From: Botrimarina mediterranea
Lineage (GTDB): Bacteria; Planctomycetota; Planctomycetia; Pirellulales; Lacipirellulaceae
Assembly (NCBI RefSeq): GCF_007753265.1
Contig: NZ_CP036349.1
Span: 4,931,363-4,995,362 of the forward strand
DNA length: 64,000 nucleotides
Direction of reading: 5' to 3'
Below are positions 1 through 64,000 of this stretch, one piece after another (position 1 is the stretch's first letter; each line of letters starts with the position of its first letter). Both the position numbers and the translations under genes were made by a program. The notes below the pieces were generated by a model. The model was not told the DNA's origin and ran no database searches. It saw only the letters and a list, made by a program, of their open reading frames with translations.

Positions 1-752
1 AGCATGCCGGCGGTCGGTTCGGGGATCTCGGGGAAGCCCACCGGCACGTCCGGAAAGACGTCGATCGGCTGCATCACCGAATAGGGACGCGGCGTCGTTA
101 GAAACCCAGTCGTCGCGTCCGACATCGAATAATTCGGGAGCGTCGTCGAGGTAGTCTGACTGGTTCCCACGTAGCTCATCTTGATCACCGAGTTGCCGGT
201 CGTGTCGGCGCCGCCGTTGGGCGTAAAGAAGACCGAGGGGTAATCAGCGAACAACTTCATGCCACCGACATCGGTGTCGCGATCGATATCGACCTGGAAT
301 CGCACCACCTCGCCCGGTTGCAGGCCGCCGCGGGCGCTGAAGTCCACGAGCAGCGTGTCACCGCCGTCTTCGATCCCTGTGGCGAACTCGATGTCCGGCG
401 TTGAAAAGCCCGTCAGCGCGTACTCGCCGTTGGCCGTGAACGGATAGGAGTTAGTCTCTTCCTTCCGGAAAAAGACGTTCGAGAAACCGTAGTTCTCATC
501 ACCGATCGACATGCGGAACGTCTCTACCGCAAACGGGGCATTGGAGTCGTTCTTCAACTCGATAAACGGCATGTTGTACTCGTAGACCTGTGTGGCCCAG
601 CCGGTCCACAGCGCAGTCATCTTGTCGTTCATACCCATCGGGTTAGCGAGGACCGTCTCCAGGCTGCTGAAGTTGATCGTCGTCTGGGCAGCAGCCGGCG
701 CGGTGATCGCCACGAGGGCGAGCAGGCCGGGTAATAGTAGGAAGGGTTTCAT
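1..752 (-). CDS. PEP-CTERM sorted exported protein (3' end outside window)
   Basis: Reading the minus strand from the ATG at 752 gives an open frame of 250 complete codons running off the window edge. The start MKPFLLLPGLLALVAI followed by TAPAAAQ is a clear signal peptide with an AxA-type cleavage site. The last visible residues, IPEPTAGML, match the start of a PEP-CTERM sorting signal (PEP motif followed by a hydrophobic helix), so only about 20 C-terminal residues should be missing. The body is rich in Thr, Asn and Asp and looks like an exported beta-rich protein of unknown function. By family knowledge such proteins are exported and processed by an exosortase in the envelope. No catalytic motif is visible. 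There is an upstream gap of nearly 700 bases, so it probably has its own promoter. Confidence 0.8.
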   Translation of the reverse strand, partial: MKPFLLLPGLLALVAITAPAAAQTTINFSSLETVLANPMGMNDKMTALWTGWATQVYEYNMPFIELKNDSNAPFAVETFRMSIGDENYGFSNVFFRKEETNSYPFTANGEYALTGFSTPDIEFATGIEDGGDTLLVDFSARGGLQPGEVVRFQVDIDRDTDVGGMKLFADYPSVFFTPNGGADTTGNSVIKMSYVGTSQTTSTTLPNYSMSDATTGFLTTPRPYSVMQPIDVFPDVPVGFPEIPEPTAGM

Positions 753-1430
753 CGGTGGGCGCCTCAAGTTGGCCCGTGCCGGCTCAGCCAGCGTCGGGCG
801 GGTGGGTTTCAACGGAGCGAAATCTTCTCGGAGGGGCGTTGGTGAGCGTCGTTCTGCGTAGCGCGGGCGGTTCACCGGAGAACGGACAAGGGGCATTCCC
901 CAAAGCCGCGGGTGGGTTGCCGGCAGAAGGCCTGGCTGCAGAAGAGTCCGGCGGGAGGAGACGCTGGCGCCACGGAGGCGAGAGGTCTCAGCCGCTTCGC
1001 GTCGAGCGCATCGCAACCCCCTTCGGGCTTGCCACAGCGCGCATCGCGAGCGGGTTATCGCGGCCGAGTCGAACGGTCGCGGGGCCGGTCTGGCTAGCTG
1101 AATCCGCGCGATCGATGTCGCACGAGATAACTGGAAGGCTTCGACCCAAGAGCCCGTTAGAGACGGGCAAGAAGGGCTGTTCGCCATCCACAGAATGCCA
1201 GAGGCCGCACGACGGATCGCTCCGCCGCCGCCGGATTGACACTCACGAGGACGACTCCCAGCTTAGGGTGAAAACGGGTCACAGACGCTGTGCAAAACAC
1301 AACGCCAGCCAGTTCAGAATAGACGTCCGGAAGGCCGTGTCAACGACTTTTCACGCCCGTTTCCGTGAAGGGCGGACTATTTAGGCGGCCAGCCGCATTC
1401 CTGGCAGATTTGACGGATTCGAGTGACAGA
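753..1430. other. Intergenic region without recognisable gene
   Basis: This stretch separates the start of the PEP-CTERM gene from the 3' end of nadC, both on the minus strand, so it should hold the PEP-CTERM promoter. Open frames exist on both strands, but they have no family resemblance, no good start context and arginine/serine-rich compositions typical of high-GC shadow frames. No tRNA, riboswitch or strong terminator hairpin was recognised. Confidence 0.5.
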
Positions 1431-2318
1431 TCATCGCCAATCCAGCCCTAAGTCCAGCCCCACCGCCGAATGGGTTAGCGCCCCGACGCTGATCCGATCG
1501 ACGCCGGTTGCAGCGATGGCGCCGATCGTGTCGAGCCGCACCCCGCCGGAGGCCTCAAGCACAACGCCCGGCGCCTCCGCCGCGCGGATGGCGACCGCCT
1601 CACGCAGTTGGTCTAGCGACATGTTGTCGAGCAGCACCACGTCGGGCCCGGCCGGCAGCACGTTGCGTAACTGCTCCAGCGAATCGACCTCGACCTCGAT
1701 CACCCGCCCCGGCTGCTTATCCCGCGCCCGACCGACCGCGTCGGCAGGGGTCATACCGGCCTCGTCGGCTAGTGCGAGGTGGTTGTCCTTGATCATCACC
1801 GCGTCGTAGAGCCCCGTGCGGTGGTTCACGCCGCCGCCGCAGTGCACGGCAAACTTGTCCAACAGCCGCCAGCCCGGCATGGTCTTGCGCGTGTCATAGA
1901 CCTTCGCCGCCGACACGCCGACCGCATCGACGTGCCGCCGAGTCAGCGTCGCGACGCCGCACAATCGACTCATCAAGTTGAGCGTCACGCGCTCGCACCG
2001 CAGCAAGTCACGGGCGCTGCCTTCGAGCTTGCCGACGACCGTTCCGCGCTCCAGCGCGTCGCCATCATCGGCCGCGGGAAACCACGACGCGTCGGCGCCC
2101 GCTTCTTCAAGCACTAGCGCCGGCAGCCGCACGCCGGCTGCAACGCCCGCCTCTCGCGACACGATCGCCGCTTCGCCCCGCCGTTCGGCGCCGACCACCG
2201 CGAGACTCGTGATGTCCCCCGCGTCGCCCAGGTCTTCGCGCAACGCCATCCGGACCAGCTCGCGGCAATCGCGAACAAGGCTGACGTCCCATTCAACGGT
2301 TCGAAACTTCGCAGCCAT
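1431..2318 (-). CDS. nadC: Nicotinate-nucleotide pyrophosphorylase (quinolinate phosphoribosyltransferase)
   Basis: This enzyme converts quinolinate and PRPP to nicotinate mononucleotide, CO2 and pyrophosphate in de novo NAD synthesis in the cytoplasm. The 295-residue length is normal. Family motifs are visible: LREDLGDAGDITS near residue 27, RLCGVATLT near 118, DTRKT at 142-146, HRTGLYDAVMIKDNH at 166-180 carrying the substrate-binding His/Arg/Lys, EVEVDS further on, and a C-terminal glycine-rich phosphate-binding part (ASGGV). The ATG at 2318 gives the expected N-terminus. The gene follows ligA on the same strand; the gap between them holds a perfect 27-base inverted repeat, so co-transcription is uncertain. 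Confidence 0.95.
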   Translation of the reverse strand: MAAKFRTVEWDVSLVRDCRELVRMALREDLGDAGDITSLAVVGAERRGEAAIVSREAGVAAGVRLPALVLEEAGADASWFPAADDGDALERGTVVGKLEGSARDLLRCERVTLNLMSRLCGVATLTRRHVDAVGVSAAKVYDTRKTMPGWRLLDKFAVHCGGGVNHRTGLYDAVMIKDNHLALADEAGMTPADAVGRARDKQPGRVIEVEVDSLEQLRNVLPAGPDVVLLDNMSLDQLREAVAIRAAEAPGVVLEASGGVRLDTIGAIAATGVDRISVGALTHSAVGLDLGLDWR

Positions 2319-2339
2319 CTCTTCGCCTCAAGGAGAAAG

Positions 2340-2408
2340 AACCACAGATGAACACGGATAAACACCTCCTACATTCTCATCGGTGTTTATCCGTGTTCAT
2401 CTGTGGTT
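2340..2408. repeat. Perfect 27-base inverted repeat, cagatgaacacggataaac family
   Basis: Arms at 2340-2366 and 2382-2408 are perfect reverse complements with a 15-base loop. The element fills almost the whole ligA-nadC gap, ending 5 bases from the ligA stop codon. The core cagatgaacacggata is shared with the elements at 4735-4830 and, more loosely, 10899-10990, so this is a dispersed repeat and not only a terminator. It has no U-tract. Confidence 0.85.
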
Positions 2409-2412
2409 CCCC

Positions 2413-4731
<2,319 letters not shown>

Positions 4732-4734
4732 TTA

Positions 4735-4830
4735 AGCCGCAGATGAACGCGGATAGACGCAGATGTTTGTAAGCGCTTCGAACCTGCCCCGCCAAACCGC
4801 ATCCGCGTTTATCCGCGTCCATCTGCGGCT
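4735..4830. repeat. Imperfect inverted repeat between ligA and uvrA
   Basis: The left arm (4735-4765) and right arm (about 4800-4830) are reverse complements at about 28 of 31 positions, with a loop of about 35 bases. The arms carry cagatgaacgcggat and relatives, the same family as 2340-2408. It lies in the divergent promoter region of ligA and uvrA, 9 bases from the ligA start. Confidence 0.8.
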
Positions 4831-4906
4831 AAAAAACAGCGGCGGTGGCGGGCCGCTTGGCTGCGGGGTATCGTACGGGACTCCCCCGAGGACAGCCACG
4901 CCCGCT

Positions 4907-7900
4907 ATGCCCGTCTCTCCAGAATCCGGCGCCCCCGAAACTGCCGAAGCGGCTGCCCCCCTCGACGTGGACAACGCCGTGATCCGCGTCCAGGGCGCCC
5001 GCACGCACAACCTGAAGGACGTCGATCTCGACCTCCCGCGGAACGCCCTGATCGTCTTCTGCGGCGCCTCGGGGAGCGGCAAGACCTCGATGGCGATCGA
5101 CACCCTCTACGCCGAGGGTCAGCGCCGCTACATCGAGAGCTTCAGCGCGTACACGCGGCAGTTCCTCGAACAGCTCGACAAGCCCGACTGCGAACGGATC
5201 GACGGCCTGCCGCCGGCGATCGCGGTGACTCGCTCCAGCGGCTCGCGCTCGAACCGAGCGACGGTCGCGACGGCGACCGAGGTGGCCGACCACTTGCGGG
5301 TCCTCTTCGCCCGCATCGGCGAGATCGTCTGCCCGGATTGCAAGCAGGTCGTTCGTCGAGACACGGTCGATTCGATCGTCGACGCGCTCGGCGGCCTCGC
5401 CGAGGGCCAGAAGGCGATGCTCGGCTTCGAGGCAAAGCTCGATGACCAACCCGCCGCGCGCGTCGCCGACCTCGTCGAAGCGGGCTACGTCCGCGCACTG
5501 GTGGGCGACGAGGTGGTGTCGCTCGCCGACCTTGCGCACAGCGAATCAATTCCCGAGAAGCTGACGGTTGTCGTCGATCGCTTTGTTGGCGGACGCGTTG
5601 ACGCGGATCGTTTGGCGGAATCGATCGAGACGGCGATTGCTGGCGGGGATGGAGCGTGTGTCGTGATCACTCCGACGACTAACGTCGCCGGCTCGCCTAC
5701 GTCCTCTAGCCTCCAGCCTCTAGCCTCTAGCCTCTCCTTCGACACCCGTCTCCGCTGCAACGGCTGCGCCCGCGAATTCGCGCCGCCCGAACCGCCACTG
5801 TTCAACTTCAACAGCCCCCTCGGCGCGTGCCCCGCCTGCGAGGGTTTTGGCAGCGTCGTCGAGACGGACATGGACCTCGTGGTCCCTGACAAATCGCTCT
5901 CGCTCCGCCAAGGCGCCGTCGCGCCGTGGCGGACACCGGCTTATGCACATGAACTCGAAGAGTTGATTACGCTCGCGCCCGATTATGGCATCGATGTTGA
6001 TGCCCCCTATTCGACGCTGCCCCCCGAAGTCATCCGCATGATTGTCGAGGGCGTCCCCGAGCGTAACTTCGGCGGGCTCAACGGTTTCATCCAGTGGCTC
6101 GAACGCCGCAAGTACAAGATGCACCTGCGGGTGTTCCTCAGCCGTTGGCGATCGTACCTGCCGTGTCCCGAGTGCGGGGGCGACCGGCTGAAGTCCGAGG
6201 CCCTCGCGGTGAGGGTTGGAGGGAAAAACTTTGCCGACATCTGCCGGCTCGAGGTGCGCGAAGCAACGGCGTGGTTTGACCAACTTGTCCCCCTCCCTTT
6301 TAGGGAGGGGCTAGGGGAGGATCTGAAGTCTCCAGCGGAGGGAGCGTTATCTAGCCCATCTCGCGTCAACGCGGAGAAGTCACAATCAGAGTCCACTCAT
6401 GATGAACGCGTACCCCCTCCCCCCGTTTCATCTAAGAACGGGCCTTTCTCCAAAGGGAATGGGGATACGACGGCGCTCACCGCGTCGCAAGCCGAAATCG
6501 CTCGCGCTGTCCTCATCGACGTCACTTCACGGTTGCGTTACCTCGAAGAAGTCGGCGTCGGCTACCTGACGCTCGACCGCACGCTGCGGACGCTCAGTAC
6601 GGGCGAAGCGCAGCGTGTCGCGATGACGACGACGCTCGGTTCCAACCTCGTCGATATGCTCTACGTGCTCGACGAACCCTCGACCGGGCTGCATCCAGTT
6701 GATGTGGCGCCGCTAGTCAGCGCGCTGAAACGGCTGCGGGACCGCGGCAACACGGTGCTGGTCGTCGAGCATGAAGAAGAAGCGATCCGCGCAGCGGACC
6801 ATGCCGTCGAGTTCGGGCCGCTTGCCGGCATCGAAGGGGGCGAGATCGTCTTCCACGGACCGCCCGATAGACTCGCTGACGAGAAGCAGAGCCGCACGGG
6901 CGATTGGCTCTCGGGGCGGCGGATGGTCTATCGCACCGCCGAGAATCGCCGGCCACCCGAGCAAGGCAAACTGACGCTTCTCGGCGCGTCGGGATCCAAT
7001 CTCGTTGGCGCGAGGGGCGCTGGCCTCGACGTCGAGTTCCCGCTCGGCGTGCTGACCGTCGTCACCGGCGTCAGCGGCGCCGGCAAGAGCAGCCTCGTAC
7101 GTCGCACGTTGTTTCCGGCCCTCGAATCGCGTTTACACGACGGCGCCAACATCACCGAGGCAAAGCACGAGGCCGACCAGCCGCTGCCTTACACCGACCT
7201 CTTAGGTTGGAAGCAGCTCGACGACGTGGTGTTCGTCGATCAGTCGCCGATCAGCCGATCGCCGCGGTCCAATCCGGTAACCTACGTGAAGGCGATGGAC
7301 CCGATCCGGGCGTTGTTCGCCGAACTGCCCGACGCCAAGGCCCGCGGCTACACGGCGAGCCACTTCAGCTTCAATGTCGATGGCGGCCGCTGCGAGGCGT
7401 GCCAGGGCGCCGGCTACGTCGAAGTCGATATGCAGTTCCTCGCCGACGTGACGATGCGTTGCCACGAGTGCGAGGGCCGCCGGTTCCGCGACGAGGTGCT
7501 CGAAGTGCACTACCGCGATCGAGACATCTCCGAAGTGCTAGAGATGACCGTCCACGAGGCGATCCGCTTCTTCCGCGGCGAGACGAAGGTCCAGCAGCGG
7601 CTGCGGCCGCTCGTGGACGTGGGCCTCGATTATCTCAAACTCGGCCAGCCGGCGAGCACGCTATCAGGAGGCGAAGCGCAGCGCCTTAAACTAGCGGGCA
7701 GGCTAGCGACGAAGACAGCGGGCCGCACGTTGTTCCTCCTCGACGAGCCGACAACGGGTTTGCATTTTTCCGACGTCGAGCAGCTCGTCGATTGCTTCAA
7801 CGCGCTGGTGGACGTGGGCCATTCGCTCGTGGTCATTGAGCACAATGTGCCGATGATGATGGCGGCCGACTGGATCGTCGATCTCGGCCCCGGCGCCGCG

Positions 7901-8065
7901 GCAGAGGGCGGTTGCGTCGTCGCACAGGGAACTCCTGAAACCGTCGCGAAGTGCGCCGAGTCGGCGACGGGACGTGTGCTCGCGGCAGCGCTGGCGCGTC
8001 GCGACGCGGCGATGGCGGCGTTGGAGGCGGAAGAAGCAGATGAAGAAGAGGACGATCCATCGTAG
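4907..8065 (+). CDS. uvrA: UvrABC excision nuclease subunit A
   Basis: This is the DNA-damage recognition ATPase of nucleotide excision repair. It has two ABC modules. Module 1 has Walker A GASGSGKT (Lys59) and a signature in the variant form TLSTGEAQR near 562; module 2 has Walker A GVSGAGKSS near 721 and signature TLSGGEAQR near 918, followed by LLDEPTTGLH. Both zinc-binding parts are present (CNGC...CPAC near 250-280 and CEAC...CHEC near 835-860), as is a region matching the UvrB-binding domain (about 145-250). The start was set at 4907 (MPVSPESG) because the open frame upstream reads through an intergenic repeat. At 1,052 residues it exceeds the usual 940; two inserts, about 255-278 and 461-522, are encoded by dispersed repeats. 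A UvrA2-type paralogue is possible. Confidence 0.92.
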   Translation: MPVSPESGAPETAEAAAPLDVDNAVIRVQGARTHNLKDVDLDLPRNALIVFCGASGSGKTSMAIDTLYAEGQRRYIESFSAYTRQFLEQLDKPDCERIDGLPPAIAVTRSSGSRSNRATVATATEVADHLRVLFARIGEIVCPDCKQVVRRDTVDSIVDALGGLAEGQKAMLGFEAKLDDQPAARVADLVEAGYVRALVGDEVVSLADLAHSESIPEKLTVVVDRFVGGRVDADRLAESIETAIAGGDGACVVITPTTNVAGSPTSSSLQPLASSLSFDTRLRCNGCAREFAPPEPPLFNFNSPLGACPACEGFGSVVETDMDLVVPDKSLSLRQGAVAPWRTPAYAHELEELITLAPDYGIDVDAPYSTLPPEVIRMIVEGVPERNFGGLNGFIQWLERRKYKMHLRVFLSRWRSYLPCPECGGDRLKSEALAVRVGGKNFADICRLEVREATAWFDQLVPLPFREGLGEDLKSPAEGALSSPSRVNAEKSQSESTHDERVPPPPVSSKNGPFSKGNGDTTALTASQAEIARAVLIDVTSRLRYLEEVGVGYLTLDRTLRTLSTGEAQRVAMTTTLGSNLVDMLYVLDEPSTGLHPVDVAPLVSALKRLRDRGNTVLVVEHEEEAIRAADHAVEFGPLAGIEGGEIVFHGPPDRLADEKQSRTGDWLSGRRMVYRTAENRRPPEQGKLTLLGASGSNLVGARGAGLDVEFPLGVLTVVTGVSGAGKSSLVRRTLFPALESRLHDGANITEAKHEADQPLPYTDLLGWKQLDDVVFVDQSPISRSPRSNPVTYVKAMDPIRALFAELPDAKARGYTASHFSFNVDGGRCEACQGAGYVEVDMQFLADVTMRCHECEGRRFRDEVLEVHYRDRDISEVLEMTVHEAIRFFRGETKVQQRLRPLVDVGLDYLKLGQPASTLSGGEAQRLKLAGRLATKTAGRTLFLLDEPTTGLHFSDVEQLVDCFNALVDVGHSLVVIEHNVPMMMAADWIVDLGPGAAAEGGCVVAQGTPETVAKCAESATGRVLAAALARRDAAMAALEAEEADEEEDDPS
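5668..5737 (+). repeat. Dispersed repeats inside the uvrA reading frame, first site
   Basis: Bases 5668-5700 match an intergenic repeat (cactccgacgac...gccggctcgcc) also found at 15961-15990 and 17661-17690. Directly after it, 5701-5737 is a tandem of the unit ctctagcctc/ctagcctctag. Together they encode a low-complexity Ser/Thr/Pro stretch at about residues 255-278 of UvrA, just before the first zinc-binding CxxC. Confidence 0.8.
6289..6467 (+). repeat. Dispersed palindromic repeat inside the uvrA reading frame, second site
   Basis: The left part (6289-6320) is ccccctccctttt followed by agggaggggctaggggagg, itself palindromic. The right part (6411-6467) carries the related ccccctcccccc and ccaaagggaatgggga. 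The whole is read in frame as about 60 residues without similarity to UvrA (PLPFREGLGE to GNGDT) between conserved parts of the first ABC module. Confidence 0.7.
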
Positions 8066-8067
8066 CG

Positions 8068-8155
8068 CACTCCCGGCGCTGGCGCTTAGGGCTCCCACCG
8101 ACGAGTTGCTGAACCAATCTTAGATCGGGAGCCCTAAGCGCCAGCGCCGGGAGTG
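8068..8155. repeat. Perfect 29-base inverted repeat after uvrA
   Basis: Arms 8068-8096 and 8127-8155 are perfect reverse complements around a 30-base loop; the core is ggcgctggcgcttagggct. It begins 2 bases after the uvrA stop. It could stop transcription, but the loop is long and there is no U-tract; the form is that of a dispersed palindromic repeat. Confidence 0.85.
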
Positions 8156-8170
8156 AACCCACAACACGCC

Positions 8171-9202
8171 ATGCCCGCCGATCCCTTCACCCGCTACGCG
8201 AAACAAACCCGCTTCGCCCCCTTGGGGGACGCGGGCCAAGCGAAGCTCGCGTCGAGTCACGCCCTTATCTGCGGCTGCGGCGCGCTGGGATCGGTGATCG
8301 CCGGCACCCTCGCCCGCGCCGGCGTTGGCAAACTCACGATCGTCGATCGCGATTTTCTCGAAGTCTCCAACCTCCAGCGGCAGGTTCTCTACAACGAGAA
8401 CGATGTCGCCTCGGGATTGCCCAAGGCGATCGCGGCGGCGAATCACCTCCGCGTCGTTAACTCGACCATCGATATCGAACCGGTCGTCGCCGATGTGACG
8501 GCCGCGAACCTGCCGTACCTTGCCGCGGGCTGTGACCTCGTGCTTGACGGCACGGACAACTTCGAGACGCGGCTGCTCCTGAACGACTACTCCGTGCGCG
8601 AGGGCGTGCCGTGGGTCTACGGCGGCGTCATCGGCGCCGAGGGACGCGTCATGCCGATTGTCCCCGGCGAGACCGCGTGCTTGGCGTGCCTCATTGCCGA
8701 GCCCCCGGCCGCCGGCGAAGCAGAGACGTGCGACTCGGCGGGCGTTCTCGGCCCCGCCGTGGGCGTCGTCGCATCCCTGCAAGCGATGGAAGGAATCAAG
8801 CTGCTCGCCGGTCTGAAGGACTCGCTTGCCACGGGCCTTACGGTTGTCGATCTGTGGGCGGGCCGCTGGCGCCGTCTTGCGGTGCCGCGCGATCCGGCGT
8901 GCCGTTGTTGTGGCGAACAAGAATTCGACTGGCTCGAAGGCCGGCGCGGCAGCCGGGCGGTTGTCCTTTGCGGTCGCGGCGCCGTGCAGATCAGCCCGCC
9001 CGAGGGTTCGCCCCCGGTGGACCTCGCTGCGATGCGCGCGAAGCTGGCGCCGCTAGGATCGGTGACGGGCAACGCCTACCTCTTGCGGCTCAACTACGAC
9101 GGCCACGAGGTGACGCTCTTCGCCGACGGCAGGGCGATCATCGCTGGCGTGGAGGACGAGGCGCAGGCGCGGAGCGTTTGGAATCGCTGCTTGGGGGGTT
9201 AA
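8171..9202 (+). CDS. ThiF/MoeB/HesA family E1-like adenylyltransferase
   Basis: Members adenylate the C-terminal glycine of ubiquitin-like sulfur carriers (ThiS, MoaD) in thiamine or molybdopterin synthesis. The nucleotide-binding motif CGCGALGS is near residue 33, then the IVDRDFLEVSNLQRQ segment, DGTDNFETR, and two zinc-binding cysteine pairs (CLAC and CRCC). There is no C-terminal rhodanese domain; the last 60 residues form a small unassigned tail. The ATG at 8171 is preferred over a GTG at 8153, which lies in the repeat arm. With no sulfur carrier gene beside it, ThiF and MoeB roles cannot be separated. Confidence 0.85.
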   Translation: MPADPFTRYAKQTRFAPLGDAGQAKLASSHALICGCGALGSVIAGTLARAGVGKLTIVDRDFLEVSNLQRQVLYNENDVASGLPKAIAAANHLRVVNSTIDIEPVVADVTAANLPYLAAGCDLVLDGTDNFETRLLLNDYSVREGVPWVYGGVIGAEGRVMPIVPGETACLACLIAEPPAAGEAETCDSAGVLGPAVGVVASLQAMEGIKLLAGLKDSLATGLTVVDLWAGRWRRLAVPRDPACRCCGEQEFDWLEGRRGSRAVVLCGRGAVQISPPEGSPPVDLAAMRAKLAPLGSVTGNAYLLRLNYDGHEVTLFADGRAIIAGVEDEAQARSVWNRCLGG

Positions 9203-9219
9203 CAAGCGAAGGCGATCTT

Positions 9220-9324
9220 GTGGGAGGCGTCTCCAGACGCCTCCCACAGACACTGCGCTACAGACTCTTGCTAGCGTCAGTCAGCAAGTCGCAATCCGCA
9301 TTCCCTAATCCGCAATCAACTTTC
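9220..9324. repeat. Palindrome plus cgcaatccgcaat-type repeat between two genes
   Basis: 9220-9247 is a near-perfect hairpin (13-base arms gtgggaggcgtct and its complement, 2-base loop) just after the ThiF-like stop, so it may act as a transcription barrier. 9287-9324 carries the aatccgca/taatccgcaatc repeat also seen at 25485-25567 and, in coding sequence, at 36599-36630. Confidence 0.7.
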
Positions 9325-9408
9325 CTCCTCCCACCTGCCGACCTTACCACTACGGTCTGCATCCCGGGGGGGACTCGGCCGCTTTTCTTCGCGAGTCGTG
9401 TGGACGTT

Positions 9409-10320
9409 ATGACGACGGCAGAACAGGCCGCAGTGGCGACGCCACGGTTGGGGCTTAAGCAACAGCCGCCGCGGAAGGTGTTAGGCCGACTCGGGCCGTG
9501 GCAACTGCTGCGGACCCTCGGCGAGGGGTCGATGACCCGCGTTTATCTGGCCCGCCCCGCCGAGGCAGAGAACTCGCCCGGCTCGTACGCGGTAAAGTCG
9601 CTCAAGCGTGAGTGGTGGAACGAACCCAACGCCATCGAGATGCAGCGCCGCGAGGCGTGGGTCGGCCAACGCGTCCACAGCCCGCACGTCGCCGCGGTGC
9701 TTTCGGCGGGGCTGACGGCGCCGCCCTACTACACGGTGATGCCGCGGCTTGAAGGCAAGACGGCGGCCGAATTGCTCGCATCAGGCGCGAAGCCGGCGCT
9801 GCCGGTAGCGCTATGGATCGCCCGCCAAGCGGCCCAGGGGCTCGACGCCATCTGGCGCACGGTCGGCATGATCCATGGCGACGTGAAACCGGCGAACCTG
9901 ATGGTCGGGCCTGACGGGCACACGACGCTCCTGGATTTGGGTTTCTGCCAATCGCCACGTGACTCGAAGAGCTGGGCAGAACGCCCGGTCGTGGGCACGC
10001 TGCGTTACCTGGCGCCCGAACGCGTCACCTCGGCGATGACGATTGATATCCGCAGCGACCTCTACAGCCTTGGCGTCACGCTCTACGAGCTCATCGCCGG
10101 CCGCCCGCCGCACGACGGCGACACGCCCGCCGCCCTGATCCATCAGCACCGAAGCCAGCGCCCCGAGTGCATCCGCAGCGTCGCGCCCCACACGCCCAAG
10201 CCCGTCGCGTCGCTCATCCACCGCCTGATGGCGAAAGACCCGCTCCGCCGCCCCGCGACGCCGGAAGAGGTGGTTAATGAACTGGCGCCGCTGGAGATTG
10301 AGTGCTTCGGCTTGCGCTGA
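9409..10320 (+). CDS. Serine/threonine protein kinase (cytoplasmic, PknB-like)
   Basis: A 303-residue protein consisting of one Hanks-type kinase domain with no transmembrane segment or sensory extension. Visible motifs: glycine loop GEGSMTRVYLA, AVK lysine in YAVKSLK, catalytic loop IHGDVKPANL, magnesium motif LDLGF, APE-like APERV, and SDLYSLGVTLYELIAGRPP. The catalytic loop reads HGD instead of HRD and the magnesium motif DLG instead of DFG; the catalytic Asp and Asn are kept, so activity is likely. Start at ATG 9409; the much longer open frame upstream runs inside the ThiF-like gene in another frame. Substrate unknown. Confidence 0.9.
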   Translation: MTTAEQAAVATPRLGLKQQPPRKVLGRLGPWQLLRTLGEGSMTRVYLARPAEAENSPGSYAVKSLKREWWNEPNAIEMQRREAWVGQRVHSPHVAAVLSAGLTAPPYYTVMPRLEGKTAAELLASGAKPALPVALWIARQAAQGLDAIWRTVGMIHGDVKPANLMVGPDGHTTLLDLGFCQSPRDSKSWAERPVVGTLRYLAPERVTSAMTIDIRSDLYSLGVTLYELIAGRPPHDGDTPAALIHQHRSQRPECIRSVAPHTPKPVASLIHRLMAKDPLRRPATPEEVVNELAPLEIECFGLR

Positions 10321-10335
10321 CGCGGAAGAATGACC

Positions 10336-10452
10336 AATGTCCAAGCCCCAATGACCAATGTCAGTGAAGGGTCAGGGGCTCGTGGGCCAAGGGCTAGGAA
10401 TCCGTACAAGCCCGTACGGCAACACGCCATTGGTCATTGGGGCTTGGACATT
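10336..10452. repeat. Perfect 25-base inverted repeat, caatgaccaatg family
   Basis: Arms 10336-10360 and 10428-10452 are perfect reverse complements with core ccaagccccaatgaccaatg. The left arm is preceded by another partial unit (tgaccaatgtcc). The 67-base centre has gggtcaggggctcgtggg-type sequence and a small hairpin around ccgtacaagcccgtacgg. It lies between the kinase and the ComEA-like gene. Confidence 0.8.
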
Positions 10453-10469
10453 AGGGCTCTCCTCCGTGC

Positions 10470-10505
10470 CTTTCTCTGTGCCCTCAGTGGCTCTGTGGTT
10501 AACCT
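10470..10505. repeat. Single repeat arm, gtgccctcagtggctctgtgg
   Basis: Bases 10470-10505 form a degenerate tandem of tccgtgcctttctctgtgcc and ctcagtggctctgtggtt units, a style like the other intergenic repeats here (compare 16677-16773). It abuts the GTG start of the ComEA-like gene within 10 bases and may occupy its leader. No inverted partner was found nearby. Confidence 0.45.
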
Positions 10506-10511
10506 AAGGCG

Positions 10512-10922
10512 GTGTCCCACGCCTTCCTCCGCCGCGCCGATCAGGCTGTCATCGCGTCGCTAACGGCGATTGCGATCGTGGGCGCGATCGTCTGGTGGGT
10601 CCGCGCTGGCGGCATGCGGGGCGAGCTGGTTGATATCGATTCGGCGGCGCCCCTCGATTACCGGTTCCTCGTCAACGTGAACGAAGCCGAGTGGCCTGAG
10701 CTGGCGCAGCTGCCCGACATCGGCCCGACGCTTGCCAAACGGATCGTCGAAGCCCGCGCCGCCGGTGGCGAGTTCCGCACCGTCGAAGACCTACGCCGCG
10801 TCGATGGCATCGGTCCGCGCCGGCTCGAAGGGATGCGGCGATACCTAGCGCCGCTGCCTGACGACGGGCAGGTGGCGGGTAAGATCCAGCAAAAAGAAGG
10901 GGACGCGGATTCGCGCGGATGA
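10512..10922 (+). CDS. ComEA-like helix-hairpin-helix protein, membrane anchored
   Basis: A 136-residue protein with one N-terminal membrane segment (about 13-32) followed by a ComEA-type double helix-hairpin-helix: VNVNEAEWPELAQLPDIGP, AKRIVEARAAGGEFRTVEDL and VDGIGPRRLE. The family binds DNA non-specifically; ComEA proteins act in DNA uptake, but without other competence genes here that role is inference. The start is GTG 10512. The C-terminal residues (KEGDADSRG) and the TGA stop are encoded by the left arm of the 10899-10990 repeat, so the repeat appears to have replaced the original 3' end. Confidence 0.75.
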   Translation: MSHAFLRRADQAVIASLTAIAIVGAIVWWVRAGGMRGELVDIDSAAPLDYRFLVNVNEAEWPELAQLPDIGPTLAKRIVEARAAGGEFRTVEDLRRVDGIGPRRLEGMRRYLAPLPDDGQVAGKIQQKEGDADSRG

Positions 10923-10990
10923 AGAAGGATTCAAACAGATTATATATTAATCTGCGTCCATCCCTCACATCCGCGTTCGTCCGCGTCCCA
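10899..10990. repeat. Inverted repeat overlapping the ComEA-like stop codon
   Basis: The left arm 10899-10921 (ggacgcggattcgcgcgga) and right arm 10968-10990 are imperfect reverse complements around an AT-rich centre (attatatattaatctgcgt). They belong to the same loose family as 2340-2408 and 4735-4830. The left arm supplies the last codons of the upstream gene. Confidence 0.7.
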
Positions 10991-11015
10991 TTCTTTATCC
11001 GGAGAAAGGCCAGCG

Positions 11016-11975
11016 TCAGTCCTCGAACGTCCCCTCCGGGATCACGCCGCCGTCGCCCACGGCGGCCATGCTGTTGAAGAGGTCCTGCTCGATGTCGTGC
11101 TGGATCACGTGGACGCTGCCGTCGAGGTAGCCGAAGTGCGACATGCCGCCGTGCTCGCTGCCGAAGGCGCCGCGGTTACGCAGGTCGCGGCTTTCTTCGG
11201 CGCTGGCGAAGTAGCCCTTGTCCTTCGGGAAGCCGGCCGTGCTGCGGCGCACCGCGCCGTGGCGGTTGTCGCCGGCGAAGAACGCCGTGTCGCCGCGGCG
11301 TTGGTCTTCGGTGCCGGGTTCGGCGTCGGGGATCGGCGGCGGCAGGAACTTCTCGCCGATGCCGAAGGTCTTCGACAAACCATCGACCACGCGTCGCGCG
11401 GCGATCGCCGAGTTGGTGAACATCGGGCCAAAGGTCTCGGCGTTGAACTTCTGGAGGTTGTACCCCTCCATACCATTGCGGGTGCTGAGACCGGCGTTAG
11501 CGGCGTAGTCGCCCGAGGCGCCCGCCTCTTGCACGATCGCCGGCTGGTCGTTGTTGTCGAAGTCGCGGTCGGCGGCAGGCTCACGACGCGACGGGCAAGT
11601 GAAGAGGCTCACCGGGGTCCGCATCGCTAGAGCGTTCGCCTCGTCATCAACACGCAGCGTTGGGTCCCACGCATCCCACAACGCTTGCTCCTCGACGTAG
11701 GGCGTCAAGTAGAACGCCCATGAGACCGAGTGCTGCTCGGTCCCCGTTGGGAAACGCGGCGAGCCGGCGCGGCCGGGCGGGAACTCACCCTGGCTGTCGT
11801 GGTACGTCTGCAACGCCAGGGTTTGGTTCTTCAAGCGGCTCTTGCAGTCGGTCTTGCGGGCGGCCTCACGTGCCGCTTGCACCGCGGGCAGCAGCAGCGC
11901 GACCAGAATGCCAATGATCGCGATCACGACCAGCAGTTCGACGAGCGTAAAACCAAACGGGCGGCGGGACTTCAT
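11016..11975 (-). CDS. DUF1559 type IV pilin-like (pseudopilin) protein
   Basis: The start at 11975 ([24 protein letters not shown]) gives a textbook class III prepilin signal: short basic leader, G/F cleavage site and hydrophobic helix with the conserved Glu at +5. The remainder (319 residues in all) is a DUF1559 domain, the large planctomycete-expanded family, ending in the family's H-x9-DG element ([13 protein letters not shown]). By family knowledge these are processed by prepilin peptidase and assembled by a type II secretion or type IV pilus-like machine; specific function is unknown. The longer open frame to 12068 lacks a better start. Confidence 0.9.
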
Positions 11976-12236
11976 GACAAACTCGCTCCGGAGGGTGGAG
12001 TGGCGGCCCGTACAACCGAGCCACACGGCGGGAACGGGGCACTGTACGCGCCTCACGGATCGCCACAACCGCTCACTGTTAGCTGCCTAACGACGGTTGC
12101 TTGGTCCCGAACGGTTTCTGCCAGAATGCCGCCAGGCAGCGAAAAATCTGTTCGCAAAGAGACCGCTCCCCCGCGGGTCCTGGACGCCTTAGAATACGTA
12201 GTCTCGCCACTCGCTCACTCGCCCCGTGCGGCCCCC

Positions 12237-13901
12237 ATGCCCGTTGAAGACGACGCTTCCCTGCACGAAGTTGGCCCGTACGAAGACGGCCTGCAAGACG
12301 ACGGGCCTCGGCACGAATGTGGGATTGCCGCGCTGTACCACCTGCCGGGCGCCACAAGCCCGCTGTGCCCGCCGCAGGGACCCGGCGAGGTGTCGCGCCT
12401 CTTGCCGCGGATGCTGCTCGATATCCAGAACCGCGGGCAACTGTCGACCGGCATGACGACCTGGGCGCCGGGGCGTGACCTGCTGCTCGAGACCTACAAA
12501 GAACTCGGCGGCGTCAGCGAGGCGTTTCGGCTCAGCCACCGCGGCAAGGCCGAGGCGCTGATGGCGCGCTACGCCGGTCGGGCGGCAATCGGCCACGTCC
12601 GCTACGCGACCTGTGGCAAGGACGACATCAACTTCGCCCAGCCCTTCGAGCACCGCCACCTGCAAAAGCGGAAGTGGTTCGCCTTCGGCTTCAACGGCCA
12701 ACTGGCCAACTACGGCGCCCTGCGCGAAGAAATTCTCTCGAAGGACGAGCACCACGTCGCGCTGAAAAGCGACACCGAGATCCTCATGCACGAGCTCGCG
12801 CGGCAGCGCTCGAGCGAGCACCTGCCGCCCGGCGCGCCGCAGCCTTCATTGATCGATGTAATGCGCGGCGTCGGTAAGCGGCTCGACGGGGCTTACAGCA
12901 TCGCGCTGCTGAACGCCGAGGGCGAGATGCTCGTCGCGCGCGACCCGCTGGGGATGAAGCCCGTGGCGTGGGGCTTGCAGGACAACCTCTTCGCCGCGGC
13001 GAGCGAGAGCGTTGCGCTGCTGAACCTCGGCTTCGAGCAAGAGAACATCCACGCCCTTGGCGCCGGCGAGGCGATCACGATCGCCGACGGTCCCGACGGC
13101 CACAAAGAGCTCAAGATCGAGCAGTACGCCCCCTCGCCTCGGCTCGCGCACTGCTTCTTCGAATGGGTTTACTTCGCGAACGTCGCCAGTTCGCTCGATG
13201 ACCGCAGCGTCTACCTCGCGCGCAAGGCGCTCGGCGAAGAACTCGCTTCGATCGAAACGCTGCCGATCGACGCCGACACGGTCGTCGTCCCGGTCCCCGA
13301 CACCTCAAAAGCCGCGGCCGACGCGATGGCGTACAAGCTCGGCGTGCCGAGCGTCGAGGGCCTGATGCGCAACCGCTACTCAGGCCGCACCTTCATCGAA
13401 GGGGGCGACGCCCGCTGGGCCAAGGTCACCAGCAAGTACACGCCGCTCCGCGAAGTGCTCGAAGGGAAGAAGGTGATCCTAGTCGAGGACTCGATCGTCC
13501 GCTCGACGACGATGCGGGCCCTCATCGGCCGCCTGCGCGACGTGGGCCGCGTGCGCGAGATCCACGTCCGCGTCGCCTGCCCGCCGATCGTCGCGCCCTG
13601 CTTCTACGGCATCGACATGTCCACGGTCGGCGAGCTCTTCGCCCCGCCGTTTGTCAGCGAAGGCCAAGACCCCGAGTCCGCCTACGCCGCGATGGCCGCC
13701 GAACTCGGCGCCGACTCGCTCCGTTACCTGCCGGTCGAATCCATCGCCCGCGCGATCCAAAAACCCGCCAGCGACCTCTGCCGCGCCTGTGTCACGGGCG
13801 ACTACCCCACGGCCGAAGGCCAACGCCTCTACCAAATCGCCCTCGACCAAGTCACGAGCGGCGCCGGCGAGACGCGGACCTACGAAGGGGCTGGGGTTTA
13901 A
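12237..13901 (+). CDS. purF: Amidophosphoribosyltransferase
   Basis: It catalyses the first committed step of purine synthesis: PRPP plus glutamine to 5-phosphoribosylamine. The N-terminal class II glutamine amidotransferase domain begins at ECGIAALYH, with Cys28 as likely nucleophile after removal of a 27-residue leader; family motifs include GHVRYATCG and FGFNGQL. The C-terminal phosphoribosyltransferase domain has the PRPP-binding motif [13 protein letters not shown] and a Cys-rich tail (LCRACVTG). The start was placed at ATG 12237; the open frame upstream overlaps the divergent DUF1559 gene. The 554-residue length is slightly long. The stop at 13899-13901 is immediately followed by a repeat-bounded cassette. 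Confidence 0.9.
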
Positions 13902-14535
13902 GACTCGCGCAGAGACGCGGAGACGCAGAGGAACGGATCGCAGCGATTCGTCGGAGAGCCTACGAAGCGAGTCGTGGGAGGACTCACGCAAAGACGCCAA
14001 GGCGCGAAGATGCGAACCAACGTTTGCTTTCGCTACCCAGCTCCGTTTGTCCCGGTCCCCGACAACGAACTGCTGCTCTCAACCGACGGGGCGATCTGGT
14101 TCGTGGACCTGTTGCGAAAGGTTCCGAATCTTCAAATCAACGAAGAACTCTGCCAAGAAGATTGGGGAGTCGTCGTTTTCGTTAACCGCAACAGCGCACG
14201 ATACTGGGTGGGGATCGGCCGCCTCCAAGATCAGAACGAAGGCGATTGGCTAGCGTTCTTCAATCCCTCTCCTCTCAGCTGGTTGCCATGGCGTCGTCGG
14301 CATTGTCGCCGTGAACTCGGCAACCTCATCGAAGCCATGCACGACGTTCTCCAGGAGGACGCCAGCGTTTCTCAGATCGTTTGGTACGAAGAAAAAGAGA
14401 TGCGTACGCCGAACCCAAAGGGCTTCGCCACTCCGACCTAGCGATGCCCTTCGCGGCATTGAGCCTTTATGTGAGGCCCTCCCACGACTCGCGTCGTGGG
14501 CTCTCCATTTCTTTCTCTGCGTCTCTGCGCGAGAC
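13902..14535. mobile_element. Repeat-bounded single-gene cassette (candidate non-autonomous element)
   Basis: The outer arms are 13902-13930 (ctcgcgcagagacgc...agag) and 14515-14535, reverse complements except for an 8-base tandem duplication (ggagacgc) in the left arm. Nested inner arms 13953-13981 and 14477-14506 (ggagagcc...gtcgtgggagg) are also near-perfect reverse complements. A third repeat (13984-14009) runs directly into the ATG of the enclosed gene. The element begins at the base after the purF stop and ends 5 bases before the stop of the convergent GH43-like gene. It encodes no transposase. Confidence 0.6.
14010..14441 (+). CDS. Hypothetical protein carried in repeat-bounded cassette
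   Basis: A 143-residue soluble protein that I do not recognise. It is rich in Trp, Asn and acidic residues (ELLLSTDGAIWFVDLLRK, EDWGVVVFVNRNSARYWVG, WLAFFNPSPLSWLPWRRRH). Size and composition recall small immunity-type proteins, but there is no motif to prove this. There is no Shine-Dalgarno sequence: the repeat ending ggcgcgaag is directly joined to the ATG. Neighbours (purF and a GH43-like gene) are unrelated, which fits a transferred cargo gene. Confidence 0.55.
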   Translation: MRTNVCFRYPAPFVPVPDNELLLSTDGAIWFVDLLRKVPNLQINEELCQEDWGVVVFVNRNSARYWVGIGRLQDQNEGDWLAFFNPSPLSWLPWRRRHCRRELGNLIEAMHDVLQEDASVSQIVWYEEKEMRTPNPKGFATPT

Positions 14536-14540
14536 CTAAC

Positions 14541-15854
14541 TCAACGGCGCTGCCGGGCGGCGCCGCCGGCGATGCCGAGGGTCATTAGCGCCGCGGCGCC
14601 GGGTTCGGGTACGGCGCGCAGGGCGGCGAAGGCGCCTTGGCCGTTCGCTTTGTCGTAGTCGGACTGGAACAAGCGGAAGTCGTCGAAATCGTTGTCGCCG
14701 TCGCCATCGAGGTCGCCGCGGAGGGAACGCTCGAGCTCGTTGTAGGGCGCGAGACTCGTCAGGTGGTTGGCGTTGAAGATCGTCCAGTCGCCCGTGTCGA
14801 GCATGCCGTTGTCGTTGAGGTCGGCGCGGGCGGCGAGGCGCCAGCCGATATCGTCCTTGTCGGCGATGAACACCGAGCCGTGGCGGGGGTGGTTGACCGG
14901 GAACGAGAGGTCGTCGGTCTCGTCGGTCCAGGTCGTCAGGTCGGGCGACGACGCCATCGAGTAGTGGCCGTTGCCGTACGAGTCCCAGTACATCAGCCAC
15001 TCGTTGTCCCAGAAGACTGTCGATGAGCCCTCGGCGACCTCGTTGCCGCGGATCGGTGTGCCGGGACCGACGACGGGCTGGGTCGTTTGGCCGAAGCTGC
15101 TCGGACCGATCGTGGCGTCGCTAAACGCGAGGCGGATGTTCTTGCCCCCTTGCTCGGTCCCCTGCTCTTTCTTGAGCGACATCACCCAGCGACCATCGCT
15201 AGCGCCCGATCCCGTCGATTGCCAAACGACGTGCGCGTCGATGACGCTGTAGCCTTCGTCTTGGAAGAGCAGCTCGGGCGTCGAGAACGACTGGAAGTCG
15301 GTCGTCTCGATGTAGTACATGCGGTGGTCGCCGTTGTGCGGGTCTTGGCTGCCGTCGCCGTCGTTGAACTCGCTCGGGAGCGTCGAGGACCAAACGATCT
15401 TGTAGTCCTCGGCGACGTGGTCGCGGAAAATCTCCGGCGCCCAGACGTTGTTGGGCTGCTCCCCGCCCTGGGGGAACGGCTGGACTTGCTGCGGCGTGGA
15501 CCAGGTCACCAGGTCGGGCGACGAAGCGTGGCCGAAGATCGTGCCGCTCCAGTTGGACGTCCACACCATGTGGAACAGGCCGTCGTGGTAGACGATCGAG
15601 GGGTCGCGGGTAAGGTTCTGCCCACCGCCCCACTGCGGCGGCGTGAAGATCGGCTTGCCGCCGTTGGCCTGCTCGAAGTTGCGGCCGTCCTTGCTCCACG
15701 ACAGATAGACGCCGTTTTGCCCATTGGCGTCGAAGTACGGGAAGAGGATCACGTCCTCCGCCAGCGAAACGCCCGGCAGTGCGAGCGGCATCAGGGCCAG
15801 CAGCATTAGGGCCAAGAAGGGGCGGAGCCGTAGCAGCGAGCGAGTCAGGGACAT
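14541..15854 (-). CDS. GH43/GH32-like beta-propeller protein with dockerin-type repeats and PEP-CTERM
   Basis: A 437-residue exported protein. It has a signal peptide (MSLTRSLLRLRPFLALMLLA... to VSLA), a five-bladed propeller-like body with recurring glycosidase-type strands (YLSWSKDGRNF, RDPSIVYHDGLFHMVWTS, GHASSPDLVTWS, NVWAPEIF, FWDNEWLMYWDSYG), a calcium-binding dockerin-type pair (ADLNDNGMLDTGDW and GDLDGDGDNDFDDF), and a PEP-CTERM tail (VPEPGAAALMTLG...RQRR). It probably binds or cleaves a polysaccharide outside the cytoplasm; the propeller acidic residues were not individually assigned, so activity is not certain. The start at 15854 is preferred over the upstream in-frame ATG because it begins the signal peptide. 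Confidence 0.8.
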   Translation of the reverse strand: MSLTRSLLRLRPFLALMLLALMPLALPGVSLAEDVILFPYFDANGQNGVYLSWSKDGRNFEQANGGKPIFTPPQWGGGQNLTRDPSIVYHDGLFHMVWTSNWSGTIFGHASSPDLVTWSTPQQVQPFPQGGEQPNNVWAPEIFRDHVAEDYKIVWSSTLPSEFNDGDGSQDPHNGDHRMYYIETTDFQSFSTPELLFQDEGYSVIDAHVVWQSTGSGASDGRWVMSLKKEQGTEQGGKNIRLAFSDATIGPSSFGQTTQPVVGPGTPIRGNEVAEGSSTVFWDNEWLMYWDSYGNGHYSMASSPDLTTWTDETDDLSFPVNHPRHGSVFIADKDDIGWRLAARADLNDNGMLDTGDWTIFNANHLTSLAPYNELERSLRGDLDGDGDNDFDDFRLFQSDYDKANGQGAFAALRAVPEPGAAALMTLGIAGGAARQRR

Positions 15855-15960
15855 CGGCGCGAAATCAGGGAGGAGAGGCAAGAGCGTGGGGCCGAAAACC
15901 CCCAACGACGCCGTCATCCTAACCGAAGAAAACTAAATTCGCGAGCGATTTCCTGCGGAT

Positions 15961-16058
15961 CACTCCGACGACTTGCGTCGCCGGCTCGCCAAACAATCGC
16001 TACGGAACCGCATCCTTGGCGTCTTTTTCTTCGCGCCTTGGCGACTTTGCGTGACACC
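15961..16058. repeat. Two dispersed repeat arms downstream of fur
   Basis: 15961-15990 is a copy of the cactccgacgac...gccggctcgcc repeat (others at 5668 and 17661). 16029-16054 is the reverse complement, 25 of 26 bases, of 13984-14009. The two arms bracket the cassette gene and the GH43-like gene. Confidence 0.75.
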
Positions 16059-16067
16059 TAACGCCCG

Positions 16068-16586
16068 CTAGATCAGGTCGAGCGGCGAGATCTTTCGATG
16101 CCGCTTCTCCGCGCATGCCCGGCAGACGCCGCTGATCGTCAGACGATGGCCGGTGACGCGGAAGCCATAGCCGCGGGCGACCGCTTCGCGGAGGGCCAGC
16201 AGCTCGTCGCTGCGAAACTCGATCAGCTCGTCGCACTCGGTGCAGTGCAGGTGATCGTGCTGGGGGTAGCCGTAGTCGTGCTCGTAGACGCTGCGGCTGC
16301 CGAGCGACATTTTCCGCAGGAGACCGGCCTCGACGAGTTCGTCGAGGGCCCGGTAGACCGTCGCCCGACTGACGCGATCCGCGCCGCGGGCCTTGCGATT
16401 GAGCTGGTCGATGAGCTCGTCGGCGTCGAAGTGCTCGTGGCGGGAGAAGACATGATCGACCAGCACCCGCCGCTGCGACGTGGTCCGCTTCCCCTTGCTC
16501 TGCAGGTACTCGTCAAACCGCTCCTGCGGCGTCATCGAGACGCGCACCTCGCCGAGGGAGAAGTCGGTGTGAGAATCCTGGATCAT
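16068..16586 (-). CDS. Fur family transcriptional regulator
   Basis: A 172-residue metal-dependent repressor. The N-terminal winged helix (TTSQRRVLVDHVF, ADELIDQL, VSRATVYRALDELVEAGLL) is followed by a dimerisation domain with the HDHLHC metal region and two CxxC pairs (CTEC and CRAC) typical of structural zinc. Family members sense Fe, Zn or peroxide; the residues visible do not decide which. The ATG at 16586 adds about 15 residues before the usual start; the internal ATG (MTPQERFDEYL) is also plausible. No Fur box was recognised upstream. Confidence 0.9.
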   Translation of the reverse strand: MIQDSHTDFSLGEVRVSMTPQERFDEYLQSKGKRTTSQRRVLVDHVFSRHEHFDADELIDQLNRKARGADRVSRATVYRALDELVEAGLLRKMSLGSRSVYEHDYGYPQHDHLHCTECDELIEFRSDELLALREAVARGYGFRVTGHRLTISGVCRACAEKRHRKISPLDLI

Positions 16587-16676
16587 TGCCTTGCCATCGA
16601 GAATTTAGCGGTTGCTCAATTCTAGGCCCACGACCTACCGGTCACAACCAAGTCGTCCGGCGGGGCAAAGAAGAGC

Positions 16677-16773
16677 GAGCCACAAAAAGGCGCGGAAGGC
16701 ACAAGGAAGAAGCCCACGAATCCTAAGATTCGTGGGCTTTGAATTTTGTGCCCTTTGTGCCTTTTCGTGGCTC
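16677..16773. repeat. Nested inverted repeat between fur and flgM
   Basis: The outer arms 16677-16706 (gagccacaaaaaggcg...gcacaagg) and 16741-16773 are imperfect reverse complements. Inside is a perfect hairpin 16710-16739 with 13-base arms (agcccacgaatc and its complement) and a 4-base loop. The inner hairpin is strong enough to affect transcription of the adjacent flgM or fur messages. Confidence 0.75.
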
Positions 16774-16806
16774 AACTGAGAAACTAGGGCAAGGGGCCGC
16801 AGCGGA

Positions 16807-17121
16807 TCAGCCTACCTCGTCAAGCAGTCGGTCCAGGGCGGCGTCGATCTTGTCGGCCGACTCGTACGTGCCGGCGGCGATTTCGTTACGTAGGCGGGCC
16901 ACCAAGCCCGTCCTGACGCCATCGGGGCCCTTCACGTGCTCGGCTGCCCGAGTCTCGACCAACTCGGCGACGCGGGCCGCCTCGGAGGCCTCGGCCGAGA
17001 TCTCGACGCGGTCCGCCGGTTGGCCCGTCGAGGTCGCCTCGCTCGGGGCGGCGGTACGGCGGAAATGCGGGCCGCTGAGCCCCTGGGCGCCGTGAAGCTG
17101 GTTGGTGCCGTGGATCTGCAT
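16807..17121 (-). CDS. flgM: FlgM-like anti-sigma-28 factor
   Basis: A 104-residue protein with the FlgM pattern: disordered N-terminal half, DRVEISAEASEAARVA, then VRTGLVARLRNEIAAGTYESADKIDAALDRLLDE. FlgM holds the flagellar sigma factor FliA inactive until the hook-basal body is complete and FlgM is exported. A strong ribosome site (gaggag, 7 bases from the ATG) supports the start. No other flagellar gene is in the window, so its target is inferred from the family. Confidence 0.85.
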   Translation of the reverse strand: MQIHGTNQLHGAQGLSGPHFRRTAAPSEATSTGQPADRVEISAEASEAARVAELVETRAAEHVKGPDGVRTGLVARLRNEIAAGTYESADKIDAALDRLLDEVG

Positions 17122-17179
17122 CGTAGGGACTCCTCGCTTGCGGGCGATTCAGAATCGCAATGCCGCTAGCGGCTACGTT

Positions 17180-17560
17180 AAGGATGGTCGATTCGGATGA
17201 AGGTAAGCGATCCCGGCTGGCAGCCAAACCCTAATCGGGGGCAACCCACTGGAAAACGCCGCGGGACTCTCTCCCGGCCAGCTCCGTCTGACCCGTTCGC
17301 CAAAGCAGCACTCGCTGGGATTTGAGAGGCCCGTATCCTACGGGCCGGCCCAGCGAGGGTTCGACGACTCCGCCCCTTTCGGGGCCCTCCATGTAGCGGC
17401 CGCTGCCAGTGCTAGCTGTGAGGCGAGCGTTCCAGCGGCTCCGCGATGAGTCTGTCTATGGAATCGGGTCAATCCCGAACCAGGCTGCAAAGAATTGCCT
17501 CCGCGGCGGATCAGCACACCCACGCCCACTTTGCCGACCGGGCAGGATGAACGGGCGACG
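17180..17560. other. Intergenic region with nested hairpins (possible structured RNA)
   Basis: No convincing gene is present. 17311-17319 (ctcgctggg) pairs with 17349-17357, and inside it 17328-17335 (ggcccgta) pairs with 17339-17346 (tacgggcc). Nearby gccccttt/cggggc forms another short hairpin near 17375-17388. I checked by eye for RNase P, SRP, tmRNA and riboswitch core motifs and recognised none. It lies upstream of flgM on the opposite side from the small gene at 17906. Confidence 0.3.
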
Positions 17561-17614
17561 TGAGGCGTGGAGGCGACACGGGATGGCCGGTGGCGTGTGG
17601 CGTCGGGGCAACAA

Positions 17615-17690
17615 GGCGAGCCGGCGACGTTAGTCGTCGGTGGGAAGCGGGTACCAACGTCACTCCGACGACTCGCGTCGCCGGCTCGCC
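17615..17690. repeat. Inverted pair of the ggcgagccggcgacg repeat
   Basis: 17615-17642 (ggcgagccggcgacg...gtcgtcggtg) is the reverse complement of 17661-17690 with few differences; the spacer is 18 bases. The same unit occurs singly at 15961-15990 and inside uvrA at 5668-5700. It lies about 215 bases upstream of the small gene at 17906. Confidence 0.8.
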
Positions 17691-17905
17691 ACCCGCTTTA
17701 CTGCGGAAATCCCCGCCAATTCCGTCACATCTCGGGCGAAGTCCCGCTTGGAGATTTAGCGGGGGAATCGCGACGGGTTGAGCAATCCGCTCAATTGCCC
17801 CGAACCAGAGAACCCCCCCGATTTGTCCTCCGTATTGCAAGCACCAGGGCGCAGGTCCGACGTTCGATCGGTCAGTCGTTCCCGGGCTCACGGGAAGAGG
17901 CTCCC

Positions 17906-18097
17906 ATGAACACCAAGGCCCCCGCCGAAGAGGTTTTCGCCGTCGATACCTTCGGCCAGTTCCACCCGATCCGCCTCCCGGCCGAGGCGTTTGAGACGCT
18001 GCATCAAGAGACTCTGGACTCGCTGCGCGAGTTCGTGAAGGGCCACCGTGAACGATTCCCGAAGGGACCCAAGGCGCGGAAGCCAAAACCTCGCTGA
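17906..18097 (+). CDS. Small conserved-looking hypothetical protein (63 aa)
   Basis: An open frame MNTKAPAEEVFAVDTFGQFH... ending in a basic tail (KGPKARKPKPR). A purine-rich ggaagagg sits about 8 bases before the ATG, which favours a real gene. The longer frame upstream runs through the inverted repeat and is not credible. No domain recognised; the mix of an acidic middle helix and a basic C-terminus could suit a small DNA- or RNA-associated protein, but that is speculation. Confidence 0.5.
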   Translation: MNTKAPAEEVFAVDTFGQFHPIRLPAEAFETLHQETLDSLREFVKGHRERFPKGPKARKPKPR

Positions 18098-18119
18098 GAA
18101 AGGGCTCGGCGAAACTAAG

Positions 18120-18237
18120 CCGGTAGTCTGGTAGTCGGCCCGTAGTCTGGTAGTCAGATAGTCCGTTAGGCTATCGCGTCGTTTGCGGTTCGTACTCCGA
18201 GCCCTACCGTATTAACGGTCTACCGGACTATCTACCT
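18120..18237. repeat. Tandem and inverted gtagtctggtagtc repeats before ispH
   Basis: Two direct copies of gtagtctggtagtc (starting near 18124 and 18142) are followed by cagatagtccgtta; 18213-18237 (taacggtctaccggactatc) is the inverted counterpart and ends 2 bases before the ispH ATG. The repeat therefore occupies the ispH leader. Confidence 0.75.
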
Positions 18238-18239
18238 CT

Positions 18240-19175
18240 ATGCGCGTTCTGCTCGCCAGCCCCCGTGGGTTCTGCGCCGGCGTCAACATGGCGATCGACT
18301 CGCTCGAGCTCGCCCTCAAGGCCTTCGGCGCCCCGATCTACGTCTATCACGAGATCGTCCACAACCGGCACGTCGTCGAGCATTTTCGATCCAAGGGCGT
18401 GGTGTTCCTCGATTCGCTCGAAGACGCCCCCGTCGGCTCGACGCTGCTCTTCAGCGCGCACGGTGTCTCCCCCGAGGTCCGTGCGAAGGCCAAGGCCCGT
18501 CAGCTGACGGCAATCGACGCCACTTGCCCATTGGTGACGAAGGTCCACCTCGAAGCGATCAAGTACGCAAAGGAGGGCCGCACGATCGTGCTGATCGGCC
18601 ACCAGGGGCACGACGAGGTGATTGGAACCATGGGCGAAGCGCCCGAGGCGATCCTGCTTGTCGAGTCACCCGAGGACGTCGACGCTCTGGAAGTCGCCAA
18701 CCCCGAGCACATGGCCTACCTGACGCAGACGACGCTCAGCGTTGATGACACGAGCCGCATTATCGCCCGGCTGCGCGAGCGGTTCCCCCTCATCGCCGGC
18801 CCCGCCAAGAGCGACATCTGCTACGCGACGCAGAACCGCCAAGAAGCCGTCGCTAAGCTCTCCGCCGAAGCGGACGTGACCCTCGTCCTCGGCAGCCAAA
18901 ACAGCAGCAACAGCCAGCGGCTGGCGGAACTCTCCAAAGAACGCGGCGTAGCGGCCTACCTCGTCGACGGCCCCCAAGACGTGCGGCCCGAGTGGCTCGA
19001 AGGCGCCGAGACGGTCCTGGTCACCGCAGGCGCCAGTGCGCCCGAGACGGTTGTTGACGCGATGCTCGATTACCTCAAAGAAACCTTTGGCGCGACGGTC
19101 GAGCCGCGGCTCGTGCGCGAGGAGAGCGTGTCGTTCCCGCTACCAAAAGAACTGCGGCAGTTGGCTTCGTCTTAG
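18240..19175 (+). CDS. ispH: 4-hydroxy-3-methylbut-2-enyl diphosphate reductase
   Basis: It catalyses the last step of the MEP isoprenoid pathway, reducing HMBPP to IPP and DMAPP with a [4Fe-4S] cluster. The three cluster cysteines are present: Cys12 (SPRGFCAG), Cys96 (IDATCPLV) and Cys194 (SDICYATQNRQ), plus the conserved His in VYHEIVHN, FSAHGVSP and IGHQGHDE, the TQTTLSVDDT segment and the LVLGSQNSSNS motif. At 311 residues it has standard length. There is no visible ribosome site because a repeat abuts the ATG. Confidence 0.97.
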   Translation: MRVLLASPRGFCAGVNMAIDSLELALKAFGAPIYVYHEIVHNRHVVEHFRSKGVVFLDSLEDAPVGSTLLFSAHGVSPEVRAKAKARQLTAIDATCPLVTKVHLEAIKYAKEGRTIVLIGHQGHDEVIGTMGEAPEAILLVESPEDVDALEVANPEHMAYLTQTTLSVDDTSRIIARLRERFPLIAGPAKSDICYATQNRQEAVAKLSAEADVTLVLGSQNSSNSQRLAELSKERGVAAYLVDGPQDVRPEWLEGAETVLVTAGASAPETVVDAMLDYLKETFGATVEPRLVREESVSFPLPKELRQLASS

Positions 19176-19215
19176 GTCGGTTTCTTATCAGAGAGCTGTC
19201 CACAAGAGACGTGGT

Positions 19216-19728
19216 ATGTCTTCTTGCAATTGCATCGAATTCGCAGACCTCGAATTGCTGCGTAAAGAGATCAGCTCGCGAGCTAAGCATACAAAGCAAC
19301 TGATCAGTCTGCTCAAGCATCGCTGCACCGACTCCTCGGAAGAGCACTGGCTACTCGAATGTGAGTCGTGCTCTCAGTATTGGCAGCGAAGCTTGGCTTG
19401 GAATTGGGGAAACATCCCCTATCTCTTTCGTGTTCCCCCCATCAATGACCTTGAATGGGCTGATCGACCATTCGTGCAGCCTGATGAGTTGCTGATTTTT
19501 TTAGCGGTGGTTGGCAAGTTTTATCGAGAAAAGTGCTCGGTGCTAGGTGTGTCAAATTGCAAGATTGATGATTGCGATTCACCGAATGTGAAATTTTCAA
19601 CGTTCTGCAAACGACACCACATCGAGCACTTACAGGCGAATAACCTTCTACCTAGATTCCCCATAGGCAGATGGTTCGCTCCCTATGAGGAAGCCAACTT
19701 TCGAATCCCGGGTCTAGGCGAAATATAG
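19216..19728 (+). CDS. Orphan hypothetical protein (170 aa), AT-richer than surroundings
   Basis: Starting at ATG 19216, the protein has eight or more cysteines (SCNCIEF, CTD, ECESC, KCSVLGVSNCKIDDC, TFCKRHH), suggesting zinc binding, and many Trp/Phe residues (YWQRSLAWNWGNIPYLFRVPP). I do not recognise a family. Base composition is clearly lower in GC than ispH upstream and codon use is less biased, suggesting recent acquisition. Its upstream gap is only 40 bases, so it may be read from the ispH transcript. No flanking repeat was found, unlike the two cassette genes. Confidence 0.6.
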   Translation: MSSCNCIEFADLELLRKEISSRAKHTKQLISLLKHRCTDSSEEHWLLECESCSQYWQRSLAWNWGNIPYLFRVPPINDLEWADRPFVQPDELLIFLAVVGKFYREKCSVLGVSNCKIDDCDSPNVKFSTFCKRHHIEHLQANNLLPRFPIGRWFAPYEEANFRIPGLGEI

Positions 19729-19805
19729 GATCGACCGTGCGAACGTGTGCGGCAATTTAGGCCCTTTGCACTGCTGCCCGTAAGCTACGGTCCGCACAGC
19801 GGACC

Positions 19806-20657
19806 CTATGAACTCGCCGAGCGATAGCTCTCCAGCGCCCGTTTGAAGACCCAACGACTTGCCACCAAAGCAAGGGCTGTCGCCACCAGGGCGAAGACCG
19901 CTAGACCCATATAGTCGCCTGTCAGCGGCTTGGCCAGCACTCGGGCGGGGACGTTGATCACTACCAGCACCGGCAGCAGGTACGTGAACGTCAGGCGGAG
20001 GCCGTCGCCGAGCCAGTTGCCCTGGTAGATCTCCATCGGGTAGCGGCTGAAGTTGGTGATGTAGAACCAGAAGTCGTAGAGCGTCTGGTTGCGGCCGAGC
20101 CAGATGCTGGTGGCGGCGAGCGAGATCATGATCGAATACATGATCGCCACGCCGCAGAGGATGTAGAGCGGGTACAAGAGCCACGCCACGAGCGTCGGCG
20201 TCGAAGCGAGTTGCGGCACGGCGTAGCCAATCAGCAGCAGAGCAACGGCGAAGTTCCCCAGCGACGACCAGCTGCTCTTCCGCAGCGAAACGAGGAACTG
20301 CGTGTCGATCGGTTTGAGCAATGCGAAGTCGAGGCCGCCGGTGCGGACCAGTTCGCTCAGTTCCTCGGCGTTGGGCATGAAGAACGCCTGCACGACGCTG
20401 TTGACGAGCATCGTCGTGGCGATGAACACCAGAAACTCCGGCTTCTCCCAGCCGGCGATGTTCGCCTGCCCGCTGGCGGCTTGGTTCTCCTCGATCTTGA
20501 GGAACACCAGCAGGTAGAACCCCAGGTTCATCGCCATCCAAACAACGCTGCTCACCGCCTCGATAAGGAAGTTGGAGCGGAACGTCATGTCGCGGATCAA
20601 AGAGTTCCGCGCGAACGTCCAGAACAACTGCGGGTAGAGCCAGAGCGAGTCTTTCAT
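19806..20657 (-). CDS. ABC-2 type transporter permease (DUF990-like), subunit B
   Basis: A 283-residue integral membrane protein with about six hydrophobic segments (SVVWMAMNLGFYLLVFL, TTMLVNSVVQAFF, NFAVALLLIGYAV, LLYPLYILCGVAIMYS, LVVINV, GLAVFALVATALALVA). The TGGLDFALLKPIDTQFLVSL segment resembles the conserved loop of the uncharacterised ABC-2 permease pair. It probably forms a heteromeric channel with the gene at 21103. The two would be an operon, but a repeat-bounded insertion sits between them: the repeat arm begins 5 bases upstream of this ATG and has displaced any native ribosome site. No matching ATPase is immediately adjacent. Confidence 0.8.
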   Translation of the reverse strand: MKDSLWLYPQLFWTFARNSLIRDMTFRSNFLIEAVSSVVWMAMNLGFYLLVFLKIEENQAASGQANIAGWEKPEFLVFIATTMLVNSVVQAFFMPNAEELSELVRTGGLDFALLKPIDTQFLVSLRKSSWSSLGNFAVALLLIGYAVPQLASTPTLVAWLLYPLYILCGVAIMYSIMISLAATSIWLGRNQTLYDFWFYITNFSRYPMEIYQGNWLGDGLRLTFTYLLPVLVVINVPARVLAKPLTGDYMGLAVFALVATALALVASRWVFKRALESYRSASS

Positions 20658-20662
20658 TTTTT

Positions 20663-21100
20663 AACCGCCAAGACGCCAAGAGCGCCAAGAATGCCTAGGT
20701 CTTAACCGACTCAATCGTTGGGTCTTGAGCTACTGCTATTTATTTCGCAACACGCAACTGATTCCAGACGATGTTTGCCGAGAGGACGCCAACCACCCAG
20801 ATGGGCATGACAATCAGCCATGTCCTAGTCAATGGTCCCATATGCCAAGCTGGTAAGACTTCTTCGTCAAAGATGAAAGCCGACACGGGATAGCCAAAGT
20901 TCCATACCGGCCGATCGGGATTACTTCCGGTATATCTGAATTGCGGCGGTCCCCAAGTGGGCCAAACGGTCGCGATCACTAACAGCAAGAGATGCAATCC
21001 ATGAAAGAAAAACTGCCGCTTGGTCAATGCAGTGATTTGGGGTTGTGTTGGCATACTTTCTTTCCTGGCGATCCTTGGCGCTCTTGGCGTCTTGGCGGTT
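20663..21100. mobile_element. Repeat-bounded cassette inserted between two ABC permease genes
   Basis: Arms 20663-20692 and 21071-21100 are reverse complements at 29 of 30 positions, built of an aaccgccaagacgccaag unit with partial internal tandem copies. The 438-base element carries one small membrane-protein gene and no transposase. It exactly fills the space between the two ABC-2 permease genes: 5 bases from one start codon and 2 bases from the other stop codon. The related unit cgcaaagacgccaaggcgcg bounds part of the cassette at 13902-14535. Confidence 0.65.
20740..21054 (-). CDS. Small two-helix membrane protein in cassette
   Basis: A 104-residue protein with two hydrophobic segments (FFHGLHLLLLVIATVWP and TWLIVMPIWVVGVLSANIVW) joined by a polar, Pro/Trp/Phe-rich loop. 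A ribosome site aggaaag lies 7 bases before the ATG, so the gene looks expressible. It is AT-richer than its neighbours. No family recognised. It is oriented with the permease genes and may have become part of their transcript. Confidence 0.6.
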   Translation of the reverse strand: MPTQPQITALTKRQFFFHGLHLLLLVIATVWPTWGPPQFRYTGSNPDRPVWNFGYPVSAFIFDEEVLPAWHMGPLTRTWLIVMPIWVVGVLSANIVWNQLRVAK

Positions 21101-21102
21101 CC

Positions 21103-21948
21103 CTACCCTCCGAACCCGCTGTAGCGTTTCAGGCCGCGGTGTAGCGCCACGCGCGCAGCGACGTAGAAGAACACGACCCAGACGGCGAGCAGCGCCAGGT
21201 TTTGCCATAGCTCGGGGCCGTGGATCTTGCCGAGGTAGACCGCCGCGGGGAAGTAGGCCAGGAACTTCAGCGGTTGGAACCAGAGCAGCGACGCGACCCA
21301 GCCCGGAACCGAGTCGGTGAGGAAGTCGAGCGGGAACATGTGGCCGGAGAAGAAGAAGTTCGCCAGCATGTAGACGAACAGCAGCGAGCTGACTTCGAGG
21401 AACCAGAAGCCGATCATGCCGAGCGTCGCTTCGAGGTAGAACCCCAGCGCGAAGCTCATCACCAGCGACAACAGGAACGCGGCCCACGTCGTCGCGTCGG
21501 GCCACTTCTCCGGGAAGTAGTCGCCGCACAGCCAGAAGACCAGCGCGAAGGGCGCCGCGGCCACCGCGTAGTAGACGATCTTATGGGCGAGCCGCGCCAG
21601 CAGCAGGTACTCCAGCAAGTCGATCGGTTGGATCAGGAACTTCTTGATCTCGCCCGTCCGGATCTGCATCGCGATGCCCGACGCCAAGCCCGGCATGCTG
21701 CTGAACGCGCGGCCGAGCATCGTCAGCAGGTAGTAGGCGATGACGTCGTTGCGGGTGAAGCCGCCGATCGACGAGCCCGCTGCCTTGTAAACGGCCGTCC
21801 AGAGGAAGATCTGCGTGATGATCGGCAAGAACCGCATCAGCGTCCCCAGGGCAAAGTCGCCTCGATAAACGAGACGCTCTTCGACGCAGGTCCGAAAGAT
21901 GATCCACGCCGCCGAGAGGCCGGTCGGCTGAGCGGTTGCAAGAGGCAT
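21103..21948 (-). CDS. ABC-2 type transporter permease (DUF990-like), subunit A
   Basis: A 281-residue membrane protein with about six hydrophobic segments and the loop [27 protein letters not shown], which parallels the equivalent loop of the 19806 gene (TGGLDFALLKPIDTQFLVSL). Such pairs form the membrane part of an export ABC system of unknown substrate. The stop lies 2 bases from the right arm of the cassette. Divergently placed to the large membrane protein at 22120. Confidence 0.8.
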
Positions 21949-22119
21949 GCTGCGTGGGTTCGTGAAGCAAGAGTTGGGGAGTGGCGTCTAGCCGGCAGGG
22001 ACTACCGATCCTTGGCCTTTGGGCCGAGATTTTCCAGTGGTCGACGGAACGCCCACGGCCAGCCACAATAGAGAGTCCTGCTCTTAACCGCCCCGCAACC
22101 CGCCGCTCGCCGCCCCGGT

Positions 22120-24438
22120 ATGACGCGACTCTTGGCCCGCGCCCTGACCGTTACGGCGTTCCGCCTGCTGGCCATAGGCCACCTTTCCTTAGGCCTCGCC
22201 CTTTGGGGACTGGTTTCTGCTCCGGCGTTGGCGGCCGAGAGCCCGAAGATCGTCGGCGCCCACCTGGGCCTCGGCGACGGCTACAAGGTGGGCTTTTGGG
22301 CGCCGCTGCGGGTGGTCGTCGAGGGGGGTGACGCGCCGGTCGGAGTCACCGTCCTGGCGATCACGCCCGATAGCGATGGCGTCGGCGTCGCTACCACGAC
22401 ACCCAGCGCCCGCCCCTTCTCCACCCAGCCCGGCGTCAAGTCGGAGGAACGGCTCTATGTGCGGGTCGGCCAGCAGAACGCTCCGATCGAGGTGCGGGTC
22501 TACGCCGACGGCCGGCAAATCGATCGCCGCGTCTTCCCGGTCACCAACGGCGACTTCGAGAAGATCAAAGCCGGCAAGGAACTGCCGCTCGCCAACTCCG
22601 CTATCAACCGACTCTTCGTCCAACTGGGAGCGGATGTCGGGGCGGCGTTCGAATCCGACGCGGAGGGATACGGCGCCGTCGGCAACGCCGCGACGTTGAT
22701 CACCAATCCCGACGACTTGCCACCCGATGCGATCGGCTACGACGGCGTCGATGCGGTTGTCCTAACGACCGGCGCCCGTGCGTTGGATGCTTCTGCCGGC
22801 TGGCTCGGGCAACTAACAGCAAATGACCCGCGCCTCAGCGCCCTGGTTGAATGGGTCCGCGGCGGCGGGCGATTGGTGCTTTCCTGCGGCGCCGCCTCAG
22901 CGACGATGCTGGCCGAGGGCGGCCCGCTCGCCGAACTCCTGCCCGGCGACTACGCCGGCCCAAGCAGTATCGCCGACACCAGCGCCATCGAACGCTTCGC
23001 CGACGTGTCGGGCGCCCCCGACATGGGCGTGATCAATCAGGGAGTCGGGACACTCAACTTGGCCCTCGTCGAGAATCCTCGGGGCCAGGTCCTCGCACAC
23101 GCCGGCCGCACCGCGACCGAGACGCCGCTGGTAATCCGCGCGCCGGTCGGCTTCGGCGAGGTGACATTCGTCGCCTTCGACCTCGACGCGCCGGCGATCG
23201 CCAATTGGAACGGTCGCGACGCGCTGGTGCGTCAACTCCTGCGGCTCCCTTTCAACCCGCCGGACGAATCGCGCAGGTACGGCGATTGGCGGGTTTGGCA
23301 ACAGGACCTTGTGAACACGCTGCTGGCGAAGCTCGACGACGAGTTCGTGGGCGTCCGCACGACGCCGTTCTTGGCGATCGTAGGCCTCGTGGTTCTGTAC
23401 CTGCTCTTGATCGGGCCGGGCGACTACTTCTTCGTCAAGAATGTGCTACGCCGCGTCGAGGCGACGTGGGTCACGTTCCCGATTCTCGTCGCCGCGACGA
23501 GCGCCGCGGCGTACTTCGGCGCCTACTGGCTCAAGGGGGACAAGCTCCGCGTCAACCAAGTCGAGATCATCGACATCGACACAGCCGACGGCGCAACGCG
23601 GGGCCGATTGATCACGCACCTCTTCAGCCCGACGGCGAAGCGCTACGATGTGTCGCTAGCGCCGAAGACGTTGACAGGCGAATCAATGACGCCCACCGCA
23701 AGCGGCACGGCGTGGCTCGGCAAGCCCAGCATGGGGCTCGGCGGCATGCAGTCGTCCAGCAGCAACAGCCAGTCGGGCGTCGCCCCCAACTACCAGATCG
23801 ACGCGACGCCGTTGGTGGCGGGACCTCTACAAGGCCCCACGGTCGCCGGCATGCCCGTGCAGGTCTGGAGCACCAAAACGCTCGTCTCACGTTACTCGGG
23901 CGAGACCGGCCGCGTCGTCGAATCACAACTCGCCCCCGACGGCGGCGGCCTCGTCGAGGGGAGCGTCACCAACGACACCGGGATCGACCTCGCCGACTGC
24001 CGATTGCTGTACGGGACCTGGGCCTGGAAACTCGGCGCGATGGGAGACGGCGAGACGAAATCGGTCGACCCAGGCGTGTCACCCTTGCGGATCACGACGT
24101 TGCTCGGCAAGGCCTCCGAAACGAATCCCTACGCACGTAACAACCGCTGGACCACCATCGCGGCGATGGGAGATGCCCTATCGGTTGGCTCACTTACCTC
24201 CAGCGATGGCGAAGCGGCGAGTCGCTACCTGCACGACCTCGACCTCGCTAATCACCTCGCTGCGGGCAAGGCGATCCTGCTCGCACAGATCGATGACGGC
24301 CCACGCACCGAGTTGGTGCGCGCCGAGGGGCCGCTGGTTGAACTCGGCGAGAACGAAGAGACCCTTCCAAGTCAACGCAGTTGGGTGTTCGTGCGGTTCC
24401 TTCTACCCATTGAGAAAACAGGGCCCGACGAAGAATGA
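22120..24438 (+). CDS. Large exported/membrane protein of unknown function
   Basis: A 772-residue protein with an N-terminal signal or anchor (about 10-38, ending APALAAE), a long extracytoplasmic region containing a glutamine amidotransferase-like or Rossmann-like segment (GYDGVDAVVLTTGARALD, LVEWVRGGGRLVLSCGAAS), two transmembrane helices at about 423-440 and 449-470 (FLAIVGLVVLYLLLIGPGDYFFV, WVTFPILVAATSAAAYFG), then a C-terminal beta-rich region. Similar planctomycete proteins sit beside CcmA-type ATPases, as here (ATPase 100 bases downstream on the same strand). Substrate and activity cannot be stated. Confidence 0.7.
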   Translation: MTRLLARALTVTAFRLLAIGHLSLGLALWGLVSAPALAAESPKIVGAHLGLGDGYKVGFWAPLRVVVEGGDAPVGVTVLAITPDSDGVGVATTTPSARPFSTQPGVKSEERLYVRVGQQNAPIEVRVYADGRQIDRRVFPVTNGDFEKIKAGKELPLANSAINRLFVQLGADVGAAFESDAEGYGAVGNAATLITNPDDLPPDAIGYDGVDAVVLTTGARALDASAGWLGQLTANDPRLSALVEWVRGGGRLVLSCGAASATMLAEGGPLAELLPGDYAGPSSIADTSAIERFADVSGAPDMGVINQGVGTLNLALVENPRGQVLAHAGRTATETPLVIRAPVGFGEVTFVAFDLDAPAIANWNGRDALVRQLLRLPFNPPDESRRYGDWRVWQQDLVNTLLAKLDDEFVGVRTTPFLAIVGLVVLYLLLIGPGDYFFVKNVLRRVEATWVTFPILVAATSAAAYFGAYWLKGDKLRVNQVEIIDIDTADGATRGRLITHLFSPTAKRYDVSLAPKTLTGESMTPTASGTAWLGKPSMGLGGMQSSSSNSQSGVAPNYQIDATPLVAGPLQGPTVAGMPVQVWSTKTLVSRYSGETGRVVESQLAPDGGGLVEGSVTNDTGIDLADCRLLYGTWAWKLGAMGDGETKSVDPGVSPLRITTLLGKASETNPYARNNRWTTIAAMGDALSVGSLTSSDGEAASRYLHDLDLANHLAAGKAILLAQIDDGPRTELVRAEGPLVELGENEETLPSQRSWVFVRFLLPIEKTGPDEE

Positions 24439-24538
24439 GTGGTCGTTCGCACCGACGGCTACCGCCCACGGCTCCGATTTTCTCGTGTTGGTCCGGCTGA
24501 CAACCAGCGCCTAGCGCCTCAACAACTCGCGTCTACCC

Positions 24539-25486
24539 ATGATCGAAATCAAAGGCCTCACGAAGAAGTACGGCGAGCTCTTCGCCATCCGTGAGATCAA
24601 CCTCTCGCTCCAGGCGGGAGACGTCTTCGGCTTCATCGGTCCTAACGGCGCCGGCAAGACGACAACGATGCGCATCCTGGCGACGCTCTTGCAGCCGACC
24701 TGGGGCGAGGCGTACGTCGCCGGCCACTCGATCTACACCGCGCCGAAAGACATCCGCCGCGCGATCGGCTACATGCCCGACTTCTTCGGCGTGTACGACG
24801 ACATGAAAGTGATCGAGTACCTCGAGTTCTTCGCCGCCGCGTACCGCATCCGCGGCGAGAAGCGTCGCAAGGTGTGCGACGACGTGCTCGACCTCGTGGA
24901 CCTCGGCTACAAGCGCGACGCGCTAGTGACGAGCCTCAGCCGCGGCATGACGCAGCGTCTGGGACTGGCGCGGGTGCTGCTGCACGATCCGCAGGTGCTG
25001 CTGCTCGACGAACCGGCCTCGGGCCTCGACCCCCGCGCCCGCATCGAGATCCGTGCGTTGCTGAAGGAGCTCCGCAGCATGGGCAAGACCATCATGGTCA
25101 GCAGCCACATCCTGCCGGAGCTGGCGGACGTCTGTAACAAGATCGGCATCATCGAGCGCGGCGAGCTGATCGTGAACGCCGACGTCGCCGACGTGATGAA
25201 GCAGGTCCGCCAGCAGACGGTGCTCAAGGTCGCCGTCGCGGAACGAGACGGCAAGACCCTCGACGGCGCCGCCGAGTTGCTCACGGGCCTCCCGCAGGTC
25301 GAATCGGTCGCCCCTTCCAGCCAGCCGGGCGCCCCCCTGACGGTGACCCTGCGGGCTGAGGCCCAAGACCCCAGCGACATCGCCCGGGCACTGTTCGAGG
25401 CCGGCTACGCCCTGACGCTCCTCAAGGAGGACGAGATCAACCTCGAGACGGCGTTCATGACGCTGACGCAGGGAATTACGAGCTGA
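24539..25486 (+). CDS. ABC transporter ATP-binding protein (CcmA/NatA-like)
   Basis: A 315-residue ATPase with Walker A GPNGAGKTT (about 36-44), Q-loop region YMPDFFGVYDD, signature LSRGMTQRLGLARVL, Walker [14 protein letters not shown] and switch His in VSSHI. The C-terminal 90 residues form the small regulatory extension seen in ABC-2 exporters. It probably energises export with a permease; the gene upstream (22120) is the closest membrane partner, and the DUF990-like pair at 19806/21103 is another candidate. The TGA stop overlaps the first bases of a dispersed repeat. Confidence 0.9.
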   Translation: MIEIKGLTKKYGELFAIREINLSLQAGDVFGFIGPNGAGKTTTMRILATLLQPTWGEAYVAGHSIYTAPKDIRRAIGYMPDFFGVYDDMKVIEYLEFFAAAYRIRGEKRRKVCDDVLDLVDLGYKRDALVTSLSRGMTQRLGLARVLLHDPQVLLLDEPASGLDPRARIEIRALLKELRSMGKTIMVSSHILPELADVCNKIGIIERGELIVNADVADVMKQVRQQTVLKVAVAERDGKTLDGAAELLTGLPQVESVAPSSQPGAPLTVTLRAEAQDPSDIARALFEAGYALTLLKEDEINLETAFMTLTQGITS

Positions 25487-25567
25487 TTGCGGATTGCCGG
25501 ATTGGAGATGGCGTTAAAGTCCGCCCTACTAGAATCCGCAGTCCGAAATCTATAATCCGCAATCCCA
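25485..25567. repeat. Inverted aatccgcaatcc-type repeat
   Basis: The left arm begins in the stop codon of the ABC ATPase (gattgcggattgccggattg, 25487-25506); the right arm (25531-25567) carries aatccgcagtccgaaatc and taatccgcaatccc in the opposite sense. Related single or tandem units occur at 9287-9324 and inside hsdS at 36599-36630. Confidence 0.75.
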
Positions 25568-25638
25568 AGGGGGTCCTTGCCCGCCCGCCCTAAAACGCCG
25601 ATACTATGTGGCTCGGCTGAAACCAGCCGAGCTGTCCT

Positions 25639-25711
25639 GCCCCGTTCGTCTAGTGGCCCAGGACACCGCCCTCTCACGGCGGAGACAGGGGTTCGACTCC
25701 CCTACGGGGTA
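25639..25711 (+). tRNA. tRNA-Glu (anticodon CUC)
   Basis: The cloverleaf folds by eye. Acceptor gccccgt pairs with acggggt at 25704-25710 (one G-U pair) with discriminator A; D stem gtct/ggac; anticodon stem ccgcc/ggcgg around loop ctctcac, giving anticodon CTC (reads GAG); T stem aggggttcgactcccct. The CCA end is not encoded. Its 3' half overlaps the last codons of the integrase on the other strand, the usual geometry of an integration site. Confidence 0.96.
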
Positions 25712-27005
25712 CTGCGGCTCTCTCCAAACCCCGGGAAACACTGAGTTTCGCGGGGTTTTTCGTTTGAGGTGGAGCGCTACTTGCTACTCGATTCTGGCGT
25801 TTTCCGCCCCCTTGCGCTCCACCCCCTGCGTCACCCCTTCGGCCCTCTACGTTGGCGTCTTGACCAGGGTGGCGGACGCCGCCCTCCCCCCTCGCCATCG
25901 CTAAGTGCTCAGCCGTCACCGTGCGGTAGTTCCGCCTAGCGACCTCCTCGGTATGGCCGAGCCATTCGGCGCCGACATGCGACGGGAAGCGATCGGCTAA
26001 GTCGGTCGCTCGGCTCGCCCGCAAAGCGTGCCACAGTCGCGGCCACGCCTGGAGTCCAGCGCGGTCAATGAGTCTCGCCATTTGAGTCCGCAGGTTGGAC
26101 TCGCGGTCGCGGTAGCGGGAGATGCAGAACTCGGATTCCGGGCGCACTTCGCGGGCGTCCAGCAGGTAGGGCAGTAATTCTTCGAACAACGGCACGACGC
26201 GCGACGCTTTGCCTTGCTTCGCTGTCTTTGGACTGGTCACCCTCATTACACCGGCCTCCCAGTCGATATCCGTCCAACGTAATCGCAAAGTCTCGGACGG
26301 GGTTCGCAAACCCCCGTAGCGAGCCAGTGCAATCATCAATCGCCACTCGGCGTCGGGAGCGACATCAATGAGCTTCTGAACGTCGTCGACCGACACGTAA
26401 GCCTTCCGCTCGGCGTTGCTGTCGTCACCGGCGACGAGGCCCTCGAACGGTGAGGTTTGCAGATAGCCCCTTTCCACGGCCTCACGAAAGAACTGCTTTG
26501 CCCGTTTCACGTGAGCCGCCACGGTGGCGGACGCGTGCATCTCGGTCAACCACACGCGCCAACCCTTCGCTTGCTCGGGAGTTAGTGCCGAGAGTTTCGG
26601 GTCCTCGACGAAGTAGTCGCTAAGCTTGCGCCGCGCCGCCTTCCAGTTGATCAGTGTTCGTGCCGCGGGTTTGGCGTTTCCTTCCCTTGCCTCCCACTCG
26701 GCGATGAGGCCATCGATGAACGCGGTGAGCGTCGCGTTGCGTCGCGTCTGACAAAGTCCAGCGGCCGCCAACTTCGAGTGCAGCTCATCCCCGATGCCAG
26801 CAACCCATTCGGCGACGGCATTTGCGAGAGGCGCCCCTGAGATTCGCGCCGACATAATCGCTTGCACCTTTGACGCGATCTCGCCGGCGTCACGCTTGCT
26901 GACGCCGACCAGCCGAATCGCCTTGCGAACGCCGTGCTCGTCGCGGAAGGCGACGCGGTAACGCTTGCGGCCGCTCTTGGTGGATTCGGTGATCACGGAA
27001 GCCAT
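25674..27005 (-). CDS. Tyrosine recombinase (site-specific integrase)
   Basis: It should integrate and excise the element at the tRNA-Glu 3' end. The N-terminal SAM-like DNA-binding region (about 90-190: LIAEWEAREGN...ATVAAHVKRAKQFFREAVERGYL) precedes the catalytic domain with Arg in ARYGGLRTPSETLRLRW, the beta-hairpin lysine region SPKTAKQGKASRVVPL, box II LWHALRASRAT (HxxR), LGH and the tyrosine in RRNYRTV. Start ATG 27005 has aggag 7 bases upstream and removes seven residues from the longest frame. The last roughly 30 codons (to RRGVEPLSPP) overlap the tRNA terminator and tRNA, so the natural C-terminus is fixed by the attachment site. 443 residues. Confidence 0.92.
   Translation of the reverse strand: MASVITESTKSGRKRYRVAFRDEHGVRKAIRLVGVSKRDAGEIASKVQAIMSARISGAPLANAVAEWVAGIGDELHSKLAAAGLCQTRRNATLTAFIDGLIAEWEAREGNAKPAARTLINWKAARRKLSDYFVEDPKLSALTPEQAKGWRVWLTEMHASATVAAHVKRAKQFFREAVERGYLQTSPFEGLVAGDDSNAERKAYVSVDDVQKLIDVAPDAEWRLMIALARYGGLRTPSETLRLRWTDIDWEAGVMRVTSPKTAKQGKASRVVPLFEELLPYLLDAREVRPESEFCISRYRDRESNLRTQMARLIDRAGLQAWPRLWHALRASRATDLADRFPSHVGAEWLGHTEEVARRNYRTVTAEHLAMARGEGGVRHPGQDANVEGRRGDAGGGAQGGGKRQNRVASSAPPQTKNPAKLSVSRGLERAAVPRRGVEPLSPP
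25726..25760 (+). terminator. Rho-independent terminator of tRNA-Glu
   Basis: A nested stem: aaaccccg at 25726-25733 pairs with cggggttt, and inner gaaac pairs with gtttc around actga, followed by a run of T (ggggtttttcgttt). It lies 15 bases after the tRNA and also within the 3' end of the integrase frame on the minus strand. Confidence 0.85.
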
Positions 27006-27009
27006 GGGT

Positions 27010-27216
27010 CTACTCCTGACGCTCACGCAGTTCTAAGTGGTAGTGCTCGGCAAGCTTCGCCGCTACGGAGAGCCGTAGCCCTCCCTTTCCCTTGGCGAAT
27101 CGCATCAGTGTCGGGTGCGTAATCCCGGTCGCCTTGGCGATGGCATAGTAACTCGCCGGATCGCCGGCGAGTCTCTCGCGCAGTACATCTTCGATCGTCT
27201 TACGCTTGGCTGACAT
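27010..27216 (-). CDS. Cro/CI-type helix-turn-helix protein
   Basis: A 68-residue DNA-binding protein consisting of one HTH unit (SYYAIAKATGITHPTLMRFAKGKGGLRLSVAAKLAEHYHLEL). It ends 5 bases before the integrase start, and the integrase ribosome site lies inside its 3' end, so the two are co-expressed. It probably controls integrase expression or acts as a recombination directionality factor; the sequence does not decide. Start at MSAKRK is chosen over an upstream in-frame ATG. Confidence 0.8.
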   Translation of the reverse strand: MSAKRKTIEDVLRERLAGDPASYYAIAKATGITHPTLMRFAKGKGGLRLSVAAKLAEHYHLELRERQE

Positions 27217-27347
27217 GTATACTACTTTACACAAAAGGCGAACCGAGTCTACTTGCTTTGGCCGCTCTAGAGTGGGGCCTGACGCCTCTGCCCTAGGCCA
27301 CTTTCGCCCTTTTCAACTGAGTTGAGTCCTCGCCTTGTTCGAATATC

Positions 27348-27372
27348 GTTCTGTCGTCGACAGCGACAGAAC
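27348..27372 (-). terminator. Hairpin after the zinc-ribbon gene
   Basis: Nine-base arms gttctgtcg (27348-27356) and cgacagaac (27364-27372) with a 7-base loop, 4 bases beyond the stop of the gene ending at 27377. There is no T-run, so termination is only a possibility. Confidence 0.4.
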
Positions 27373-27376
27373 CTAG

Positions 27377-27790
27377 CTACAGTCGGGACTCACGGGGTTT
27401 CGTCACCAAGTCGCCCTGGGCATCGGATGGCGAAGGTTCGCCCCACAACCATGTCTCTCCGCAGGAGACGCAACGCTCGAGGAGTTCACCCTGATGGTCC
27501 GTCCGATACGCGACCGAGTCGCCCTTAAGGTCCGCCCCACATGATCGACACTCGGTTGGATAGCGAGCGGCGGTTGATTGGTAGTGTGCATCCACGGGGG
27601 GGTCTGACAGCAGCCGGACGAGGTCTGCCGCGTACGCCCGTACCATCGCCCGATCTGCCGTGGTCAGTCGCTTTTCTGGGTCTCGAAGCTGTAAGTCGCC
27701 GTTCACGACTCGCAGCGCGACGCCCCAGCTATCGAGCAGCGTGACAAGCATCTGCATCGAGGTTGGTGTGGCTGAGGGGTACATCGTCAT
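27377..27790 (-). CDS. TubC_N-like domain plus zinc ribbon, element-encoded
   Basis: A 137-residue protein. The N-terminal half (MQMLVTLLDSWGVALRVV... LTTADRAMVRAYAADLVRLL) resembles the small TubC_N docking fold common in element-encoded proteins near primases. The C-terminal half is a four-cysteine ribbon (CRSCGADL ... CVSCGETW). The start at 27790 overlaps the stop of the DUF3987 gene as ATGA, so translation is coupled and the two proteins may act together. Function beyond that is unknown. Confidence 0.65.
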   Translation of the reverse strand: MTMYPSATPTSMQMLVTLLDSWGVALRVVNGDLQLRDPEKRLTTADRAMVRAYAADLVRLLSDPPVDAHYQSTAARYPTECRSCGADLKGDSVAYRTDHQGELLERCVSCGETWLWGEPSPSDAQGDLVTKPRESRL

Positions 27791-29529
27791 GCGGCCTCCC
27801 ACCCGTCGTCATCCCATCCGCTCGCTTCCGGTGACAGAACCGCGTCACACGCCGTCCCTAACGGGGTTGTGTCGTCTGTCACTGCATCGGTAAGCGAGAA
27901 TCGTCTAGTTGGTCGCCCGCCTCGCTCTCCTGGGCCGACAGATTCCCAGGCGCCCACTCCGGCCGCCACGAGAGCCTGCAGCACCGCCTCGGCATCCGCG
28001 GCGGTCTTGAGCCGATTGAAGCCACGTTGAACTTCGCGGACAGTTGCTGACCCGCCCTTCAGGGCGATCCATTCCGCTATTCGCCGCTGGTCCCGGGCGT
28101 CGTCACTCTCTCGTAGCACCCGGTAGACGCGACGCACCTCACGCTTGAACCACTCGACCAACCGGACTGCCGCCGCCATCGTCACCCCGTCGATGCGATT
28201 GGCTTTGAGAACGTCGCCGTCGGCCCAACGCACCAAGTGCAAGACGCCAGCGAGCCGTGCCGCGTAGGCTTCGAGTTTGGCGTAGGCTGCCGACTCATCG
28301 CCGGTTAGGTCGGCTGCTTCGCGCCCGTGGGCGTTAACAAATTCCACCAGTAGCCGCTTTGCCTCTGCATCGAGCGTCAGCAACATTGGCTCCGGGTCAC
28401 CGTTGTCATCGACGGCGTGCTGAAGATCGTAGAGACGCATCACCAGCCGCTCGTACCGATCCTCCTCTTCGGGAGGCAGGCCGTGTTCACTCCATTTCTT
28501 CGGTTGCCGGGGGGGATACGCCAAGAGCAGCCGCGCCAGCAGCCCGTTCTCACGATGGTCGCCGCCGATGGCGCGGTCGAGCACTCGCGGCTGGATCCCG
28601 CCGACGATGCCTACAACAGCCTCAGGGACGAACAGCGGATCCGGATTGGACCTGCGGTCAATCACCGTCGGTTGGGCATTGAACCATGACAGCCAGTGCG
28701 AGACATCGCTGCCCCCTTTGCCGTTCTTGGAATAGCGGTCGAAGTCGAGCCATCCGGCCAGCTCGTCGCGGGCTAGAAGAACGCCACGGGGATTCTGATT
28801 GAGGATTGGGCCGAGCGACTCGACTGTTGCGTCACCGACTAGTACGCGGCCGATAGGGAACGGGACCGGCTTGCTAGGCGCCGGGCTGTCGCCGCGTTCC
28901 CGCTTCCAGACGGCAAGAGCTTTCTCGTACTCGGCTACATCCGCATCGAACGCTTCTCGAACTGCCGCGGCAGCCTTCATCAGCTCCGCCTGCCGACGTT
29001 TCAGCGGCCGGATAGCCGCAGAAAAAGCCGGTGTCTTCTGAGAGCCGCTCTCGCCGACAATGGCGGCCCAGATGCACAGGGGTTCGGCCCAACCGGGCTT
29101 GAGCAGCACCCGGCGAGTGGTCCCAATCGCTGCTCCGCAAACCGCTAGGACAGGTAGCGCGATGAAAGACTCGTCGCAGCCGATCGATCGGGCAGCCGTG
29201 CGAGTGAATTCAGCAAGCCTTGCAGGCAGAGAGTCCGTCGGAAACGGCCGCCAAGCGTCGGGTGGCGCGGCTGCTACGGTATCGGGCTTCGACTTTTGGA
29301 CAGCGGCAAGGTCAGCTTTCACTACTTCGGTGGCGATCCTCGCTTCGATCTCGGATACGGCGTCGGCGTCTAGCCCCAGAACGACTACCGCGGCCTCCGC
29401 AAACTTCGTCCGTTTCCAGGCGATTGCCGGGTCGAAGCGGTCGAGGTGCACTCGCCCATCACTTACGGCCACCACCTTGTGCTCACCATCTCGACCGGTC
29501 TCGCCGACGGCAATGTCGATAGTCGTCAT
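27787..29529 (-). CDS. DUF3987 (YfjI-like) element replication/helicase-like protein
   Basis: A 580-residue protein typical of DUF3987 family members in prophages and integrative elements. A P-loop-like motif GESGSQKT is preceded by WAAIVGES, and downstream are RGVLLARDELAGWL and a helical region (WFNAQPTVIDRRS, GGDHRENGLLARLLLAYPP, AYAARLAGVLHLVRWADG). The C-terminus has a winged-helix-like part (DQRRIAEWIALKGGSATVREVQRGF). It likely acts in element DNA replication, by family context. Start at 29529 (MTTIDIAV) overlaps the preceding stop as ATGA. Confidence 0.8.
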   Translation of the reverse strand: MTTIDIAVGETGRDGEHKVVAVSDGRVHLDRFDPAIAWKRTKFAEAAVVVLGLDADAVSEIEARIATEVVKADLAAVQKSKPDTVAAAPPDAWRPFPTDSLPARLAEFTRTAARSIGCDESFIALPVLAVCGAAIGTTRRVLLKPGWAEPLCIWAAIVGESGSQKTPAFSAAIRPLKRRQAELMKAAAAVREAFDADVAEYEKALAVWKRERGDSPAPSKPVPFPIGRVLVGDATVESLGPILNQNPRGVLLARDELAGWLDFDRYSKNGKGGSDVSHWLSWFNAQPTVIDRRSNPDPLFVPEAVVGIVGGIQPRVLDRAIGGDHRENGLLARLLLAYPPRQPKKWSEHGLPPEEEDRYERLVMRLYDLQHAVDDNGDPEPMLLTLDAEAKRLLVEFVNAHGREAADLTGDESAAYAKLEAYAARLAGVLHLVRWADGDVLKANRIDGVTMAAAVRLVEWFKREVRRVYRVLRESDDARDQRRIAEWIALKGGSATVREVQRGFNRLKTAADAEAVLQALVAAGVGAWESVGPGERGGRPTRRFSLTDAVTDDTTPLGTACDAVLSPEASGWDDDGWEAA

Positions 29530-29942
29530 CGGACAGCCCCCCCGCGAACGGCTTCCGTCAGGCCGGCGAGTTCCGCGGCCGCAAAGGATGTGACTGGAAC
29601 AGCCGGCTCTCGCCCGAGGCGGCTCTCCTGCCGTTTCTGTCGGGCGACATTGGCGACGCCCTCCGTTCGGTTGGCATCGGCTTGAGGGCGTGTAGACGTC
29701 GCCACGATGCGGCGGCATCTCTCGATCGCCGCGTCGCGGAGCCACCCATCCATAGGACCGAGTGCTGCAGCGAGGAAAAGCTTATTGGCTACGAGCTGCT
29801 CGCCGAGCGTCTTCAAACTTGGCGCAAATGAGTCTTCACCATCCCCATCAAGTTCCGCCTTGCGAGCAGCGCGGTCGATCTGAGAAAAAACTCGGCGGAT
29901 GGCGGCGGATTCGCTTCGCCACGGAGCTTTATAGGGTAGCAT
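29526..29942 (-). CDS. Hypothetical element protein upstream of DUF3987 gene
   Basis: A 138-residue, helix-rich protein (AIRRVFSQIDRAARKAEL, LGEQLVANKLFLAAALGPMDGWLRDAAIERCRRIV) with no recognised domain. It is translationally coupled to the DUF3987 gene through an ATGA overlap, so it is probably a partner in the same replication or regulation function. ATG 29942 is the only plausible start. Confidence 0.55.
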   Translation of the reverse strand: MLPYKAPWRSESAAIRRVFSQIDRAARKAELDGDGEDSFAPSLKTLGEQLVANKLFLAAALGPMDGWLRDAAIERCRRIVATSTRPQADANRTEGVANVARQKRQESRLGREPAVPVTSFAAAELAGLTEAVRGGAVR

Positions 29943-30013
29943 TAGAAGTACCTTGCGGAACGCCCGGGCGTCACGTTGTTCAGACGCGCCCGAGCTAGTG
30001 AGTTTCAGAGAGC

Positions 30014-30041
30014 GCCCCGCGCCGGTTGCCGCCGGCGCGGG
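30014..30041. terminator. Strong GC hairpin between element genes
   Basis: Eleven-base arms ccccgcgccgg (30014-30024) and ccggcgcgggg (30031-30041) with a 6-base loop. It lies between the HTH_17 gene and the downstream hypothetical gene. There is no clear T-run on either strand; it may attenuate transcription. Confidence 0.45.
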
Positions 30042-30092
30042 GTTGCTTGTTGAGGGAAGGACTCGTTCGCTTCACCAGTTGCGGACCAGGTC

Positions 30093-30404
30093 CTACAAGC
30101 CCGACCGCCGGCGCCAATCCGCTGCAGTCGGCCGGGCGCTCCGACTCGGACTGGTTTGTGACTTGCCGCTATCAGCGGCTGTCGGCATCGCCTCTTCGGG
30201 AGGATTGGCCGGGCCGCCTTCGAGAAAGGCGAGCACGGCCAGGCGACTGAACCGCCATTGGTTGCCGACGCGGCGGGCGGGCAGATCGCCACTCTTCGCA
30301 AGGCCGGCGAGAGTCTTGTCACAGACTTTGAGCAAATGGGCAGCCTCGCTCAGTGTGAGCACATCGGATGGGTGCTCCGATCGGGAGCGGGGTTGGGTCA
30401 GCAT
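30093..30404 (-). CDS. Excisionase-type helix-turn-helix (HTH_17) protein
   Basis: A 103-residue protein with the MerR/excisionase-like winged HTH pattern (VLTLSEAAHLLKVCDKTLAGLAKSGDLPARRVGNQWRFSRLAVLAFL) and a Ser/Pro/Arg-rich tail. Such proteins bend DNA at attachment sites or repress element promoters. It starts at ATG 30404, 64 bases from the first of the cgtccact dyads, which could be its binding sites. Confidence 0.75.
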   Translation of the reverse strand: MLTQPRSRSEHPSDVLTLSEAAHLLKVCDKTLAGLAKSGDLPARRVGNQWRFSRLAVLAFLEGGPANPPEEAMPTAADSGKSQTSPSRSARPTAADWRRRSGL

Positions 30405-30467
30405 CGTCCGGCCCTCGGGGTGATTGGCTTTGCCGAGGCGTGATTGCCAAGGCTCTCACTCATACCG

Positions 30468-30600
30468 AGCCGTCCACTAAATCCCTTGCCAGGAACCTGA
30501 GTGGACGGCTTAGAAGCCGAGGAAATCCCGAGCAATCCGCAAGAAATGCGGCGAAGAAAAAAACTGAGCCCGTCCACTAGGAGAAGTGGATGAGTGGACG
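30468..30600. promoter_or_regulatory. Two dyads of cgtccact upstream of the HTH_17 gene (iterons or operators)
   Basis: Dyad 1: agccgtccact at 30468-30478 and its perfect complement agtggacggct at 30500-30510. Dyad 2: cgtccact at 30571-30578 and agtggacg at 30593-30600. The forward copies start exactly 100 bases apart. This lies in the only sizeable gap of the element (30405-30622), fitting an operator or iteron-type origin. Confidence 0.6.
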
Positions 30601-30622
30601 TGGCAAGTCGCCCGCCACTTTT

Positions 30623-32056
30623 CTACAAATTGAGCCCGTCAAGGTCTGGCCCGTAAGCCTCGCGGGCCGGCGAATAGTCGTTGGCTAGTTGGCGCAGCTT
30701 CGCGACGAAAGCCTCGCGGTCTCTGTCGCGGCGACTCGCATTGTCGCAGGCGGCCTCGTACTGAGGCTGCCCTCCCCAGAGCGATTTAATCAGGTTGGAT
30801 ACGGTGGTGTTCGATTTGATGTCACACTCTCTAGCCAGCACTGTTGGGGTCGTCGACTCCAGGTTGCTAATGCTGTCATCGGAATATCCGTGGTGCTCTA
30901 GCAGTCCGGCTATCGCTTTCGCTTTGGCAAGAGGATCCCGTCTCGTGCCGGACCCGGGGTTGCGATGGCCGCCGGAGCCGTTCTCCGACGGCGCCGGATC
31001 AGGCTTCGATTGCAGCCCCGCTGAGTTCTCCCAAAACTCCGCCTCTTCCTCGAATAGGTGAGCGATCTTCTTCGTGGTCTCGACCAGCCTACGCGTCTCT
31101 CTAGCGTAGTTGCCGAGAACGACATCGAACTCGCTGCCTGGATAACCCTTAGTACCTCCGTACCCAAGGCGGAGCAAGCGACTCCACGTACAGTTGGTGA
31201 TGGTGAAGAGCTGCGCATAGGCGTCCTCGATACGCTCTTCGTCGAAAGCTACAGCAAGCTCATAGAGGTACGGTATGTCGCCCTGAAAGGCGCCCGCTCC
31301 GATTGCCCAGTAGATCGCCTCACCGACTTTGCGCTGGAGAACGGAGACAAACCGCTCGCGTTTGTATTGCTTTTCCCGATTGATGTCGTGAAGCCTCTGC
31401 TCTCCCAGCCGAGCGATATTCGAATCCGTCCACTTCTCTTCCTCTCCCAACAGAGGAGCACGGCTCTCGAACTCATCGACCAGGCTCCGTATCTCGGCGG
31501 CGCAATTGCGAATGACCTCCGCGTCGGGCGTCGCGTGCTGCTCCCAGGAGGCACGGAGCCGGACTGCCGCCGCACCAAAGCGACCAGGTCCGTACCGGCC
31601 CTCCAGGTATCCCAGGAACGCAAGCCGCTGACGTGAGAATGCCCGCGCTACCTTCGGATTGAACGCCACTGCCTGATCGCGAGCCCTGTGGCAGTTAAAA
31701 AGGTAGAAATCGGTGTCGCACTTCTCGGTTGAAGGCGAGTACCGCTTCAGTAGAGCCAGGTGCTCGGCGTCGGCTCGCTCATCACCAGCTGCAAGACGTT
31801 TTCGAACGTCGTCAAAACGGCGAAAGACTCGCCCAGTACGCAGGTAGTACCAACGGACGTGGTGCAGATTGCCCCGTTCGAGTTGCACAGAAGCGTCCTC
31901 CAATATCATCCAAAGGCTGCACTTTGACCGCATCGAGGGGAACCTTGCCGTTCCTGTACAGAAATCAACTGCATTCTGCTCCCGGCGACTAGGGGCCTCT
32001 ACGGTCGAAATCTCCGAGTCGAATAGCTGTTCTGGCGCCTTCTCCACTGGCCCCAA
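30623..32056 (-). CDS. Large hypothetical protein at the element edge
   Basis: Up to 477 residues, though the true start may be an internal ATG at 31909 (MILEDASVQLERG) or 31933, giving about 430 residues; the first 45 residues of the long frame look non-coding. It is mostly helical and charged, with RRFDDVRKRLAAGDERADAEHLALLKRYSP, FLGYLEGRYGPGRF and YELAVAFDEERIEDAYAQLF. I recognise no catalytic motif. It is divergent from hsdR, with a short intergenic promoter region between them. Confidence 0.6.
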   Translation of the reverse strand: MGPVEKAPEQLFDSEISTVEAPSRREQNAVDFCTGTARFPSMRSKCSLWMILEDASVQLERGNLHHVRWYYLRTGRVFRRFDDVRKRLAAGDERADAEHLALLKRYSPSTEKCDTDFYLFNCHRARDQAVAFNPKVARAFSRQRLAFLGYLEGRYGPGRFGAAAVRLRASWEQHATPDAEVIRNCAAEIRSLVDEFESRAPLLGEEEKWTDSNIARLGEQRLHDINREKQYKRERFVSVLQRKVGEAIYWAIGAGAFQGDIPYLYELAVAFDEERIEDAYAQLFTITNCTWSRLLRLGYGGTKGYPGSEFDVVLGNYARETRRLVETTKKIAHLFEEEAEFWENSAGLQSKPDPAPSENGSGGHRNPGSGTRRDPLAKAKAIAGLLEHHGYSDDSISNLESTTPTVLARECDIKSNTTVSNLIKSLWGGQPQYEAACDNASRRDRDREAFVAKLRQLANDYSPAREAYGPDLDGLNL

Positions 32057-32087
32057 AACCTCTGTCCCTTCCCCTCCGTTGCCTAGC

Positions 32088-32093
32088 TATACT
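32088..32093 (+). promoter_or_regulatory. Candidate -10 element for hsdR
   Basis: tatact within gcctagctatactgcccc, 48 bases upstream of the GTG start of hsdR. No good -35 box is visible at 17 bases upstream. It is the only AT-rich promoter-like site in this short divergent gap. Confidence 0.35.
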
Positions 32094-32140
32094 GCCCCTT
32101 TCCCCTTCTCGAAGCCTCGGTCACCTCGGCCCCGCCCTAC

Positions 32141-34915
32141 GTGGACCCCGAAGCCCAAGCCCGCCGCAATATCGACCGCCAGCTCGTGGCGGCCGGGTGG
32201 GTCATTCAGGACGCCAAGGCCATCGACCTGTCGGCCGGGCTGGGGATCGCCGTGCGTGAGTTCCCGCTCACCGGCGGGTTCGCGGACTACCTGCTCTACG
32301 TCGACGAGAAGATCGCCGGCGTCATCGAGGCCAAGCCCGAGGGGCACGCCCTCATCGGCGTCGAGCTGCAGTCGGGCAAGTACCTCGCCGGCGTGCCCAA
32401 GCGGCTCCCGGCGTGGGCGTCGCCGCTACCGTTCGCCTACGAGTCGACCGGCGTCGAGACCCGCTTCACCTCGACGCTCGACGCCGTGCCCCGCAGCCGC
32501 GAGGTTTTTACGTTCCACCGGCCCGACGAGCTGCTCCGCCTGCTGCGGCTGGGCCCGGCCGGGCAGGTCCGCACGCGGCTGGCGTCATTGCCGCCGCTGG
32601 TGCCGACGCGGCTCTGGGCGCCGCAGATCGAGGCGATCGAGAACCTCGAAAAGTCGCTCGCCGAGGGCCGCCCCCGCGCCTTGATCCAGATGGCGACCGG
32701 CAGCGGCAAGACCTTCACGGCCTGCTCGTTCTGCTACCGCCTGCTCCGCCACGCCGGCGCGAAGCGGATCCTGTTTCTCGTGGACCGCAACAACCTCGGC
32801 AAGCAGACCGAGAGCGAGTTCCAGAACTACCAGTCGCCCGAGAACCAGTACAAGTTCACCGAGGAGTACCCCGTGCAGCGGCTGAGCGGCTCGGCCGGAG
32901 TCGCCGGGGCCAGCAAGGTCGTGATCAGCACGATCCAGCGGCTCTACGCGACGCTACGCGGCGAGGAGCTCGACGACGAGGCCGACGAGGGATCGCTCTT
33001 CGAGTCGGGCGACGCCACGCTCCGCAAGGAGCCGATGCCGGTCGACTACAAGCCGGGCTTCCCGATCGAGACGTTTGACTTCGTCGTCATCGATGAGTGC
33101 CACCGCAGCATTTACAACCTCTGGCGGCAGGTGCTCGACTACTTCGACGCCTTCCTGATCGGACTCACCGCCACGCCCACCGACCAGACGCTCGGCTTCT
33201 TCCACCGCAACCTGGTCCAGGACTACTCGCACGCCCGCGCGGTCGCCGACGGCGTCAACGTCGGCTACGACGTCTACCGCATCGAGACCCAGATCACCCA
33301 GCAGGGCGCCAAGCTGGCCAAAGAGCCCGGCGTCATGGTGCCGCACCGCAGCCGGCTGACGCGCGAGAAGCGTTACAAGGAGCTCGAGAACGACGTCACC
33401 TACACGGCCAACCAAGTCGGGAAAGACGTCATCAGCGGCGACCAGCTACGCCTGGTCATCAAAACCTTCCGCGACCGGCTCCCCACCGAAATCTTTCCGG
33501 GCCGGACCGAGGTCCCCAAGACGCTCGTCTTCGCCAAGACCGACAACCACGCCGAGGAGCTCGTCGACGTCATCCGCCAGGAGTTCGGCAAGGGGAACGA
33601 GTTCTGCCAGAAGATTACCAGCAAGAGCCATCGCTCGCCCGACGACCTGCTCGCGGAGTTCCGCACCGCCTACTTCCCGCGCATCGCGGTGACGGTCGAC
33701 ATGATCGCCACCGGGACCGACGTCAAACCGCTCGAGTGCCTGCTCTTCATGCGCTCGGTCGGCTCGGGGCCCTACTTCGAGCAGATGAAGGGGCGCGGCT
33801 GCCGCGTGGTCGATCCGGCCGAGCTCAAGCAGGTCACCAGCGACGCGGTGATCAAGGACCGCTTCGTCATCGTCGACGCCGTCGGGGTCTGCGAGCGCGA
33901 CAAGACCGAGTCGTGCCCGCTGGACCGCAAGCCGACCGTCGGCCTCGACAAGGTGCTTGACCTGGCCGGCAAGGGCGTCGCCGACGCCGACCTCGCTAGC
34001 GCGCTGGCCGCCAAGCTGACGCGGCTCGACCGCAAGCTCACCCCCGAGCAGCGGCAGACGATCGAGCAGGCCGCCGGCGGGCAGTCGATCGCCTCGCTGG
34101 CGGCCGACCTGCTCAGCGCGGCCGACGCGGACGCCGCCGCCCAGCAAGCGGCCACCGACCACGCGCTCGCCTCAGCCGAGGAGGCGACCGAAGAGCAGAT
34201 CGCCGCCGCCGAATCGGACCGCGCCCGCGAGGCCCTGCGGCCGTTCCGCAAGACCGAGCTGCGTGACGCCATCCTCGCCACGTCGCGCGTCGCCGACATC
34301 GTCTACGACGAGCAGAACCTCGACGCGCTACTCGGCGCCGGGTTCGACGCGGCCGCACGCGCGAAGGCCGAGGGGCAGCTCGCCGACTTCCGCCAGTACC
34401 TCGAGGAGAACCGCGACCGGCTCGAGGCGCTGCAGATCCTCTACAGCAAGCCCTACCGGGCCGGGCTGCGGCTGCGGCACGTCAAGGAGCTGCGCGAGCA
34501 GTTGCGGGCCGCCCTGAAGCTCGCCGAGCCCGTGCCGCAGCTCTGGCGGCTCTTCGAAGCCGTCGAGCCCGACCGGGTCGCCCGCCGTGAGGGGGACGCC
34601 GTGGTCGATCTGGTGGCCCTGGTGCGTCACGCCCTCGACCGCGCATCGCCGCTCGTGCCGGTGCGGCAGACGATCCACCAGCGTTACGACGCCTGGCTCG
34701 CCCAGTGCGCAGCCGGGGGACGCGTCTTCACGGCCGACCAGCGCCGCTGGCTCGACGCGATCCGCGACCACGTCGCCGAGAGCCTTACGATCGCGCCAGA
34801 CGACCTAGAGTACGTGCCGTTCAACGCGATGGGGGGGCTGGGCGCCGCCCACCGATTGTTCGGCCCCCAGCTGCCGGAGATACTCGCCGAACTCAACACG
34901 GCCCTCGCGGCATAG
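32141..34915 (+). CDS. hsdR: Type I restriction enzyme R subunit
   Basis: The ATP-driven translocase/endonuclease subunit of a type I restriction-modification system. The N-terminal HSDR_N nuclease has the PD-(D/E)XK pattern (GFADYLLY with Asp49; VIEAKPEG with Glu63 and Lys65). Two RecA-like helicase domains follow: Walker A QMATGSGKTF (about 183-192), IDECHRS (DEAH-type box), GLTATP and, in domain 2, IATGTDV and GRGCRV. The C-terminal 300 residues match an EcoEI-type R C-terminal domain. It starts at a GTG, 924 residues, normal length. High GC and codon use fit the host. First gene of the locus, 32 bases before hsdS. Confidence 0.95.
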   Translation: MDPEAQARRNIDRQLVAAGWVIQDAKAIDLSAGLGIAVREFPLTGGFADYLLYVDEKIAGVIEAKPEGHALIGVELQSGKYLAGVPKRLPAWASPLPFAYESTGVETRFTSTLDAVPRSREVFTFHRPDELLRLLRLGPAGQVRTRLASLPPLVPTRLWAPQIEAIENLEKSLAEGRPRALIQMATGSGKTFTACSFCYRLLRHAGAKRILFLVDRNNLGKQTESEFQNYQSPENQYKFTEEYPVQRLSGSAGVAGASKVVISTIQRLYATLRGEELDDEADEGSLFESGDATLRKEPMPVDYKPGFPIETFDFVVIDECHRSIYNLWRQVLDYFDAFLIGLTATPTDQTLGFFHRNLVQDYSHARAVADGVNVGYDVYRIETQITQQGAKLAKEPGVMVPHRSRLTREKRYKELENDVTYTANQVGKDVISGDQLRLVIKTFRDRLPTEIFPGRTEVPKTLVFAKTDNHAEELVDVIRQEFGKGNEFCQKITSKSHRSPDDLLAEFRTAYFPRIAVTVDMIATGTDVKPLECLLFMRSVGSGPYFEQMKGRGCRVVDPAELKQVTSDAVIKDRFVIVDAVGVCERDKTESCPLDRKPTVGLDKVLDLAGKGVADADLASALAAKLTRLDRKLTPEQRQTIEQAAGGQSIASLAADLLSAADADAAAQQAATDHALASAEEATEEQIAAAESDRAREALRPFRKTELRDAILATSRVADIVYDEQNLDALLGAGFDAAARAKAEGQLADFRQYLEENRDRLEALQILYSKPYRAGLRLRHVKELREQLRAALKLAEPVPQLWRLFEAVEPDRVARREGDAVVDLVALVRHALDRASPLVPVRQTIHQRYDAWLAQCAAGGRVFTADQRRWLDAIRDHVAESLTIAPDDLEYVPFNAMGGLGAAHRLFGPQLPEILAELNTALAA

Positions 34916-34947
34916 TCGCATAGCGCTGAAGCGGTCTGTAATCATAA

Positions 34948-37434
34948 ATGTCTGATTTCGATGATGTCCCTCGAGGCTGGTCCACAGCTCTTATCGGTGA
35001 GATCACGACAACGCAAACGGGCGGCACACCCAGTAGAAGCAACGCCTCTTACTTTGGCGGATCTATCCCCTGGGTGAAGTCAGGTGAACTCGGGGATAGC
35101 GTTGTTCGGAGCACCCAAGAATCTATCACTGACCTAGGGCTTGCAGCATCCAACGCGAAAGTTGTCCCTGCCGGCACACTTTGTATTGCTCTGTACGGAG
35201 CAACAGTTGGTCGCCTCGGAATCCTTGGGATCGACGCAAGTACAAATCAAGCCGTATGTGCAATCCCGGTTCCATCGGGATTCGACACGCGGTTTGCGTA
35301 TTACTACCTCTTCTCTAAGCGTGCTGAGCTCGTCGCCCAAGGAAAGGGCGGAGCGCAATCGAATATCAGCAACGGGCTTGTCCGGTCTGTAGCCATTCCA
35401 GTTCCTCCGACGAACGAGCAACGCCGCATCGTCGCGAAGCTCGAAGAGCTGTTCTCGCGGCTGGAGGCGGGGGTGGCGGCTTTGGAGGGGGCGCGGGCCA
35501 AGCTGCGGCGGCTGCGGGCCAGCGTGCTGAAGTCGGCCGTCGAGGGCCGGCTCACCGCCGACTGGCGCGCCGAGCACAAGGACATCGAGCCCGCCAGCGA
35601 ACTGCTCGAGCGGATCCTCGTCGAGCGCCGCGAGCGCCAGCTCGCCGCCCAGCTCGACAAGTGGCGCGCCCGCAAAGCGAAGGCCGGCTGGACCGCCGAG
35701 CGGATCGCCGCGGCCGAGCCCGCGGAGCGGACGAAGCTCGCCGCGAAGTACCAGGAGCCGAAGGGGCCCGCGACCGACGATCTGCCGGAACTGCCGGCGA
35801 CGTGGTGCTGGGCGACGGTTGAAGCCATATGCGACGTGTTTACGGGCACGACGCCTAACCGTGGTACCGCCAGGTTCTACGAGAACGGCAGCATTCCATG
35901 GATAACAAGCACCGCGGTAAATCACGACTTCGTCGATAAAGAAACCGAGTTCGTCACGGAAGCGGCAACTTTGGAAACAAGGTTGGCTCTCTATCCCGCC
36001 GGCACTTTGCTGATTGCGTTGTATGGCGAAGGAAAGACTCGCGGGATGGTTACCGAGCTTCGAATTGATGCAACTATCAACCAAGCGTTGGCGGCCTTGT
36101 GTTTCCCGCGCAATCAGACTGGCCTCCGCGACTATTCAAAGGTCTTCCTCAAAGCGAACTACGCTTCACTAAGGCGCAAGGCTGCAGGCGGAATGCAGCC
36201 CAACTTGAACCTTAGCCTTGTCAATGCAATCGCCGTCGCTGTACCGCCGCTCGCCGAACAAGCCGAGATCGTCCGTCGCGTTGACGAGCAGCTCAGCCGG
36301 ATCGACGCGGCCGAGAAGGTGATCGACACGGGGCTCGCCCGCGCGAAGCGGCTGCGGCAGGCGATCCTCAAGCGGGCCTTCGCGGGGCGCCTCGTCCCGC
36401 AAGACCCCCGCGACGAACCCGCCAGCATGCTGCTGGAGCGGATCCGCGCCGAACGCGCGGCCGCGGCGGCGAGCAACGGGAAAACGACCCGCGCATCCAT
36501 CAAGAACGGAACCGGGGGCGGGGACGCCCCGGCTCGCAAGGGAACCAAGAAGGAGGCCACCCGCGTCGCCGCCGTCGCGAAATCGACGCCCCCAACGGAA
36601 TCCGCAATCCGCAATCCCCAATCCGCAATCGCCCCCAAGCAGCTCTCGCTGTTGGGGGACGAGCCGGAAGCCGCGCACGCGATCGACGCCGAGCAGATCG
36701 CCGCCGCGTTCCAGCGTTCCCACGACGGGTACTCGACCGACTACGTCCTCGCCTCGCCCGAGGCCAACGCCCGCTTCCTCGACGCGGCCGCGTCGCTCGG
36801 CGTCGACGCGCCCGCCGTGGCGATCAACAAGCACCTGCTGATTGTCCGCAAGACACAAAAGGGCCTGCTGCCCAAGACGTCGCGGCGTTACCGCAACCCG
36901 GCGGACCTCGACCCCTTCGAGTTTGTCGCCGAGTGGGCGGTCCGCATCGTGCAGCGGAAGGTCAAGAAAGAGCTGGGCCGCGAGCCGTCGCTCGACACGC
37001 TGCTCTGCGACCCGGAGCTCGCCAAGCGCTTCGACGAGATTGCCGCGAAGCTCAAGGCGTTGGACGGCAAACGGCTGCCGTACCGCTGGTTCGCCCTCGC
37101 ACTGCGGAAGCGGAAGCACAGCGACGCCGGCGGTCTCGTGGCCGAGTTCGCCGAGCCGCTGCCGCTGGAAGAAGCCGTCGCCAAGGCGCCCAAGGGCCCC
37201 GGCGTCTATCAGGTGCTCGCCGGCGACCGCCCTCTGTACGTCGCCGCGGCCGACGACGTGCGGAAGCAACTCCTCGTCCACGGCCTCACCACCGGCGACG
37301 CTCAGCGCGTGGTGCCCGCCTGGGAAGCCCGCAAGCCGCAAACCGTGGCCCTGCTCGCGAGCCGCCAGCGGGCGGACGAGCTGGCGTCGGCCGCGCGGAG
37401 CACGCTGCGCCCGCAACTGAATCTCGTCCTCTAA
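34948..37434 (+). CDS. hsdS: Type I specificity subunit HsdS with long C-terminal extension (degenerate GIY-YIG-like)
   Basis: It sets the DNA target of the system. Two target-recognition domains (about 1-155 and 285-430; GGTPSRSNASYFGGSIPWV and GTTPNRGTARFYENGSIPWI) are each followed by a conserved coiled coil (EQRRIVAKLEELFSRLEAG, EQAEIVRRVDEQLSRIDAA). Ordinary HsdS ends near residue 490; this one has 828. A linker (about 490-575) contains a peptide from a dispersed repeat (SAIRNPQSAI). Then come an unassigned helical domain (about 578-740) and a C-terminal part resembling a GIY-YIG fold: GVY at 752-754, YVA at 764-766, VRK after it, and DELASAARSTLRPQLNL at the end, parallel to the family's E...RPxxN. 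Key glycine and likely some catalytic residues are changed. Target-recognition parts are AT-richer than the rest. Confidence 0.9.
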   Translation: MSDFDDVPRGWSTALIGEITTTQTGGTPSRSNASYFGGSIPWVKSGELGDSVVRSTQESITDLGLAASNAKVVPAGTLCIALYGATVGRLGILGIDASTNQAVCAIPVPSGFDTRFAYYYLFSKRAELVAQGKGGAQSNISNGLVRSVAIPVPPTNEQRRIVAKLEELFSRLEAGVAALEGARAKLRRLRASVLKSAVEGRLTADWRAEHKDIEPASELLERILVERRERQLAAQLDKWRARKAKAGWTAERIAAAEPAERTKLAAKYQEPKGPATDDLPELPATWCWATVEAICDVFTGTTPNRGTARFYENGSIPWITSTAVNHDFVDKETEFVTEAATLETRLALYPAGTLLIALYGEGKTRGMVTELRIDATINQALAALCFPRNQTGLRDYSKVFLKANYASLRRKAAGGMQPNLNLSLVNAIAVAVPPLAEQAEIVRRVDEQLSRIDAAEKVIDTGLARAKRLRQAILKRAFAGRLVPQDPRDEPASMLLERIRAERAAAAASNGKTTRASIKNGTGGGDAPARKGTKKEATRVAAVAKSTPPTESAIRNPQSAIAPKQLSLLGDEPEAAHAIDAEQIAAAFQRSHDGYSTDYVLASPEANARFLDAAASLGVDAPAVAINKHLLIVRKTQKGLLPKTSRRYRNPADLDPFEFVAEWAVRIVQRKVKKELGREPSLDTLLCDPELAKRFDEIAAKLKALDGKRLPYRWFALALRKRKHSDAGGLVAEFAEPLPLEEAVAKAPKGPGVYQVLAGDRPLYVAAADDVRKQLLVHGLTTGDAQRVVPAWEARKPQTVALLASRQRADELASAARSTLRPQLNLVL
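36599..36630 (+). repeat. aatccgcaatcc repeat inside hsdS
   Basis: Three tandem units (aatccgc, aatccgc, aatccccaatccgc) read in frame as SAIRNPQSAI in the linker between the HsdS core and its C-terminal extension. The same unit is intergenic at 9287-9324 and 25485-25567. Confidence 0.85.
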
Positions 37435-37447
37435 TAAGCTCCTCGCC

Positions 37448-38473
37448 ATGCTCCGCATCGACCGCGCCCAGCAATCGCTCTCGACGCTCGCGACGCCCTC
37501 CTTCGCCGGCGCGTCGATCACCGAGCGCTACGACTTACAGGAATTCATCGCCAACAGTCCCGAGGCGTTCTTCGGAGAAGTCGGTGAGCGACTGTTCGTC
37601 ATCGGCAAAGAGATCGTGCCGTCAAAGAATGTGATGGACCGCGTTGACCTGCTTTGTGTCGACCAAGAAGGCGCCACCGTCATCGTTGAGCTGAAGCGGG
37701 GCAATCACAAGTTGCATTTGCTGCAAGCAATTTCGTATGCGGGGATGCTCGCGGAGTGGTCGGCCGACGACGTCCTCGAGCGCCTCAACGAGGACCAGCA
37801 GGAGGCTCTTGCCGAGTTTCTCGACGTCGAGGTTTCATTGCTCAACCGATCGCAGCGGATCATGTTGATCGCCGAGGGCTACGATTACGCGCTGCTGGTG
37901 GCGACCGAGTGGCTGAACGAGCAGTTCGGCGTTCCGATTACTTGCTGCCGCGTCGGCATGGCGACGGACGCCGCTTCGAACGCGGAGTATCTGGTCTGCT
38001 CGACGGTGTACCCCGCCCCGGAGCTGGCGCAACAAGCCGCGCCGCGAGGCCGCCAAGCGATCGAGCGCCGCAGCGGTGGCAAATGGGCGAGTTGGGAGGA
38101 TGCCTTGGCGTCGACGGAGAATCCCATCGCCGAGGCGTTCTATCGAAAGCAACTGGACGACGGTCGGGAGAACCGACTGCGTTACAGGCTGTTGAGATTC
38201 CGTGTGCACGGGAAGCGGCGGTTCGTCACCGAGCTTCGTCGCATTGGCGCCACCGCCGTGCAATTCGGCCGTTTTCCCGGCGACCTCAACTTCTGGCGTG
38301 AGCGCATTAGCGATCCACAGTCGTTGGCGACCCGTGTCCAAGACAGCGAGGTGCGGTTTCATCTCCGAACAGAAACCGACTTTGCGACCTTTCTGGATTG
38401 CCTCGACGGCGACTTGCAACGAGTGGACTGGCTTCGAGAGACCATTGAGCTAAGGGAAGACGATGAGCAGTGA
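37448..38473 (+). CDS. PD-(D/E)XK nuclease-like protein (NucS/DUF91-type)
   Basis: A 341-residue protein with a PD-(D/E)XK core: upstream acidic residues (FFGEVGERLFVIGKE), DRVDLLC (Asp67), VIVELKRG (Glu81 and Lys83) and a downstream Gln in LLQAISYAG, the order seen in NucS/DUF91-type endonucleases. The C-terminal 150 residues are an unassigned domain (RYRLLRFRVHGKRRFVTELRRIGATAVQF). It starts 13 bases after hsdS and overlaps the next gene by 11 bases, so it is part of the operon. Probably a DNA nuclease or DNA-end binding partner of the restriction system. Confidence 0.75.
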   Translation: MLRIDRAQQSLSTLATPSFAGASITERYDLQEFIANSPEAFFGEVGERLFVIGKEIVPSKNVMDRVDLLCVDQEGATVIVELKRGNHKLHLLQAISYAGMLAEWSADDVLERLNEDQQEALAEFLDVEVSLLNRSQRIMLIAEGYDYALLVATEWLNEQFGVPITCCRVGMATDAASNAEYLVCSTVYPAPELAQQAAPRGRQAIERRSGGKWASWEDALASTENPIAEAFYRKQLDDGRENRLRYRLLRFRVHGKRRFVTELRRIGATAVQFGRFPGDLNFWRERISDPQSLATRVQDSEVRFHLRTETDFATFLDCLDGDLQRVDWLRETIELREDDEQ

Positions 38474-39473
38474 CGTCATCTGGATGGTCCGCGCCGGCAA
38501 GGGCGCCCAGTGGATCGACGACTTTCTCGACGACGGGATGGTCGCCATTCATTTTGGGATTGGTGACGTCGCTCCCGACCTTGAGAAGCCGAAGATTTTG
38601 GAGTTGCTGCATCAGGCTTTTCCCTCCGCCAGCAAGGGGACCACGGCGGTCTGGGCGTCGCAGGTGCGGAGGTTTCAGACGGAGATCAAGGTAGGCGACT
38701 CGGTCGCCACCTACGATCCGACACGCCGGCTCTACTTCTTGGGCGAGATCCGATCGCCGTCTCGCTACGACGCCGAGTCGGGCTGGTCGATCAAGGACGT
38801 CTCGTGGTCGCAGCAAGTCAACCGCGACGCGCTCTCGACCAGCACCCGCAATAGCCTCGGCTCGATTGCAACGCTCTTCACGATCCAGGATTCGGCCGCC
38901 GCGGAGATGCGCCGGAATGCCGGTCCGATCGGCTCCGTACAAGCGGCCGACGTGCCCCTTTCGCCCGACACCGACACGAGCATCGAAGACGAGTCGGTAG
39001 TCTTGCAGGATGTCGGCACCAAGGCTCGTGAGTTCCTCGAAGACCGCATCGCCAAACTCGATTGGGAGCAGATGCAGGAGCTTGTCGCCGAGATCCTGCG
39101 GGCGATGGGATATCGTGCGCGGGTCGCCCCAAAAGGCGCCGATCGGGGAGTCGATATCATCGCCTCCCCGGACGGGCTCGGCCTCCAAGAGCCACGGATC
39201 TTCGTCGAGGTGAAGCATCGGCCCGGCTCGCAGATCAGCGCCGATCAGGTGCGCTCGTTCATCGGCGGACGCCAGACCGGCGACCGCTGCCTCTACGTCA
39301 GCACCGGCGGTTTCTCCAAAGACGCCCGCTACGAGGCGGAGCGCTCGAGCATCCCCCTGACGCTGATCACGCTGCCCGAGCTCCGCGAGCTGCTGACCGA
39401 GTACTACGACAAGTTTACGCCCGCCGGCGCGGCCCTGATCCCGCTCGAGCGGATCTACTGGCCGATCTCCTAA
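38463..39473 (+). CDS. Mrr-type restriction endonuclease with N-terminal recognition-like domain
   Basis: A 336-residue protein. The C-terminal Mrr catalytic domain is clear: YRARVAPKGADRGVDIIA (Asp231), IFVEVKHR (Glu249 and Lys251), QISADQVRSFIGG (Gln262), then LYVSTGGFSKDAR. The N-terminal 100 residues (VIWMVRAGKGAQWIDDFLDDGMVAIHFG, VGDSVATYDPTRRLYFLGEI) resemble the PUA/EVE-like modules that read modified bases in type IV systems. This suggests a modification-dependent nuclease. The start overlaps the previous gene by 11 bases, coupling translation. Confidence 0.8.
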   Translation: MSSDVIWMVRAGKGAQWIDDFLDDGMVAIHFGIGDVAPDLEKPKILELLHQAFPSASKGTTAVWASQVRRFQTEIKVGDSVATYDPTRRLYFLGEIRSPSRYDAESGWSIKDVSWSQQVNRDALSTSTRNSLGSIATLFTIQDSAAAEMRRNAGPIGSVQAADVPLSPDTDTSIEDESVVLQDVGTKAREFLEDRIAKLDWEQMQELVAEILRAMGYRARVAPKGADRGVDIIASPDGLGLQEPRIFVEVKHRPGSQISADQVRSFIGGRQTGDRCLYVSTGGFSKDARYEAERSSIPLTLITLPELRELLTEYYDKFTPAGAALIPLERIYWPIS

Positions 39474-39598
39474 GCCCATTTCAAATCTTTCAAAGCCTCC
39501 CCCAGCCGATTGACGCTGTCGATTTCGGGGATCGCCGCCTCCCCAGCCGACCTGTTTTCCGAGGTTGGGCCCGCCTAATCGGGCATCATGGCATCTGC

Positions 39599-39618
39599 TA
39601 TCCTGGGAGCGATCCCAG
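39599..39618 (+). promoter_or_regulatory. Candidate promoter -10 and leader hairpin before the nucleotidyltransferase gene
   Basis: tatcct at 39599-39604 is followed by a short hairpin (ctggga, GNRA-type loop gcga, tcccag at 39603-39618), 20 bases before the GTG start. The 164-base gap 39474-39637 is the only large gap in the hsd locus, so a second promoter here could drive the nucleotidyltransferase, TIM-barrel and hsdM genes together. Confidence 0.35.
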
Positions 39619-39637
39619 CAGCCCCTGCGAGAGACCC

Positions 39638-40741
39638 GTGGTCAACGACCTCGAATGGAATGAGCCAGAGCCCGCGTCCTTCTATGAGGAAGCCTGCGAC
39701 TGGCTGGGCGAGGGCTTCGCGACGATCGACGCCGCGCGGGTCCGATCGAAGCAGAAGCTGACGGAACTTTCGGCGTGTCTCGAAAGTCAGACCTTCGGCG
39801 AATCGACGGGCTTCATCGCCTTTGGCTCGCTCGCAAGGCTGGAGTTTACCGATGGCAGCGACCTGGACTGGACGCTCCTGGTCAACGGCCCCTCTGACTT
39901 AGGACAGTACGAAACCTCGTTGGCGATCAAGAGAAGTCTGGAAGCGGCGGACTTTACCAAACCAGGTCCGTCCGGATTGTTCGGAGGCGTGTCGAGCAGC
40001 TTTGAGCTGATCCACCAGATTGGTGGCCTCGAAGACACCAACGCCAATATGACCCGACGTCTCCTGCTTCTCCTGGAGTCCGTCGCCGTTGAGGGCGATA
40101 TCGTGCGGCAAGGTGTGCTGCATCAGTTGTTGCAGCGGTATGTCCGCTACGGCCGTAGCGTGGAAGGGAGCAAGGCAGAATCATTGAAGCCGCCACGATT
40201 TCTCCTGAACGATTTTGTCCGGTTCTGGCGGACGATGGCGGTCGACTACGACGCCAAAAAATGGCTAGCTCCCGATGAGAAGTGGGCGCTGCGGAACGCG
40301 AAGCTCCGATTCTCGCGCAAGCTCATCTTCGTAAAGGGGTTGTTGCTCGGCCTCGACTGCCAACTTTCCCCGGATGCTTGGCCGTGGTCGGCGCTGCCAG
40401 CCGATGAGTTCCACGAGGCGCCTGAGGAAAGGCTGCAACAGGGCCTCCAGCGATTGATCGAACTTCCGGCGATCGATTCCGTCTGCCGCACTGCCAAGCT
40501 GGTCAATGCAAGCGATTCTCTCCGCGAGATCCTGCTCGCCTACGATCAGTTCTTGAGCGTGCTTGCGGACGAGTCGTCCCGGGAGCAGCTCAAGACCTTG
40601 CGCTTCGATGAAGCGGAGAAGAACGCGTTGTTCTCCGACCTGCGTGTCGCGGGCAAGAAGTTTGGTAACGCCCTGCAGGATTTGCTATTCCGATCGGACG
40701 ACAAGTTGACTGCTCTGGCAATGGATTACGGAGTCTTCTAA
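39638..40741 (+). CDS. Nucleotidyltransferase-fold protein in the type I locus
   Basis: A 367-residue protein. The nucleotidyltransferase signature is intact: FIAFGSLARLEFTDGSDLDWTLL, with Gly63-Ser64 and Asp75/Asp77 as metal ligands. The rest is helical (LLLLLESVAVEGDIVRQGVLHQLLQRYVRYGRS; FLLNDFVRFWRTMAVDYDAKKW), as in DUF294/GlnD-type or antitoxin-type nucleotidyltransferases. It could transfer a nucleotide to protein, RNA or a small molecule; the target is unknown. It starts at a GTG. Its stop TAA overlaps the next ATG (TAATG), so it is translated with the TIM-barrel gene. Confidence 0.7.
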   Translation: MVNDLEWNEPEPASFYEEACDWLGEGFATIDAARVRSKQKLTELSACLESQTFGESTGFIAFGSLARLEFTDGSDLDWTLLVNGPSDLGQYETSLAIKRSLEAADFTKPGPSGLFGGVSSSFELIHQIGGLEDTNANMTRRLLLLLESVAVEGDIVRQGVLHQLLQRYVRYGRSVEGSKAESLKPPRFLLNDFVRFWRTMAVDYDAKKWLAPDEKWALRNAKLRFSRKLIFVKGLLLGLDCQLSPDAWPWSALPADEFHEAPEERLQQGLQRLIELPAIDSVCRTAKLVNASDSLREILLAYDQFLSVLADESSREQLKTLRFDEAEKNALFSDLRVAGKKFGNALQDLLFRSDDKLTALAMDYGVF

Positions 40742-41478
40742 TGGAACGGATATTCGGTTTCTCGACGGGCGCTCTGGCGTTCGGTGATTTCGCCCGCGGC
40801 ATCGAGCTGCAGGACCGCGATGGCGTCAGCGCGATAGAGCTCTCGGCGCTGCGTGCGCATGAGCTAGCGGGAGCGATTGCGGCCCTCCCACTCCTGGAGA
40901 ACGCGCGTTTCAAGTATCGCTCGTTCCACGCGCCGAGCGATTTCGGCGGGATGAGCGATCGCGAGATTGTCGATCGGCTCCGCCTGGTAGCGGAGAAGGG
41001 ATACCCGATCATCCTCCATCCCGATGCGATCACCGATTACCAGCCTTGGAAGGAGTTGGATGAGCTTCTTCTGCTGGAGAACATGGATTCGCGGAAGAGG
41101 GACTTCCGCACCGCGCGAGAAATGCTGAACTGCTTCAAAGAGTTGCCAAATGCGAGGTTGTGCTTCGACATCGGACACGCCCGTCAGATCGACCCCACGA
41201 TGGGCGTCGCGATCGACCTGTTGGCACGCTACCGGACGCGAATTGCTGAGGTCCATTTGAGCGAGGTCGATTGGACCTGCCATCATGTGCCGATCAGCAC
41301 CTCCGCCGCTCTGGCGTTCCAGCGAGTGGCCAGTCGCATTCCCGCCGAAATCCCTGTCATCATCGAATCCGTCGTGAAGCCGGAGGCCATCGACGCCGAG
41401 CTCGTGATGGCCCAGCGTTGCCTCGATCCGGAAGACAACCTCCTGTCCCGTCCTTCGGTCCAGACCATGGCGGTTTGA
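40741..41478 (+). CDS. TIM-barrel protein (xylose isomerase/AP endonuclease 2-like)
   Basis: A 245-residue (beta/alpha)8 barrel. The pattern of metal ligands is that of sugar-phosphate isomerase/AP endonuclease family 2: His63 (SFHAPS), His93 (ILHPD), Glu113 (LLENMD), Asp143 and His146 (CFDIGHAR), His172 (EVHLSEVD), His181/182 and Glu209 (VIIESVV). It could be a phosphodiesterase or isomerase acting on the product of the preceding nucleotidyltransferase. It is sandwiched by TAATG and TGATG overlaps between that gene and hsdM, the strongest sign that these three products are needed together. Confidence 0.75.
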   Translation: MERIFGFSTGALAFGDFARGIELQDRDGVSAIELSALRAHELAGAIAALPLLENARFKYRSFHAPSDFGGMSDREIVDRLRLVAEKGYPIILHPDAITDYQPWKELDELLLLENMDSRKRDFRTAREMLNCFKELPNARLCFDIGHARQIDPTMGVAIDLLARYRTRIAEVHLSEVDWTCHHVPISTSAALAFQRVASRIPAEIPVIIESVVKPEAIDAELVMAQRCLDPEDNLLSRPSVQTMAV

Positions 41479-42974
41479 TGAGCGGCAACCCGACCCAGCA
41501 GATCGTCAACAAGGCGTGGAGCTTCGCCCACGTGCTGCGCGACGACGGTCTGTCGTACATGGCCTACACCGAGCAGATCACGTTTCTGCTCTTCCTGAAG
41601 ATGGCCCACGAGCAGTCGCAGCCCCCCTACAACCGGCCGGCGCTGGTGGAGGCCGAGCTCGACTGGGCCAGCTTGCTCGCCCGCGACGGCGAGGAGCTCG
41701 AGACCCACTACCGCCATATCCTCAACACGCTGGCCAACCGCACCGGGATGATCGGCGAGGTCTTCAAGCGGGCCCGGCCGGAAATCCAGAACCCCGCGAC
41801 CCTCAAGAAGCTGATCGTCGACCTGATCGAGCCGGTCGAGTGGATGGCGATGCAGGCCGACGTGAAGGGGGATATCTACGAGGGCCTCCTCTCCAAGAGC
41901 GCCACCGAGAGCAGCAAGGGCGCCGGGCAGTACTTCACGCCGCGCGAGCTGATCCGGGCGATCGTCGACGTCATGCAGCCGCACCACAGCGATCGGGTGT
42001 GCGACCCGGCGTGCGGCACGGGCGGATTTTTGCTGTCGGCGTACCAGTACGTCACCGACAAGCACTCCGCGGAGATGGACAGCGACGAGAAGAAGCGGCT
42101 GAGCCGCGACTTCGCCCACGGGTCAGAGCTCGTCCCCGCGACGGCGCGGCTCGCCATCATGAACCTCTACCTCCACGGCATCGCCGCCGACCCCTGCCCG
42201 ATCGCCTCGGGCGCCGACAGCCTCGCCAAGCACCCGGGCGAGCGCTACGACCTGGTCCTCACCAATCCGCCCTTCGGCAAGAAGAGCTCGATCTCGATCG
42301 TCGGCGAAGACGGCGACCTCGAGAAGGAAGAGACGGCCTACGAGCGGCAGGATTTTTGGACGACCACCAAGAACAAGCAGCTCAACTTCGTGCAGCACGT
42401 CCGCACGCTGCTCAACGACCGGGGCCGCTGCGCGATCGTCGTCCCCGACAACGTCCTCTTCGAGGGAGGCGCCGGCGAGACGATCCGCCGTAACCTGCTG
42501 CGGCAGTTCGACGTCCACACCCTGTTGCGGCTGCCGACGGGCATCTTCTACGCCCAGGGCGTGAAGGCCAACGTCCTCTTCTTCGACGCCAAGCCGGGCC
42601 GCGAGAAGCCCTGGACGGACCGGCTGTGGGTCTACGACCTGCGGACGAACAAGCACTTCACGCTCAAGACCAACCCCCTGAAACGGGCGGACCTCGACGA
42701 GTTCGTCGCCTGCTACCAGCCGGGCGAGCCCTACGCCAAGCGCGAGGCGACCTGGAGCGAAGACAACCCCGAGGGCCGCTGGCGGTCCTACGACTTCGAG
42801 GAGATCGACCGCCGCGACAAGGCGAACCTCGACATCTTCTGGCTCCGCGACAAAAGCCTCGAGGACAGCGAAGACCTGCCCGAGCCGGACGAGCTAGCGC
42901 GGGAGATCGCCGACGACCTGCAGACAGCGCTGGAGGAGTTCGCGGCGATCGCGAGCGAGCTTGAGAGCAAGTAG
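41478..42974 (+). CDS. hsdM: Type I DNA adenine methyltransferase M subunit
   Basis: The N6-adenine methylase of the system. An N-terminal helical domain (NKAWSFAHVLRDDGLSYMAYTEQITFLLFLKM) is followed by the methyltransferase core with AdoMet motif DPACGTGGF and catalytic motif LTNPPFG, then LNFVQHVRTLL and IVVPDNVLF. The 498-residue length is standard. Its ATG overlaps the TIM-barrel stop (TGATG). It is last in the locus, separated from hsdR and hsdS by four genes, an unusual order because hsdM normally adjoins hsdS. Confidence 0.95.
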   Translation: MSGNPTQQIVNKAWSFAHVLRDDGLSYMAYTEQITFLLFLKMAHEQSQPPYNRPALVEAELDWASLLARDGEELETHYRHILNTLANRTGMIGEVFKRARPEIQNPATLKKLIVDLIEPVEWMAMQADVKGDIYEGLLSKSATESSKGAGQYFTPRELIRAIVDVMQPHHSDRVCDPACGTGGFLLSAYQYVTDKHSAEMDSDEKKRLSRDFAHGSELVPATARLAIMNLYLHGIAADPCPIASGADSLAKHPGERYDLVLTNPPFGKKSSISIVGEDGDLEKEETAYERQDFWTTTKNKQLNFVQHVRTLLNDRGRCAIVVPDNVLFEGGAGETIRRNLLRQFDVHTLLRLPTGIFYAQGVKANVLFFDAKPGREKPWTDRLWVYDLRTNKHFTLKTNPLKRADLDEFVACYQPGEPYAKREATWSEDNPEGRWRSYDFEEIDRRDKANLDIFWLRDKSLEDSEDLPEPDELAREIADDLQTALEEFAAIASELESK

Positions 42975-43061
42975 TCGTGAATGGCCTTCCAACGAGACGG
43001 CGGTTACCCGCGTTCAGATTGAGGGCGGTATCCGTGGCGATTAGGCACTCTGCGTCATCTG

Positions 43062-43304
43062 TCAGGCGGTGGTATCCGCCGCATCAATAATTGCTTGAAG
43101 CTTCTCGCGAGCCGATCTCGAAAGTCTCGCCAATCCCACTTCCCGTGCAAAACTGAGCGCAGGGTCATCGGCCTCCAGTAAGTCGGGTCGACTGTGGATC
43201 AGCCCCAGCAACTCCGGCGTTAGGATCTCGTCCCGGCTGCGACGCTCATCGCCGGGCGCATGGTAGCGGACATTCCACGAGTTCGCGGACTGTGCGCGAA
43301 TCCA
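43062..43304 (-). pseudogene. Short broken ORF fragment downstream of hsdM
   Basis: An 80-codon minus-strand frame (WIRAQSANSWNVRYHAPGDE...REKLQAIIDAADTTA) bounded upstream by a stop codon, without an ATG or GTG start near its N-terminus. Composition is protein-like, with LTPELLGLIHSRPDLLEADDPALSFAREVGLARL. It is best read as the 3' remnant of a lost gene. Not recognised. Confidence 0.35.
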
Positions 43305-43486
43305 CTACCCGTGGACAAAGACCCGGAATGCGAGACGCGTGTTCCGATGCTCTCGCTAGTACACGCTGCGACGCCAATCCTGCTAGGCGCCCCAGGTGAA
43401 CACTGGTCGCTTTCAGACCATGCCTCTGGAATAGATAGCGCGAGCGTTGGCTCACAATTGAGCAGTTCCGCAGCTAGAATTGCCGC

Positions 43487-46303
43487 ATGACATCACCCCA
43501 TTCAGACGACTTGTTCCAAGTTACGCTTGCGTCGATCGGCGACGCGGTAATCGCTACGGACGCAATGGGGCGGATAACTTTCCTTAACGCGGTCGCCGAG
43601 ACGCTTACCGGTTGGCGAAATGAAGACGCGAAGGGACGTTCCCTTACGGAGGTGTTTCGAATCATTAACGAGCACACTCGGGCGCCGGTCGAGAATCCCG
43701 CCGATAAGGTTTTGCGGCACGGCCGCACTGTAGGGTTGGCGAACCACACAATCTTGATCGCGAAGGACGGACGCGAGATCCCCATCGATGACAGCGCGGC
43801 GCCGATCCGCGGGGCGAACGGAAACCTGCGAGGGGTAGTTCTCGTATTTCGCGATATTAGGGAGCGGAAGGAAGCAGAGGAGCGTCTACAAGAGAGCGAG
43901 CTTCGCTACCGACTCATCGGGCAGGTCGCGAATGATGCGATCTGGGACTGGGACCTCATCACCAACGTGGTCGTCTGGAACGAGGGCGTGCAAGCGAGCT
44001 TCGGCTATCGTCCGGACCAGATCGGCGCTACCGCCTCGTGGTGGCTCGACAACATCCACAACGACGACCGCGAACGCATCTCGAAGAGCATTCACGCCGT
44101 CATCGACGCAGGGGAGTTTTGGAACGAAGAGTACCGCTTCCGTCGCGCCGATGGCGACTACGCCACCGTCTTTGATCGCGGTCGAGTGGTTCGAGACAGC
44201 GGTGGCGCGCCGGTACGTATGGTCGGTGCGATGCTGGATCTAAGTGAGCGATTGCGGACGCAACGACAGCTAGCCGAGCGTGAAGAGCGACTCCGCATGG
44301 CGGTCGAATCGGCCGCTATCGGCGTTTGGGATTTCGATCCTCAGTCCGGGTCCCTAGAGTGGTCCGACCGTTGCAAGGCAATGTTTGGACTGCCCCCGGA
44401 TGCTCACATCAACTACGACGTCTTCCTTGAGCGTTTGCACCCAGATGACCGGGAACAGACGCATCGGGTCGTCATGGATGCACTCTCTCCTGACGGCGAC
44501 GGCAGCTACGAAATCGACTACCGCACCCTCTGGCCAGATGGAACGGTGCGTTGGCTCGTCGCTCGGGGTCAGGGGTACTTTGAGGAAGAAGTAGGCGTAA
44601 GAAACGCTGTACGATTTGCCGGCACGGTGCTCGACGTGACGGCACGGAAGCGGTCGGAAGAGGCCGCGGTAAAGCGGTCGGCGCAACTCCGACGCTTAGC
44701 GGATGTAGCAAGTAGGATCGGCGTGGCCCACGACGTGACGTCGGTACTAAACATCGTGACTGAAGAAGTGCGGCATGTCATCGAAGCCCACCAGTCGATC
44801 GCTAGCATGACGGTCGATCAAGAATGGGCGCAGGCAATTACCTCGGTTTCGATGTCGGAGAAGTACGCGCAATGGCGCAACTACGACAAGCCTCCTGACG
44901 GGTCTAGCATCTACACCATTGTCTGCAAGACGAACAAGCCGATGCGCCTCACCCAGGCCGAGTTAGAGGCCCACCCGGCGTGGAGAGAGTTTAGTGGCGA
45001 CACTATGCATCCGCCGATGCGGGGATGGCTCGCCGCGCCGATGGTGGGGCGCGATGGACGGAATCTCGGCCTCCTCCAGCTCTCCGGTAAATTGGAGGGC
45101 GAGTTTACAGAAGACGACGAAGCGGTGCTTGTGCAACTTGCCCAGATGGCCGCCGTCGCTGTTGAGAATGCCCGGCTCTTGGAGAGTCTCCAACAAGCCG
45201 ATCGCCGTAAGGATGAGTTTCTGGCGACGCTAGCCCACGAACTGCGTAATCCGCTCGCCCCCATCCGGATGGGTTTGGAGGTGATGAAGATGGGTGGTCT
45301 ACAAGCATCCGAGATTGAAGACATACGCGAGATGATGGAGCGGCAGACGAAGCAGCTGATAGCGCTCGTCGATGATCTGCTTGACGTGTCACGCATCACA
45401 AGCGGGAAGTTCGAACTCCGTAAGTGCCGTGTCGCTCTTGCCGATATCGTGCAAAGTGCTCTCGAGGCTTCCACACCCTTTATTGACGAAGCGGGCCACA
45501 ACTTGGCCGTCGCTGTACCGGATATGCCGATTCTTTTGGAGGCCGATCCGCACCGACTCGCCCAGGTGATTTCAAACCTGCTCAACAACGCCGTGAATTA
45601 CACCCCCGAGGGTGGAGAGATACGGCTCTCAGCTAGCCACCAAACTGACACCGTGGCGATCGTCGTGGCGGACAATGGAATTGGCATCCCATTGGAGATG
45701 CAACAACACGTCTTCGAGATATTCGCCCAGCTCGACCGACCGCTCGAGAAGGGTTACGTGGGGCTAGGAATTGGACTTACATTGGTCAAACGGTTGGTTG
45801 AGATGCATGACGGAACCGTCGAAGTCCACAGCGACGGCGCAGGAAAGGGAAGCACCTTCACCGTTCGACTACCCATCGTGAATGCAGACGAGTTGCAGAG
45901 GCGCCCGATAGAGTTTTCGAGCGACCAAGCGTCTACGAAGAAGCGTCGCGTGCTTATTGTCGACGACAACAAAGCCGCCGCTGATATGCTGGGGCTCGTC
46001 GTGAAGATGCTCGGTTGCGACATACGCACCGCCTACGATGGCCAGGAAGCGGTGGAAGTAGCGGCGGAGTACCTTCCCGAAGTCATCGTGATGGACATCG
46101 GCATGCCGAAAATGAACGGGTACGAAGCCGCCAGCCACATCCGGCGAACTCCATGGGGGAAAGACATTTTGCTGGTCGCCCTCACCGGATGGGGTCAGGA
46201 AGAAGACCGTCTACGGACAAGAGAAGCTGGCTTCGACCATCACTTAGTCAAACCCGCCGATCCAGACGCCCTCCAGCAAGTCCTGTTTGAATCTCGGGAT
46301 TAG
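43487..46303 (+). CDS. Hybrid sensor histidine kinase/response regulator (PAS-GAF-HK-REC)
   Basis: A 938-residue soluble two-component protein. In order: three PAS domains (about 8-130, 138-255, 262-385, with linker motifs such as [17 protein letters not shown]), a GAF domain (about 400-570), a HisKA domain with the phosphate-accepting His584 in LAHELRNPL, an ATPase domain (N-box [41 protein letters not shown]), and a C-terminal receiver with Asp870 in [11 protein letters not shown]. No transmembrane helix, so it senses cytoplasmic signals. The receiver has no output domain; the target is unknown. Confidence 0.92.
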
Positions 46304-46425
46304 GGCGGCAAACACCATGGGAGTCGGCATTACTCTTTCGTCACCATCTACAGCTCTCAAAGCGGCCTCAACTAGGGCGAATGCGTCGACTTGCTGTATT
46401 TCCGTGACGGTCAGATCGCCTGATG

Positions 46426-46630
46426 TCAGCTGACGTCGAGGAACGGTCTACGGCAGCAGGGACAGTGCCGTCGAATCCACCGGCCAGCGAGAAGAACGCC
46501 GAGGGCTGCGGCAGCGTCGAGATCGCCATAAACACCAGCGGCGCCCGATCGGCGTAGTGACGGTAGGCGATCCCGCCCACGGAGTGCCCGAGCGTCATCG
46601 GCCACACAGCTCGCAGCGGCACCTCCCCTC
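46426..46630 (-). pseudogene. Decayed C-terminal tail of a tyrosine recombinase
   Basis: The minus strand reads GEVPLRAVWPMTLGHSVGGIAYRHYADR, which fits the LGH...HY(nucleophile) end of phage-type integrases, followed by APLVFMAISTLPQPSAFFSLA. After a one-base frameshift near 46,475 it continues as HCPCCRRPFLDVS and stops. The catalytic domain upstream is missing. It lies about 21 kb from the intact integrase and may mark an old integration edge. Confidence 0.55.
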
Positions 46631-46727
46631 GGCAGTATTTGCCGCCCGCTGCCCCACCTCCGCTCCGGGGCCTGCTTCGGTTGCGGAGAGCCAGCGGAGT
46701 AGAGTCTAAACACAATGGTTCTCTCAT

Positions 46728-47143
46728 CGCACGTGGCCCATAGATCGGGGGAAGGTCAGCGTGAGGTGGTAAGTATAGTTGAAGTTCTTCTGCTTGCTTT
46801 CGCCGATTAGCATCGACGGGATTAGAGAGCGAGAGCGCCGCGACGCGAGCTAATTGTTGGCTAGCCCGCGTGCGAAGCTATTCCTATCGCGACCGCTGAG
46901 ATCCCTGCCAATGCGGTAGCGGGATAAGGGCTTTAATCGCAGAAAGCCTCGCGATCCCCTGGCTAGTGGATTTGACCCAATTCCGTTCGAGCGGCGGGCA
47001 GAGGGGGCTGGACGAAGGGAGACAGTTCTTGCGCTCTCGACTAAACTGGGGGTCTCGGTTCAATCGCCGTCTGCTGCCCAGAGAGTCGGGAGAGCGCGCG
47101 GAGAACCATGATCTCCCGCCCTGTTTCAGCTTATTCGTAGTCG
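46728..47143. other. Leader region of the giant surface protein
   Basis: No credible gene. The stretch is moderately AT-rich around 46,770-46,860 (gtaagtatagttgaagttc), which could hold the promoter of the 47,144 gene. No hairpin terminator or repeat family member was recognised. Confidence 0.4.
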
Positions 47144-50100
47144 ATGAATCCCAACGATGCCCGTGGAAGTCGAAGGGTAAGGCGAACCCGAAAGTTGGGA
47201 AGCTCCCGCCGTTGGTCACTTGGACCGGCGCGGCTTGGCAGGAAGCCCCTCCTTGAGCTGTTGGAGGACCGTCGCCTCCTGGCCGCGGACTTCGGCGACG
47301 CCCCGGCGCCCTACCCGACGCTGATGGCCGTCAACGGGGCTCAGCACGCGGAAGTCAGTCCGGGCGGGCTGCAACTCGGCGCCGCGATCAGCTTCGAAGC
47401 GGAGGGCCAACCCTCAGCCTCCGCCAACGCCGACAGCGGCGATGACGGCATCGACTTCGGCATGGTGCGAGTTGGTCAGCTCGACGCCGAGGTGACCGTC
47501 ACTGTCACCAATGCGCCGGCCGCGGCGAAGCTCGACGGCTGGATCGACTTCAACGGCGACGGCTCGTGGGGCGGCGCTGATGAACGTGTCTTTGCCAGCA
47601 TCGACGTCGCCGAGGGCGTCAACCTGTTGACGTTCGACGTGCCGAGCGCGGCGATGTCGGGGGAGACCTACGCGCGGTTCCGGCTGAGCACGGCGGGGGG
47701 GCTGGGCGTGACGGGTTTGGCAGCGGATGGGGAGGTAGAAGACTTCGTAGTCTTCATCGCACCGCCTACGGAACGTACCGCAGCATTTGCAGACCACGGG
47801 GTTATCGCTACCGACCCCTTCAGAATTACGAAGTTCATCACGACGGATTTAGACGACGATGGTGATAGCGATCTGATTGTCTACGCGACCAATTCAAGCT
47901 CGCCTTTCGAAGACACACTCGCATGGTACAGCAATGACGGCGACCAAGCGTTTCAACGGAGAGTGATTGCGACGAGGGATGGATTCAACCCGACTAGTAT
48001 CCGAGCTGCTGACATAGACAATGATGGCGATCAAGATCTCCTCGTTAGTTACCCCGACAGCAATCTCACCGGCGATGTTTACTGGTACAGAAACGATGGT
48101 TCCGAGAACTTCTCGAGTCATCGAATCGCGAGCGGGAGTTACGCCTCTGACGCCGCCCTCGGTGACATCGATGGCGATGGCGACCTGGACCTCGTAACGG
48201 GAGGTCTCAAGTGGTACGCAAATGACGGACAAGGAATATTTTCCTACCAGGCGGCTGTCCCCAGCACGCTTCAGAATGATTCTCGGGTTAACCTTGCCGA
48301 CCTCGACCAAGACGGCGACCTCGATATCGTTGTCGGGTCTTACTTTGGGGACTTCGTCTGGTTCGAGAACAACGGTCTTCAACAATTCACACAGCGGAGC
48401 ATTGCCAACAAGCCGGGTTACAGCCCATTCCCAATCGCTATCGACATGGACGGGGACGGCGACCTCGACGTCTTCCCGCAGGAAGACAAGGCGGACGGGC
48501 TCGAATGGTATCAGAACAGCGGCGCCGGGACGTTTACGAAAGTCATTGTTGACAGCGAAACTGTGTCGCTGCGCGACCATCGCGCCGCAGATTTCGACGG
48601 CGACGGCGACATTGATATTGTCTCTTCCCATGTGGACGGTTCACTCGTTTTATACGAGCGCCAAGGCCAGGGTTACGTGAGGAGAACTCTCGGCGTCGCC
48701 ACGAGCGATATCGCAGTTGTCGATCTGGACCGTGACGGTGACCTCGATGTTCTGACGTTACTGACGGGCAGTGTTCGAGACCTTGTCTGGTTTGAGAACC
48801 GACTCGCCGTGCACCTCGGCGCGTCGACGCCGACCGCAGCCGAAGAGACCAGCGAGATTGTTTCTTTCGACTTCTTCGTTGACGCGCCCCACTCCGAATC
48901 GCTTCTGCTCGCGTTCCGCGTGGAAGGGACAGCGCGTGTGGGTAGCGATTTTACGCTCTCTGGGTACGAGAGCTTTGACGGCGCCGAGGGAACGGTCCTA
49001 CTCCCAGCGGGACAGACGTCCGTGTCGTTGCTCGCCACGCTGACCGATGACGCTTCGGCGGAGGTCGACGAGTCGATCGTCGTCACCCTTCTTTCGACGC
49101 CCAGTTACGCGCCGAGCGATGTATCGAACGCGGTCACTCAAATTCTAAGTAGTGAAGTTGGCGCCGATTTCGGCGACGCGCCGGGGCCCTACCCGACCCT
49201 GCTTGCCGAGAATGGCGCTAGGCACAGCAATATCGGGCCCGGCGAACTGCAACTAGGTGGAGCGGCGAGCTACGAAGCCGACGGACTACCCTCGGCAGCC
49301 GCCGACGCCGACCTCAACGACGACGGCGTCGTTTTCGGCGAATTCCGAGTAGGGCAGAACGGCGCGACGGTTGAGATTACGGTCACGAACGCACCGAATG
49401 GCGCGAAGCTCGACGGCTGGATCGACTTCAACGCCGATGGCTCGTGGGGGGGGCTGAACGAGCGACTCTTCACCGCAGTTGGTGTGACCGAGGGCGTCAA
49501 CTTGCTGACTTTCAACGTGCCGGGCTGGGCCGTCTCCGGCGTCACCTACGCACGTTTCCGCCTCAGCACGGCTGGCGGGCTGCCCACGACTGGCTTCGCT
49601 GCCGACGGTGAAGTCGAAGACTACGCGGTGATGATCGAGCCCACACAATCCTATTCGACCGCATTCGGGACCGCGAATGCCATCAGGGAGACGACGGGCG
49701 CCTTTATCAGCGTCACTACTCTGGACATCGAGGGAGATGGAGACGTTGACATTGTTGCAACCACATCCGGCAGTGGGGCTATCACTCTTTTCGAAAACGA
49801 CGGGGCGAACGCGTTCACCAGCCGCAGTCTCTTCAGCACGAGTTCTACCAAGATCACATCCGTCGAAGCGGCCGACATCGACGGTGACGGCGACACCGAC
49901 ATTGTCGCGTTGCCGGAGGACGGTTGGGTCCTTATCCTTGAGAACGATGGCTCGGGAACGTTTTCTTGGTACTCCCTCCGCCCAAGTTCGACCTCGCCAG
50001 GCGATCTGTCGCCCGTGGACATGGACGGTGATGGCGACATCGACCTCGTCGTTTCGTCGCGTGACAGCGACCGCATCGCTTGGTACGAGAACCGCGGCGA

Positions 50101-53100
50101 CAAGGAATTTTTTAGAAGGACGATTACGACCGACGCCGATGAAGTATCTGACATCCAAGTCGTCGACCTGGACCGCGACGGTGACCTCGACGTAATCTCG
50201 AGAAACCCGGGAGATTCCACGCTCTCTTGGTACGAGAACGACGGCGCTCAGTCTTTCTCGCCACGGTTGGTCGCGACCGGCGTCGGCGCCACCGCGTCGC
50301 CGCTGCATGTTGCCGACTACGACCGCGATGGCGACCTCGATTTGATCACTTTCTCGATCGTCGACGCCTCAATCGTTTGGTACGAGAATGACGGCGCCGA
50401 GGCGTTCTCTTCCAGAGCAATTCCCAGTTCGGTCCGGTCGGGCCGTGTGCGATTTGTTGGCGACATCGACGGAAACGGTTTAGTCGACATTGTTGCGGAG
50501 TCTTTTGTTTCTAATTCAACGGCGATCTGCCTCTTTAATAGGGGTGACGGCTCCTTCACGGAGCAAGTGATCGCCTCGCGCGTCGGCCGGGTAGCGGATG
50601 TCCACGCCACCGATATCGATCGCGATGGGGACATCGACCTGTTGGCGACGCACGACTATACGACTCCCGGCGTGGTGTGGTACGAGGCGGTCTACAACGC
50701 ATCGTTGACGTCGATTCCGGGTGATTGGACCGAGGGCTCGTCGGACTGGGCGGTCGAGTTCCGCATCCCCGAAGCGATTGACCGCCCCACCACACTCGCC
50801 TTTACGGTAAATGGCGAGCCGGCTTATGAGTTCGACTACACTCTAGCAGGAGCAGCTTCATTCGATGGTGCGCGCGGCTTCGTCGAGATCCCCGCTGGAG
50901 AAACTGTCGCGACGATTTTGTTGTCAGCACTGGACGATGGCCTCTATGAGCTCGACGAAGCGGTAACGGTGACTCTGCTCCGAGGACCGGGGGAGAACGC
51001 TAGGCCGCTGAGCGCCCACACGAATTCGATCCGCAGCACGCAGGCCGGCGCCAGTTTCGGCGATGCACCACAACCGTATCCCACGCGGCCGGCGGAGGGC
51101 GGCGCCGCGCATACCCACGTCGGCGACGGATCGCTCCGACTGGGCGAGCTGGTCGACGGCCGGGCCGACGGAGTACCCTCGCCGGGCGCAGACGCCAACG
51201 TCAGCGACGACGGCGTCGTCTTCGGCGCGATGCGGGTTGGCCAGCTTGACGCCGCGGTGACGGTGACCGTTTCAAACGCACCGGACGGCGCGAAGCTCGA
51301 CGCCTGGATCGACTTCAACGGCGACGGCTCGTGGGGGGGCGCCGACGAGCACATTTTCGCGAGTGTTCACGTCGTTAACGGCGAGAACGTCCTGACGTTT
51401 GACGTCCCCACCGTGATCACTTCCGGCGTCGTCACTTACGCGCGGTTCCGTCTCAGCAGCAGCGGCGGCTTGGCGCCCGGCGGCATCGCGGCCGATGGTG
51501 AGGTCGAGGACTACGCCGTCACGATGCTGCCCCCCACGCCGACCAGCGGCGAGTTCGGCGAGCCGACCCAAATCTTGCCACTTTCGGCCATCCGTCCGAT
51601 TGATGTGACCGCTGCGACCTCGGTCGTGCCCGCCGACATGGACGGCGACGGCGACATCGACCTGGTTCTCTCCCGAGGCTTGAAAAACGATAATTTGTAT
51701 TGGTACGAGAATCAGGCGGGGCAATTCTCCACCGCTCACCTGATCGGCCAGCGTGGCGACTTCATCCGCGTCGCCGACCTCGACCGCGACGGCGACCTCG
51801 ATGTTGTCGCGACGGATCAGGGCCAATTAGCTTGGTTTGAGAATCGGGGCGCCGAGGGGTTTGTGCGAAATGTGATCGCCTCCGGCAGCCTTCTCTATCC
51901 GACTTCTCCGATTGCGATCGCAGACTTTGGTGGCGATGGCTGGCTCGACATCGCCGTCATTAACAACGCCGGCAGCGTACTGCTTTGGAGACGTGGCGAA
52001 GAGTCAGCGACCTACACCTCGACGCTCATTGGCGGAGCCGCTGCTGGCACCGTGAGCATTGAAGCTGTCGACCTGAATCGAGATGGTCGGCTTGACCTTG
52101 TCGCATCGGGACTCAACTTCCCTTTCGGTGAGACAGTTGGGCTTTTCCAAGGCGAAACGGGTCAGTTCAGTAGACGGACGCTTGACGGCGGGCGCACCTC
52201 GGCTTCTAGCCCTATTGATATGGACCGCGACGGCGACATCGACGTTGTGATTCAGATCGAGAACGGCGTAGCTTGGTTAGAGAACGACGGTTCGGGAAGC
52301 TTTGCTTTCCGTGCTGTCGGCTCAGTGAGTGGCTTTAACAACGACATGGCGGTAGCGGACTTCGACGGCGACGGCGACTTCGATATTGTCGACACGCACC
52401 GCCGAACGTCCTTTGAGTCGAAGAGCTTCACGCTCTTCAACAACGACGGCGCCAACAAGTTTCAAGCGACAACGATCGACTCCAATCCATCGGAGTACTA
52501 CTACTCGGTGTTCCCCGCCGACATCAATGGCGATGGAGCCCTCGACCTCGTCGCCGTCGTCCCGAATGTCGGCGTGCTGCTCTACACCCAGATGCTCCGG
52601 GCAGTCCCCACTTCCAGCAGCCCCAACCTTCTCAACGAGGGTGACGGGCCGATAACGATCCGGTTGGCGCTACAAGCCGAGACCAACGCGGACGTCGCCG
52701 TTCCCTTTACGATTTCGGGCGAGGCGGTTTACGGCGTCGACTATGTGATCGACGGCGCTGATTTCATCATCGGCGGATCCGGGGTGGTGACCATCCCCGC
52801 GGGGACACAATGGGTCGAGCTGACGCTGACGGTGATCGCCGACGGCGAAGCAGAGCTCCACGAATCACTGGCGATCTCGGTCGGCGACCGCCCCGGCGAC
52901 CGACTGGTATGGCGGATCACCGCCGACGCCGACGTGGGTGACTACGGCGACGCTCCAGCGATCTATCCGGTAGGGGTTGAACAGGCGGGCGCCGCGCACC
53001 TGGCGGTTGGCCCACGGCTGGGCGAGACGCGAACCGCCGAGCCTCAGGGCGTCGCAACAAGTGGGGCCGATGGCGACGCGGGGGACGATGGCGTTGTGTT

Positions 53101-55063
53101 CGGCACACTCGTCGTCGGCACAGGGACTTCGACGATGACCGCGGATGTCCAGAACGCCCCGGAGGGCGCTTATCTCGATGCCTGGATCGACTTCAACGGC
53201 GACGGCTCCTGGTCGGGTGAGCGCGAGCAAGTCTTCACACGCCACGCCGTTGTCGAAGGGGAGAATGTTTTGCGGTTCGAGACGCCAAGTTGGGCGACCA
53301 TCGGGACCACTTACGCCCGAGTACGGCTTAGTTCCATGGGTGGACTTGGAGTTACAGGCAACGCCGCCGACGGCGAAGTCGAGGACTATCAAGTCACGAT
53401 CGCTACGGCGCCAGGCGGTTGGGTTGATTACGAGGTCCAAGGCGTCGATCCCGTCGGGGCACCGTCAACGCTGGCGAAGGTCGTGGACCTGGATAGCGAC
53501 GGATTCGTTGACATGACCAGCGTTGGCTTGCCAAGCGACCGAAGCCTTTATTGGTTGCGGAATACTGGCGACGGGACGTTCTCGAAGCAGGTCTTGGCGG
53601 TTGTCGATTTCACCATGCGGGACTTCGCCATCGACGACATTGATGGCGATGGCGACTTGGACATCGTTGTGATCTCGCAAACCTCTCCAAGCACCAGTCG
53701 GCTTGTACTGCTACGTAACAACGGGGCAAATGCTTTTTCGCTCAACGTGATCGCCACGAGTATCGAAGCTTCGATGACCGTAGCTATCGCTGATATCGAC
53801 GGCGACGGGGCGATGGACATCATGGCTGGGGGGGACCGCAGTAGCTTCAGCGGCGTTCTTCCCTCGACTGGAGAGATTGTTTGGTACGTAAATGACGGCG
53901 TTGGCGGCTTTAGCCCTCGTCTCATCGACAGCCAACTCGGCCCGGTGAGAAGCCTTGGCGCCGCTGACCTCGATGGCGACGGCGATCTCGACCTCTACGC
54001 GTCGGCCATGAACGCGGGTAGCCTCGTGATGTACCGCAACGATGGCGCCGCCAGCTTTACCAAAGAAGTGATCGTCGCAACAACGTTCACCGGTCCCTAC
54101 ATGCTACCGGGCGGCAAGGTTCGAGCCGCCGACTTCGACGGCGATGGCGATCTCGACCTCATTCCAACGCCAAACGGTTACAGTCCACCAAAATTAGTAT
54201 GGTACGAGAACGACGGGGCGGGCCTCTTCATTGAACGCATGATCTACGCCGGCGTCTTATACTCCAACGACGTCCTCCCTGTGGACCTCGATGGCGACGG
54301 CGACCTCGACTTGGTGATTGGGTTGGCGACCACCGCCCCAAGCGACAAGCCGGCTTGGATCGAGACCCGTCTCGCCGGTGACGCCAACAACGACGGCGTC
54401 GTCGATCTAGCGGACCGAGACTTCTGGGGAGCGAACTACGGTTCGACCAGCGGGCCCGGTCTCCTGGCGGACATTACCGGCGACGGCCTCGTCAACGCGG
54501 CGGACTACACAAGCTGGCGAGACGCATACGCCAGCGGGGTTGCTTCCACGATTTACCTACCACGCGTGGCTGACTGGCGGCTCAACGCCAGCGGCCTGGC
54601 GGTGGGGGACCTGGACGGCGACCTCGACTTAGACCTCATCGCGGCGACTTCTACGGGCGTCACAGTGGCGATCAACACCTTCCTGTCGCCGCCACCCACT
54701 ACCGCTCCCTCTAGCGCACCAATGACGCCGATTTTCGCTACCTCTGAGGCGCCGCTGGTTGCGGGTAGCCAATCCGCTATCTCGTTCACCCTTCCCGAAC
54801 CCAGTAAGATCCCAGCTACCACGCCTCGGCAACGCTATGCGTCGCCGGTTCGCGAGTCCAATGACAATCGATCGATCAGCTTGCTAATGCTTCACAAGCA
54901 AGAGCACGCCAAGGGGCGAAAGGCGCCGATTCGTGACGAAGCGTTCGCCGTTGCTGCGGACGAGGGGGAAACAGCCGACCTCACTACTGAATGTGAAGCA
55001 GAGCCGTTAGATCAGCCTGTCGCGATCGGACCTTCAGAGAGGGTTTGGGAGATGTGGGGCTGA
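47144..55063 (+). CDS. Giant modular surface protein: LEPR-XLL, GEVED, FG-GAP, Calx-beta, dockerin
   Basis: 2,639 residues. A basic leader is followed by LELLEDRRLLA (about 38-48), the planctomycete LEPR-XLL type export motif. Four GEVED domains start at about 49, 674, 1302 and 1932 (each GDAP.PYPT ... WIDFNGDGSWGG ... VEDY/F). Each is followed by a run of FG-GAP/VCBS calcium-binding propeller units (D.DGDGDLD.V), and the first three runs end in a Calx-beta domain (about 558-671, 1188-1300, 1818-1920). A dockerin-type pair lies at about 2411-2465 (GDANNDGVVDLADRDFW, ADITGDGLVNAADY). There is no PEP-CTERM tail. It is likely a calcium-dependent extracellular adhesin or scaffold; function inferred only from modules. 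Confidence 0.88.
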   Translation: MNPNDARGSRRVRRTRKLGSSRRWSLGPARLGRKPLLELLEDRRLLAADFGDAPAPYPTLMAVNGAQHAEVSPGGLQLGAAISFEAEGQPSASANADSGDDGIDFGMVRVGQLDAEVTVTVTNAPAAAKLDGWIDFNGDGSWGGADERVFASIDVAEGVNLLTFDVPSAAMSGETYARFRLSTAGGLGVTGLAADGEVEDFVVFIAPPTERTAAFADHGVIATDPFRITKFITTDLDDDGDSDLIVYATNSSSPFEDTLAWYSNDGDQAFQRRVIATRDGFNPTSIRAADIDNDGDQDLLVSYPDSNLTGDVYWYRNDGSENFSSHRIASGSYASDAALGDIDGDGDLDLVTGGLKWYANDGQGIFSYQAAVPSTLQNDSRVNLADLDQDGDLDIVVGSYFGDFVWFENNGLQQFTQRSIANKPGYSPFPIAIDMDGDGDLDVFPQEDKADGLEWYQNSGAGTFTKVIVDSETVSLRDHRAADFDGDGDIDIVSSHVDGSLVLYERQGQGYVRRTLGVATSDIAVVDLDRDGDLDVLTLLTGSVRDLVWFENRLAVHLGASTPTAAEETSEIVSFDFFVDAPHSESLLLAFRVEGTARVGSDFTLSGYESFDGAEGTVLLPAGQTSVSLLATLTDDASAEVDESIVVTLLSTPSYAPSDVSNAVTQILSSEVGADFGDAPGPYPTLLAENGARHSNIGPGELQLGGAASYEADGLPSAAADADLNDDGVVFGEFRVGQNGATVEITVTNAPNGAKLDGWIDFNADGSWGGLNERLFTAVGVTEGVNLLTFNVPGWAVSGVTYARFRLSTAGGLPTTGFAADGEVEDYAVMIEPTQSYSTAFGTANAIRETTGAFISVTTLDIEGDGDVDIVATTSGSGAITLFENDGANAFTSRSLFSTSSTKITSVEAADIDGDGDTDIVALPEDGWVLILENDGSGTFSWYSLRPSSTSPGDLSPVDMDGDGDIDLVVSSRDSDRIAWYENRGDKEFFRRTITTDADEVSDIQVVDLDRDGDLDVISRNPGDSTLSWYENDGAQSFSPRLVATGVGATASPLHVADYDRDGDLDLITFSIVDASIVWYENDGAEAFSSRAIPSSVRSGRVRFVGDIDGNGLVDIVAESFVSNSTAICLFNRGDGSFTEQVIASRVGRVADVHATDIDRDGDIDLLATHDYTTPGVVWYEAVYNASLTSIPGDWTEGSSDWAVEFRIPEAIDRPTTLAFTVNGEPAYEFDYTLAGAASFDGARGFVEIPAGETVATILLSALDDGLYELDEAVTVTLLRGPGENARPLSAHTNSIRSTQAGASFGDAPQPYPTRPAEGGAAHTHVGDGSLRLGELVDGRADGVPSPGADANVSDDGVVFGAMRVGQLDAAVTVTVSNAPDGAKLDAWIDFNGDGSWGGADEHIFASVHVVNGENVLTFDVPTVITSGVVTYARFRLSSSGGLAPGGIAADGEVEDYAVTMLPPTPTSGEFGEPTQILPLSAIRPIDVTAATSVVPADMDGDGDIDLVLSRGLKNDNLYWYENQAGQFSTAHLIGQRGDFIRVADLDRDGDLDVVATDQGQLAWFENRGAEGFVRNVIASGSLLYPTSPIAIADFGGDGWLDIAVINNAGSVLLWRRGEESATYTSTLIGGAAAGTVSIEAVDLNRDGRLDLVASGLNFPFGETVGLFQGETGQFSRRTLDGGRTSASSPIDMDRDGDIDVVIQIENGVAWLENDGSGSFAFRAVGSVSGFNNDMAVADFDGDGDFDIVDTHRRTSFESKSFTLFNNDGANKFQATTIDSNPSEYYYSVFPADINGDGALDLVAVVPNVGVLLYTQMLRAVPTSSSPNLLNEGDGPITIRLALQAETNADVAVPFTISGEAVYGVDYVIDGADFIIGGSGVVTIPAGTQWVELTLTVIADGEAELHESLAISVGDRPGDRLVWRITADADVGDYGDAPAIYPVGVEQAGAAHLAVGPRLGETRTAEPQGVATSGADGDAGDDGVVFGTLVVGTGTSTMTADVQNAPEGAYLDAWIDFNGDGSWSGEREQVFTRHAVVEGENVLRFETPSWATIGTTYARVRLSSMGGLGVTGNAADGEVEDYQVTIATAPGGWVDYEVQGVDPVGAPSTLAKVVDLDSDGFVDMTSVGLPSDRSLYWLRNTGDGTFSKQVLAVVDFTMRDFAIDDIDGDGDLDIVVISQTSPSTSRLVLLRNNGANAFSLNVIATSIEASMTVAIADIDGDGAMDIMAGGDRSSFSGVLPSTGEIVWYVNDGVGGFSPRLIDSQLGPVRSLGAADLDGDGDLDLYASAMNAGSLVMYRNDGAASFTKEVIVATTFTGPYMLPGGKVRAADFDGDGDLDLIPTPNGYSPPKLVWYENDGAGLFIERMIYAGVLYSNDVLPVDLDGDGDLDLVIGLATTAPSDKPAWIETRLAGDANNDGVVDLADRDFWGANYGSTSGPGLLADITGDGLVNAADYTSWRDAYASGVASTIYLPRVADWRLNASGLAVGDLDGDLDLDLIAATSTGVTVAINTFLSPPPTTAPSSAPMTPIFATSEAPLVAGSQSAISFTLPEPSKIPATTPRQRYASPVRESNDNRSISLLMLHKQEHAKGRKAPIRDEAFAVAADEGETADLTTECEAEPLDQPVAIGPSERVWEMWG

Positions 55064-55081
55064 AAATTGCAACCCATTGTC

Positions 55082-55593
55082 CTACCCAGTTGGTCGTTGC
55101 GGGCATTTAACGTCCCAAGCTTCGACTTCGAAAACCATCGCGCGCTCGACCCGCGCGGGGTAATCTCGTTCGGCGAGCTCGGCGTTGAGTTCGTCGTCCC
55201 CTTCAACGAATCGGGCATTCCCCAGACTTTCACCCGGCGTTGTTTTTCGTAGTTCATTAAGAACAAGAACGCCTTTGCGTTGTCCTGGAGGTTGCCGAGC
55301 GTATTGTACGGGCGATTGCCGCCGAAATCGGCGAAGCCGAGCGTCTTGTCGTCGATCACTTACAAGAACCCGGCCGGCCCGCCGCGGTACTGGATGTACG
55401 GCTGACCGTCGGCGTTGGCGGTGCCGAGGTAGAACATGTCGAGCTCGGACAGTTACTGCTGCACGTCGGGCGTGACTGTCGTCTGCCAGCCGCCACGCTC
55501 TTCCTTCCCGTGATAAGCCGGCCGCGAACCTTTCGTCTCTTGGATCGCCTTGACCGTTGGTGTGAAGGCGACGTCGCACGGGTAGTGATTCAT
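55082..55593 (-). pseudogene. Broken pyridoxamine 5'-phosphate oxidase-like flavin protein gene
   Basis: From ATG 55593 the frame reads MNHYPCDVAFTPTVKAIQE, then hits a stop after TPDVQQ, continues LSELDMFYLGTANADGQPY, hits a second stop after GGPAGFL, continues VIDDKTLGFADFGGNRPYNT and MNYEKQRRVKVWG, then shifts frame near 55,240 into RFVEGDDELNAELAERDYP and EVEAWDVKCPQ. The order fits the FMN-binding split-barrel pyridoxamine oxidase-like family. Two stops and a frameshift, plus loss of the 3' end against the giant gene, make it inactive. Confidence 0.8.
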
Positions 55594-55675
55594 CGCCTCA
55601 CTGTGATGCAAGGGAAACCAAGTGTAGTTAAAAGAAAGCCCGCCGCCGCGAGTTCGGGACGGCGGGCAATGGCGA

Positions 55676-56623
<948 letters not shown>

Positions 56624-56695
56624 GAAAGACTCCCTAGGTGATGACCGTCCCAGCAGGGACGGACGAAGTGGGGACCGAATTGGTCAGCATGGGGG

Positions 56696-57166
56696 TCAAG
56701 CAATGCAAAGGACGACGGCAGGTTCGGCGGGACGCGGCTCGCCGAGCGGCCAATGGAACTTCCGCTGGGCGTCGGGGATGGCCAAGTCGTTGATGCTCGC
56801 TTCGCGGCGACGCATCAGACCCTCCGTGTCGAACTCCCACAACTCGTTGCCGTAAGCACGCCACCACTGCCCGGCGGCGTCGCGGAATTCGTACTGAAAC
56901 CGGACAGCGATCCGGTTCGACCCAAACGACCACAGGTCCTTCATCAAACGGTACTCCTGCTCCCTCTCCCACTTCCGGGTAAGGAACACTTGGATTTCTT
57001 CGCGGCCTTGCACGAATTCCTGGCGGTTACGCCACGTCGAGTCCTCGCTGTAGGCGAGTGACACGCGGACCGGGTCGCATGAGTTCCACGCATCCTCGGC
57101 GGCGCGCACTTTGGCGGTGGCGGACTCGTTCGTGAACGGAGGTCGTAGAGGAAGTGAGTTCGACAT
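56696..57166 (-). CDS. DUF1348 (NTF2/SnoaL-like) protein
   Basis: A 156-residue cone-shaped NTF2-like protein matching DUF1348: [99 protein letters not shown]. The family has no confirmed enzyme activity, and the pocket may bind a small molecule. The genes before and after run the same way with short gaps (about 70 bases each). Confidence 0.85.
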
Positions 57167-57241
57167 GGATTTGCTCGTGTAGGAGGCTGAAGTAATCCCG
57201 AGCCGGCCATCAGGCCGGCTCGGGTTAAGTGATCCGTCACT

Positions 57242-57808
57242 TCAGCCACGGGCGGGCGAGAGGACAGCTTCGAGCGGCTTGGCGGCCGGGAAGTCGACGT
57301 CGGTCTCGGCGAGGTTGTTGAAGTAGTTCGTGAACACGTTGATCGCAACGTTCGCAACGATCTCCGCCACCGCGTCGTTACCGAAGCCGGCGCTACGGAA
57401 CTCTTCGAGGTCGGCGTCGGCGACGCGACCACGCGACTCTATGACGGACTTAGCGAAGCGAGCTACCGCGCGATTCGCGTCGTCGATCCCGTCGCCGCGA
57501 CGGGCCGCTTCGATAGCGTCTGGCTTCAGGCCGACGATCTTCCCCACCGTCGAGTGGGCGGCGAGGCAATAGTCGCAGCCGTTCTCTTCGGCAGTCACCA
57601 GCGAGACAATCTCGCGCTGCTGCGCGGTCAAACCGGCGCCGGCGCTGAGGGCGGCAGAGAAATCGAGGTAACCACGGAGGGCGGCGGGCGAGTTCGCGAG
57701 AGTCGTGAAGAGGTTCGGTACGCGGCCGAGCTTCGACTTCACAGCCGAGAACAGCTCAGCTTGCAGGGGGTTGGCTTGCTCAGGAGCGACTTGGGTGAGG
57801 CGGGGCAT
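57242..57808 (-). CDS. AhpD-like carboxymuconolactone decarboxylase family peroxidase
   Basis: A 188-residue all-helical protein with the AhpD active-site motif EENGCDYCLAAHS (Cys78, Cys81, His85). Family members reduce peroxides through the CxxC pair or act as carboxymuconolactone decarboxylases; the CxxC favours the redox role. The start at 57808 (MPRLTQVAPEQANPL) is better than the upstream in-frame ATG. First gene of the three-gene set, facing the sigma-54 activator. Confidence 0.88.
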   Translation of the reverse strand: MPRLTQVAPEQANPLQAELFSAVKSKLGRVPNLFTTLANSPAALRGYLDFSAALSAGAGLTAQQREIVSLVTAEENGCDYCLAAHSTVGKIVGLKPDAIEAARRGDGIDDANRAVARFAKSVIESRGRVADADLEEFRSAGFGNDAVAEIVANVAINVFTNYFNNLAETDVDFPAAKPLEAVLSPARG

Positions 57809-57865
57809 GTTTTGATTCCTGCTGTTTTGAGGCGGGATGATGAAGGTCAGCAATGAACCTCCCTT

Positions 57866-57883
57866 AAACACTTCCCATGCCAA
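57866..57883 (-). promoter_or_regulatory. Candidate sigma-54 promoter of the AhpD-like gene set
   Basis: On the minus strand ttggcatg, 4 bases, gtgttt. The -24 half matches TTGGCACG at 7 of 8 positions including GG; the -12 half keeps only TG of TTGC. About 60 bases upstream of ATG 57808 and 70-135 bases from the activator's dyads. Confidence 0.4.
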
Positions 57884-57951
57884 TCCGCGTGCAAGACCAC
57901 AAGTCCTTTATGCCGAATGCTTTACGCATAATCGACGAATGATGGGCAGTT

Positions 57952-58002
57952 ACGAAAAGTCGTTGAACGACGAAGTGTCGTCGCTGCGTGACGAAATGTC
58001 GT
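57952..58002. promoter_or_regulatory. Three ACGA-N4-TCGT dyads: likely enhancer sites of the sigma-54 activator
   Basis: acgaaaagtcgt (57952-57963), acgaagtgtcgt (57970-57981) and acgaaatgtcgt (57991-58002): three perfect ACGA/TCGT dyads with start-to-start spacing of 18 and 21 bases. They lie between the activator gene and the divergent gene set, the usual place for an activator's upstream sites. Confidence 0.7.
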
Positions 58003-58013
58003 ATCCTTGGGGC

Positions 58014-59618
58014 ATGCCTAGCCTCACCGCAAGCACTCCGCTCTTCAACGACCCCAAACGGTTGCTCCTCGACCTCGCTCAGCAACGCGAGCTCTCGGCG
58101 CTGCTCGATCTGTTAGTCACTCGGATCGCCGGATCGGAGGCGGTCGCCCTAGCCCGTCTGTGGCTCGTACGGCCCGGCCAGGGATGTGAGACCTGCCCGA
58201 TGCGTGAGGAGTGCCCCGACCGGTCGCAGTGCCTGCATCTTGTGGCGAGTAACGGAACTTCGCTAGTCGATCCGAGCAGCGATTTCTCCCGCATCGACGG
58301 ACGCTTCCGACGATTCCCGATCGGCGTGCGGAAAGTCGGACGCATCGCGATGACCGGTGAAGCGATCGAGGCGCCGGACATGGCCGAGCTGCCAGACTGG
58401 GTTGCTGATCCCGAGTGGGTGCGCTCCGAAGGGATCATCGGCTTCGCCGGCCAGCCGCTGAGCCATCGCGGTTTGGTGCTCGGAGTGCTGGGCGTCTTTA
58501 GCCGCGTACGCATTGGCGACGAGTGCCTCGACTGGCTGCGGATGATCGCCGACCACGCGGCCGTCGCGATCGCCCACACGCACGCTTGGGAAGAAGTGCA
58601 GCGGCTGCGTAACCGCCTTGAGGAAGAGAACGAGTACCTCCAACAAGAGGTCGCTGCTGAACAAGGCTTCGGCGAGATGCTAGGCGTTAGCCCCGCGTTG
58701 CGGAACGTCTCGCATCAGATCGACCTGGTAGCCCCAACCGACTCGAGCGTTCTCATCCTCGGCGAGAGCGGCGTCGGCAAAGAGCTCGTCGCCCGCGAGC
58801 TGCATCGTCGCAGCGACCGAGCCGATCGGCCGCTCATCAAGGTGAACTGCGCCGCGATCCCGCGTGAACTCTTCGAAAGCGAGTTCTTCGGGCACGTCCA
58901 AGGCGCGTTCACCGGCGCGCTACGCGACCGGACCGGACGCTTCGAACTCGCCCACGGCGGCACGCTATTCCTCGACGAGGTCGGCGAGGTGCCGCTAGAC
59001 CTTCAGAGCAAGCTGCTTCGCGTGCTTCAAGAAGGAGAGATCGAACGAATCGGCGAGGAGCGAACGCGGAAGGTCGATGTACGCGTTATCGCTGCGACGA
59101 ATCGCGACCTCCGCGAGGAGTCTCGTGAACGTCGGTTCCGAGAAGACCTCTACTATCGCCTCAGTGTGTTCCCGATAGAGCTGCCTCCGCTCCGTGAACG
59201 CCGCGAGGACATCGCGATCCTTGCAGAGCATTTTCTGCACAAAGCAGGGCAGCGCTTTGGAGTCAGTGCCCCACGCCTCACCAAGGCCGTAGCGCGACAG
59301 CTCGAGCGATACGACTGGCCCGGCAATGTCCGGGAACTTCAACACGTCGTCGAGCGGGCAGTGATCCTGTCCCGCGGGGGTCCGCTTCGGATCGATTTTG
59401 AAGAACCCGTCCAAGTAGCCCACCGAGAAATAGCCCTCGACGAATCCGAAGTGCTTACCGACGCACAAGTCCGCGAGTTCGAGCGGACCAATCTGCGGCG
59501 AGCGTTGAATGCAGCCGGCGGAAAAGTGCATGGCCCCCTCGGCGCCGCGCAACTGCTAGGGGTCAAGCCAACCACCCTGAGCTCCAGATTGAAGGCGTTG
59601 GGCTTGAAAGCAAAGTGA
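58014..59618 (+). CDS. Sigma-54-dependent activator (GAF, AAA+, Fis-type HTH; NorR-like)
   Basis: A 534-residue activator. The N-terminal GAF sensor (about 10-190) contains a Cys cluster (CETCPMREECPDRSQC, spacing C-x2-C-x5-C-x5-C) that could bind metal or sense redox. The central AAA+ domain has Walker A GESGVGKE (near 251), the sigma-54 contact loop GAFTGA (near 297), Walker B GTLFLDEVGEV and the R-finger region. The C-terminal Fis-type HTH is QLLGVKPTTLSSRLKALGL. Start 58014 is preferred because the upstream in-frame ATG runs through the dyad sites. It probably turns on the AhpD-like, DUF1348 and hydrolase genes under oxidative or electrophile stress; the signal is inferred. Confidence 0.9.
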   Translation: MPSLTASTPLFNDPKRLLLDLAQQRELSALLDLLVTRIAGSEAVALARLWLVRPGQGCETCPMREECPDRSQCLHLVASNGTSLVDPSSDFSRIDGRFRRFPIGVRKVGRIAMTGEAIEAPDMAELPDWVADPEWVRSEGIIGFAGQPLSHRGLVLGVLGVFSRVRIGDECLDWLRMIADHAAVAIAHTHAWEEVQRLRNRLEEENEYLQQEVAAEQGFGEMLGVSPALRNVSHQIDLVAPTDSSVLILGESGVGKELVARELHRRSDRADRPLIKVNCAAIPRELFESEFFGHVQGAFTGALRDRTGRFELAHGGTLFLDEVGEVPLDLQSKLLRVLQEGEIERIGEERTRKVDVRVIAATNRDLREESRERRFREDLYYRLSVFPIELPPLRERREDIAILAEHFLHKAGQRFGVSAPRLTKAVARQLERYDWPGNVRELQHVVERAVILSRGGPLRIDFEEPVQVAHREIALDESEVLTDAQVREFERTNLRRALNAAGGKVHGPLGAAQLLGVKPTTLSSRLKALGLKAK

Positions 59619-60558
59619 GTCGCTTTTTCTTACTCCTACGCGATCACTACACCAGACTGTGTCGCGCGCCTCGTGACGTCGTGTCACCAATCACGTCCAG
59701 GCATAGAGGGGCAACAAGTAAGTTTCATGTCGCTCTTGACTTACAGCTAGCCTGCTATTGCTCAACCCGCATCGGTTGCCCGTGACATACACGTGTCACC
59801 TCTGCGGCGAACACGATCGCGTTGTCCTACGTCGCCCGAAAACGCCGTCCAGCATTTACGTTCGAAGTAAGTTGGCGCCTGCCGGCGAGGCGCCGCTTCC
59901 CGCCATCGCGACATGCACGGATCAGTCCGGTTGCTGGCGCGAAAATCGACTACTCTTCCTCAGAGGTCTTCGCCACCGCCCGCATTTGGACACGAGGTGA
60001 AAGCTCAACGGTTAGTCCACCTTCGGCAGATTGGAACTGCAATCTATGGGCGCCGCTGTCCGGCTAGTCCGGCAGTGGAAGCCGCGTACCCGATTCGGAC
60101 CGCTGGCAAGCCAGCAGCGGCGCCCTGCGCGGTGAGGCGGGGCGTACTTGCCGCAAGGTTCTTGACACGACGCCGCGCGGGGGGCGACAGAATCGCCGTC
60201 TTCGCCTCGCAAAACATTGCCTCGAAAAGGTTTAGGCATTCTGTAGCCCTCCTGAGGCCACCCCGTTGGCGGAACAATGCGGAGCTCAATTCCGGCGTGC
60301 GGGGGGGGCGATGTCGACTCCATCACACGCCGCCACCGCGCATCGGCTGTCGTGACCTATGGAAGGGCGGGTCGCCAGCGTCGCCCAAGAAAACCTGCTG
60401 AGAGCGTCCGTCGCACTGGCGGAACGCCCGTGGCGCACTTAGAACGGCATTTACCAGTGCCACCCGCCGGGCGCCCTGCCGATCTCCGGCCCAGCCTTTC
60501 GTTTGGCTTTTCAGAGTGCACTTAGATCGGCTCACCTGATTCTTCCTCGTCGCCCGCT
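59619..60558. other. Long intergenic region, no gene recognised
   Basis: Open frames here are short, overlap on both strands and lack family resemblance. Two weak dyads, gtgac-N5-gtcac at 59673-59687 and gtgac-N8-gtcac at 59782-59799, are present in the first 180 bases and might be operator-like. The rest looks like decayed or non-coding DNA upstream of the sulfatase. Confidence 0.4.
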
Positions 60559-62352
60559 ATGCCCTCGCTTGTCGCCGTGTTAGCAGCGGGTCACTCGCTG
60601 ATAGTGCCGATCCCCGCTGCCGTCTTAGCGCTCGCAGCGCTCGCTCAACTTGCGCCCGCTGCCGACGCCCCACCGAACGTTCTGGTGGTGATCGCTGACG
60701 ACCTCGGCTGGGGCGACCTGAGTGCCCACGGCAACAAGCAACTCCAGACGCCGATCGTCGATCGACTCGCAGACGAGGGCGTGTCGTTCGAGCGATTTTA
60801 TGTGCAGCCGGTCTGTGCTCCAACGCGGGCTGAATTCCTGGTGGGGCGTCACCATTTACGTGTCGGCGTGACCGGCGTGTCGCAAGGGTGCGAGCGCCTT
60901 GACGCCGGCGTCCCAACGATCGCTGACGCGTTTAGGGCAGCCGGTTACGCCACTGGGTTGTTCGGCAAGTGGCACAATGGGACCCAGCCGCCCTACCATC
61001 CAGTCTGTCGTGGCTTCGATGAGTTCTACGGCTTCACGTCAGGGCACTGGGGCCACTACTACGATTTCTGGCTCGACCACAACAACAGGATGGTCATGGG
61101 TCAGGGTTACTGCGCGGACGACTTCACCAATCACGCGATCGGCTTCATGGACGCGATGTCCGACGCGCCGTTCTTCGCGGTCGTGGCGTTCAACACGCCG
61201 CACTCTCCAATGCAGGTCCCAGACCGGTGGTGGAACCGCCACCGCACGCAGACGATCACGCAACAGGGGACCGATGCAAATCGCGAGGATGTCGATCACA
61301 CGCGGGCAGCGCTCGCGATGTGCGAGAACCTCGACTGGAACGTCGGCAGGTTGCTCGCACACCTGGAATCCCGCGGCATCTCCGACAACACGATCGTCGT
61401 GTTCTTCTCGGACAACGGGCCGAACGGCCATCGATGGAACGCCGGGCTGCGCGGCGTGAAGGGATCGACCGATGAGGGCGGGGTCCGGTCGCCACTCATA
61501 GTCCGTTGGCCGAAACGATTGTCACCAGGCACTATCGTCCACTCGCCAGCCTGTGTCCTCGACTTGCCGCCGACCCTCGCCAGTCTATGCGGCGTTGCGC
61601 TAGCGGCCACGGAAGAACTCGATGGAGCCGATCTTTCGACAGAGCTTGTGGGCGAGGCCGCGCCGGCAAGCCAAGACCGGACGCTGCTGTCGCATTGGAA
61701 CGGCCGCGTGGCGACCCGCCGAGGTCGGCACGTTCTCGACGACCGCGGCAGGTTGTACGACCTCGTCACTGACCCAGGTCAGACTCAAGATGTGGCGGCG
61801 AGAGAGCCGGAGATTGCTACCGATCTCTCGAGCGCCGCAGATGCTTGGCTTGAGAGATTCACAGCGAAGCGGCTGGGGAAAGCCCAGCCCTTCACTGTCG
61901 GGCATCCCGAATACCCAAGAGCTTACCTTCCAGCGCGCGACGCCGAAGGGGTTGGACGGGTCGTGCGATCCAATCGATTCCCGAATTGCACCTACTTCAC
62001 TGGCTGGTCTGGTCACAATGACGCCGTTGTCTGGGACGTCGAGGTTCTGACGCCAGGCGTTTACCATGCCGAGTTCTACTTGGCGGTCCCGCCGGCGGCC
62101 GTCGGGGGATCGCTTGTGCTTGAGACGAGTATGGGAGCAACGCGGATTGCACTTACGGAGGCGACGGACTGCGAGCCCTTGGGGCCGGCGATGGATCGTG
62201 TCCTCAGGCAAGAGGGACCCGTCATGAACTTCCGAAGCTTCGACGGCACAGCGCTCAAGCTAGAGGCGGGTAGGCAAGAACTGCGGGTTTCGTGGGACGA
62301 CTTCTCGAACAAAGGTCCGCTCTTGTGGCAGCTATGTCTTGAACGTCAATAG
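60559..62352 (+). CDS. Exported sulfatase (type I, formylglycine-dependent)
   Basis: A 597-residue secreted sulfatase of the alkaline-phosphatase superfamily. It has a signal peptide (about 1-36, ending PAADA), metal-site start PPNVLVVIADDLGWGD, the formylglycine motif CAPTR with Cys86 to be oxidised, GLFGKWHNG, AFNTPHSPMQVP and FFSDNGPNGH. The last 130 residues (NRFPNCTYFTGWSGHNDAVVWDVEVLTPG...) form a beta-rich module like a carbohydrate-binding domain. By family knowledge it removes sulfate from polysaccharides in the periplasm; planctomycetes are rich in these. It needs a maturase not in the window. Confidence 0.92.
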   Translation: MPSLVAVLAAGHSLIVPIPAAVLALAALAQLAPAADAPPNVLVVIADDLGWGDLSAHGNKQLQTPIVDRLADEGVSFERFYVQPVCAPTRAEFLVGRHHLRVGVTGVSQGCERLDAGVPTIADAFRAAGYATGLFGKWHNGTQPPYHPVCRGFDEFYGFTSGHWGHYYDFWLDHNNRMVMGQGYCADDFTNHAIGFMDAMSDAPFFAVVAFNTPHSPMQVPDRWWNRHRTQTITQQGTDANREDVDHTRAALAMCENLDWNVGRLLAHLESRGISDNTIVVFFSDNGPNGHRWNAGLRGVKGSTDEGGVRSPLIVRWPKRLSPGTIVHSPACVLDLPPTLASLCGVALAATEELDGADLSTELVGEAAPASQDRTLLSHWNGRVATRRGRHVLDDRGRLYDLVTDPGQTQDVAAREPEIATDLSSAADAWLERFTAKRLGKAQPFTVGHPEYPRAYLPARDAEGVGRVVRSNRFPNCTYFTGWSGHNDAVVWDVEVLTPGVYHAEFYLAVPPAAVGGSLVLETSMGATRIALTEATDCEPLGPAMDRVLRQEGPVMNFRSFDGTALKLEAGRQELRVSWDDFSNKGPLLWQLCLERQ

Positions 62353-62613
62353 CGATGACGCTCACCGCTGAGGTTGTGTCAGCTGCGGCGGATTTCCGGC
62401 TTCGCCAACCCGCTAATGTGGTCTTGAAGGTATTAGACCGCTGCGACGTTAGCGCCTAGCGAAGCCGCTGACGCTGATCCACCCGCTGAAACTTGAACCC
62501 GTCGCTCGAGGCCCTGCTAGGAACTTGAGTTAACGGCGATCGCACGGTTCGAACAGCTGCGACCACTTGACTCCGTCCCCGCGATTGAATCGCAATCTGT
62601 GCGTTTCCAGTGG

Positions 62614-64000
62614 CTAATCGGCTTCTGCTTTGCTTTGCCCCGCGAGACCTAGCCGGCTCAGCATCGGCCCCATGGTCAGTCCGCCGACGAGGATCGAAAA
62701 AGCGACGACGACGTAAGTCATGGTCAGGACAAGTTCGCCGACGTTGTCGTACTCCGATTGCTGAGCGTGGATCTCTTCCTTGAGCGACAGAGCTAGCGCA
62801 ACACTGATCCCGCCGCGCAGGCCGCCCCAGGTCAAGACCTTGATCGCGTGCGGCGTGAACTCTCGGCCGGTCGCCTCCTTCAAGGCGGTAACCACCGTGC
62901 CAACGGACAGGAATCTCGCCAGCAGCACAGCGGGGATCGCCAGAGCCCCGGCCAGCAAATACTGCTCCGTGAAAGACAGCACCAAGACCTCCAGCCCGAT
63001 CAATACAAACAACACCGCGTTCAGCAATTCGTCCACCAACTCCCAGAACGTGTCCAGGTGCTCGCGCGTCGTCTCGGACATCGCCAGCGTTCGGCCATGG
63101 TTACCCAGGATCAGCCCTGCGACCACCATCGCCAACGGTCCGGAGAGGTGAAGCTTCATCGCCAGCGCATACCCGCTCGTCACTACCGCCAGCGATAGCA
63201 AAATCTCCGTCGCGTAGTGATCAATTGAACGCAACAGTAAGAACGCGAGCAGTCCCAACGCAAATCCCAACGCAATCCCACCGCCTGCTTCGAGGGCAAA
63301 GAGCTTGGCGACATCGATTGGTTGCGTCTCTGTCGTCTCCCTGCCTTCTTGTAAATCGTGCGGATGCTCGCGTTCGAGTTGTGCCCCACTAGCTGGTTCG
63401 TCAAGCAAGACGATTGGTGGATTACCATCGACGTTGGGTCGTTTACCGAAATTTTCTTGGATCTGCTCTACGACGCCATCAAATCCATCATTCGTCTGTC
63501 GGCTTTCATGCGTCTCACCATGCCCGCTCAACCCCGCGATGCCCAAGAGCGCAATAAAAACCACCACGCCCACGCCATCGTTGAATAACGACTCGCCCGC
63601 GATCTTGGTCTCCAGCGACTTGGGTGCGCCGAGGCTCTTAACGATCCCCAGAACGGCGATCGGGTCGGTTGGCGCAACGATCGATCCAAAGATCAGGCAG
63701 TAGATGAAGCGAACCTCGATGCCGAGCCAGCCGGTGATGACGTAGGTGAGCCCGCCGACGATGAAAGTCGTGGCTAGGACGCCGACGGTCGCGAGCAGGA
63801 CGATGACCGCAGTTTGTTGCTTGAGGTCGTTGAGGTTGACGTGCAACGCCCCGGCAAAGAGCAGGTAGCCGAGCATGCCCTGCATTAGAGTTTGGTCGAA
63901 GTCGATCGATCCGAGGAGCGTCTCAGCCAAGGTAAGCACGCCCGCCCCCGGTACAAGCCAATCAATCAGCAGCAACGCAACCGCGTGCAGCATGGCCAGT
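62614..64000 (-). CDS. CPA1-family cation:proton antiporter (5' end outside window)
   Basis: At least 459 residues, with about 12 hydrophobic segments. CPA1/NhaP-type marks: [32 protein letters not shown], the ion-binding [14 protein letters not shown] with the ND pair, LILGNHGR, and [18 protein letters not shown] long charged cytoplasmic loop (about 160-235, [11 protein letters not shown]-like to QPIDVAK) is longer than usual. The first ATG in the window (63993) lies inside the first membrane part, so about 40 N-terminal residues are probably beyond the window. It exchanges Na+ or K+ for H+ to hold pH and salt. Confidence 0.88.

What the first reader, a model, noticed from the sequence alone, without database searches (positions are those of the whole stretch)
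32141..42974. Expanded type I restriction locus with four genes between hsdS and hsdM
Seen: order hsdR, hsdS, PD-(D/E)XK gene, Mrr-type gene, nucleotidyltransferase, TIM-barrel, hsdM, all on one strand with overlaps (11 bases, TAATG, TGATG). Known: hsdS and hsdM normally adjoin. Inference: a composite defence system in which the nucleotidyltransferase and TIM-barrel enzyme make or remove a modification that regulates or complements restriction.
Basis: partly seen in the sequence, partly recalled or inferred. Interest (0 to 1): 0.82.

Follow-up and report, generated by a model that had tools for sequence, protein, structure and literature searches.

The report
Enzyme pair inside a restriction operon
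A bacterial DNA-restriction operon carries extra genes in the middle, among them a portable two-enzyme unit (one enzyme that probably attaches a nucleotide to a target, one that may remove it) already listed as a candidate antiviral system but with no known mechanism.

Summary
In detail: an intact type I restriction-modification operon (hsdR-hsdS-...-hsdM) with four genes between hsdS and hsdM. The chain is not unbroken: 164 nt separate the Mrr gene from the nucleotidyltransferase. The four genes match three catalogued PADLOC candidates (PDC-S11, PDC-S02, the pair PDC-M70A/B). In relatives of this operon the hsdS-hsdM gap carries inserts in 8 of 16 loci; the pair is in none of 20 fetched. The pair recurs as a two-gene unit in 71 of 79 fetched TIM-barrel loci, once as a natural fusion. 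By the window's profiles it adjoins hsdM in none of them; type I hsdR lies within 10 kb in 3, and 1 is inside a BREX operon. In 8 of 12 chosen comparisons only the two genes align between genomes. So it looks like mobile cargo, not a restriction component. Models put the nucleotidyltransferase on the whole-chain fold of glutamine-synthetase adenylyltransferase (Z 14) and the TIM barrel near sugar epimerases and endonuclease IV, with 8 of 9 endonuclease IV metal ligands. Best reading: a nucleotide writer and a metallo-phosphodiesterase eraser, acting as a toxin/antidote-like unit. Target unknown; defence unproven: its neighbourhood was not clearly richer in defence genes than a control.

The parts
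32141..34915 (+). hsdR, type I restriction subunit (924 aa): helicase motor, EcoEI_R_C domain, nuclease-type EAK motif
   Evidence: Pfam ResIII 5.5e-38, EcoEI_R_C 9e-32; PADLOC REase_I 5.7e-40; motifs GSGKT, DECH, EAK
34948..37434 (+). hsdS, specificity subunit (828 aa) with two target-recognition domains in residues 1-530
   Evidence: Pfam Methylase_S, two stretches, 2.1e-31; PADLOC Specificity_I 1.6e-94 over 6-531
36535..37434 (+). C-terminal extension of HsdS (about 300 aa), similar to C-terminal parts of other planctomycete proteins whose N-termini look (by eye) like DNA methyltransferases
   Evidence: no Pfam family over cut-off; matches in 7 of 199 genomes, own included; partners read
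37448..38473 (+). PD-(D/E)XK nuclease-like protein (341 aa), PADLOC candidate PDC-S11; cargo
   Evidence: PDC-S11 1.6e-27; D-x(n)-ELK motif; 53.7% identical over 328 residues to a PDC-S11 protein at the end of a BREX operon
38463..39473 (+). Mrr-type restriction endonuclease (336 aa), PADLOC candidate PDC-S02; cargo
   Evidence: Mrr_cat 1.3e-24; PDC-S02 5.6e-75
39638..40741 (+). nucleotidyltransferase (367 aa, GTG start), PADLOC PDC-M70A; whole-chain fold resemblance to GlnE/DrrA adenylyltransferases; cargo
   Evidence: PDC-M70A 2e-117; GX11DXD in 32 of 32 aligned sequences; model pLDDT 90.9, Z 14.0-15.0 to GlnE and DrrA
40741..41478 (+). TIM-barrel protein (245 aa), PADLOC PDC-M70B; endonuclease-IV-like metal site (8 of 9 ligands); cargo
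   Evidence: PDC-M70B 7.8e-94; model pLDDT 95.2, Z up to 20.3 to UlaE and 17.5-18.3 to endonuclease IV; ligand comparison
41478..42974 (+). hsdM, N6-adenine DNA methyltransferase subunit (498 aa)
   Evidence: N6_Mtase 1.6e-65; PADLOC MTase_I 4.6e-182; NPPF and DPACGTGG motifs

Best explanation
This is a complete type I restriction-modification operon whose hsdS-hsdM gap is an insertion slot. Three separate cargo units sit in it: a PD-(D/E)XK nuclease (PDC-S11), an Mrr-type nuclease (PDC-S02), and the two-gene unit PDC-M70 (nucleotidyltransferase plus TIM barrel). Shown by calls: motifs present, cargo slot in relatives, recurrence and mobility of the pair, natural fusion, fold resemblances, conserved active-site residues. 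Inferred: the cargo shares the operon's transcription but takes no part in restriction or methylation; the nucleotidyltransferase is a GlnE/DrrA-type adenylyltransferase that puts AMP (or another NMP) on a target needed for growth or phage development; the TIM barrel is a metal-dependent phosphodiesterase of the endonuclease IV/CbiR kind that takes the nucleotide off again. Together they would form a reversible-modification toxin/antidote or emergency-stop unit, which fires when the eraser or the linked R-M/BREX system is disturbed. The closest working precedents are DarTG embedded in type I R-M, and PrrC in EcoprrI.
For: Cargo slot: in relatives of this R-M operon hsdS and hsdM lie within 52 nt or overlap in 8 of 16 loci, and 8 of 16 carry 0.8-2.9 kb between them, including PDC-S28 and HEC-01AB. 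Pairing: nucleotidyltransferase found with the TIM gene in 71 of 79 loci, 41 of 71 overlapping by 1 or 4 nt; single-ORF fusion in L044 (M70A 5e-122, M70B 1e-95); distance matrices correlate r 0.79, permutation maximum 0.13 (not corrected for shared ancestry). Mobility: in 8 of 12 chosen comparisons only the two genes align (e.g. Rhizobium vs Ancylobacter, 79% over 1,878 nt of 20 kb); both genes on two conjugative plasmids. Both conserved: dN/dS about 0.08-0.18 in 8 comparisons (ratios from the dN and dS; dS near or above 1, so rough). Writer: Z 15.0 DrrA, 14.1 and 14.0 GlnE over 261-264 residues, next 8.2; GX11DXD in 32 of 32, the motif PMC7641770 gives for adenylyltransferase-type AMPylators (passages). 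Eraser: 8 of the 9 invariant Nfo positions that I take as metal ligands have an invariant counterpart in 32 of 32 M70B; six of the eight are also paired by hhalign; CbiR of the same superfamily cleaves the lower-ligand phosphodiester of cobamides (PMC7733943 passages). Relatives of the nucleotidyltransferase without a TIM partner overlap or adjoin other phosphohydrolases: HD domain (L152), histidine phosphatase (L153 and a Rhizobium plasmid). Precedents: a seven-gene island with DarTG2 inside type I R-M gives phage protection (PMC12255303 passages); PrrC inside EcoprrI (PMC3874165 passage).
Against: No activity, substrate or toxicity is shown. The nucleotidyltransferase model is mostly helical, and the aligner's own note warns that Z under about 13 can be chance for such models, so Z 14-15 at 11-12% identity is only modestly above that line; Foldseek alone gave E 5e-4 (DrrA) and 3.5e-3 (GlnE). 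By sequence neither enzyme joins the named families: no Pfam GlnE hit, AP_endonuc_2 28.4 bits against a cut-off of 31.1, hhalign to Nfo 1.5% and to GlnE 14% probability. Fold neighbours of the TIM barrel are led by sugar epimerases, so isomerase chemistry is not excluded. The ninth endonuclease IV ligand (Asp) is missing, and the weak hhalign pairs H63 with Nfo's second ligand His, not the first as I do by strand order. Defence: neighbouring genes hit PADLOC models about as often as control genes (about 15 or more of 240 vs at most 8 of 117), and many copies sit, by eye, among housekeeping genes. Of 7 TIM-less relatives only 2 overlap a phosphohydrolase gene (neighbours scanned in 5 of 7). One plasmid TIM relative (Miltoncostaea, 31%) has no nucleotidyltransferase that tblastn detects. 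The Rhizobium plasmid copy lies among glycosyltransferases and transporters, which hints at metabolism.
Confidence: 0.4

Rival explanations
1. Type VII-like toxin-antitoxin in the opposite sense: the TIM barrel is a nuclease toxin and the nucleotidyltransferase is the antitoxin that silences it by adding AMP, as MntA does to HepT.
For: Two overlapping genes and a fusion; endonuclease-IV-like metal site; MntA/HepT antitoxins are the next fold neighbours (Z 8.2); MntA works this way on a tyrosine (PMC7641770 passages).
Against: No tyrosine is invariant in the TIM proteins: the best columns hold Tyr in 23 and 11 of 32 rows. Serine and threonine acceptors are not excluded (S8, S35, S174 invariant). 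The whole-chain match is to GlnE/DrrA, not to minimal MNT proteins.
Confidence: 0.2
2. The pair is not a defence unit: it is a small-molecule or regulatory enzyme pair (nucleotidyl transfer plus phosphodiester or sugar-phosphate chemistry) that was carried into this operon by chance.
For: Many of the 79 copies lie, by eye, beside housekeeping genes; no clear excess of defence neighbours over control; epimerases lead the TIM fold list; a related nucleotidyltransferase with histidine phosphatase sits among glycosyltransferases and transporters.
Against: Patchy: the pair's own nucleotidyltransferase subfamily (E 1.7e-116 or better) was found in 3 of 392 same-phylum genomes, against the habit of core metabolism. 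Can move as an isolated two-gene unit. Sits inside two unrelated defence operons (window; L079/G238, counted as one).
Confidence: 0.25
3. One reading: a composite restriction system in which the pair adds or removes a modification that regulates or complements restriction.
For: Gene order and tight coupling TIM-hsdM (TGATG); both embedded copies adjoin the methyltransferase gene, hsdM here and pglX in BREX.
Against: By the window's hsdM profile 0 of 79 other loci have the pair next to hsdM. 0 of 20 fetched relatives of this R-M operon contain it. The R-M genes look complete without it.
Confidence: 0.08
4. Signal pathway: the nucleotidyltransferase makes a nucleotide messenger and the TIM enzyme degrades or senses it.
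For: Nucleotidyltransferase superfamily; HalB of the Hailong system appears low in the fold list (Z 5.9).
Against: Top fold matches are protein AMPylators, far above HalB. No recurrent third gene that could be an effector: the largest other neighbour cluster spans 5 of 79 loci (first, rough gene calls).
Confidence: 0.07

Closest known systems
PDC-M70 (PADLOC-DB 2.0.0 candidate, models PDLC04778/PDLC04779)
   Same: Both proteins match their models over nearly full length (2e-117, 7.8e-94), adjacent genes
   Different: The catalogue gives no description or mechanism in the call output; the term PDC-M70 occurs in 0 papers of the held library
DarTG2 embedded in a type I R-M operon (E. coli RRDM island)
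   Same: A two-gene unit inside a type I R-M operon; toxin that writes a modification and partner that erases it (embedding seen in passages of PMC12255303; DarTG chemistry recalled)
   Different: Inserted between hsdS and hsdR, ADP-ribosyl chemistry on DNA (recalled); no sequence relation shown here
PrrC in EcoprrI
   Same: A gene embedded in a type I operon that acts when phage counters restriction (PMC3874165 passage)
   Different: Single anticodon nuclease, invariably linked to type Ic R-M (PMC2610378 passage); M70 is mostly unlinked to R-M in the loci seen
GlnE (GS-ATase) and DrrA-type AMPylators
   Same: Whole-chain fold resemblance, Z 14-15; GX11DXD motif
   Different: No sequence-family match; partner and target differ. 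The window's genome has its own GlnE
Endonuclease IV / CbiR (AP endonuclease 2 superfamily)
   Same: Barrel and 8 of 9 metal ligands
   Different: One ligand missing, below the Pfam cut-off; the window's genome has its own Nfo
MntA/HepT (type VII TA)
   Same: Two-gene nucleotidyltransferase module
   Different: Partner is a TIM barrel, not HEPN; no invariant tyrosine acceptor

Membership tests
Type I restriction-modification system | HsdR with helicase motor and nuclease motif | tested here: met
   the separate HSDR_N model is below its cut-off (14.4 vs 25.1 bits)
Type I restriction-modification system | HsdM N6-adenine methyltransferase with NPPF | tested here: met
Type I restriction-modification system | HsdS with two recognition domains | tested here: met
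   two Methylase_S stretches
Type I restriction-modification system | ATP-dependent restriction and methylation of a bipartite site | not testable with these tools
   needs methylome data and phage plating
PDC-M70 candidate | M70A and M70B as adjacent genes | tested here: met
   PADLOC's own system rules (distances, thresholds) were not run
PDC-M70 candidate | protects against phage | not testable with these tools
   no paper of the held library names PDC-M70 (one search)
GlnE/DrrA-type AMPylase | G-x11-D-x-D active-site motif | tested here: met
   32 of 32 sequences
GlnE/DrrA-type AMPylase | two-domain fold over the whole chain | tested here: met
   Z 14.0-15.0, 261-264 residues aligned, rmsd 4.4-4.7; helical model, so only modestly above the tool's caution line of about 13
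GlnE/DrrA-type AMPylase | sequence-profile membership (PF03710) | tested here: not met
   no hit at E 0.1; hhalign 14%
GlnE/DrrA-type AMPylase | AMP transfer to a protein | not testable with these tools
   needs enzyme assay
Endonuclease IV | nine metal ligands | tested here: not met
   8 of 9; the Asp before the last His is absent. Which of the 11 invariant H/D/E of eight Nfo proteins are ligands is recalled; two of the eight matches rest on strand order against the weak hhalign
Endonuclease IV | TIM barrel of the AP endonuclease 2 type | tested here: met
   Z 17.5-18.3 to endonuclease IV, up to 20.3 to UlaE
Endonuclease IV | curated family score (PF01261) | tested here: not met
   28.4 bits, cut-off 31.1
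Type VII TA (MntA/HepT) | HEPN toxin partner | tested here: not met
   partner is a TIM barrel
Type VII TA (MntA/HepT) | conserved tyrosine acceptor on the partner | tested here: not met
   no invariant Tyr in 32 TIM proteins
PrrC-like R-M-guarded toxin | gene embedded in a type I operon | tested here: met
PrrC-like R-M-guarded toxin | toxin silenced by the R-M complex | not testable with these tools
   mostly unlinked to R-M in the loci seen, which argues against strict dependence

The most novel reading that the evidence does not exclude
PDC-M70 is a reversible-nucleotidylation toxin/antidote of a kind not yet described: a GlnE-type adenylyltransferase as toxin and an endonuclease-IV-type TIM-barrel metallo-phosphodiesterase as an antidote that removes the modification. 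It is a portable two-gene unit plugged independently into type I R-M and BREX operons, with sister nucleotidyltransferases that use other erasers (HD domain, histidine phosphatase).
Probability: 0.3. Interest if true: 0.75.

Novelty: new member of a known kind. Interest (0 to 1): 0.45.

Why it matters
It shows that this gene order is not a new kind of restriction enzyme but a type I operon used as a landing site for candidate defence units. It also gives a concrete, testable chemistry for one of many catalogued but unexplained candidates. If the writer/eraser reading is right, it adds nucleotidylation with an enzymatic eraser to the few toxin/antidote pairs that work by reversing a modification.

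Tried and rejected
Composite restriction system: rejected as the main reading because the pair is absent from 20 of 20 fetched relatives of this R-M operon and, by the window's hsdM profile, adjoins hsdM in 0 of 79 other loci. MntA-type silencing of the TIM protein: lowered by the lack of an invariant tyrosine. Defence-island enrichment: I expected it and did not find it clearly. Within two called genes on either side of the pair, 240 proteins of 72 loci gave about 15 PADLOC-matching proteins at E <= 1e-20 (my count from family names; the second table showed 25 of 66 families, so this is a lower bound), against at most 8 of 117 control proteins. The 'mad3' model was left out on both sides (3 members in each of the three batches). 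Left out of the 240: five loci already seen to have defence genes (L047, L075, L079, L081, L104), whose inclusion would raise the rate to roughly 10% by my guess; L089 (no neighbour long enough); and L109 (no TIM gene called). The control used 18 of 20 fetched planctomycete regions, because the residue limit cut off the last two; it differs in phylum mix from the 79 loci.

Relatives: the 79 loci were found with a profile of three TIM proteins that all have the nucleotidyltransferase beside them, and only the best 80 of 83 matches were kept, so 71 of 79 describes this TIM subfamily. A single-sequence scan of genome contigs with the nucleotidyltransferase found nothing. IMG/VR viral contigs (TIM alignment) and phage records (nucleotidyltransferase) gave no relative. 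E. coli genomes were not searched. The PDB sequence search found no relative of the TIM protein at E 0.1. Nucleotidyltransferase hits shorter than 75 residues (E 2.6e-6 to 1e-3) were dropped as fragments; 10 of 392 genomes had matches over 200 residues. Searching Planctomycetota with the histidine-phosphatase-linked and the HD-linked relative brought no locus beyond those in hand. For the R-M relatives I took 20 of the 21 best-scoring other genomes; G011, split over two contigs, was left out.

Island ends: an integrase adjoins tRNA-Glu, but no repeat of 13 nt or more between 25620-25900 and the rest of the window was found, so the far end of the island is not located. hhalign to Nfo and GlnE profiles was too weak to decide; the ligand match rests on strand order and motif context, with six of eight positions also paired by hhalign.

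Full report
What is there. Family searches identify an intact type I system: HsdR (ResIII 5.5e-38, EcoEI_R_C 9e-32), HsdS (two Methylase_S stretches) and HsdM (N6_Mtase 1.6e-65), with motor, nuclease-type and methyltransferase motifs present. The overlaps quoted are real, but 164 nt lie between the Mrr gene and the nucleotidyltransferase, whose likely start is GTG at 39638.

What the four inserted genes are. PADLOC models name all four: the PD-(D/E)XK gene is PDC-S11 (1.6e-27), the Mrr gene PDC-S02 (5.6e-75), the nucleotidyltransferase PDC-M70A (2e-117), the TIM barrel PDC-M70B (7.8e-94). PDC means phage defence candidate, found by 'guilt-by-embedding' and for the most part not experimentally validated (PMC10855318 and PMC12988326, passages; neither passage names M70). 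The original study is not held here; I recall it as Payne and colleagues on defences embedded within immune systems and did not read it. So genes of this kind sitting inside an immune operon is the very observation by which such candidates were listed. 'PDC-M70' occurs in no paper of the library.

The slot. I fetched 20 loci of the closest same-phylum relatives of the window's HsdM (37 of 294 genomes match, own included). In 16 both hsdS and hsdM could be placed: they lie within 52 nt or overlap in 8, and in 8 there are 829 to 2,937 nt between them. Inserts include a PDC-S28 helicase (L134), HEC-01A/B (L136), a DpdB-like gene (L142), and in L131 and L138 a PIN-type gene next to a protein of 316-323 residues (homologous between the two loci, 30-33% identity). 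None of the 20 has the nucleotidyltransferase or TIM gene in the stretch fetched. The gap is thus a recurrent insertion place; the window's insert, about 4.0 kb with four genes, is larger than any of those eight.

The pair elsewhere. A profile of three TIM proteins found 79 loci in genomes of other organisms, mostly Acidobacteriota and Planctomycetota, some Alphaproteobacteria and others. A nucleotidyltransferase gene is present with the TIM gene in 71 of 79, 29 of 71 overlapping by one base and 12 of 71 by four. In L044 (Acidobacteriaceae bacterium KBS 96) one 599-residue reading frame holds both. Pairwise distances of the two proteins correlate (r 0.79 over 56 rows; 1,000 permutations reached at most 0.13), although shared ancestry was not removed. 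No third gene recurs: the next most frequent neighbour cluster spans 5 of 79 loci (with rough gene calls).

Link to R-M and other defence. Type I hsdR genes lie within 10 kb in 3 of 79 loci (L047, L075, L081). In none is the pair next to a gene that the window's hsdM profile finds, apart from pglX in L079. In that one (L079, whose pair is identical to that of genome G238) it is embedded in a BREX operon, in the order BrxC, 268-aa gene, PglX, nucleotidyltransferase, TIM, PglZ, BrxL, PDC-S11. That PDC-S11 protein is 53.7% identical to the window's, so PDC-S11 and PDC-M70 occur together in two unrelated defence operons. Other neighbours include DISARM DrmMI (L104), Druantia DruE2 (L081), a retron-type phosphoribosyltransferase (L070), LmuA (L090), GajA (L099), bSEFIR (L101), DarG (L103) and DarT (L107). 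Yet a control of 117 genes from 18 arbitrary planctomycete regions gave PADLOC hits at a similar rate. I therefore do not claim that the pair is enriched near defence genes. Only 41 of 78 loci hold 5 kb or more on both sides, so all neighbour counts are lower bounds.

Mobility. In 12 comparisons of loci that I chose, only the pair aligned in 8. Examples are Rhizobium against Ancylobacter (1,878 nt at 79%, nothing else in 20 kb) and two Gimesia loci (1,736 nt at 80%). One of the 8 (L064/L067) has little flank to compare. Flanks also aligned in the other 4. The pair is on two conjugative rhizobial plasmids, once two genes from an AbiEii-type toxin gene and once near SIR2 and ATP-binding genes. 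On a quick tree of 56 pairs, the five rows I labelled as R-M/BREX-linked (window, L075, L079, G238, L087) need four changes, so association with such operons arose repeatedly (the label of L087 rests on a weak REase_III-type hit). dN/dS was about 0.08-0.18 in 8 gene comparisons (dS near or above saturation): both genes are under purifying selection.

Folds and active sites. The nucleotidyltransferase model (pLDDT 90.9) matches DrrA (Z 15.0) and both halves of GlnE (Z 14.1, 14.0) over 261-264 residues; the next match is Z 8.2. The model is mostly helical and the aligner's note sets a caution line of about Z 13 for such models; what speaks for a true match is that three related AMPylators stand alone at the top over the whole chain. 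DrrA and GlnE are protein AMPylators of the adenylyltransferase class with GX11DXD (PMC7641770 passages), and that spacing is present in 32 of 32 family members. The TIM model (pLDDT 95.2) matches UlaE (Z 20.3), ketose 3-epimerases and endonuclease IV (Z 17.5-18.3). Eight planctomycete Nfo proteins have 11 invariant H, D or E; nine of them correspond to the known metal ligands (numbering recalled): H67, H107, E144, D178, H181, H215, D228, H230 and E260 in the window genome's own Nfo. The TIM family has invariant H63, H93, E113, D143, H146, H172, H182 and E209; only D228 lacks a counterpart. A low-probability hhalign pairs the last six the same way but H63 with H107; I place H63 and H93 by the strand they follow in the model (Nfo strand positions recalled). 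From recall, sugar epimerases lack the first two histidines. This points to phosphoester chemistry, as in CbiR, a phosphodiester-cleaving enzyme of the same superfamily (PMC7733943 passages), but the fold list alone would not exclude an isomerase.

Mechanism. Two enzymes with conserved active sites, fused once and inherited together, one adding a nucleotide and the other probably cutting a phosphodiester, fit a writer and an eraser. Two more distant nucleotidyltransferase relatives without a TIM partner overlap an HD-domain gene (L152) or a histidine-phosphatase gene (L153), and one on a Rhizobium plasmid is followed by a histidine phosphatase. These are different phosphohydrolase folds in the same partner role, reminiscent of GlnD, where (recalled) an HD domain removes what the nucleotidyltransferase adds. 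The other five of the seven TIM-less loci examined show no such partner; neighbours were scanned in three of those five. Inside an R-M or BREX operon such a unit would be a second line, like DarTG2 in the E. coli RRDM island (PMC12255303 passages) or PrrC in EcoprrI (PMC3874165 passage). Target, trigger and toxicity are unknown.

Comparison and novelty. The locus is an ordinary type I R-M operon loaded with catalogued candidate cargo: a new member of a known kind. The BREX survey PMC12839542 lists HNH, HKD, PD-(D/E)XK, HEPN, Schlafen and PIN auxiliary effectors; 'xylose isomerase' and 'endonuclease IV' do not occur in its main text (passages and term counts only).

Counts of neighbour loci (72, not 73), the caution on helical Z-scores, the hhalign disagreement over H63, and the profile limits on 'next to hsdM' were added. 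None of these required a change of odds.

Noticed in passing
window 36535-37434: HsdS carries a C-terminal extension of about 300 residues, similar to the C-termini of 549-699-residue planctomycete proteins that begin (by eye) like DNA methyltransferases; one is in the same genome (G000:C1:4895103).
   Followed up: partly
window 25639-27026: An integrase-like gene on the minus strand (25674-27026, by eye) adjoins and overlaps tRNA-Glu (25639-25712); this suggests the R-M locus is part of an integrated island, but no att repeat of 13 nt or more was found in the window.
   Followed up: partly
L131 10976-12402 and L138 1723-3135: A recurring cargo pair in the hsdS-hsdM gap: a protein of 316-323 residues with no PADLOC match (and no Pfam match for the L138 copy) next to a PIN-domain protein.
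   Followed up: partly
L075 2941-4026: A SoFic-type gene lies between hsdR and hsdM of a type I operon (Elusimicrobia) that also neighbours the nucleotidyltransferase/TIM pair; another AMPylase-class gene (recalled) in an R-M slot.
   Followed up: partly
L150 2638-3678 and window 37448-38473: PDC-S11 and PDC-M70 occur together both in this type I operon and in a Gimesia-type BREX operon.
   Followed up: yes
L103 231-1304 and L107 6180-6755: DarG and DarT genes lie beside the pair, or the TIM gene alone, on two contigs of one acidobacterial assembly.
   Followed up: no
L152 8209-10325, L153 1463-3213, L219 3950-5645: Relatives of the nucleotidyltransferase are paired with an HD-domain or histidine-phosphatase gene instead of the TIM barrel.
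   Followed up: partly
L220 711-1706: A 4.5-kb E. coli plasmid carries a relative of the nucleotidyltransferase; no TIM gene was seen by eye among its ORFs.
   Followed up: partly
window 47144-55063: A very large protein (2,639 aa) with many repeated DGDGD-type stretches follows a sensor-kinase-like gene (by eye) downstream of the R-M locus.
   Followed up: no
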